Origin: Ignavibacteriaceae bacterium
GTDB taxonomy: Bacteria > Bacteroidota > Ignavibacteria > Ignavibacteriales > Ignavibacteriaceae
Direction: 5' to 3'
Assembly: GCA_013359345.1 (NCBI GenBank)
Contig: JABWCA010000012.1
Location: forward strand, 1 to 33,633
DNA: 33,633 bases
Shown: positions 1 to 33,633 of the stretch, in pieces
Position numbering within the stretch: position 1 is the first letter of the stretch
How the letters are laid out: the number at the start of each line of letters is the position of its first letter
Made by a program: the position numbers and the translations under genes
Notes under the pieces: generated by a model
Seen by the model: only the letters and a program-made list of their open reading frames with translations
Database searches by the model: none
Told to the model about the DNA's origin: nothing

Positions 1-1064
1 ACAATGTAAGGCACATGAAGAATTTCAGTAAAAAGAATAAGCCCCGCTCCCGCTTTCAGAGGATAAATATTCTTTCCTTTGTTCAGAACAACAGATTCGG
101 CTGCAATCTTAATCAGATACATCACAGCAGCAGCTGTAAGCAGGTTAATATCGCCCGTCAGAATGCTCAGTACGGGAAGAAGCAGGATAAGAAAATAAAA
201 CAGAAAAATAAGTATCAGTTTCAGAATCAGTGATCCGCTTTCATAATGCAGTCCTTTTGATGCCCATCTCTGTCTCTGCCTTAAGAATTCTCTGAGGTTT
301 GAGGCAGGTTTTGTGAACACTATAGTCTCGGGGTCATGACACAGACTTACTTTATAACCCGCTCTGTTGATTTTGCGCATCAGAAATTCATCATCGCCTG
401 ATTTGAGATGAATGTTATCACTGAATCCGCCTACTGCATTAAAAGCATCTTTTCTGTAAGCAATATTTGCGGCTGAACATATTATCGGCTCACCTGCCCG
501 TATCAGCCCGGCAGCGGTTATCATCAGTGATGCAAACTCGGTATCCTGCACCCTGTTAAGCAGCGTCTTTCCCTCTTCAAACTTCACCAGCCCGGCAACA
601 AATCCGGTATCATGATCAAATGAAGCTGCCATTTTCCTGATCCATTCCCTGCTGTGAGTGCAATCCGCATCAGTGCTTAATATAATCTCCCCTTCAGCAA
701 CTTTCACTGCAGCTTCAATGGCGTGCTTCTTTCCTTCGGCACCATCATTCACTCTTATAAGTCTTATCCGTGAATCTTTATATTTCTCAAAAACAGCTGA
801 TGAACCATCGGTTGAGTTGTCGTCAATGAAAATAAATTCTGTTTTATCTTCGGGATAATCCTGACCCAGCATGCTCATTATACATTCGTCAAGAATTCCG
901 GCTTCATTCCTGAACGGTATAATCACACTCACCGGATAATTCACTGATTCGGGAAGAACCTCAGACTTTGCGCTCCTGTTCAGCCCAGTATAAATCCTGC
1001 TGAGGAACACCAGATAGTTAACTGTTACCATACCTGAAACAATAATCAGCAGAAGTTCAGGCAT
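1..1064 (-). CDS. Family 2 glycosyltransferase, membrane-anchored (3' end cut by window edge)
   Basis: The reading frame opens at an ATG at 1064 and is open to the window edge (354 codons seen), so the C-terminus is missing. Residues 1-22 are a hydrophobic anchor. Residues 43-260 form a GT-A domain: DDNSTDGS at 81-88, the metal-binding TDAD at 131-134, GDDE at 223-226 (catalytic-base region) and QRQRW at 263-267, as in processive and semi-processive GT2 enzymes. Hydrophobic stretches follow from about 279. It probably adds a sugar from a nucleotide-sugar donor to a lipid or polysaccharide at the cytoplasmic face of the inner membrane; substrate unknown. The start lies 8 nt inside the end of the preceding flippase-like gene, which implies translational coupling and a joint role, probably envelope glycolipid or polysaccharide synthesis. 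Confidence 0.9.
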   Translation of the reverse strand, partial: MPELLLIIVSGMVTVNYLVFLSRIYTGLNRSAKSEVLPESVNYPVSVIIPFRNEAGILDECIMSMLGQDYPEDKTEFIFIDDNSTDGSSAVFEKYKDSRIRLIRVNDGAEGKKHAIEAAVKVAEGEIILSTDADCTHSREWIRKMAASFDHDTGFVAGLVKFEEGKTLLNRVQDTEFASLMITAAGLIRAGEPIICSAANIAYRKDAFNAVGGFSDNIHLKSGDDEFLMRKINRAGYKVSLCHDPETIVFTKPASNLREFLRQRQRWASKGLHYESGSLILKLILIFLFYFLILLLPVLSILTGDINLLTAAAVMYLIKIAAESVVLNKGKNIYPLKAGAGLILFTEILHVPYI

Positions 1065-2046
1065 TACCGGTCTTCTTAAATAAGACAAAGAAACTGAGCA
1101 GTGAGGGGAGCAGGATATTAATGAGATAGATTGAGAGTGATGCATTGAACGCCGCTGCATCAGCAACAGAGAAATATGACAGATAATAAATTGAAGTGGC
1201 TTCTCTCACGCCCAGCTCTCCGGGAGAAATGCCCGGTATAAGGCTCTTGGTGAAAAACATCAGCGATCCGGCGAACCAGTAACTGAAAAAATTCACCTGC
1301 TGTGAAAATGCCGCCACAAGAAGAGCAAACTGACTTATAAACACTGCATAGTTCAGCAGTGAATAAAACAGATTCTTCAGCAATATTTTTTTGTTCAGAA
1401 GTCTTACTGTCTGCAGCCGGTCGTAAACAGGTGCGGTAATTTTATTTGACTTAAGAAAAGTTCTCAGCCATTCCTTCCAGAAAATATCAGAAAATATCAT
1501 CAGGAAAAGGAAAATATTCACGGAAAAAAACAGAACTGCAAGCGCTGAGAGAAGGAAGACCGGAATCATGTAAACTTTACCAAGGAATGCAAGCATGGCA
1601 TAAAAGCCAACAACAACAATCACAAAAAAGGAGATCATTTTATCAATCAGCGTGGCTGCGGTGACATCAAGCACATTTTTATCACTCATCACGAGAAACC
1701 GGCCTGAAAGTTCACCGATTCTGCCCGGCGTTACAGCCCCGCTTGCCATTCCTGAAATAAGAGAATAAAAGATCACCTTATTATTCTGCTCACCCAGGCA
1801 GTTAGTCGCAAACTGTTTCCATTTAAGAAACTGGAATGTGATGTTGAGCGGCATCAGTATAAGTGCGGCGGCAAGGAACACGATGTCTGCCCCGGCAAAC
1901 ACCAGGTAGGTTTTATGAAATCCTATTGAGGAGATCAGATAGTATAAAAGAAAAAGAGCCACCAGTCCTTTTATGAAAAAAAGGAATTTCTCTTTGTTTT
2001 TAAGAAAGGCAGCTGCTTTTTGTAAAAATAATTCGAGTGCTTGCAA
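1057..2046 (-). CDS. Flippase-like integral membrane protein (LPG_synthase_TM / UPF0104 family)
   Basis: The 329-residue product is mostly hydrophobic, with about eight transmembrane segments after a short basic amphipathic N-terminus. The order of conserved features fits the lysylphosphatidylglycerol-synthase-TM family: a GxxSGAVTPGRIGE-like segment near residues 99-111 and a PGISPGELGVREA segment near 273-285. Known members include the MprF flippase half and many proteins encoded next to glycosyltransferases, where a lipid-translocation role is usually assumed. The gene follows the M29 peptidase gene after 38 nt and overlaps the glycosyltransferase start by 8 nt, so it is the middle of an operon. 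Inference: it handles or flips the lipid acceptor or product of the coupled GT2. No aminoacyl-transferase domain is attached, so it is not a full MprF. Confidence 0.82.
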   Translation of the reverse strand: MQALELFLQKAAAFLKNKEKFLFFIKGLVALFLLYYLISSIGFHKTYLVFAGADIVFLAAALILMPLNITFQFLKWKQFATNCLGEQNNKVIFYSLISGMASGAVTPGRIGELSGRFLVMSDKNVLDVTAATLIDKMISFFVIVVVGFYAMLAFLGKVYMIPVFLLSALAVLFFSVNIFLFLMIFSDIFWKEWLRTFLKSNKITAPVYDRLQTVRLLNKKILLKNLFYSLLNYAVFISQFALLVAAFSQQVNFFSYWFAGSLMFFTKSLIPGISPGELGVREATSIYYLSYFSVADAAAFNASLSIYLINILLPSLLSFFVLFKKTGNA

Positions 2047-2084
2047 ATTTTTTAATATCTAAAATAGGAAAGTTAAAATTAATC

Positions 2085-3047
2085 CTATCCGATATCAATC
2101 ACAAACTTCCCTTTCTCCATGATAAGAGAATCGTCAATCCAGACATTGGGTTCTTTAACCACGCCGTCAACATGAACAGGAATATTCACCGAGCCCCCCA
2201 TGCTGAGATTATTGCCGAGCGCTATATGGATGGTGCCCATTACCTTTTCATCTTCAAGAATCACCCCGCTGATTTTTGCAGTATCATTTGTTCCGATTCC
2301 GAATTCAGCGATGCTGTAGGCATCGGGACCGACACTCTTCAGCATATCATCAAGGGCCTTTGCCTTATCCCCTCCCTCAATTTTAACAACATAGCCATCC
2401 TTCACTTCAAGTCTTATATCCTTATCAACAAGACCAACCGAAGCAAAAGAACCGTCAACTATAAAAACTCCGTTTGATGTCCCTTCCATGGGAGCCAGAA
2501 ATGCTTCTCCTGTGGGGAGGTTGCCGCTCTCGCCAAACTCTCTGAATAATCCTTTTGAGGCATATGCCTTTCTTCCCTCAATCGAAAAAGAGATATCAGT
2601 GCCTTTTTCAGTGGTCACTCTCACCTTTTTTCCGGCCTCGAGAATACCGGCCAGTTTAATGGTTCTCGCGCATATTTTTTCATAATCGGCGCTCATACCC
2701 CTTATCATTATGTCCTCGGTGATTCCCGGAAATGTGGCAACCCTTTTCCCGAGGGCTGATGCCTCCCGGCGGGCATTGGTGTGGGTCAGTGACCTGAGAG
2801 TGGGCAGCAGTATAACATCAAACTCTTTCATCAGTCCTGCTATAAGCGCGGGCGGTTCTTCTCCGTTAATACGCATCGGTTTCATTTCAACATATAATGC
2901 TTCATGACCGAGCTCAAGAGCGGTATCAAAAAGGGCCTTCCCTATTTTTGAACAAACTGTGTCAGATACAATCAGAATTTTTTCATCCTGCCTCGCGCCC
3001 ATGCAAACACTTATTGCCGTATGGGCTGCTTTTTTAAGAGGGTCCAT
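2085..3047 (-). CDS. M29-type metallo-aminopeptidase (AmpS/AmpT-like, short form)
   Basis: The 320-residue cytosolic protein has the C-terminal half characteristic of thermophilic aminopeptidases (M29): GNLPTGEAFLAP around 176-186, AEFGIGTND at 247-255, GTIHIALG at 271-278 and VHVDG at 291-295. These supply the expected metal ligands E181, E248, H274, H292 and D294. Family enzymes remove N-terminal residues from peptides using two cobalt or zinc ions. It is about 90 residues shorter than classical M29 enzymes (about 410), with a compact N-terminal region, so it belongs to a divergent short subgroup; activity should not be taken as proven. It sits 38 nt downstream of the barrel gene and 38 nt upstream of the flippase gene, in the same unit as pepD and an MFSD1-like transporter, which supports peptide degradation. 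Confidence 0.85.
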   Translation of the reverse strand: MDPLKKAAHTAISVCMGARQDEKILIVSDTVCSKIGKALFDTALELGHEALYVEMKPMRINGEEPPALIAGLMKEFDVILLPTLRSLTHTNARREASALGKRVATFPGITEDIMIRGMSADYEKICARTIKLAGILEAGKKVRVTTEKGTDISFSIEGRKAYASKGLFREFGESGNLPTGEAFLAPMEGTSNGVFIVDGSFASVGLVDKDIRLEVKDGYVVKIEGGDKAKALDDMLKSVGPDAYSIAEFGIGTNDTAKISGVILEDEKVMGTIHIALGNNLSMGGSVNIPVHVDGVVKEPNVWIDDSLIMEKGKFVIDIG

Positions 3048-3085
3048 TTGATTCTCCGGATTTTACTGTAATATTATTAAAATTA

Positions 3086-3829
3086 TTAAAGAGGGAAACT
3101 GATATTAAGCTGAATAAGAGCAGTAAAGCCGCCTCCGCTTATGAAGTCGGTCATTGGTTCGTTAGATTGCTCATCCTTCGGGAAGGGACTTCCGTCAGGT
3201 TTTTCAAGCCGGTCAATTTTAAGATTTGATAAACCGGCCTGACCCTCAATGCTTATCTGCCGTTCCAGAAGGTAGATAATAAAACCACCTCCCACATTCC
3301 AGCCGATTCCGCCGGCAGAAGAGGTGTTTTTTTCTCTGATCAGCTGATTGTCATTCACCATAATTCTTCTGAACAGAATTGCAGTGTTATAACTCACCTC
3401 GGCATTTATAATTTTTATGCTGAGAAATTTCGTGATTGTTGAGCCAAGCTCGATTCCAACCCCGAATGAGTTAAGTTTTACTTCAAACTCCTCGGTTTTC
3501 TGGCCAAGCACAGAACGGATATGGAGATCGCGTGTTTCTGTCAGGGCTGAGTAGAACCCCTTAACCGTATACTCAAAACCGCTGACCCGGTTTCTTATAA
3601 TGTTGATACCGAAGCGGTACCCTGAAAGCCGGCTGAAATCACCACCGGGCGATATCAGGGAATCGCTTCTTAAAGTGTTAAGACTCCCGATATAACTGTT
3701 CAGGCCGGTCGGTTTGTATCCCTGAATTTCATAGCCGGCAAAGCCGCCCACAAACCCGAGGCACCCGAATCCCAGCTGCTGAGCACTCAGCACAGACGAT
3801 AATACGGTGAAGAGGATTAAGAGTTTCAA
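3086..3829 (-). CDS. Predicted outer-membrane beta-barrel protein
   Basis: I recognise no named family. The 247-residue product begins with a signal peptide (MKLLILFTVLSSVLSAQQ, likely cleaved after SSVLSA). The rest alternates short amphipathic beta-strands with aromatic girdles (for example YRFGINIIRN, FEYTVKGFYSAL, IGWNVGGGFIIYLL) and turns rich in Gly, Asp and Asn. It ends in a strand, ALIQLNISFPL, consistent with insertion by the BAM machinery, although the last residue is Leu rather than Phe. Length and pattern suit a barrel of 8-10 strands. The ATG is 5 nt from the stop of the MFS transporter gene and the M29 peptidase gene follows, so it is co-transcribed with peptide transport and hydrolysis genes. 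A channel for peptides is possible but only inferred. Confidence 0.65.
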   Translation of the reverse strand: MKLLILFTVLSSVLSAQQLGFGCLGFVGGFAGYEIQGYKPTGLNSYIGSLNTLRSDSLISPGGDFSRLSGYRFGINIIRNRVSGFEYTVKGFYSALTETRDLHIRSVLGQKTEEFEVKLNSFGVGIELGSTITKFLSIKIINAEVSYNTAILFRRIMVNDNQLIREKNTSSAGGIGWNVGGGFIIYLLERQISIEGQAGLSNLKIDRLEKPDGSPFPKDEQSNEPMTDFISGGGFTALIQLNISFPL

Positions 3830-3834
3830 AAGAA

Positions 3835-5127
3835 TTATGATTTACTCCTGATTCCTTTTTCAAGTCCGTGCCCTTTTGGACCCAGCTCTGCCCTTCTCAA
3901 CATAAAGGCAAACAGCATCCCGAAAAATCCGAGTGATGAAAAGATCCACATGCCGGGTGCATATCCCATCACATTTGATGCACTCGCACCGCTTACGTCG
4001 TTCACCCAGCCAATCAGGAAATTGAATCCCGCAAGGCCGATGTTCTGGATAAGAGTCATAAGACCATATGCAGTGCCCAGTTTCTGCTCTTCAACAATTA
4101 TTGCAACCGAGGGCCACATAACCGCCGGTATAAGCGCAAAGGCAATTCCCAGGAGGGAAAACGGTACGAAAGGACTGATATTTGTGTAAACAAGCATAAG
4201 ATATACCGGCACAAGCAGTGCGGAGCCTATCATCATTATGAGAGACCGCTTTCCCACAAAATCGGACATGAGCCCGAAAAGGGGTGTCAGGATCATTGAT
4301 GCCAGAGTAAGTATTGAAGATAAAAACGCGGCAGAGCCTCTGTCTATATTATGAACTTCCTGCATCATTTTTATCGCAAAGGTCTGGAACGGGAAAACAG
4401 CGCTGTAGAAAACAACGCATAACAGCACTATGAACCAGTATGAGCCGCTGAAACTGAAAATATCCTTAAAGTTAATTTCATCCTGTTTGCCCGGTGCCTT
4501 GATTGCATAGTTATTCACGGCATGTCTTTCAAGACCCCAGTAAACTATTACTGATACAACACAGATGATACCGGGAATTATTGCCATAAGCAAAGGTGTT
4601 CTCCACGATTCATACATCCATGAGCCCCAGTTCGGGGAGTTTAATGCGGCAAAGGTTCCGAGCCTTGCAATCGTGAGATTTAGCCCGAACGCAAATGAAA
4701 GCTCTTTCCCTTTAAACCATCTTCCGAGAGCTGTTGTTACCGCCACTATGAGCGATTCGGCTCCCACACCAAAAATAAGTCTTCCTGTTGCCATTATCGT
4801 GAATGAATCTGTGGCAATGGTAACCAGTGCGCCGATAAGACACAATGTGGCAAAGATAAAGGATGATTTCACGGTCCCGATTTTATCTATTACTATTCCC
4901 CCGATAAGCACCATGAAGATATTGGGAATACTGTAGATACCCTGAAGCAGACCTATATCAGAATCTGAAAAATTCAGCTGTGATTTCAGAAGATCGGCAA
5001 CGGGACTGAGTGAATCATATATGTAATAGTTTCCGAACATTGCTAAGGAAACCATCACAAGAACCGTCCACCTTAACATTACCGGCGGGTCAGGCCGTGA
5101 AGAGATATTTTCAGTGATTGAAGACAT
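3835..5127 (-). CDS. MFSD1-like MFS transporter, probable dipeptide carrier
   Basis: This 430-residue major facilitator has 12 predicted transmembrane helices and a central cytoplasmic loop near 200-222. Several segments look specifically like the eukaryotic lysosomal transporter MFSD1 and not a general sugar or drug MFS: GRLIFGVGAESL (115-126), RWFKGKELSFAFGLN (136-150), YSAVFPF (241-247), TPLFGLMSDFVGKR (281-294), and MWPSVAI with EEQKLGTAYGLMTLIQNIGLA (337-366). MFSD1 is known to move a wide range of dipeptides. The start ATG shares one base with the pepD stop (TAATG), so transporter and dipeptidase are made together. Inference: it carries dipeptides across the inner membrane for hydrolysis by PepD. 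Direction (import or export) is not visible from sequence. Family resemblance is from memory of the MFSD1 sequence, not an alignment. Confidence 0.82.
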   Translation of the reverse strand: MSSITENISSRPDPPVMLRWTVLVMVSLAMFGNYYIYDSLSPVADLLKSQLNFSDSDIGLLQGIYSIPNIFMVLIGGIVIDKIGTVKSSFIFATLCLIGALVTIATDSFTIMATGRLIFGVGAESLIVAVTTALGRWFKGKELSFAFGLNLTIARLGTFAALNSPNWGSWMYESWRTPLLMAIIPGIICVVSVIVYWGLERHAVNNYAIKAPGKQDEINFKDIFSFSGSYWFIVLLCVVFYSAVFPFQTFAIKMMQEVHNIDRGSAAFLSSILTLASMILTPLFGLMSDFVGKRSLIMMIGSALLVPVYLMLVYTNISPFVPFSLLGIAFALIPAVMWPSVAIIVEEQKLGTAYGLMTLIQNIGLAGFNFLIGWVNDVSGASASNVMGYAPGMWIFSSLGFFGMLFAFMLRRAELGPKGHGLEKGIRSKS

Positions 5128-6590
5128 TAGTTTTTCCCGGGAATATGTTTGAGAACATCTGTGAGTAAAATCCAGAAATTTTCAACCGACTTCACATTCA
5201 CCTGCTCATCGGGAGAGTGGGCTCCGGTGATTGTCGGTCCGAATGATACAATATCCATCGAGGCATATTTTTCTTTAAGGATACCACATTCAAGGCCGGC
5301 ATGAATTGCTTTCACTTCCGGTTCCTGATTGTACATTGCCTGAAATCTTTCTTTAAGCAGCACAAGTATCTGAGATTTAAGATCGGGTTTCCATCCGGGA
5401 TATCCGTCAAGAGTCTCAACCTCGGCACCCGCAAGAAGGAGCACTGAAACCACAGTCTGCACAGCATCTTCAATCTCTGATGCAACCGAACTTCTCTGGC
5501 TTGTGCCTATTTCAATCACACCGTCAAGTGTGTTTACAATTGCAAGATTTGTTGAGGTTTCAACCAGCCCCGGGATATCTCCGCTCATTTTAATGACGCC
5601 GTGGGGAAGAGCATAAAGTGCATGAATAAGTCTGTTTTTAACATTATCGGATATAATTGCTGCGGGAGCCGCAACATCTTTAACAACAACATCAAGGCCG
5701 GGTTCAACATTAGCAATTTCACCCCTGAAAACCTGCTTGAAGAATGCTATATCCTTTTTAAGCGCGTCTATTTTAGTGTTTTCAACACCGATAATTGCCT
5801 CGGCCTCTCTCGGTATTGCGTTTCTTTTACTGCCGCCGTTAATGCTGCTTACAACAATATTTTCTTTTGAATCAAGCGCTTTAAGTATTCTGGTCAGAAA
5901 TTTAATGGCATTTCCCCTTCCGGTGTGAATATCCAGACCGGAGTGACCGCCTTTGAGTCCCGATACAAATATCTCGACGAACGAGTAATTTGCAGGGGCA
6001 GGCACTGTCGTGTACCTGAACTTTCCGCGCGTGTCTCTGCCGCCGCTGCAGCCGATGTAAATTGCGCCTTCCTCTTCAGAATCGAGATTCAGGAGAATTT
6101 CCCCCTCAAGAAGGGATGTTGAAAGATTATTGGCACCTGTTAATCCTGTCTCTTCATCCAGAGTGAAAAGCAGTTCAAGCGGACCATGTTCAAGACCGGG
6201 TGTTACGGGAACTGCCATTGCAGCTGCCGCACCAATTCCGTTATCGGCGCCCAGAGTGGTGCCTCTTGCCTTAACCCAGCCGTCTTCTTCATATACATCA
6301 ATGGGATCATTGTCGAAATCAAAGTTCACGCCTTTATTTTTTTCGCACACCATATCAAGATGCGCCTGCAGCACTGTTGTTTTTCTGTTTTCATAACCGG
6401 GGGTTGCCGGTACTTTTATCACTATATTACCAGCTTCATCCCGCTGAAGATTCAGATTGTGCTTCTTTGCGAAATCAAGCACATATGCAACAACTTTTTC
6501 TTCTTTCTTGGATGGCCTCGGATGATTTGAAATCTCCTCAAAAATCTGCCATAATTTTTCTGGCTTTAAGCCTGCTAATTTACCGGACAT
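5127..6590 (-). CDS. pepD: Aminoacyl-histidine dipeptidase (M20C, PepD)
   Basis: This 487-residue cytosolic zinc dipeptidase has the full M20C layout. Metal and catalytic residues sit exactly three positions before the E. coli PepD numbering I know: H77 (in QAHLDM), D116 (GADNGIG), E146/E147 (LDEETG), D170 (NLDSEEEG) and H458 (GAHSPDE). HAGLECG at 430-436 is also typical. PepD cleaves Xaa-His and many other unblocked dipeptides, including carnosine in E. coli. It is the first gene of a six-gene minus-strand unit and is coupled by a one-base overlap to the MFSD1-like transporter. A weak ribosome site (GAGG) lies about 8 nt before the ATG. The 296-nt region upstream is the likely promoter region for the whole unit. 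Confidence 0.96.
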   Translation of the reverse strand: MSGKLAGLKPEKLWQIFEEISNHPRPSKKEEKVVAYVLDFAKKHNLNLQRDEAGNIVIKVPATPGYENRKTTVLQAHLDMVCEKNKGVNFDFDNDPIDVYEEDGWVKARGTTLGADNGIGAAAAMAVPVTPGLEHGPLELLFTLDEETGLTGANNLSTSLLEGEILLNLDSEEEGAIYIGCSGGRDTRGKFRYTTVPAPANYSFVEIFVSGLKGGHSGLDIHTGRGNAIKFLTRILKALDSKENIVVSSINGGSKRNAIPREAEAIIGVENTKIDALKKDIAFFKQVFRGEIANVEPGLDVVVKDVAAPAAIISDNVKNRLIHALYALPHGVIKMSGDIPGLVETSTNLAIVNTLDGVIEIGTSQRSSVASEIEDAVQTVVSVLLLAGAEVETLDGYPGWKPDLKSQILVLLKERFQAMYNQEPEVKAIHAGLECGILKEKYASMDIVSFGPTITGAHSPDEQVNVKSVENFWILLTDVLKHIPGKN

Positions 6591-6886
6591 TTTAACCTCA
6601 ATACTGTCTATATTTATTAAACCGGAATCCTGTCTCAGATAATAAAGAATCTGGCCAACAGGTGAAAAACTTACCGGATAATTAAAGTTTAAATATAAAA
6701 ATTAAATTACTTAAATACCCCCCATTAAAACCGGAACAGAGATGGTGTTATAACTTCACTCATACCGGCACAAAACCGCTTAAAATAATACGGGCATTAA
6801 AAACTGATCTTAAGAAAAAAAAATCGCTCACCCTTGTTTCTTCCGGCCTGATTAAAACGGATTAATCAAAACCGGCAAGGAACATC
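6591..6886. other. Intergenic region: terminator of OPT-pqqD unit and promoter region of pepD unit
   Basis: This 296-nt AT-rich gap lies between two minus-strand units. It holds a hairpin just past the PqqD-like gene (listed separately), an A9 run on the plus strand near 6814-6823 (T run for minus transcripts), and an AT-rich stretch at 6680-6720 that could contain the pepD promoter. I could not pick one convincing -35/-10 pair. No credible small reading frame was seen. Confidence 0.5.
6843..6875 (-). terminator. Hairpin downstream of the PqqD-like gene
   Basis: CCGG at 6843-6846 pairs with CCGG at 6872-6875, and GATTAA at 6850-6855 pairs with TTAATC at 6862-6867 around a six-base loop. On the minus strand the structure starts about 12 nt past the stop, and a run of nine T follows about 20 nt after the stem. 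The T run is further away than in a standard intrinsic terminator, so the call is tentative. Confidence 0.45.
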
Positions 6887-7267
6887 TCAACTGATCCCTG
6901 AGGTCTCTTTAAACCGGATCAGTTCATTCTGATAAAGCATTGAAATAAATTTAACAAGCCTTTGTTCAACGGGGTGTGCATTTTCACCGAACTTTTCTTC
7001 CAGGATATCGCATAAGTCACGGATTTTCTTCTCTGAATCAATTCCGAGCCATACTGCTGAACCAAGATCATCAAGATCAAGTTTGAAATTCTTATCCCTT
7101 CCCTGCTTTTCAAGCAGCCTGTTCATAAACCCCGATTTATAACGCGGGATCAGTATGGTCACCAATCCCGCATCTGTGATAATATGTTCGTTTTTTCTTA
7201 CCGGAGTAAGATCAAGCACATTATAGTTCTTCAGTACCTTTTTTTCTTTGAGAACTCTGAAAAACAT
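6887..7267 (-). CDS. PqqD-like protein (RRE-type winged helix)
   Basis: The 126-residue protein matches the PqqD fold pattern: an N-terminal strand region with ITDAGLVTILIPRY near 30-43, then LDDLGSAVWLGIDSEKKIRD near 65-84, ending in a helix pair with VEQRLVKFISMLYQNELI. PqqD and its relatives (RiPP recognition elements) bind peptides, usually handing a precursor to a radical SAM or other modifying enzyme. No such enzyme or precursor is visible in this window. Instead the ATG shares one base with the stop codon of the OPT peptide transporter gene, so the two are translationally coupled. Inference: it binds peptides on the cytoplasmic side or modulates the transporter. It is slightly longer than PqqD itself (about 90 residues) because of a basic insertion near 44-62. 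Confidence 0.75.
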   Translation of the reverse strand: MFFRVLKEKKVLKNYNVLDLTPVRKNEHIITDAGLVTILIPRYKSGFMNRLLEKQGRDKNFKLDLDDLGSAVWLGIDSEKKIRDLCDILEEKFGENAHPVEQRLVKFISMLYQNELIRFKETSGIS

Positions 7268-9231
7268 TAATCAATCTTCTTTGTTGCAAATCTGTATAAG
7301 ATAACTGCCATCAGGAAGAAGAAACCTAATGATACCAGATCACCAAATGCTCCCATTTTTTCCGCAAAGCCGACATGCAGATACTGAATGACGTTCATAT
7401 CCTTGCCATCGGGACCCTGCCCCACATTTGTGGCAACAAGAATGGCAATAAGGATGCCCGTGAGCGAACCGCCCGCAATGAGACCTGACGAAAAGAGTGC
7501 GCCTGGACCTGTTTCTGATTCGTCTGCTGAACTCTTTTTCCTTCTGTCAATAAACCATTTCACAAGACCGCCTGCAAAGATGGGTGCAGTTGTTGAAAGG
7601 GGCAGATATGCTCCCACTGCAAACGGAAGCGATCTTACTCCCGCCAGCTCCATCACTGCCGCAATTGCCATCCCGATTATGACAAGTCCCCAGGGGAGAT
7701 CCTGGCTGAGTAATCCTTTGATAACGGTTGCCATAAGTGTTGCCTGCGGTGCAGGAAGAGGATTCGGTTTGTCTTCTGTAGGTATACCTATTCCGAGAGC
7801 ATTATTTAAGAGTAATAATGTTGCTCCTATAACCACTGCCGATGCAACCACGCCAATGATAAGTCCGTACTGCTGTTTAACAGGGGTTGCTCCCACTATG
7901 TAACCGGTTTTAAGATCCTGTGAAGTTGCACCTGCGTTGGCTGCTGCAATACACACTATTGAACCGACCACAAGCGCTATCGGCTGGTAGAAATCACCTG
8001 TCCAGCCAAGGCCCACAAAAATCAGTGATGTGGCCATCAGGGTTGCTATTGTCATGCCTGAGATGGGGTTTGATGATGACCCGATAATACCCACAATTCT
8101 CGATGAAACTGTTACAAAGAAAAATCCGAAAACCACGATCATTACTGCCGAAAGCAGGTTTGTGGGGATATTGGGAATTATTGCCATGAATGCGACCAGA
8201 ATAACACTGCCAATAAGAACGAATACAAGCGGAAGATCTTTTTCGGTTCTGAGTGTTGTTTTGGCTGATTCTCCCGATCCGCCTTTCAGATCTCCGAGAG
8301 AATCTTTAAATGCGCTTACAATAGTCGGGATGGTTTTGATGAGTGTAACGATGCCACCGAATGTCACCGCACCGGCGCCGATGTATCTTATGTAACTGCC
8401 CCAGATTTCCCTCGGGCTCATTTCACTGATAAGTTTTTTTGCCGGGGGGAAAACCGTCGTGAGCTGATCACCAAGAAGTGTTATAAGAGGTATAAGAACC
8501 AGCCATGAAAGAACACCGCCTGCCACCATGACTCCTGCAATTTTCGGGCCGATAATATAACCAACACCAAGAAGCTCAGGCGTGATTTCACCCATCACAG
8601 TGCCGTTAGGCAATGATGATTTTCTGTCAAATGTATAAGAGGGCACTTCCTTCCAGAATCCGAATACTGACATCAGCACTTTATAAAGGAATGAAACCCC
8701 GAGACCGTAATAAACCAGTTTTGCAAGATTGCCCCCCTTTTCACCTGCTATCAGCACATCTGCACATGCTGTTCCTTCAGGGTAAGGAAGAACCCCGTGT
8801 TCTTTTACGATCAGTGACCGCCTCAGGGGTACCATAAAAAGAACGCCCAGAATACCGCCCGCAAGAGCAAGAACAAAAATCTGGAAATATTCAAAGTAAT
8901 TTTGTCCGCCGGGTAAAAAGAGCAATGCCGGAATGGTGAAAACCACACCCGCTGCAACCGATTCACCGGCTGAACCAATTGTCTGCACAATGTTATTTTC
9001 AAGTATCGTGGATTTGCCGATTTTCTTGAACACTGCTATCGATAGTACAGCTATCGGTATTGATGCGCTGACCGTTAAACCCACCTTTAACCCCAGGAAT
9101 ACTGTGGCTGCACCAAATATAATACCGAAAATTGCACCCAGTATGATTGCTTTAGGCGTGAACTCAGGAATAAAATCAGCCGGAGAGATGTACGGCTTGA
9201 AATTTGCGTTGTTGTTTTCACTGTTCGACAT
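7267..9231 (-). CDS. OPT-family oligopeptide transporter
   Basis: The 654-residue polytopic protein (roughly 14-16 transmembrane segments) fits the prokaryotic branch of the OPT/YSL family. Diagnostic stretches include FLGLKVGLTVSASIPIAV near 47-64, NNIVQTIGSAGESVAAGVVF near 79-98, and LPYPEGTACADVLIAGEKGG near 147-166. The second half repeats the helix-rich pattern and has SSSNPISGMTIATLMATSL and NAGATSQDLKTGYIVGATP. OPT proteins move oligopeptides or metal-chelate peptides into the cell with protons. A candidate promoter with a Bacteroidota-style element lies 23 nt upstream. The gene is followed, with a one-base overlap, by a PqqD-like gene, and then by the pepD operon, so the region groups peptide uptake with peptide hydrolysis. 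Confidence 0.93.
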   Translation of the reverse strand: MSNSENNNANFKPYISPADFIPEFTPKAIILGAIFGIIFGAATVFLGLKVGLTVSASIPIAVLSIAVFKKIGKSTILENNIVQTIGSAGESVAAGVVFTIPALLFLPGGQNYFEYFQIFVLALAGGILGVLFMVPLRRSLIVKEHGVLPYPEGTACADVLIAGEKGGNLAKLVYYGLGVSFLYKVLMSVFGFWKEVPSYTFDRKSSLPNGTVMGEITPELLGVGYIIGPKIAGVMVAGGVLSWLVLIPLITLLGDQLTTVFPPAKKLISEMSPREIWGSYIRYIGAGAVTFGGIVTLIKTIPTIVSAFKDSLGDLKGGSGESAKTTLRTEKDLPLVFVLIGSVILVAFMAIIPNIPTNLLSAVMIVVFGFFFVTVSSRIVGIIGSSSNPISGMTIATLMATSLIFVGLGWTGDFYQPIALVVGSIVCIAAANAGATSQDLKTGYIVGATPVKQQYGLIIGVVASAVVIGATLLLLNNALGIGIPTEDKPNPLPAPQATLMATVIKGLLSQDLPWGLVIIGMAIAAVMELAGVRSLPFAVGAYLPLSTTAPIFAGGLVKWFIDRRKKSSADESETGPGALFSSGLIAGGSLTGILIAILVATNVGQGPDGKDMNVIQYLHVGFAEKMGAFGDLVSLGFFFLMAVILYRFATKKID

Positions 9232-9605
9232 TACGTAGTCCGTTTTTAGTATACAAAATTACCGACCTTTAAAATTTGAAATAAATCACATATATGCAAA
9301 CACTTTTTCAGTGAGGAGGTGAATTGAAAGGAGTTTTACACCTAAGCGGCTCAATTTTCTGACCACTGATAATTGCACTCCTCAGCATTGATGAAATGCA
9401 CCAAGCTATTATTCAGTAATAGACTAAAAAGCCCCCTGCAGAAATTCTGCCGATTCTCAGAATTTGGATATTTTTGCATTATGGATTTTATAACAGACGC
9501 TAAAGCTTACTTTTCTTCATTAATCCTGAAGCTTTCATTTTTCCTGAGATTGAACTTAAACACTGATGCTTAAATTATTTCTGAGTATCAGAAACCAATG
9601 GCTGA
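9232..9605. other. Divergent intergenic region between OPT gene and DUF2400 gene
   Basis: This 374-nt gap separates the minus-strand OPT gene from the plus-strand DUF2400 gene, so it must carry promoters in both directions. The minus-strand candidate is listed separately. It also holds an isolated strong Shine-Dalgarno-like GAGGAGGTG at 9314-9322 in front of a 12-codon frame starting TTG (9324-9362), which I judge unproven. Other frames here lack start signals. No repeat or RNA gene was recognised. Confidence 0.5.
9254..9261 (-). promoter_or_regulatory. Candidate promoter element of the OPT gene
   Basis: On the minus strand the sequence TAATTTTG matches the Bacteroidota -7 consensus TAnnTTTG exactly, and is directly followed by TATACT, which also resembles a sigma-70 -10 box. 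It lies 23 nt before the OPT start, giving a short leader. No clear matching upstream (-33 or -35) element was found, so this is tentative. Confidence 0.35.
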
Positions 9606-10394
9606 ATGACAAATCAATATTCTGAAGACCTGAAACTGAGGCTGGAATATCATTACAATGCTTTTGATAAATCAACCGTCTCACCCGATCCCGTTGAATT
9701 TCCGCACCGGTATTCCTCCCCTCAGGATATCGAGCTTGCGGCATTCCTTTCATCGGTTTTTGCTTACGGCGGCATAACTCAGATCATAAAAACACTTGAG
9801 TCATTATTTGAAATGATGGGGCCCTCACCATTTGATTATCTGACCCGCAAAAGAAAAGGCAATTTTAACAAAACAGGATTGTATCACCGTTTTTACTCTT
9901 CTCATGATGTTGAGACGCTGCTTGCGGCACTCTCAGCAATACTCCTGAAATACGGCAACATAGGCAATATGTTCACCGGAGGTTATGATGAATCAGATAT
10001 CAACGTTCGGGGTGGCATTGAGAAATTTTCACAAAAGTTCACTGCAATTCTCAGCTCAGCAGATTCCGGCTTAACTCACGGCCTTAAACACATTCTGCCT
10101 GCCCCTTCTTCAGGGAGTGCCTGCAAAAGGATGAACCTGTTTCTTCGCTGGATGATAAGAAAAGATGAAATCGATTTTGGATTGTGGCAGGGTATCCCTC
10201 CTTCAAAACTGATTATTCCGGTTGATGTTCACATTGCAAGAATTGCTGCTCAGCTCGGGCTGACCGGGAGGAAAAATGTTAACTGGAAAATGGCCGAGGA
10301 GATAACTGCCGCCCTGAGTGTTTATGACAGTGCGGATCCTGTAAAGTATGATTTCGCCCTTTGCCATATCGGGATGAGAAAGCTTTCATTCTGA
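9606..10394 (+). CDS. DUF2400 / TIGR02757 family protein
   Basis: This 262-residue protein matches the Bacteroidota-rich TIGR02757 family: ELAAFLSSVFAYGG at 43-56, GSACKRMNLFLRWMIRKD at 170-187, DFGLW at 190-194 and PVDVHIARIAAQLGL at 205-219. The last motif closely resembles the helix-hairpin-helix-GPD signature of DNA glycosylases such as endonuclease III (P-VDTH-xxR-V-xx-RLGL), which suggests a shared fold and possible DNA-binding role. The exact function is unknown. It is a single-gene unit with no strong ribosome site; an ATG 7 nt upstream opens only a three-codon frame, so the start at 9606 is preferred. It is transcribed against the giant surface protein gene, with a structured 376-nt region between them. 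Confidence 0.85.
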   Translation: MTNQYSEDLKLRLEYHYNAFDKSTVSPDPVEFPHRYSSPQDIELAAFLSSVFAYGGITQIIKTLESLFEMMGPSPFDYLTRKRKGNFNKTGLYHRFYSSHDVETLLAALSAILLKYGNIGNMFTGGYDESDINVRGGIEKFSQKFTAILSSADSGLTHGLKHILPAPSSGSACKRMNLFLRWMIRKDEIDFGLWQGIPPSKLIIPVDVHIARIAAQLGLTGRKNVNWKMAEEITAALSVYDSADPVKYDFALCHIGMRKLSF

Positions 10395-10426
10395 TTCAAA
10401 GCAGATTCATCATTCTTTAAAATAAA

Positions 10427-10501
10427 GGGCGCCCAGAGCTTTATCCAAGAAGGTAAAAGGATAAAGGAGGGCGCCGACTGCCATCTCGGGTCATCTGGCA
10501 G
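10427..10501. other. Two-stem structured element (terminator or non-coding RNA)
   Basis: GGCGCCC at 10428-10434 pairs with GGGCGCC at 10469-10475 (7 bp). Inside it CTTTATCC at 10439-10446 pairs perfectly with GGATAAAG at 10459-10466, leaving a 4/2 internal loop and a 12-nt A/G-rich loop. Immediately after, CTGCCA at 10478-10483 pairs with TGGCAG at 10496-10501 around a 12-nt loop. It starts 33 nt past the DUF2400 stop. There is no T tract after it on the plus strand, so it is not a typical intrinsic terminator. A known RNA family was not recognised. Confidence 0.5.
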
Positions 10502-10581
10502 TATAAACTTATAATATGTAGATTTTAAACTTGCTGCGGGATCTGAATTTTATCGGTACAAATGTAACACAAAGTCATACT

Positions 10582-10641
10582 TCAGGTTATTAATAAATCA
10601 ATTTCATCTGAAATCATACAAAGGTACAAAATATAACCTGA
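10582..10641. repeat. Nested inverted repeat
   Basis: TCAGGTTAT at 10582-10590 is the perfect reverse complement of ATAACCTGA at 10633-10641. The 42-nt loop contains a second palindrome, ATTTCA-TC-TGAAAT at 10601-10614. A T-rich stretch follows on the plus strand, so it may end transcription from the DUF2400 gene, or act as a protein-binding site. Confidence 0.4.
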
Positions 10642-10711
10642 TCTTCAAAATAAATTTTTTGTTATATTTTATCAGACCGTGAGAGGGCTTAGAGAATTAT
10701 CCCCGATTAAG

Positions 10712-10736
10712 GCGGGATGCTGTGCAGGCACCCCGC
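10712..10736 (-). terminator. GC-rich hairpin after the giant protein gene
   Basis: GCGGGATGC at 10712-10720 pairs with GCACCCCGC at 10728-10736 with one A-C mismatch and a 7-nt loop. It begins 35 nt past the stop of the 3175-residue protein. No T run follows on the minus strand, so termination may be weak or the hairpin may protect the mRNA 3' end. Confidence 0.45.
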
Positions 10737-10770
10737 TGTTGAAAATTATCCCGTTTCAAAGGAAGATCAT

Positions 10771-13700
10771 CTATTTCATCAGTACCATTTTCCTTATGAA
10801 AGTATATGTCTTTCCGGTATGCGGCACAGCTTCCATCCTCAGAATGTAGACTCCTGAAGAAAGAGTATTCGCATTAAGTGCTGCCGTGTGATACCCGGCC
10901 GTGAGTACTCCTCTCACAAGCCCGAGCACTTTACAACCTGTGACATCATAAACCGAAAGAGTGACATCAGATTCCTCAGGCAGTGCAAACTTAATGATTG
11001 TTGACGGGTTAAACGGATTCGGGAAATTCTGACTGAGCTCGAATTTCTCAGGCAATCCGTTTGGCTCGCTGATTCCCGTTATAATCCTTACAGAGGCAGT
11101 ATTGGAGTATACTGAAGTATCCAGAGCATTGTAATTTCTGATTCTGTAAGTATAGAACTGTCCTCCTCCCGTCACATTAAGATCGGTGTATTCAGTGACA
11201 GCAGAATCCACTTCAGCAATAACAAGATATGGCACCGTTCCTGAACTGTCTCCATCCTTACGTTCAATAACCACTTTTTCTTCGCTTGAGGATATATCAG
11301 TCCATGAGAGCTTGATTTTGTACCCGGCTGTTGTGTCAGCCCTTAAATTCTGCGGAGCAGAAATCCTGGTTGTAAACCTGAACGGATCTGTAAAATCGGT
11401 GTACACATTCAGTTTTGTTCTTACCCGCCAGTAATACTTTCGTCCGTCTCTCAGAGGAAGTGTAAGATTGGTGTCAGTAAGAACAGAGTCAATCAGCTTA
11501 ACTATGAAAGTGCTTTCGCCTGATAACTGAAAGTTGTAAGAAAGCATCTGATTTTCCTCAGTCTCTGTTTTGTTTACTGATTTACCATTGAAACGGACAA
11601 TTCTTAATGCACCCTCATGCATGACCTTTTTATCATCATCGGGTGACTTCCAGTTGAAATGAACAAGCAAGGGTAATTTTCCTGAGTTATCTGGAGGAGT
11701 TACCAGAACAGGAACTGTAAGATAAACAGACACGATTTCTGAATTGCTTGCCGAACTTGTGTCAAGCTGATTGAAACATTTGATTCTGTAAGTAAAAACA
11801 GAAGTGTCAGAGTAAAGAATAAAAGATGAATCAGTGAAAGTTACTGTCCCGGAAGGTTTAATCCCCACGAGAAGGAATGGTGAAGTGCCGGAAGTATCTC
11901 CTGTTCTGCGTTCAATGAAATATCCTGTTTCACGTGTTGAGATATCATCCCACTGCAGTGAAATTCTTCTTATCGAGCTGCCCGTCACAGAAAGATTATC
12001 GGGATGTCTCAGTTCAGTGGTGAAATTCCATGTCTCACTGTACTGCCCTCTTATTCCGTTCACTATTGCTCTTATCCGCCAGAAGTATTTTTGTCCGTCT
12101 TCAAGGCTCACAGAGGCAATGGTATCGGTTATCGTTGAGTCAAGGAAAACAATGTTCGTGAAAGATGCTTCTCTGGCAATCTGAAGTTCATAGACCGGAT
12201 CAATGGCTTCACCTATTGATTTCAGCTTGTTCCAGATAAAGATCGCGGTGTCACTGATGTTACGCTCATAGTTCTGCGGAGTTAATTGTGTCACCCTTCT
12301 GATCCCTACTGTTGCTGTCACCATTTTGCTCCGGTATGAGGTGTCAACCGCATTGTAGCAATGTATTCTGTATGTATACTTATTCTGTATCTGTGAAATA
12401 GTCAGGTTGGAATCAGTAATTTCAGAAGTGTTCTGACCCGTTCGTCTTATCTCAAAAAAGGGCTCGATACTCAGAGAGTCGCCCGATTTTCTTTCAATCA
12501 CATAATTTGTTTCATTAAGCGAGTTTTCACTCCATGTAAGTTTTACATCATTAAGGTTTGAGACACTTACAGAGAGACTGTCAGGAATTCTCAGTCTGGT
12601 GATGAACATGGATGCTGTGTCATACAATCCGTTTACACCTGTAACCTCAGCCCTGATGCGCCAGTAATACCGCTTTCCGTCTTCAAGGTTAACCCTGGTG
12701 GTACTGTCGGTTATGGTTGAATCATTGAATAAGATATTGTTAAATTCCGTATCATCTGATATCTGAAGCTGATAATACACCACTGAACCTTCTGTCAGCG
12801 TTCTGATCCTGTTCCATACGAATTTAACCGAATCAGGCAGCACCCTCTCGCTGTTTTCAGGTGAGAGACTTGTAACCTGAGATATAGTCATGGATGAAAA
12901 TGTGATATTACTGCTTAACGAAGTGTCATTCTGGTTAATGGCATAAACTCTGTAAGAATAATATGTCCTGATACCGGTAAACTGTACGGCAGAATCAAGA
13001 TAAGCGGTGGTGTTTGCGGGAAGCAATGCAATCTGAATGAATGGGTTAACAGTTGTGGAGTCTCCTTCACGTCTTTCAACGATAAATCCCTGTTCATTTG
13101 CCGACGAATCTGCCCATGCCAGAGTGATATCATTAATCAGGGCCACTGAGCTGGCCAGCTCCAGCGGTTTTCTTAGCTCCGTTACAAAATTTCTGACAAT
13201 ACCCGAATCACCGTAAACACCGTCAACTATCGGTCTGACCCTCCAGTAATATTTCATACCGTCTTCAAAAATCAGCGCTGCGGAGGAATCTGTAATAAAA
13301 AGATTGTACAGAAGCGTGTCAAAAACAGGGCTCCCGGAAACCTGGAGGTTGTAATTCACCTGAGATCCTTCCCACTCCGTCCTTATCCTGTTCCATGAGA
13401 ATCCGATATTTTCAGGCAGATTCCTGACAGAATCGGGAGGGTATATCTGATTAACTGACTGAAGTTTCAGGCTGATCATCCTGGCATTTCCGGGTGAAGC
13501 AGTATCAATCATGTTACAGGCAATCAGTCTGTATGAGTATTGTGAGGGATTATTATAGACTGCAACCGATGAATCTGTGTATACTGAATCAGATCCTGGC
13601 ACAATAGCAATAGTCATGAAATCCGCCACCTGCGTTGAATCGCCTGCTTTTCTCTGTATCAGAATTGAATCTGCATTAACTGTGTTGTTTCTCCAGTCAA

Positions 13701-16700
13701 GTTTCACATCATTGATATTATAAGCATTAAGAGTGAGGGCAGAGACCGAATTCAGATCGGTGGTGATCTTTCTTACCTCACTGTAATTGCCCTTCCCTTC
13801 CGTAACTTTCGCCCGTACACGCCAGAAGTATCTTTTACCGTCCTGCAGCACAACCGTTTTTAAGGTATCGGTAAGCGTTGAGTCCGAAAAATAGAATCCG
13901 GTGAATGTTGAATCCTCCGAAATCTGCAGATGGTAATAGACGGATGATCCCGATGAAAGAGTCCTTAATCGTTTCCATTGAAAGTCCACCGTTTCATCTG
14001 AATTATACAGATTATTTTCCGGCAGCAGAATTGTTACAGTTTCAATACCTATTGTCACTGATTCTTCATTTGAGGAATTTGAAGTATCGAACGGACTGAA
14101 AGCCTTTATCCTGTAACTGTAAACGTTAATAGTATCCTGCAGATTCAGTCCGGTATCCGTAACCGCAGTTGTGTTCTGTGCGAGTATCATCACCGGCTGA
14201 TAAATCCAGAGCGAATCTGAAGGGAATCCCTTTTTCCTTTCAACGATATAACCTGTCTCATTCAGTGTCGGATCTGTCCAGATGAGTTCCACATCATTGA
14301 TATTCTTTACCAGTTTACCGCTCAGAGCCGGGACTCTCAGTTTTGTGTACAGACTCCTGATTGAGCCAAGCTGACCCGTCACCCCGTTAACAACCGGCCT
14401 TACCCGCCAGTAATATCTTTTACCGTCTTCCAGTGTAACCTGTTTGAATGTGTCAGTAACAGTAACATCATAAACAGGCGGAATCATGGTCTGATTTTCC
14501 GAAATCTGTATGTTATACCAGACAACTGAAGCAGCACTTACAGTGGTAAGCCGCTCCCATCTGAATTCTGATATTTCCGCAATCTCTCTCGCTTCATCAG
14601 CAGGTGATGAGAGAACAACCGGCGCGAGCCTCAGATTTACTTCAATCTGATTTCCGGGAAGTGAAGTATCGGCTGAGTTATAGGCGAAAACTCTGTATGT
14701 GTATTTTGACGGGAGTTCATAAAAAACTGCATTGGTATCAGTAAAATATGTAGTGTTAGCAGTGGTTGCACCAATGGTTATATAAGGATTTCCTGAGAGG
14801 CTGTCACCGGTTTTTCTCTGGATAATAAATCCCGCTTCATTGTTGGTTGTCTCTTCCCAGTTAAGAACCACATCGTTTATGTTCCTGATAACGGGGTATC
14901 CGGCGAATGGCTTTTTCAGTTCAGTTGTGAATTGCCGCGTGCTGCTGAAAAATCCCTCGCCTCCGTTGACCAGAGCCTTAACCTTCCAGAAGTAATTTTT
15001 TCCGTCTTCAAAAAACAGCGTAAGAGAAGTATCAGTAATAACAGTATCGCTGAATGCCTGCCCCGAAAAATCCGCACTCTCAGAGATGAGCAGATTGTAG
15101 CTGACTGCAGACCCCTGGCTCAAAGTCCTGATTTGTTTCCAGTTAAGAGTGATGTTCTGTTCCAGATCACGCGCATAATTCACAGGCATTACAGGTTCCA
15201 CGGTTGCAATACCAACTCTGATTTCTCTTACATTACTGTATCCTGAGGTATCAGATGAACTGTAAGATCTTAACCTGTAACTGTAAGTTGTCACGGCACC
15301 GTTAAGTAAAATTTCCTGATCGGTATAACTGACCGAAACTGATGGGAGATTTGCAATAACTGTCCATTGTAAGGCACTTAATGAATCTCCGGCTTTTCTT
15401 TCGATAATATGTGCTACGGCATTAAGAGTGTTGTTGGTCCAGTCAAGTCTGACATCATTTATATTAAGCGCTTTCAGCGCAAGGGAAGAAGCTGAATTAA
15501 GATCGGTTGTTAGACTTCTTACCTCACTGTAATTTCCCCTGCCTTGTGTTACCTTTGCTCTTACGCGCCAGTAATATTTTTTGCCATCCTGAAGATTCAC
15601 CATGCGTGATGAGTCAGTGATTGTGCTGTCACTGAAAACCAATTGATTGAATGCCGCTGATTCTGAAATCTCAAGCTGATAGTAAACAACCGAGCCGGCA
15701 GAAACTGAGTTGATTCTTTCCCATGAAAAGCGGACATTTTCATCAGAATTCAGTAATCCGTTCACCGGTTCTGCAAGCCTGACTCTTTCAATACCCGCAA
15801 GTATCTGAATGGGATTTGATAGGGCTGAAGTGTCATGCTGACTGAATGCGCTTATTCTGTAACTGTAAACGGCATTTGTGTCCTTAATTATCAGGTTGCT
15901 GTCTGTTGTTACGGTTGTGTTACCCGGGAGTATTTTCACGACCTGATATGCCTCGGTTGTATCTTCAGTACCTCCGCTTTTTCTTTCGAGAATATAACCT
16001 GTCTCATTTTCTCCCGGGTCTGTCCATTGCAAAGTGGCATCATTAATATTGGTTATATTCCAGGCAGTAAACTGACTTCCTCTTAGTGCAGTTACAAAAC
16101 TTCTTATCTCGCCGGGACCGGTCACACTGTTAACCACCGGTCTGACCTGCCAGTAATATCTTTTACCATCCTTTAACTGAATTATTTTTGATGTGTCTGT
16201 CATTTGTGCATCAAACACGCTGTTTGCAAACTGTGCGTCTTCTGAGACACGCAGATGGTACTTCACCTGTGCTGCAAGAGGAGCTGTGCGGATTTTATTC
16301 CATTTAAGCTCACAGTTTTCAGGCAGTTCCCGGTCCTCGTCGCCCGGAGAGGAAAGTTCAACGGCAAGCAGTGATAATCTCACTGTCAGCTGATCACCGT
16401 AATCTGAAGTATCCTGGTCATTAAACGCCTCAATCCTGTAAGTATAGAACGAAGGTAAGGAATAAAAAACTGCGCTTGTATCGGTGTAATTCAGAATGCC
16501 GGCGCCTGTGACTGCCAGCAGTGCATACTGATTTGGTGAAAGCGAATCCCCCTGCTTTCTGTAAATCCTGAAGCCATTTTCATTTACTCCCGTGTGATTC
16601 CATGAGAGCTCAATTTCACTTATATTTTTTGATACCGCGGTGAGTCCGTGAGGGGCATAAAGTCTTGTCACAAAACTGAAGGGCTCAGAAAATGCTCCTG

Positions 16701-19700
16701 ATGAATTTGAGACCAGAGATTTTACTCTCCAGTAATACTTTTTCCCGTCCTGAAGCAGATATGTCAGAGCGGTATCAGTTACAACTGAATCCGCCACGGG
16801 ATTTCCTGCAAATTCCGCGTCTTCTGAAATCTGTATTCTGTAATAGACGGGTGATCCTTCCGCAAGAGTTTTCAATTTACTCCACCTGAAATCAACCTGT
16901 CTTTCAAGCTCACGTATACCGTCACCGGGCGATATTAACTGCGGGGTACCTATTCCGATATTTACAGTAACTGAATTGCTGAATATGGATGTATCAATCT
17001 CATTTTTGGCCTGAACCAGATATGAATAAGATGTGGTCTGGTTTTTAATTAAAAGACTGGTGTCTGTGTAACTTTCACTTCCTGCGGCTAAAGCTTTAAT
17101 GGGAAAGTAGATTCCGCCGCCGTCATTCCTGTACACAAAGACAGTATCTTCCGTCACAGAATTAAGCTGCCAGTTAAGGGTTACATCATTAATATTTTGT
17201 AAAGTGTAACTCAGATTTGAAGGGGGTTCAAGTTCAGTCATAAACAACCGGACCTGATTTGAATCGCTGTCAGCATTATGAAGCCGTGAACGCACGCTCC
17301 AGTAAAGTTGTTCCCCTCCGCGCAACGGAACATTTATCAGGGTGTCTGTAATCAGGGTGTCAAATATGACTGTGTTAAATCCCGGATCACGGGCTACCCG
17401 CAAATTATAAAAGAGAGCTGAGGATGAATTACGTTCACGTATAGGTTCCCAGAAAAATACAAGAGGGGTTGGCAGATACCGGCTGCTGTCCTGAGGGAAA
17501 GTCATTCTGACCCGGGGCATGATGATCCGGGCAGAGGCATGGTTAGAAAACGCCGAAGAATCATAATCATTATAAGCCTGAACCCTGTATCTGAAATTTG
17601 TAAACGATTTGCTTATTATCAGATCAGCATCCGTGTACGATCTTTCGGCAGCCGATGCAGTGTCAATAGTAATAAAGTCTCCGCCGGATAATGAATCCCC
17701 TTCAGCACGCTGTATCAGGTAACCCTTATGAGTAAAATTCTGGCTGTCTTCCCAGTTCAGAACCACATCGTTAATATTAATGATATCAGCAGAAAGGTTC
17801 ACCGGTGCTCTCAGTTTTTTAACTATTCTGAAAGATGCATTGCCTGAATCAGAAACATCCTGATACCTTAAGTCAGTAATTTTGATGAGATAATCACCGT
17901 CAGGATAACTTTCATCCACAGGATACAAAACTGTATCTCTTAAAAAAGCAACAGATTCATAAATGGTCTTCCAGCTCAGAGAATCTGTGTGTCTCAGAGC
18001 TATCCGGACTGAATCAACATCGCTGCCGTTCCATGAAATAAGGCCCTTATCTCCGGTTTTCCAGACTTCTCCCCCGTTCGGATTGAGTAATGTTAATGAA
18101 GGGGTGACTATTCTGAAATCGGAGTCACTTATATCTCCCACGGAGGGATCACCCATCTTCTGCACTCTGATCTTTACTTTCCCCGAGGAAATTTCAGGCA
18201 GCAGCCATCTGTAAAATGAAGTATCCTTGAAATTTACTGCTACAGGATACCAGACGAGCCCGCCATCTGTAGTATAGTCGATGTTGACAAAACCCACTCC
18301 TGTGCTTGTCCATTTAATGACATAATCTGTGCCCCCTCTTAAAACTTCACCGCCGTCAGGATCTGCTACCCGTATCAGTTCATAGAAAATTGAATCGGTT
18401 GAAACACGGCTGACATCAAAGCCTCTCACTGAATTAGCACCTGCCAGAATCAGCCTGTATTCGTCTGAATTTACAGACGGGGTATAGAGATACTCATTTT
18501 CACCCAGTTTTATTTTAAGAGTGCCGTTTGCTGAAGGTACTATTTCCGGTTCTTCCCAGACGCCTGATTCATAACTGCCTATTTGGATTGCAGTATCCTT
18601 TACGCCTCCGGCAAAATACTTTTCATATATCTGGATTATGCCGTTTCTGAACCGAAGCCCGGCAAAATGCGTTGCATCGCCCCCAAGACCGCTGCCGATT
18701 CCGAAAAATGCTTCACTTGCATTCGCGCTCTGAGATGCCAGCCAGGGCTTTATCTTAAACCTGATCCTTTTCCCTCCTGAAAATGACTCTGAGCTTATCA
18801 GTTCAGTAAGGCTGTTGCCCGGCTGATTAAATACTGCAAATGAATCAATTGCCGGGAACCAGTCGCCTGTTCTGATTCCTCCGCTCCACAGTGAACCGTT
18901 CCACAAACTTTCCACGAAATGCAGCTCTTTTTGATTCCATCCCCTCTCTGTGTAAAGAATTTTAATCTCCTCTTCAGACAAAGCCGTGCTGTAGAGCCTC
19001 ACATCATCAATGGCCCCTTTGAATTTAATACCCCCCGGGCCTCCCCCTGAAATATTCCCGATCTTCAATGTTAAAAACCTGGTTGTATCAGGCAGAGCTC
19101 CGTTATCCGTTGAATCAACCAGAACTCCGTTAAGATAAAGTTTGCCTTTTGATCCCTGCACAGTTGCCGCAATATGATACCAGACTCCTGTTTCAAGCCT
19201 TGTTTTGCCGTAAACAGAGTTCAGGTACGCCGGCCTTGTAACCCATTTGAAGTTTGCCCGCCCCCCCGTTTCTATCCTTAATCCTTCCTGATCCCTCGTC
19301 GTTTCCCCGTAATCAACAATAAACTTCTGGTAAACCGTGGTTTCCGATAGCCTGAACCAAGCAGAAGCCGTATGATCACCAGCGGCAAAGCGACTAAGCA
19401 CCGTATCAGGTGTGATAATTACTTCACTGTTTACTCCGTCAAACAAACCCGCACCATTCTGATTTCCGAATCTGTCTGTGGTATACTGCAGGGAGAACGG
19501 CTGTCCGTTTTGGCCGTTTCCGCTCGAATCATTCGTATTTCCATTCAGCGGATAATATGCCCGGAGCGAGTTCACGGCCTGTGAATTCAATCCGTTCACG
19601 TAAACATTATCAACTGATATTCTGTCATCACCGCCCCCGAAACCAAAATATCCGTTCTTCTCTTCTGAGAGCAAACCACTGTATGATGTGATCAGCGTTC

Positions 19701-20298
19701 TGGCCTGACCCATTTCATAAAAATAAATTTCAAACCCTGATGCTGTGGGCACCATTTCAAACTGGTAATTCACACCCGTGGAAAACGATTTGGTGCCGGT
19801 GAAAAGAATGTTTGAGGATTGAGGATAATTGTGTTTTATAAGATACCAGCGGCTGTCTCTCGCTGAAATGCTGAAACTGTACCCCAGTATATCCTGGTAA
19901 TTCTGATAGGTACCGCCAATATTGCGGATATAAAAATAAAAGATTATCTGCCTGTTGGCATCATCATAAGCCTGTTCAATTCTGGCTTCGGCAGAAAAGG
20001 AGTAGTTATAATAATTCAGACTGCCTGCACTCAGAAATGTTCTTTGCTGATCACGGGTAGTGATATTAACTCTTCCGTTTTCAATATAAGGATCAGGCAC
20101 CGCGCCGTGAAGACCGGTTGAAAATCTGTAAAACTGCCATTTTGCGAGACTGCCGGTACTGAAATCTTCACTGAAAAGCAGTTCCCCTTCTTTATTAAGG
20201 CCCTGATTAAAACTTTTTAATCCGCTCTGAGGCCACAGGCCTGCAGTTATAAATATTGTGAAAAGCACCAGAATCTTTGTAAAGTACTCTTTTTTCAT
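10771..20298 (-). CDS. Giant T9SS-secreted surface protein with FN3-like domain array
   Basis: This 3175-residue protein starts with a signal peptide (1-24). Domains in order: a jelly-roll domain (about 35-240); a LamG/concanavalin-like domain (about 243-455) with DGVNSEVIITP and GAIDDVRLYSTALSEEEI; a third lectin-like region (456-640); two Kre9/KNH-like Ig domains with PDGGEVLRGG and PNGGEVWKTGD (641-822); then from about 826 twelve FN3-like A domains marked by the NINDVxLxW motif, alternating with eleven B domains marked by DGKxYYWRVR. One A+B pair is about 194 residues. The end (about 3085-3175) is a T9SS sorting domain with NFPNPFNPST and a final KMVLMK. I count only about five cysteines. 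No catalytic domain is visible, so an adhesin, sheath or matrix role is inferred. GAGGA lies 5 nt before the ATG. It is probably a single-gene unit. Confidence 0.92.
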   Translation of the reverse strand: MKKEYFTKILVLFTIFITAGLWPQSGLKSFNQGLNKEGELLFSEDFSTGSLAKWQFYRFSTGLHGAVPDPYIENGRVNITTRDQQRTFLSAGSLNYYNYSFSAEARIEQAYDDANRQIIFYFYIRNIGGTYQNYQDILGYSFSISARDSRWYLIKHNYPQSSNILFTGTKSFSTGVNYQFEMVPTASGFEIYFYEMGQARTLITSYSGLLSEEKNGYFGFGGGDDRISVDNVYVNGLNSQAVNSLRAYYPLNGNTNDSSGNGQNGQPFSLQYTTDRFGNQNGAGLFDGVNSEVIITPDTVLSRFAAGDHTASAWFRLSETTVYQKFIVDYGETTRDQEGLRIETGGRANFKWVTRPAYLNSVYGKTRLETGVWYHIAATVQGSKGKLYLNGVLVDSTDNGALPDTTRFLTLKIGNISGGGPGGIKFKGAIDDVRLYSTALSEEEIKILYTERGWNQKELHFVESLWNGSLWSGGIRTGDWFPAIDSFAVFNQPGNSLTELISSESFSGGKRIRFKIKPWLASQSANASEAFFGIGSGLGGDATHFAGLRFRNGIIQIYEKYFAGGVKDTAIQIGSYESGVWEEPEIVPSANGTLKIKLGENEYLYTPSVNSDEYRLILAGANSVRGFDVSRVSTDSIFYELIRVADPDGGEVLRGGTDYVIKWTSTGVGFVNIDYTTDGGLVWYPVAVNFKDTSFYRWLLPEISSGKVKIRVQKMGDPSVGDISDSDFRIVTPSLTLLNPNGGEVWKTGDKGLISWNGSDVDSVRIALRHTDSLSWKTIYESVAFLRDTVLYPVDESYPDGDYLIKITDLRYQDVSDSGNASFRIVKKLRAPVNLSADIININDVVLNWEDSQNFTHKGYLIQRAEGDSLSGGDFITIDTASAAERSYTDADLIISKSFTNFRYRVQAYNDYDSSAFSNHASARIIMPRVRMTFPQDSSRYLPTPLVFFWEPIRERNSSSALFYNLRVARDPGFNTVIFDTLITDTLINVPLRGGEQLYWSVRSRLHNADSDSNQVRLFMTELEPPSNLSYTLQNINDVTLNWQLNSVTEDTVFVYRNDGGGIYFPIKALAAGSESYTDTSLLIKNQTTSYSYLVQAKNEIDTSIFSNSVTVNIGIGTPQLISPGDGIRELERQVDFRWSKLKTLAEGSPVYYRIQISEDAEFAGNPVADSVVTDTALTYLLQDGKKYYWRVKSLVSNSSGAFSEPFSFVTRLYAPHGLTAVSKNISEIELSWNHTGVNENGFRIYRKQGDSLSPNQYALLAVTGAGILNYTDTSAVFYSLPSFYTYRIEAFNDQDTSDYGDQLTVRLSLLAVELSSPGDEDRELPENCELKWNKIRTAPLAAQVKYHLRVSEDAQFANSVFDAQMTDTSKIIQLKDGKRYYWQVRPVVNSVTGPGEIRSFVTALRGSQFTAWNITNINDATLQWTDPGENETGYILERKSGGTEDTTEAYQVVKILPGNTTVTTDSNLIIKDTNAVYSYRISAFSQHDTSALSNPIQILAGIERVRLAEPVNGLLNSDENVRFSWERINSVSAGSVVYYQLEISESAAFNQLVFSDSTITDSSRMVNLQDGKKYYWRVRAKVTQGRGNYSEVRSLTTDLNSASSLALKALNINDVRLDWTNNTLNAVAHIIERKAGDSLSALQWTVIANLPSVSVSYTDQEILLNGAVTTYSYRLRSYSSSDTSGYSNVREIRVGIATVEPVMPVNYARDLEQNITLNWKQIRTLSQGSAVSYNLLISESADFSGQAFSDTVITDTSLTLFFEDGKNYFWKVKALVNGGEGFFSSTRQFTTELKKPFAGYPVIRNINDVVLNWEETTNNEAGFIIQRKTGDSLSGNPYITIGATTANTTYFTDTNAVFYELPSKYTYRVFAYNSADTSLPGNQIEVNLRLAPVVLSSPADEAREIAEISEFRWERLTTVSAASVVWYNIQISENQTMIPPVYDVTVTDTFKQVTLEDGKRYYWRVRPVVNGVTGQLGSIRSLYTKLRVPALSGKLVKNINDVELIWTDPTLNETGYIVERKKGFPSDSLWIYQPVMILAQNTTAVTDTGLNLQDTINVYSYRIKAFSPFDTSNSSNEESVTIGIETVTILLPENNLYNSDETVDFQWKRLRTLSSGSSVYYHLQISEDSTFTGFYFSDSTLTDTLKTVVLQDGKRYFWRVRAKVTEGKGNYSEVRKITTDLNSVSALTLNAYNINDVKLDWRNNTVNADSILIQRKAGDSTQVADFMTIAIVPGSDSVYTDSSVAVYNNPSQYSYRLIACNMIDTASPGNARMISLKLQSVNQIYPPDSVRNLPENIGFSWNRIRTEWEGSQVNYNLQVSGSPVFDTLLYNLFITDSSAALIFEDGMKYYWRVRPIVDGVYGDSGIVRNFVTELRKPLELASSVALINDITLAWADSSANEQGFIVERREGDSTTVNPFIQIALLPANTTAYLDSAVQFTGIRTYYSYRVYAINQNDTSLSSNITFSSMTISQVTSLSPENSERVLPDSVKFVWNRIRTLTEGSVVYYQLQISDDTEFNNILFNDSTITDSTTRVNLEDGKRYYWRIRAEVTGVNGLYDTASMFITRLRIPDSLSVSVSNLNDVKLTWSENSLNETNYVIERKSGDSLSIEPFFEIRRTGQNTSEITDSNLTISQIQNKYTYRIHCYNAVDTSYRSKMVTATVGIRRVTQLTPQNYERNISDTAIFIWNKLKSIGEAIDPVYELQIAREASFTNIVFLDSTITDTIASVSLEDGQKYFWRIRAIVNGIRGQYSETWNFTTELRHPDNLSVTGSSIRRISLQWDDISTRETGYFIERRTGDTSGTSPFLLVGIKPSGTVTFTDSSFILYSDTSVFTYRIKCFNQLDTSSASNSEIVSVYLTVPVLVTPPDNSGKLPLLVHFNWKSPDDDKKVMHEGALRIVRFNGKSVNKTETEENQMLSYNFQLSGESTFIVKLIDSVLTDTNLTLPLRDGRKYYWRVRTKLNVYTDFTDPFRFTTRISAPQNLRADTTAGYKIKLSWTDISSSEEKVVIERKDGDSSGTVPYLVIAEVDSAVTEYTDLNVTGGGQFYTYRIRNYNALDTSVYSNTASVRIITGISEPNGLPEKFELSQNFPNPFNPSTIIKFALPEESDVTLSVYDVTGCKVLGLVRGVLTAGYHTAALNANTLSSGVYILRMEAVPHTGKTYTFIRKMVLMK
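13165..16665 (-). repeat. Higher-order duplication inside the FN3 array
   Basis: A+B pairs 3, 4 and 5 (about 16665-14915) resemble pairs 6, 7 and 8 (about 14915-13165) in the same order. Pairs 3/6 share TDT-AVFY-LPS-YTYR and RPVVN-VTG. Pairs 4/7 share TDP-NETGYI-ERK, NSDE-V-F-W and KGNYSEVR (RGNYSEVR in pair 4). Pairs 5/8 share NNT-NA plus RKAGDS. Each block is about 1750 nt (583 codons). Boundaries are approximate because they come from protein motifs, not a DNA alignment. Pair 10 also resembles pairs 4 and 7. Confidence 0.65.
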
Positions 20299-20660
20299 TC
20301 AATCCTCGGCTGAATACCATTTTATTCTGTCTGCAACAGAAATTCCGGATCTGTGCTCAATTCAATTAAAGCAGCAGCGCTCTCTGTTTACAGATGGGAA
20401 ATTAAAATTTCCCGTCATTAATGGAGTTATACGGGGAAAGAAATATTCTGAGGAAAATGAGGCTGTTTTTTTTTCAGATTGTGATATCAGGCACAGGTTC
20501 GTTCATTCTTTTCATGGAATAGTCGGATATGTGAAGATATTTTTTCGCTAAAGAAACTAATTGTAATATGTGATTTTGGGCTAACGCGGGAATAAAAGTA
20601 AGGGCAGTTAAGAACCTGCCCTCTGTAAAAAAATATCAGGAGGACTTTTGGACATCCCCC
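20299..20660. other. Intergenic region upstream of the giant protein gene
   Basis: This 362-nt gap separates the BNR protein gene (upstream on the minus strand) from the giant protein gene. It contains the hairpin at 20601-20622 and the leader of the giant gene, with a GAGGA ribosome site just before the start. An open frame at 20258-20551 on the plus strand overlaps the giant gene's 5' end and has no supporting start signal. No clear promoter pair was identified. Confidence 0.5.
20601..20622 (-). terminator. Intrinsic terminator-like hairpin after the BNR gene
   Basis: AGGGCAG at 20601-20607 pairs perfectly with CTGCCCT at 20616-20622 around an 8-nt loop. On the minus strand the hairpin is followed by TACTTTTATT, a moderately T-rich tail. 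It lies 38 nt past the stop of the BNR protein gene, in the right place to end that transcript. Confidence 0.6.
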
Positions 20661-22508
20661 CTACTTTATCAGTACCATTTTCTTTGATTCCGTAAATTCT
20701 CCGTTTGTAAGTGTGTAGTAATAAACTCCTGAGCTGAGATTCATTTTTCTTGTATCAATTGTAACCTCATGCAGACCGGCAGGGAAATTATCACTCACAA
20801 GTGTTCCTGCAAGCTGGCCAAACGCATCATAAAGTCTCATAGTGATATCAGCCTGAGCCGGCAGTTCAAAAGAAATTGTGGTTGAGGGATTAAACGGATT
20901 CGGGTAGTTCTGATTCAGCACGAATGTTTTAGGTTTTATTACATTCAGTTTAAGAGTGCCCGAATACTGAAATTTTCCGTCCAGATCAATCTGCTTCAGC
21001 CGGTAATTGTAAAACCCCGGGCTCAGATTAATATCACGGAAATGATATTCACTGCTTTGGGATGTTGTGCCCTTCCCTTCAACAAACCCGATTGAGTTCC
21101 AGCTCCCGGGGTTCTTCTCTGTTGCCCGCTGAATCTCAAAACCACGGTTATTTAACTCCGTGGCTGTTTTCCATGAAAGATGAACATCAGAATTATCTGC
21201 ATATCCGTTAAATGATGTAAGCTCCACCGGCACCATTCCGGTTGAATCATAGATTGCCGCTGTCCAGATGCTTCTCGAAGTGTTATCAAGCCTTGTCCAG
21301 ATAGGATGAATCCATCCGGCATGTGCTGCAATATTTGTATAGTCACCAAAGAACACACCTGCATTAGGATTAAAAGCGGACTGGCTTATCCTGACATTAT
21401 GCCATGTGGCCCCGCCGTCATAAGATTTCCCGAGATAAACATCCGTGAGTGAATTTGCGGTGTTTCTTCTGTCATAAAAGACCATATAAAGATTACCTGT
21501 TGTCTGGTCGATTGCCATCCAGTTGAAGAACTGGTGACGGTCGGTATTATCATCATTCACTCTGATTGCGGGCTGCCAGGTATTTCCCTTGTCATCCGAA
21601 TACGCGACATACACATCAGTGTTTCCCGCACCGTTTCTCTGATCGCTCCATGTAACATAGATTCTGCCTCTGTGAACTCCGCGGCTTGTATCGCAGAGCG
21701 TTATGGGGAGCCCGTTGGCGCGGTAGATACCGGGAATGGAATAATCCCATCCACCCGGCTGCGATGAAACAAATTTATCAGTCCCGAACGTTGCCCCGCC
21801 ATCTGTTGATTTATCAAACATGATGCCCAGGGGGCCTGACCATGCAATGTATATCTCACCATCGGGACCAATGGCAGGCACTGCACCTTCAACCGTATTA
21901 TCCTCATCAACACAATCGCCTGAGCGGTCGCTTATTGTTACGGCGGGCAGCCATGTTAAGCCGCGGTCTGTTGATTTGGAAAATTTTATTCTCGAACTGT
22001 CGGCCGGTGATGAACTGCCGTAAGAGTCAAATTCTGTCCATGACATATAGACATGATTTTTGTAAGGTCCGTCGGTCAGATTTACAGCCAGCCATTCCTT
22101 ATCCTGTTCCTTGGGAGGAGTCAGCCCCACCCCTGCGCCGTCGTTCCAGTTAACCCCGTTGTTTGTGGATCTCTGTACCACAATGCGGTCAATCCAGTAT
22201 CCTGTTGTCGGGTTTGAAAGATGTCCGTAATACAGATATCCTTCGGCATCATATATAAGGCAGGGATCTCCCCAGACACCCAGGCTCGAAGACATGTTTT
22301 TTTGAGTCCACGTCTGCCCGCGGTCTGTTGAGCTGAAGAAATAGCTTATGTTTGCTCCTGCTGCAAGCTGCAGAGGATTGGCAGGATTAACTGCAATGGA
22401 TGGTTCGTTTGCGCTTGATGTCGTGGGTAAGTCAACCCTGACATTCTGATACTGGGCATTCATAAGCCCGCTGACAATGATTAAAAGAAGAAGTGATTTC
22501 ACTTTCAT
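20661..22508 (-). CDS. T9SS-secreted BNR/Asp-box beta-propeller protein
   Basis: The 615-residue product has a signal peptide (1-18, ending MNAQ) and a sialidase-like beta-propeller with six Asp-box motifs (S-x-D-x-G-x-T-W type) at about 59-67, 113-121, 178-186, 233-241, 303-311 and 361-369. A linker domain follows from VPVELTSFNGYAD (427-439), of the kind that often precedes T9SS sorting domains. The C-terminus has NYPNPFNPST and ends KKMVLIK, so it should be exported by T9SS and held at the cell surface or released. Asp boxes mark the fold, not the activity: I did not find a confident Arg triad and FRIP motif, so sialidase activity is not claimed. GAGGA precedes the ATG by about 6 nt. Confidence 0.87.
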   Translation of the reverse strand: MKVKSLLLLIIVSGLMNAQYQNVRVDLPTTSSANEPSIAVNPANPLQLAAGANISYFFSSTDRGQTWTQKNMSSSLGVWGDPCLIYDAEGYLYYGHLSNPTTGYWIDRIVVQRSTNNGVNWNDGAGVGLTPPKEQDKEWLAVNLTDGPYKNHVYMSWTEFDSYGSSSPADSSRIKFSKSTDRGLTWLPAVTISDRSGDCVDEDNTVEGAVPAIGPDGEIYIAWSGPLGIMFDKSTDGGATFGTDKFVSSQPGGWDYSIPGIYRANGLPITLCDTSRGVHRGRIYVTWSDQRNGAGNTDVYVAYSDDKGNTWQPAIRVNDDNTDRHQFFNWMAIDQTTGNLYMVFYDRRNTANSLTDVYLGKSYDGGATWHNVRISQSAFNPNAGVFFGDYTNIAAHAGWIHPIWTRLDNTSRSIWTAAIYDSTGMVPVELTSFNGYADNSDVHLSWKTATELNNRGFEIQRATEKNPGSWNSIGFVEGKGTTSQSSEYHFRDINLSPGFYNYRLKQIDLDGKFQYSGTLKLNVIKPKTFVLNQNYPNPFNPSTTISFELPAQADITMRLYDAFGQLAGTLVSDNFPAGLHEVTIDTRKMNLSSGVYYYTLTNGEFTESKKMVLIK

Positions 22509-22618
22509 TGTCTTTTCCTCGTTGTAATAGTTGAATCCGCCCCGGTATCCCGTGTATAAAATTTACTTATCCGCCGCAGCATAAGCGGCAGATATTCCCT
22601 TTCCTGATATGTAAAATC

Positions 22619-22650
22619 AAGGCAGCAAAGCTGTTAAAGCTGACTGCCTT
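22619..22650 (-). terminator. Terminator-like hairpin after pdxJ
   Basis: AAGGCAG at 22619-22625 pairs with CTGCCTT at 22644-22650, with an inner AGCT/AGCT stem at 29-32 and 38-41 of the same block. On the minus strand it begins 8 nt past the pdxJ stop and is followed by TTGATTTT-like sequence ending in T-rich bases. A second small hairpin, GCCGC/GCGGC at 22573-22589, lies further on in the leader of the BNR gene. Confidence 0.6.
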
Positions 22651-22657
22651 TTAAGAT

Positions 22658-23371
22658 TTAACCTTTCATAAGGGAGATCATTTCCCTTACTGCTTTATCA
22701 ACTCCTGTATAAACTGCCCTGGCAATCACTGCATGGCCTATACTCAGCTCATCAATATCAGAAAGTTCTCTGAATATTTTAATATTCTGATAATTAAGTC
22801 CGTGACCGGCATTAACGCCAAGCCCGAGTTTCTTTGCATGCTTTGCTGCAAATCTTATTTTTTCAAGCTCATCAAACTGCTCTTCCTCGGTCTTTGCCTC
22901 AGCAAAAACGCCGGTGTGAATTTCAATAAGGTCTGAGCCAATCTCTGCGGCTGCATTTATCTGCTCTTCATCAGGCTCAATAAACAGGGATACAAGAATA
23001 TCGCTCTTGTGCAGATCTCTTATTGTGTCACGGAGATTATCAATATTGTCTATAACATTGAGCCCGCCTTCGGTTGTGAGCTCAAGTCTCTTTTCAGGCA
23101 CAAGTGTTGCCAGTTCAGGCTTTACATCACACGCAATTTTAATTATATCTTCAACGGCAGCCATTTCAAGATCGAGCTTGGTTTTAATAACTTCCCGGAG
23201 AAGATACAGATCTCTTTCTTTAATATGTCTTCTGTCTTCCCTGAGATGCACCACTATTCCGTCGGCTCCGGCAAGCTCAGCCTGCAGGGCAACCGTAACG
23301 GGATCGGGTTCATTTCCCCCCCTGGCATTTCTCAGAGTTGCAACATGATCAATATTAAGACAAAAACGCAT
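22658..23371 (-). CDS. pdxJ: Pyridoxine 5'-phosphate synthase
   Basis: This 237-residue TIM-barrel enzyme makes pyridoxine 5'-phosphate from 1-deoxyxylulose 5-phosphate and 3-amino-1-hydroxyacetone 1-phosphate, the ring-closing step of the DXP-dependent vitamin B6 pathway in the cytosol. The sequence shows LNIDHVATLRNARGG at 5-19, VHLREDRRHI at 41-50, DLEMA at 67-71, ELTTEGGLNV at 97-106, NAGHGLNY at 187-194 and a phosphate-binding IGHAVIARA. Catalytic residues H42, E69 and H190 fall at a constant offset of three from E. coli PdxJ (H45, E72, H193). Length is normal (243 in E. coli). It follows the CPBP-type membrane protein gene by 14 nt, so the two are co-transcribed; no functional link is evident. 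Confidence 0.97.
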   Translation of the reverse strand: MRFCLNIDHVATLRNARGGNEPDPVTVALQAELAGADGIVVHLREDRRHIKERDLYLLREVIKTKLDLEMAAVEDIIKIACDVKPELATLVPEKRLELTTEGGLNVIDNIDNLRDTIRDLHKSDILVSLFIEPDEEQINAAAEIGSDLIEIHTGVFAEAKTEEEQFDELEKIRFAAKHAKKLGLGVNAGHGLNYQNIKIFRELSDIDELSIGHAVIARAVYTGVDKAVREMISLMKG

Positions 23372-23385
23372 TTTAGAATTCCTTC

Positions 23386-24216
23386 TTACTTAAAAATTAT
23401 ATTATATAACGCTTCAAATCCTGTTCCCAGCTCAGTTTTGGTGTATCTTAATGCAGAGAACATATCAATGAACAACATCACGCCGAAATGGATGATTACC
23501 GCATAAATAAATGATCCGAGTTTTAATGACATATAACCCAGCACAATTCCTCCCAGAACTGAGCTGAAGGTTTCAAGCGCCGGTTTTCCGTTATGAAGTA
23601 TTACAAACGGTATCATCTGAATGAAAACCGCGTAAAGTCCAAATTTCGGATACAACCCGAACAGCGTGAAACCGCGCCACATGAACTCCCATGAAAACAT
23701 GTAAAGAAGTATGCCGAGTTCATAGAGCAGAAAAATTATTAACGAGTCTCTTGCAAACTCAAGGTGCGGATAAACTTTCAGGAACTGTGAATTTGCAGAA
23801 ACAAACCAGATTATGATTCCCATAACAAGGAGCGATACGCCGGTAAACTTTATGCCGGTCCTGTAATCTCCTGCCCTGAACCCGAATTCGCTCAGCTTAC
23901 CCCTGAGTATAAATCTGATTATTAGTACAGGCAGAAGAAAAAGTGATATGAAATCGCCCGCAAACCAGTAAATAAACTGTGCATATCTTGCCGACTGATA
24001 ATCATCAAAGTAACCGGCAAGATTCTGGGCAAAGAAACCGCGTGAAGTAAAGTACCAGGAGATAGTCTGGAGTATTGCCACTGAAAGCATGACCACAACC
24101 GGCTGCAGGTCTAATTCTCTGAATTCGTTAATTCCGGTTTTTATAAAACTTTTTACGGTCAATCTGATGCTGGCAGTGTCTGTAAACAAAATAATATATG
24201 ATTTCAAATATAACAT
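23386..24216 (-). CDS. CPBP-like (Abi/CAAX-type) intramembrane protein, variant active site
   Basis: The 276-residue protein has about seven or eight transmembrane helices and the motif arrangement of CPBP intramembrane glutamic endopeptidases: SWEFMWRG at 175-182 (motif 1), FVILH at 204-208 (motif 2), E215 within an ALETFSSVLGGIVLG stretch, and H243 in VIIHFG (motif 3). In the usual EExxxR motif the first Glu is the proposed catalytic residue; here it is Trp176, with E177 and R181 kept. It may therefore be an inactive or altered member. Family members process prenylated proteins, bacteriocins or anti-sigma factors. The start is uncertain: the first 30 residues are weakly conserved in character and internal Met43 is possible. 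It precedes pdxJ by 14 nt. Confidence 0.72.
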   Translation of the reverse strand: MLYLKSYIILFTDTASIRLTVKSFIKTGINEFRELDLQPVVVMLSVAILQTISWYFTSRGFFAQNLAGYFDDYQSARYAQFIYWFAGDFISLFLLPVLIIRFILRGKLSEFGFRAGDYRTGIKFTGVSLLVMGIIIWFVSANSQFLKVYPHLEFARDSLIIFLLYELGILLYMFSWEFMWRGFTLFGLYPKFGLYAVFIQMIPFVILHNGKPALETFSSVLGGIVLGYMSLKLGSFIYAVIIHFGVMLFIDMFSALRYTKTELGTGFEALYNIIFK

Positions 24217-24274
24217 TTCTTCAACTCAGAAACAGACTGCAAATATTTTCCCTTTTTGAAGTCCCCGGCTTTAT

Positions 24275-24311
24275 TCAGGTATTTTTTTCCGGGATTTTCG
24301 CTTATACCTGA
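24275..24311. promoter_or_regulatory. Inverted repeat between divergent units (possible operator)
   Basis: TCAGGTAT at 24275-24282 is the perfect reverse complement of ATACCTGA at 24304-24311, with a 21-nt spacer (half-site centres 29 nt apart). It lies in the 211-nt gap between the CPBP-pdxJ unit and the chemosensory operon, about 65 nt before one start and 115 nt before the other. A dimeric regulator site or a leader hairpin are both possible. Confidence 0.4.
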
Positions 24312-24427
24312 TATTTGTCGGTTATCATTTTAACATCTGTTTAACTGCTGATTTTTCAACAATTTTATTTACAGATTTAAGTAATAATTGCTATTTTGAG
24401 TTGAATATTTAATACTTATGCAGATTC

Positions 24428-25873
24428 ATGTACAGACCGGTAATTAACAGTAAATTGTTCGAAGATCTCAAGACGCTCATCCTGAACCGGACCGGCTTAT
24501 TTGAAGCGCTTAAAAACGAACAAAAACTCCAAGAAATTATTTTATCATGCTACAGCCACTCGGGACTCAGTGATCTTAATGATTTTTACTGGGAGCTCGA
24601 AAAAGATGAAAGCCTTACGGGTCCCCGCTGGTCTTTGCTGCTCACTCACATCACCGTTCCCGAAAGTTTTTTCTTCAGAGATGAAGGACAGCTTAACCTT
24701 CTCAGATCCATAATCTTTCCAAAACTTTTTGAATACGCAAAATACACGCGCACTTTAAAAATCTGGAGTGCCGGCTGCTCAGGCGGAGAGGAAGTTTATA
24801 CCCTCTCAATAATGCTGAAAGAATTGCTGGGTGATACTTCAGGATGGAAAATCAGAATTATCGGAACCGATATCAGCAGCCGTAACATTGAGAAGGCAAA
24901 AGCTGGTGTGTATACCCAGTGGTCGCTCCGCACCCTTGGCCCCATGAAAACCGAAACATGGTTCACCAAGGTTAAATCAGGCTTCAGAATTAAAGATGAG
25001 TTCAGGGATATCGTTGAATTCTGGACAATGAATCTGATAGGACGAGACGGGAAATACCCGGAACCGTTTGAAGATATCGATCTGATAATCTGCCGCAATG
25101 TCTTTATCTATTTCAGGCAGAGTGTTATTCAGGATATAGTGGCAAAATTCAGCCTCGCCATGAACAGCACAGGTTTTGCCATGTTCGGTCATGCAGAGTA
25201 TGTTCATGAAACCAATAAGTACATGGTTGCGCACTACTACCCCCAGTCGGTAGTTTATCAGAAAGCTCCTCCCGGCACTTTACCTTCTCCTTTAAAACCC
25301 TCAGCGCATTCCGGCAAAGATACGGCAGTGAAATCATACGGTGAAGGCAGAAGCCACTCTCAGAGCGGACGGAGCACACTGCAAACGCCCCGCACTTATT
25401 CGGGAAGTCATGGCCACTCAGCCGAAAAAAGAGATCACAGGCCGCTCACCGGATCTGAAGAGCAAAAAGCTGCCGGCATAATCTCAGAGCAGAAAAAGCT
25501 GATTGATGATGCAAGGGCACTCGCAAATTCCGGTAATTACATTGCAGCAGAAAAGATCTGCGGTGAACTTATTACAAAGAACATTTTTGAACCATACCCT
25601 TATTTTCTCCTTGGTCAGATTGCTCACGAAAAAAATGAGATTGATAAAGCTCAGAATTTCCTTAAAAAGGTACTCTATCTCAAGTCTGATCATATAGGTG
25701 CCATGATTGAACTTGCTTCTATCTATCAGGCGCAGCGTGAGGATGAAAAAGCCTCAAAACTAAGGAAACAGGTTGCTGATATTCTTGAAAAAATGCAGCC
25801 TGATACTATAATTACTGATTATGATGATATTTCAGTTAAAGAATTGATTACATTAATTAAAAATTATACTTAA
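24428..25873 (+). CDS. cheR: CheR-type methyltransferase with C-terminal TPRs (WspC-like)
   Basis: This 481-residue protein uses S-adenosylmethionine to methylate receptor glutamates. Residues 1-75 form the CheR N-terminal helical domain; 76-278 the catalytic domain, with TxESFFFRD at 77-85, WSAGCSGGEE at 113-122, GTDIS at 146-150 and CRNVFIYF at 222-229. A Ser/His/Gly-rich linker (282-345) joins two or three TPR repeats (about 354-455). CheR-TPR proteins are typical of alternative chemosensory systems such as Wsp and Frz, where the TPRs mediate protein contacts. The C-terminal CheB-docking pentapeptide context is not obvious on the receptor here. No strong ribosome site precedes the ATG, as usual for Bacteroidota. 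It is the first of six same-strand genes with short gaps (31, 14, 26, 12 and -8 nt). Confidence 0.95.
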   Translation: MYRPVINSKLFEDLKTLILNRTGLFEALKNEQKLQEIILSCYSHSGLSDLNDFYWELEKDESLTGPRWSLLLTHITVPESFFFRDEGQLNLLRSIIFPKLFEYAKYTRTLKIWSAGCSGGEEVYTLSIMLKELLGDTSGWKIRIIGTDISSRNIEKAKAGVYTQWSLRTLGPMKTETWFTKVKSGFRIKDEFRDIVEFWTMNLIGRDGKYPEPFEDIDLIICRNVFIYFRQSVIQDIVAKFSLAMNSTGFAMFGHAEYVHETNKYMVAHYYPQSVVYQKAPPGTLPSPLKPSAHSGKDTAVKSYGEGRSHSQSGRSTLQTPRTYSGSHGHSAEKRDHRPLTGSEEQKAAGIISEQKKLIDDARALANSGNYIAAEKICGELITKNIFEPYPYFLLGQIAHEKNEIDKAQNFLKKVLYLKSDHIGAMIELASIYQAQREDEKASKLRKQVADILEKMQPDTIITDYDDISVKELITLIKNYT

Positions 25874-25904
25874 GTTAAGTAACCTTTTATAATCATTTTG
25901 GTAT

Positions 25905-26927
25905 ATGGTGGAAACAAGCCTCTACCTTCTGTTCGAAATCAACAAAGCGGGATACGCCGTTGAAGCCGGTTCGGTCAGGGAAATCATTCTCCTCCCGAAA
26001 CTCTCCTTTGTTGAAGAACTTCCCGAGTATGTCACCGGTGCATTCAATTACAGGGGTGTCTATATTCCTGTTCTTGATATTAACCTCAGAATGCGCAGAG
26101 ATGCCACATCTGCTGATATTAACTCAAAAGTTCTGATCCTTTCATACGGCGCGCATCTTTTCGGCCTGATAATTCATGAATCTCTTGAAGTGATCCCTCT
26201 GGATAAGGAACAGATTCAGTCTGTAACCGACAGAATAAGCAGCACCGAAGCTGCTATTATGCAGGGTGCTGCGTTTATTGAAAACAGGCTGATAAATATC
26301 CTCGATCTCGCCAGGCTGATTAAAGAGAACACCACTGCCCTGCCGCAGACTCCTGCTGATAACGCACCCCGGATTCCTGATATCTACCGTGATTTATTTT
26401 CCGCTCCTTTGCACGAAGCCCTTTTTTCTGAACGGGCGGTCAGCATTTCGCACAGAAAAGATTCTGAGACTGAGGTTGAGTCGGGGAATAAATTTGTCCT
26501 GTTCAGGCTGAACAATGAGCTTTTGGCACTGCCGGTAACCAAGGTGAAAGGGTTTGCCGCCGTAAAATCAGTCACTGAAGTGCCTTGCTGTCCTGATCAT
26601 ATCGCCGGACAGATTAATTACAGGGGATCTGCATTAACGGTAATCGATCTAAGAATCTTCCTGAAAATGAAACCTGATAATTTTACCGACCGTAAAGTTA
26701 TAATTGTGGATTTTGAGGGGGAGGATATCGGCATCATAGCCGAAGATATTTCTGATATCAGATCGGTAAATGTCTCTGATACGGGTGAAGTGCCCGTTGT
26801 GGTTAAAAATATTGCAAAAGAATTTATCTCTGGCACCTTCCCTTATGAAGGCAGGCTTGTGGGAATTATTAACATCGACAGAATTCTTTCTGACGAAAAT
26901 TTAGTTGTCAATGAAACAGTACAATAA
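25905..26927 (+). CDS. Tandem CheW-CheW coupling protein
   Basis: The 340-residue protein consists of two CheW domains. Domain 1 (about 4-142) has YLLFEINKAGYAVEAGSVREI and GAFNYRGVYIPVLDIN at 45-60. Domain 2 (about 195-330) has FVLFRLNNELLALPVTKVKG and GQINYRGSALTVIDLR at 235-250. The N-Y-R-G and D-(I/L) signatures of CheW are present in both. A 50-residue linker rich in Pro, Ser and charged residues separates them. CheW joins receptors to CheA in the signalling array. The Wsp system has two separate CheW proteins (WspB and WspD); here both functions could be carried by one chain. The gene lies between the CheR-TPR and receptor genes. Confidence 0.93.
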   Translation: MVETSLYLLFEINKAGYAVEAGSVREIILLPKLSFVEELPEYVTGAFNYRGVYIPVLDINLRMRRDATSADINSKVLILSYGAHLFGLIIHESLEVIPLDKEQIQSVTDRISSTEAAIMQGAAFIENRLINILDLARLIKENTTALPQTPADNAPRIPDIYRDLFSAPLHEALFSERAVSISHRKDSETEVESGNKFVLFRLNNELLALPVTKVKGFAAVKSVTEVPCCPDHIAGQINYRGSALTVIDLRIFLKMKPDNFTDRKVIIVDFEGEDIGIIAEDISDIRSVNVSDTGEVPVVVKNIAKEFISGTFPYEGRLVGIINIDRILSDENLVVNETVQ

Positions 26928-26941
26928 AAATGCGGTGAGTT

Positions 26942-28399
26942 ATGTTAAAAGCATTTAATAATCTTAAGATCGGGCAAAAAATTCTGGGTGGTTATATCCT
27001 GATTTTTTTAATCGTTATCCTGTACTCAGGTTACCTGTATATCGGCGTGAAAGATACCATCCAGACCACTGAACTGGTTGAATTCACCTATAAAGTGAAT
27101 GAGGCTCTTCATGATGTCTCAAACTCAATTCTTGATACTCAGAATGAGCTGGTGTCATACATCTCAACCGGCGACAAATCATTCCTTAAGGATTATGACG
27201 AAAACAAAAAACTCTGCGGCACCGTAATAGACACTCTTTACCGGACACTTAAACATCAGCAGCTCCAGACTGAACGCCTCAACAAACTTAACGATCTCAA
27301 TGATAAGCTTTGGGTGTTGTTTGATCAGAAACTGGCAAATGCTAATAAGCTTGGAGATAATGAGGTAAAGGCATACGAGATTCAGATAGGCAATCTGATA
27401 GTGACTGCCAATGATATTGTTAAGGATATGATAAATTTTGAACTTGAACTTCTGGGTGAAAGAACTGACGCAATGAATACGGCTCAGTCAAATATGCTGC
27501 TGAGCAATATTCTGGGCCCGGCAATGGTGATTATTCTCGGGTTGATTATAGCCGCCGGAATCAAAAAATCAACTGTGGCAACAATCAGGGAGGCAATTAA
27601 CTCAATAGCATCCACCTCAAGTGAAATGGGTGCCACTATCACTGAACATGACAGGATCGCTTCTCAGCAGGCTGCATCTGTTAATGAGACAACTTCCACC
27701 ATGAATGAGTTCGAAGTCTCTTTCTCACAGTCAGTTGATAAAATCGGCTCATCCGCAGCGGCAGCCAGCAAAGCCTCTGAGGTTGCTGAAAATGGTCTGA
27801 CCACCATAAAAGGTACAATGGACCTCATGTTTGAGCTGAAACATAAAGTAGGTTCTATTGCTGAACAGATACTGAAACTCAGTGAACAGACCAGCCAGAT
27901 CAGTACGGTTATTGTTCTCGTTAAAGATCTTGCTGACCAGACAAACCTCCTGGCACTGAATGCCGCGGTTGAAGCTGCAAGGGCCGGTGAGCATGGAAAA
28001 GGTTTTGCAGTTGTGGCCACCGAGATAAGAAAGCTTGCTGATCAGAGCAAGAAATCGGCAGAAAAAATTAATGCCATTGTTAACGATATACAGAAGGCAA
28101 CCAATTCAACAGTAATGGTAACCGAAGAAGGAACCAAAAATGTTGACAGAAGCCTTTCATCCGCAGAAAGAGCAGAGAAGATTTTTGTTGAAATATCTGA
28201 TTTTACCCGCGATACGTATGAAACATCTCAGCAGACTGTTCTTACCGTTAAACAGCAGTCGGCTGCAGTGAAACAGGTGGTTGATGCCATGAATATAATT
28301 AATAACGGTGTAAGAGAAATTGCAGCCGGTCTTTCCCAGACAAGAGTGGGCGTTCAGCGGCTCTCTGAAACTGCAAATAATCTTGAAAAACTGATCTGA
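26942..28399 (+). CDS. Methyl-accepting chemoreceptor with CHASE3-like sensor, no HAMP
   Basis: The 485-residue receptor has TM1 at about 14-35, an extracytoplasmic helical domain (36-185), TM2 at about 187-206, then directly the signalling hairpin. The sensor resembles CHASE3: FTYKVNEALHDVSNSILDTQ (48-67), YISTGDKSFLKDY (73-85). No HAMP domain is seen; basic KKS follows TM2 at 208-210. The conserved tip DQTNLLALNAAVEAARAGEH spans 332-351 and GKGFAVVATEIRKLADQS 352-369. Each hairpin arm is about 135-142 residues, roughly 19-20 heptads. It should be the sole receptor of this operon and signals to the CheW-CheW and CheA proteins; methylation sites would be set by the encoded CheR and CheB. It lacks a C-terminal CheR-binding pentapeptide (ends NNLEKLI). 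Confidence 0.93.
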   Translation: MLKAFNNLKIGQKILGGYILIFLIVILYSGYLYIGVKDTIQTTELVEFTYKVNEALHDVSNSILDTQNELVSYISTGDKSFLKDYDENKKLCGTVIDTLYRTLKHQQLQTERLNKLNDLNDKLWVLFDQKLANANKLGDNEVKAYEIQIGNLIVTANDIVKDMINFELELLGERTDAMNTAQSNMLLSNILGPAMVIILGLIIAAGIKKSTVATIREAINSIASTSSEMGATITEHDRIASQQAASVNETTSTMNEFEVSFSQSVDKIGSSAAAASKASEVAENGLTTIKGTMDLMFELKHKVGSIAEQILKLSEQTSQISTVIVLVKDLADQTNLLALNAAVEAARAGEHGKGFAVVATEIRKLADQSKKSAEKINAIVNDIQKATNSTVMVTEEGTKNVDRSLSSAERAEKIFVEISDFTRDTYETSQQTVLTVKQQSAAVKQVVDAMNIINNGVREIAAGLSQTRVGVQRLSETANNLEKLI

Positions 28400-28425
28400 G
28401 CCGATTTAAGTAAGCCGAGGCAAAA

Positions 28426-30795
28426 GTGATAGAGGATAAAGAACTAAAAATTCTCTTCAAGACCGAATTTGACGAATATCTGCAGCAGCTTGATGAGGGG
28501 CTTTTAACCCTGGAGAAAAATCCGGAGGATTCTGCCGTTGTCAGTATTGTAAGGCGTGCCGCTCACAGTATGAAAGGAAGCGCCAGAATGCTGGGGCTGA
28601 GTGATGTGGCAAAGGTCTCTCATCACTTTGAAGATATTTTTTCGCATGCTAAAAGCGGTGAATTAAAGCTGCAGAAGGATCTTGTTACAAAGCTGTATAA
28701 AACGCTTGATGTTATTAAAAAGCTTGTTGATGAGGCTCTTACTGGCAAAGCGTATAACATCAATATTGATCAGGTTATTGAAAGTCTGAAGCCTGATGTG
28801 GTACAGGAAGCTGAACCCGAAGCGGTCTTTTCCCCGCCTGTGAATGCGGCACAGCCTGATGTTCAGAAATCTGAAAAGACTGTTAAAAATGATCTCTTCA
28901 CGCCGGTTCAGCCGGATGAGAAACCTGAAAAAATAATTAAGCAAAAAGCTCCTCCTGTAAAAAAGCCTGAAGAGAATCCGCCGGTGGCTGAACCGGGGGC
29001 AGTAATCCCCGCAGCCGGTAAACGGAGTAATTTCTCGATAGATACAATCAAGATATCCGCCGGTAAGCTTGACGAACTGATTAACCTGACAGGTGAGCTG
29101 AAAGTAACCAAACTGCAGTATTCCCAGCATTATCAGCAGCTTGAGGAAATAATCACCGGAGTTGAGGACCACCAGAAGAATATAAGCAGGTTCAGCAGTC
29201 ATCTTAACGGATTCCTAAAAACAGCACTTCTTAAAGATGATGAACTGAACTCACTTGCCAGGCAGATCACAGAGAAAGCCGAAAATCTGAGCGCCCTTCT
29301 TGAATCACTAAAAGGTGATATTTATGAAGATAATTCACGGCTTGAGTTCTGTGGTTCCGGGATTGAGAATATTGCCAGAGATATGAGGCTTCTCCCCTTC
29401 TCCACAATTTTCAGCCTCTACCCCAGAATGGTGAGAGACCTGGCTGCAGAGCTCGGCAAAAATGTTGACCTTGTTATTGAAGGCGGAAATATCACCGCCG
29501 ATAAGAGAATCATTGAGGAAATAAAAGACCCTCTCACCCACATGATCAGAAACGCTGTTGATCACGGAATCGAAAATCCCCTTGAAAGATCAGCCGCCGG
29601 TAAAAATCCTGAGGGCAAAATCACACTCTCTGTTCAGCAGGAAGCTACAAAAGTAATAATAAAAGTCACTGACGACGGTAAAGGGCTCGATCCCGAACTC
29701 ATAAAAAAGACTGCTGCAAGGCGCGGTCTTTTCACTGATGAGGATCTCTCAAAAATGAGCCTCCCGCAAATTTATGAAATCATTTTCCGCCCGGGATTCT
29801 CAACAGCCCCGATGATCACTGATGTATCCGGAAGAGGCATCGGCATTGATGTTGTCCAGAATAACGTGACCGGTCTCAAAGGAAAAATTTCTGTCGATTC
29901 TGTTAAAGGCGGCGGAACAACCTTCACAATCTCACTCCCCGTAACACTTGCTACCATGAACGTCATGATTCTGGAGATAGGCAGTGCCTGGTTTGCAATA
30001 CCCGTTGAGAATATCAGAAAAGTACTTTCCGTTAAGCAGGAAGACATTTTCACCATTGACGGCAGGGATACAATTAACTCAGACGGCCGGGCAATATCAG
30101 TGATAAAGCTTGAAGAAGTGCTTGAACTGAAGCACAAAGTTAACAGTAATGACGCATTGCCCGGTTCAGGAACATGGCATTGCGTGATTGTAAGCGCTGA
30201 AAATGAGGAAATCGGGTTTGTGGCAGAAAGAATTTCAGATGAACAGGAAATAGTGCTTAAATCGCTTGGTCCTGTTTTGCTCAAAGTAAGAAATGTATCA
30301 GGTTCAGCAATACTCGGTAACGGTAAAATCTGCATGATCCTCAACCCTTCTGATCTAATACGTTCGGTCAGAAACAAGACAGGCGGAGGCACTGCATCGC
30401 TCACGGTTAAGAAAAGTGATACTGCCGCTAAAAGGAAAGTCATCCTGCTTGTTGAAGATTCAATCACAACAAGAACCCAGGAAAAACGGATCCTTGAATC
30501 TTCAGGCTTCACCGTGGTGGTTGCTGTTGACGGGGTGGATGGCCTCGCCAAACTCAGGAGTGAAAAGATTGACTGCATCGTTTCTGATATCGAAATGCCG
30601 AATATGGACGGAATCACTTTCACTGAGTCTGTGAGAAAAGATCCGGTTCATAAATCCAGGCCGGTGATTCTGGTTACTTCGCTTTCAAAGGAGGAAGACC
30701 GGAAAAAAGGACTTGAGGCAGGCGCAGATGCATATATAACAAAAGGCACTTTTGACCAGAAATTATTAATAGATACAATTAACAGGCTTTTATAA
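28426..30795 (+). CDS. cheA: CheA histidine kinase fused to a receiver (WspE-like)
   Basis: The 789-residue hybrid kinase starts at a GTG (28426) preceded by GCCGAGG; no better in-frame start is seen. Domains: HPt (1-110) with phospho-acceptor H47 in AAHSMKGSARML; a Pro/Lys-rich linker (128-202) in place of a P2 domain; a long P3 dimerisation region (203-345); the ATPase domain with HMIRNAVDHGIE (372-383), DDGKG (416-420) and SGRGIGIDVV (468-477); a CheW-like P5 domain (about 505-650); and a receiver (670-789) with acidic pocket ED 677-678, phospho-acceptor D721 in SDIEMPNMDG, T731-S732 region and K753 (ITK). CheA-REC hybrids are typical of Wsp, Frz and related non-flagellar pathways. The fused receiver may act as a phosphate sink or direct the output to the terminal REC-kinase gene. 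Confidence 0.96.
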   Translation: MIEDKELKILFKTEFDEYLQQLDEGLLTLEKNPEDSAVVSIVRRAAHSMKGSARMLGLSDVAKVSHHFEDIFSHAKSGELKLQKDLVTKLYKTLDVIKKLVDEALTGKAYNINIDQVIESLKPDVVQEAEPEAVFSPPVNAAQPDVQKSEKTVKNDLFTPVQPDEKPEKIIKQKAPPVKKPEENPPVAEPGAVIPAAGKRSNFSIDTIKISAGKLDELINLTGELKVTKLQYSQHYQQLEEIITGVEDHQKNISRFSSHLNGFLKTALLKDDELNSLARQITEKAENLSALLESLKGDIYEDNSRLEFCGSGIENIARDMRLLPFSTIFSLYPRMVRDLAAELGKNVDLVIEGGNITADKRIIEEIKDPLTHMIRNAVDHGIENPLERSAAGKNPEGKITLSVQQEATKVIIKVTDDGKGLDPELIKKTAARRGLFTDEDLSKMSLPQIYEIIFRPGFSTAPMITDVSGRGIGIDVVQNNVTGLKGKISVDSVKGGGTTFTISLPVTLATMNVMILEIGSAWFAIPVENIRKVLSVKQEDIFTIDGRDTINSDGRAISVIKLEEVLELKHKVNSNDALPGSGTWHCVIVSAENEEIGFVAERISDEQEIVLKSLGPVLLKVRNVSGSAILGNGKICMILNPSDLIRSVRNKTGGGTASLTVKKSDTAAKRKVILLVEDSITTRTQEKRILESSGFTVVVAVDGVDGLAKLRSEKIDCIVSDIEMPNMDGITFTESVRKDPVHKSRPVILVTSLSKEEDRKKGLEAGADAYITKGTFDQKLLIDTINRLL

Positions 30796-30807
30796 TGGCA
30801 GGCATAT

Positions 30808-31902
30808 ATGGATAAGACAATTCAGGGAACATCATCAGGTTCTGCGGGAAAAATAAGAGTCCTTCTGGTTGATGATTCGCTGCTGGTGCTTGAGCTGCTG
30901 ACACGCATGATTTCGACTTCTCCCGATATTGAAATTGCCGGAACGGCAAGAAACGGAAAAGAGGCAATTCCAAAAATTGAATTGCTTAATCCTGATGTGG
31001 TTTGCACTGACCTTGAAATGCCCCTCATGGACGGGCTTGAGCTTACCTCTTATATCATGCAGAACACCCCCAGACCCGTTCTGGTTGTAAGTTCGGTGGT
31101 TGACCAGACCCGTGATTCAGCAAATGTTTTCGCCCTGCTTAAAGCCGGCGCCGTTGATGTGCATCAGAAACCTAATCTGATGAATAATGAGGATTTTCAC
31201 AAGGCTGCCCGTGAGCTCAATTCCAAAATAAAAGTTGTTGCCGGGGTATATATCTTTAAGAGAAAACCTGCGAGTGACAGAGTTGCAACAGCACCCTTAA
31301 ACATACAGCAGAGAAAAGGAAGATTCAGGGCTGTTGCCATTGGAGTTTCCACAGGCGGACCGCAGCTCCTTGCAGAAATTCTGCCCGGTTTACCGAAAGA
31401 TTTCAGCATGCCCGTGTTTGTTGTTCAGCATATCTCCGATGGGTTTATTCAGGGTCTTGTAAACTGGCTTGATAAAAACTGTGCTCTTGAGGTGAAAATT
31501 GCAGAAAACTGGGAATCACCCAAACCGGGAGTGATCTACTTCCCTGAAGAACAGACTCACCTGACTATTGAGCGCGGTGGAAGAATTTTTCTCAGCAAGG
31601 ATCCTCCGCTTGATGGTCACAGACCTGCCGTCGATTTACTCTTCAGCTCAGTTGCTGAATATTACCGGGATTCGGTTGTTGGTATCATACTTACCGGCAT
31701 GGGTAAAGACGGCGTTAAAGGACTTCACAGGATTAAATCACGCGGAGGGGTTACAATAGCCCAGAGTGAGGAGAGCTGCGTTGTATACGGCATGCCGGGA
31801 GAAGCAGTGAAAACGGGAGCGGCGGTTAAAGTGCTTTCCCCCTCAGAGATTATCAGAGAGTTAATTATTTTTGATCAGTTAAACAAAAATCACCATGGAT
31901 AA
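30808..31902 (+). CDS. cheB: CheB protein-glutamate methylesterase (WspF-like)
   Basis: This 364-residue response regulator removes methyl groups from receptor glutamates (and can deamidate glutamine). The receiver domain (16-135) has DD 22-23, D68 in TDLEMPLMDG and K121 (QKP). A linker (136-173) leads to the methylesterase domain with the catalytic triad S181 (GVSTGGP), H208 (VQHIS) and D301 (GMGKDG). Length and arrangement are standard. The gene follows cheA by 12 nt, and its last 8 nt overlap the start of the REC-kinase gene, so the two are translationally coupled. With CheR it gives the pathway adaptation. There is no CheD or CheC in the operon. Confidence 0.97.
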   Translation: MDKTIQGTSSGSAGKIRVLLVDDSLLVLELLTRMISTSPDIEIAGTARNGKEAIPKIELLNPDVVCTDLEMPLMDGLELTSYIMQNTPRPVLVVSSVVDQTRDSANVFALLKAGAVDVHQKPNLMNNEDFHKAARELNSKIKVVAGVYIFKRKPASDRVATAPLNIQQRKGRFRAVAIGVSTGGPQLLAEILPGLPKDFSMPVFVVQHISDGFIQGLVNWLDKNCALEVKIAENWESPKPGVIYFPEEQTHLTIERGGRIFLSKDPPLDGHRPAVDLLFSSVAEYYRDSVVGIILTGMGKDGVKGLHRIKSRGGVTIAQSEESCVVYGMPGEAVKTGAAVKVLSPSEIIRELIIFDQLNKNHHG

Positions 31903-33040
31903 CCAAAAACTTACCATATTATTAGTTGAAGACAGTGCCATAACAGCCCGGCTGGTTACAGAAGCAATCAATGAAGGGCTTGGTAATGATTTTGGAACAA
32001 TTGAAAGAACTGAAGATCTGGAAACCACCCTTTCGCTTCTTGCAGCAAAAGTGTTTGACGTGATTCTGCTCGATCTGGGTTTGCCTGATAGCTTCGGTAT
32101 TGACACCTTCAGATCGGTTTATCAGAAATCAGGGAAGATGCCTATAGTAGTTTTTACAGGAAATGATGATCAGCAGCTTGCGCTTCAGGCCGTGCGTGAA
32201 GGGGCTCAGGATTATCTCGTGAAAGGAACGGTCTCGGGAAATCTGCTCAGCAGAACAATCGGGTATGCCATTGAGAGAGGCAAAATAAAAAATGAACTGC
32301 TAAGTGTTCAGGAGCAGCTGATGAAACGCTCCGAAGAACTTGAACTTCTCAATGCAACCAAAGATAAATTTTTCTCTATCATTGCACATGATCTTAAAAA
32401 TCCTTTTTACAGTATTATTGGCCTTGCCGATATCGTAATTAATGATTTTCATGAACTCAGCAAAGATGATTCACTCTCTTATATTCAGTCAATCAGAAAT
32501 TCAGCCCAGTATTCTTATGAACTCCTCTCAAATCTGCTTGAATGGGCAAATATGCAGACCGGCCGACTTAAATTTAATCCCGTGAGTTTTGACCTTACCC
32601 TTACTGCAAGCAAAAGCTATAATCTTATGAAAATGACCGCGGCAAAAAAAGGGATTGAACTGGAGCTTGCCGTTGAAGACGAACTTGCTGTTTATGCAGA
32701 TGAGAACATGATAAATACCGTGCTCCGAAACCTCGTGACCAATGCGATAAAATTCACAAATGAGGGGGGTAAAATTATTGTAAGAGCAGAACGCGATGGC
32801 GGAAAGGCTCTCATCTCAATTATTGATAACGGCATTGGTATGTCTGAAAAGATTAAGGAAAAGATCTTCAGAATTGACGTGAGCAGTTCTACAAGAGGAA
32901 CAGCAAATGAAAGAGGCACCGGACTGGGGCTCATACTCTGCAAAGAGTTTATCGAAGAGAACGGCGGCAATGTCTGGTTTGAATCTGAACAGGGCAAAGG
33001 AACAACTTTTTACTTTACAGTTCCCCTCGCTCTCGCTTAA
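31895..33040 (+). CDS. Receiver-histidine kinase, probable output of the chemosensory operon
   Basis: The 381-residue soluble protein has an N-terminal receiver (5-125; ED 12-13, phospho-acceptor D60 in LLDLGLPDS, T88, K110), a coiled-coil helix (128-155), a HisKA domain with H165 in IIAHDLKNP, and a HATPase_c domain with the N box NLVTNAIKFT, G1 IDNGIGM and G2 GTGLGL near the end. No membrane segment is present. Its ATG overlaps the cheB stop by 8 nt. In Wsp operons the final gene is the REC-GGDEF diguanylate cyclase WspR; here the final gene is a kinase, so CheA probably phosphorylates D60 and thereby tunes phosphorylation of a further regulator that is not encoded in this window. An orphan kinase unrelated to CheA is possible but less likely given the coupling. 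Confidence 0.94.
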   Translation: MDNQKLTILLVEDSAITARLVTEAINEGLGNDFGTIERTEDLETTLSLLAAKVFDVILLDLGLPDSFGIDTFRSVYQKSGKMPIVVFTGNDDQQLALQAVREGAQDYLVKGTVSGNLLSRTIGYAIERGKIKNELLSVQEQLMKRSEELELLNATKDKFFSIIAHDLKNPFYSIIGLADIVINDFHELSKDDSLSYIQSIRNSAQYSYELLSNLLEWANMQTGRLKFNPVSFDLTLTASKSYNLMKMTAAKKGIELELAVEDELAVYADENMINTVLRNLVTNAIKFTNEGGKIIVRAERDGGKALISIIDNGIGMSEKIKEKIFRIDVSSSTRGTANERGTGLGLILCKEFIEENGGNVWFESEQGKGTTFYFTVPLALA

Positions 33041-33390
33041 TAATTTTTAATTAAGCAGAAAAAACGACAGAAAGAATCATCAGCCGGTATCAGCTTTACG
33101 GAATTGCCCTCCCCTGATTTTTAAACAGCAAAATGCAGGATTATAAGCGGTGGTCTTCCCCCTTTATTTTATTGCGTTTATCCAGTTTAATCCCCTTTTC
33201 CATTATTCCGTTTCAAACGCACAAACAACCGTGTATAAACTAGTCAATGTCAGGGGTTTAATGCTTGTATCAATCATTCAGGCATTATTTTATTGCCTCA
33301 CTCTTTTAACCCTGTCAGATTTATAAGTAACTGTTACCCTTAATCCGGCATCCTTATTTCTTGTGGTCACTTCGCTGAGGAGAATTAAAA
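33041..33390. other. Intergenic region after the chemosensory operon
   Basis: This 350-nt stretch starts with an AT-rich weak inverted repeat (TTAAT and AATTAA near 33038-33054) that could help end the operon transcript. The rest shows no credible gene, RNA or promoter. It leads directly into the heptamer arrays. Confidence 0.5.
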
Positions 33391-33509
33391 CTTACTATTC
33401 ACTGCTCACTACTCACTACTCACTACTCACCACTCACCACTCACTGCTCACTATTCACTGCTCATTACTCATTACTCACTACTCACTACTCACTGCTCAC
33501 TACTCACTG
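33391..33509. repeat. Heptamer tandem array, consensus CTCACTA, 17 units
   Basis: Seventeen units of exactly 7 bp follow one another without a break (119 nt). Consensus is CTCACTA; variants differ at position 1 (T), 3, 5-6 (CTCATTA, CTCACCA) or 7 (CTCACTG). Reading it in any frame gives a peptide of period 7, so the open frame through it is a by-product of the array. It resembles short tandemly repeated heptamers known from cyanobacteria and seen in other environmental genomes. Confidence 0.92.
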
Positions 33510-33515
33510 TTTTTG

Positions 33516-33586
33516 TTTCCTGTTTCCAGCTTTCCTGTCTCCTGTTTCCTGTTTCCTGTTTCCTGTGTCCTGTGTCCTGTCTTCAG
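33516..33586. repeat. Second heptamer tandem array, consensus TTTCCTG, about 10 units
   Basis: About ten 7-bp units with consensus TTTCCTG start 6 nt after the first array. Variants include TTTCCAG, TCTCCTG, TGTCCTG and TCTTCAG, with one extra C at 33530. The unit differs in sequence from the first array but has the same period. The last degenerate unit overlaps the stop codon of the possible minus-strand gene at the window edge. Confidence 0.88.
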
Positions 33587-33633
33587 AATTTATCTGAAAA
33601 GATAATAAGCAGCACACCGGTAAGCATTATAAT
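33583..33633 (-). CDS. Possible 3' end of a membrane protein gene (cut by window edge)
   Basis: On the minus strand the last 51 nt read 16 codons then TGA: a hydrophobic stretch IIMLTGVLLIIFSDKF. This looks like the final transmembrane helix of an inner-membrane protein, for example a CcdA- or LysE-type protein, whose ends often look like this. So little is visible that the family cannot be assigned, and chance is a real alternative. If real, the second heptamer array reaches its stop codon. Confidence 0.35.
   Translation of the reverse strand: MIMLTGVLLIIFSDKF

Follow-up and report, generated by a model that had tools for sequence, protein, structure and literature searches.

A predicted dipeptide carrier of the MFSD1 family whose gene overlaps pepD in an Ignavibacteriaceae bacterium

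Introduction

MFSD1 is the carrier through which dipeptides leave the lysosomes of animals. Its substrate was assigned as late as 2024, and MFSD1 has been called phylogenetically unassigned. In the mouse protein the dipeptide is surrounded by Y56, Y59, E150, Q176, R181, Y276, F280, Y365, W373, Q393, Q396, N397 and L400, with E150 and R181 clamping its two ends, whilst D60 is also critical as judged from mutants and the gate includes N157 and F173 (PMC11252000). This pose of the dipeptide between E150 and R181 rests on weak density combined with simulation and mutants (PMC11252000). Dipeptide uptake has also been studied in the Bacteroidota, where disruption of opt in Porphyromonas gingivalis moderately lowers the uptake of several dipeptides (PMC8048996).

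In the open-access papers searched, nothing was found on bacterial MFSD1 homologues or on an operon of the kind set out below. The window considered here is a stretch of 33,633 nucleotides from an Ignavibacteriaceae bacterium (contig JABWCA010000012.1 of assembly GCA_013359345.1), in which a gene for a transporter of the major facilitator superfamily (MFS) lies within a cluster of genes for peptide transport and hydrolysis.

Identity of the carrier

The MFS carrier is a member of the MFSD1 family. A phmmer search of the PDB finds mouse MFSD1 (8r8q_A) as the best match with an E-value of 8.7e-54, the next being NorA at 0.0022, and a profile built from 27 relatives gives 6.4e-72 for mouse MFSD1 followed by MCT1 at 8.7e-8. 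The likeness to MFSD1 that the first-pass annotation had noticed therefore holds. The AF2 model has the 12-helix MFS fold (pLDDT 86.9), and Foldseek ranks 8r8q_A first at 30% identity, so the structural comparison proposed in that annotation also points to MFSD1. A second aligner, VIA-align, placed other MFS chains on top, with 8r8q absent among the 50 matches listed; as the conformational state captured in each MFS chain may influence its Z, this ranking neither supports nor excludes MFSD1. Family libraries are of little help, with Pfam assigning the carrier only to the MFS superfamily (MFS_1) and NCBIfam models scoring far under their cut-offs. The signature of the proton-coupled POT/PTR2 carriers was also looked for, and the carrier has neither a PF00854 match nor ExxERFxYY in its first transmembrane helix, which reads RWTVLVMVSLAMFGNYYIYD.

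The phylogeny agrees with the searches. In an IQ-TREE phylogeny of 69 rows mouse MFSD1 falls among the bacterial sequences, away from the genome's other MFS proteins, and groups with a small clade made up of L083, L085, L086, L087 and L108 with support of 96/95. The window carrier thus groups with MFSD1 and not with its fellow MFS proteins, which was the phylogenetic test suggested for it. With a length of 2.97 the mouse branch is long, and the eukaryotic side of the tree is a single sequence (residues 34-423), and therefore a bacterial descent of eukaryotic MFSD1 is a lead and not a result.

It is in the substrate site that the kinship is most apparent, and the expectation that the MFSD1 site residues would be kept is borne out for the clamp and for most of the others. 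E124 and R155 of the window carrier correspond to mouse E150 and R181, and the carrier is identical to mouse at Y56, Y59, D60, Y276, F280, W373, Q396 and N397 (its Y34, Y37, D38, Y241, F245, W338, Q361 and N362). It departs from mouse at four positions, with N157 replaced by T, Q176 by N, Y365 by F and Q393 by T. Across an alignment of 151 bacterial sequences, in which some loci are present twice, Y56, R181, Y276, F280, W373 and Q396 are invariant, E150 is invariant bar one X, and at the D60 position every sequence but one has D or, within a single deep group, E. Of the 41 columns with at least 98% identity among the bacterial sequences, 31 are also identical in mouse. The pattern of clamp and site residues is absent from eight other MFS proteins of the same genome, taken from a family search. 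Chance resemblance, or a generic likeness among MFS proteins, is ruled out by the gap in E-values together with this residue pattern. None of the conserved columns offers an additional acidic residue that would be an evident site for a proton. The numbering used here has alanine at the mouse position that PMC11252000 names as gate residue Y369, and that label could not be matched.

The gene cluster

The genes of the cluster are transcribed in the order OPT, PqqD-like, pepD, MFS carrier, barrel and M29-type peptidase (Table 1). The OPT and PqqD-like genes lie outside the interval considered in the first-pass annotation and were overlooked there. The remainder of that description is accurate, in that the barrel and M29-type genes follow the MFS gene in the order and at the positions given, and the start codon of the MFS gene does share one base with the stop codon of pepD, the ATG and TAA meeting in a junction that reads ...aaaaaCTAATGtct. 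The barrel gene follows 5 nt after the MFS gene and the M29-type gene 38 nt after the barrel gene, whilst base 7267 is common to the OPT and PqqD-like open reading frames. Between the PqqD-like gene and pepD there is a gap of 296 bp, and thus a single transcript of all six genes is a candidate only. An Rfam scan of the window found no family, the 296-bp gap 5' of pepD included, and a regulatory RNA in that gap was therefore dismissed. Scans for promoters and terminators returned numbers of sites close to those in shuffled DNA and are thus uninformative. The genome has one pepD and one OPT gene, both of them in this cluster, and one POT gene elsewhere.

Table 1. Genes and features of the peptide-related cluster, in positions of the window
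Feature	Positions	Strand	Basis
OPT-family oligopeptide transporter, 654 aa	7267..9231	minus	Pfam PF03169, NCBIfam TIGR00733
PqqD-like protein, 126 aa	6887..7267	minus	Pfam PF05402
PepD, cytosolic beta-Ala-His/non-specific dipeptidase, 487 aa	5127..6590	minus	TIGR01893, PDB 3mru
TAATG overlap of pepD stop and MFS start	5125..5129	minus	read from sequence
MFSD1-family MFS carrier, 430 aa, predicted dipeptide carrier	3835..5127	minus	sequence, model, site residues, tree
Predicted 8-stranded outer-membrane beta-barrel, 247 aa, TTG start, signal-like N-terminus	3086..3829	minus	AF2 model
M29-type metallopeptidase, 320 aa	2085..3047	minus	Pfam PF02073
DUF2400 gene, divergent, beyond OPT	9606-10394		

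The partner proteins

PepD scores 580.5 bits with its NCBIfam model against a cut-off of 343.75 and matches 3mru with an E-value of 5.3e-131, and its metal-ligand residues H77, D116, E146/E147, D170 and H458 are at least 97% conserved. The operon-borne PepDs form two groups separate from the stand-alone pepDs of sister genomes in a quick tree (FastTree, rooted at the midpoint). The M29-type protein (E 1.6e-17 with its Pfam family, 63.8 bits against a cut-off of 27) is shorter than a classical M29 peptidase, and the PDB sequence that it matches best is that of NicX, a related dioxygenase. It keeps E181, E248, H274, H292 and D294, the metal ligands expected from AmpS/AmpT (E, E, H, H, D), and among 37 homologues the conservation of these residues is at least 97%.

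The OPT transporter is assigned with E-values of 2.2e-102 for the Pfam family and 2.2e-121 for TIGR00733 (406 bits against a cut-off of 182.5). The PqqD-like protein passes its Pfam cut-off (30.8 bits against 23.4) with NCBIfam models under cut-off, and it is a steady member of the cluster in relatives.

The barrel protein has no match to a Pfam family. Its AF2 model has eight long strands (pLDDT 91.2), the nearest structures being NspA, OprF and OmpA with Z of about 16. Eight-stranded barrels of the OmpA/NspA type mostly have too narrow a channel for peptides. The full route that had been drawn from barrel to carrier to dipeptidase to aminopeptidase is therefore not supported at its first step, as the barrel is predicted to be of this type.

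Neighbourhood of the carrier gene in relatives

The neighbourhood was compared across 80 loci from species genomes, these being the best 80 matches, with counts limited to loci with enough flanking sequence; the loci are related by descent and the counts are therefore not independent. When all neighbouring open reading frames were clustered, without the window as reference, the commonest were OPT, PepD, PqqD, M29, the barrel and DUF2400. The usual order is that of the window, with PepD immediately preceding the MFSD1-like gene in 31 of 71 relatives, OPT upstream in 27 of 49, PqqD present in 25 of 49, M29 downstream in 33 of 62 and the barrel in 27 of 68. An alternative layout lacks pepD and runs OPT, MFSD1, PqqD, barrel, M29; in the checked genomes with this layout, as in several sister genomes, pepD sits elsewhere. 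Where no carrier was found in a genome of this family or order, a pepD is still present, and a dependence of pepD on MFSD1 was dismissed for this reason.

It could be argued that the linkage with pepD is simply inherited synteny, and this as a sole cause is weakened by comparisons between loci. The loci L085 and L019 have OPT proteins that are 84% identical, PepDs that are 76% identical and further downstream genes that are mostly 55-70% identical, yet their MFSD1 proteins come from different clades and share just 38% identity. Likewise the PepDs of L083 and L014 are 85% identical and their MFSD1 proteins 40%. Thus one MFSD1 type seems to have been swapped for another beside the same PepD, as judged from these sequence identities. 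At L091, where PqqD and PepD adjoin, the MFSD1 protein scores 251 bits against the profile of the window's family, nearly as low as mouse MFSD1 at 246. An M2 peptidyl-dipeptidase is about 68% identical between L090 and the group L040, L060, L072 and L076, again beside MFSD1 proteins of different clades, and in that group a POT gene lies directly downstream of the carrier. The recurrence of the same PepD or the same M2 enzyme beside MFSD1 of different clades argues for a common job in dipeptide use.

Other lineages have other neighbours. In Bacteroidales these are menaquinone-like genes (assigned by eye) along with secreted proteases of the C10 and trypsin-like types, and in Fidelibacterota (L149-L159) the divergent neighbour, beside two MFSD1 clades, is usually NamZ, an exo-beta-N-acetylmuramidase. 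The linkage with pepD predicted from the window is thus real, but it is absent in over half of the relatives and is a trait of some lineages and not of the whole family.

Proposed role and alternatives

Homology, the retained site residues, the gene overlap and the recurrent linkage are the basis on which the carrier is read as a component of dipeptide uptake. It is probably an inner-membrane uptake carrier for dipeptides that feeds PepD within a peptide-salvage unit. Dipeptides arriving in the periplasm would cross the inner membrane through the carrier, with the amino end held at E124 and the carboxyl end at R155, as E150 and R181 are proposed to hold them in mouse MFSD1. Should the carrier, like MFSD1, be a uniporter, the inward pull would come from PepD splitting the dipeptide on arrival. 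Transport, the dipeptide substrate, the inward direction and trapping by hydrolysis are all predicted from sequence. The OPT transporter may take up longer peptides, with the M29-type enzyme trimming them, a role suggested for OPT by its family identity and by analogy with the P. gingivalis opt mutants.

The recurrence of PepD, OPT and M29 as neighbours, and of POT directly downstream in another group, weighs for a dipeptide carrier. Against dipeptide uptake weigh the differences from mouse at Q176, Q393, Y365 and N157, the missing PepD linkage in more than half of a set of loci that are themselves related, and the derivation of the mouse E150/R181 pose itself from weak density, simulation and mutants. 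On balance the earlier interpretation stands as to the site residues and the grouping with MFSD1; its full route does not, its pepD linkage is not universal, and it had missed OPT and PqqD.

The direction of transport might be the reverse, with OPT importing peptides, PepD and the M29-type enzyme hydrolysing them, and the carrier venting surplus dipeptides or amino acids. The presence in the same cluster of OPT, itself a peptide importer, fits such an export, and a uniporter may run either way as its gradient dictates. However, a co-expressed cytosolic dipeptidase would keep internal dipeptide low and so favour influx, and the carriers at L083, L090 and L091 adjoin PepD or the M2 peptidase with no neighbouring OPT, so that export appears improbable.

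The NamZ neighbours make peptidoglycan-derived substrates a live alternative in the Fidelibacterota, where the association extends to members of two MFSD1 clades, and the family as a whole might then act in wall recycling upon a wall-derived dipeptide or muramyl compound. For the family this is unlikely, since the window's lineage is without NamZ near the carrier gene, the PepD, OPT, M29, M2 and POT neighbours indicate ordinary peptides, and the chromosomal surroundings of the NamZ genes are conserved, such that their linkage may be positional.

Proteins of the Pht family, in which TCDB places MFSD1, carry amino acids. The window carrier could similarly be a carrier of single amino acids, its linkage with PepD then reflecting use of the products of hydrolysis, and the TCDB code of MFSD1, 2.A.1.53, lends this some weight (PMC9333335). 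It is nevertheless very unlikely, as the substrates of mouse MFSD1 are dipeptides rather than single amino acids (PMC11252000) and the dipeptide-spaced E150/R181 pair is kept in all homologues examined bar the one X.

Dipeptide uptake by the window carrier may have wider meaning. On this evidence MFSD1-type carriers may form an entire bacterial family that takes up dipeptides as food. Genes that family libraries label just as MFS transporter would thereby gain a likely function, and a third route of dipeptide uptake, besides POT and OPT, is predicted in Ignavibacteria and their relatives. A bacterial family with the substrate site kept, encoded beside a dipeptidase, is also a simple system for the mechanism of MFSD1, be it uniport or proton-coupled, its direction and the role of Q176. 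More tentatively, and with the odds somewhat against it, MFSD1 could be an ancient bacterial family of dipeptide uniporters that was the source of the eukaryotic lysosomal carrier, with hydrolysis driving import in bacteria, where a uniporter paired with a cytosolic dipeptidase, the two encoded by overlapping genes, would replace proton-coupled uptake.

Comparison with known systems

The PepD of the window is an ordinary member of the dipeptidases represented by 3mru and TIGR01893, but is operon-linked. The dipeptide uptake system of P. gingivalis, which employs POT and OPT, has an OPT-family transporter in common with the cluster (PMC8048996); however, that account lists no MFSD1-type carrier and describes no single cluster of these genes with pepD and M29 (PMC8048996). 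The proton-coupled POT/PTR2 carriers such as DtpA and PepT1 share with the window carrier the MFS fold and the presumed class of substrate, but form a separate MFS family, although a POT gene lies next to the carrier gene in some relatives.

The closest described system is MFSD1 itself, a lysosomal dipeptide uniporter in mouse (PDB 8r8q; PMC11252000, PMC10990142), to which the carrier is 30-35% identical over nearly its full length. Mouse MFSD1 has an accessory subunit, GLMP, a lysosomal glycoprotein of mammals, whereas the bacterial carrier has no known GLMP partner. The carrier further differs in being bacterial, in the overlap of its gene with pepD and in the changes at N157, Q176, Y365 and Q393, and resembles mouse MFSD1 in its MFS fold, its E150/R181 clamp and most of the other residues of the site.

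Neighbourhood of the OPT gene

A gene for a PqqD-like protein recurs steadily in the cluster among relatives, but its position varies with the layout: in one it occupies the interval between the oligopeptide transporter (OPT) and PepD genes, and in the other it separates the MFSD1 gene from that of the barrel. Its neighbours included no RiPP gene.

In many relatives OPT is directly preceded by pdxJ and DUF2400, all on the same strand. Unlike in these, DUF2400 is inverted in the window and is separated from pdxJ by two large genes whose products, of 3175 and 615 aa, are apparently secreted, which suggests an insertion and rearrangement in this part of the window (9606-22508). Further along the window lies a chemosensory gene set, recognised by eye.

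Features of the window
Feature	Position	Strand	Members
PqqD-like protein	6887-7267	-	
pdxJ	22658-23371		
Chemosensory set (by eye)	24428-33040	+	CheR-like, two CheW-like domains, methyl-accepting protein
Chemosensory set, continued (by eye)	24428-33040	+	CheA-like hybrid kinase, CheB-like, response-regulator histidine kinase

Related loci

In genomes whose MFSD1 operon lacks PepD (L198-L201, L194-L197), the stand-alone pepD is mostly preceded by a gene for a GTPase of ~360 aa, YchF-like by eye; in a quick tree the stand-alone pepDs group apart from the operon PepDs.

In Fidelibacterota (L149-L159) one chromosomal spot holds MFSD1-like genes from two different clades, mostly divergent from NamZ, an exo-beta-N-acetylmuramidase, and near rplU/rpmA (assigned by eye); in L149 a Vut_1 gene comes after.

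Within one sub-lineage (L083, L085, L006, L007, L026, L034) the gene for OPT or PepD is preceded by one for proline dehydrogenase, tying the predicted peptide uptake to amino-acid breakdown.
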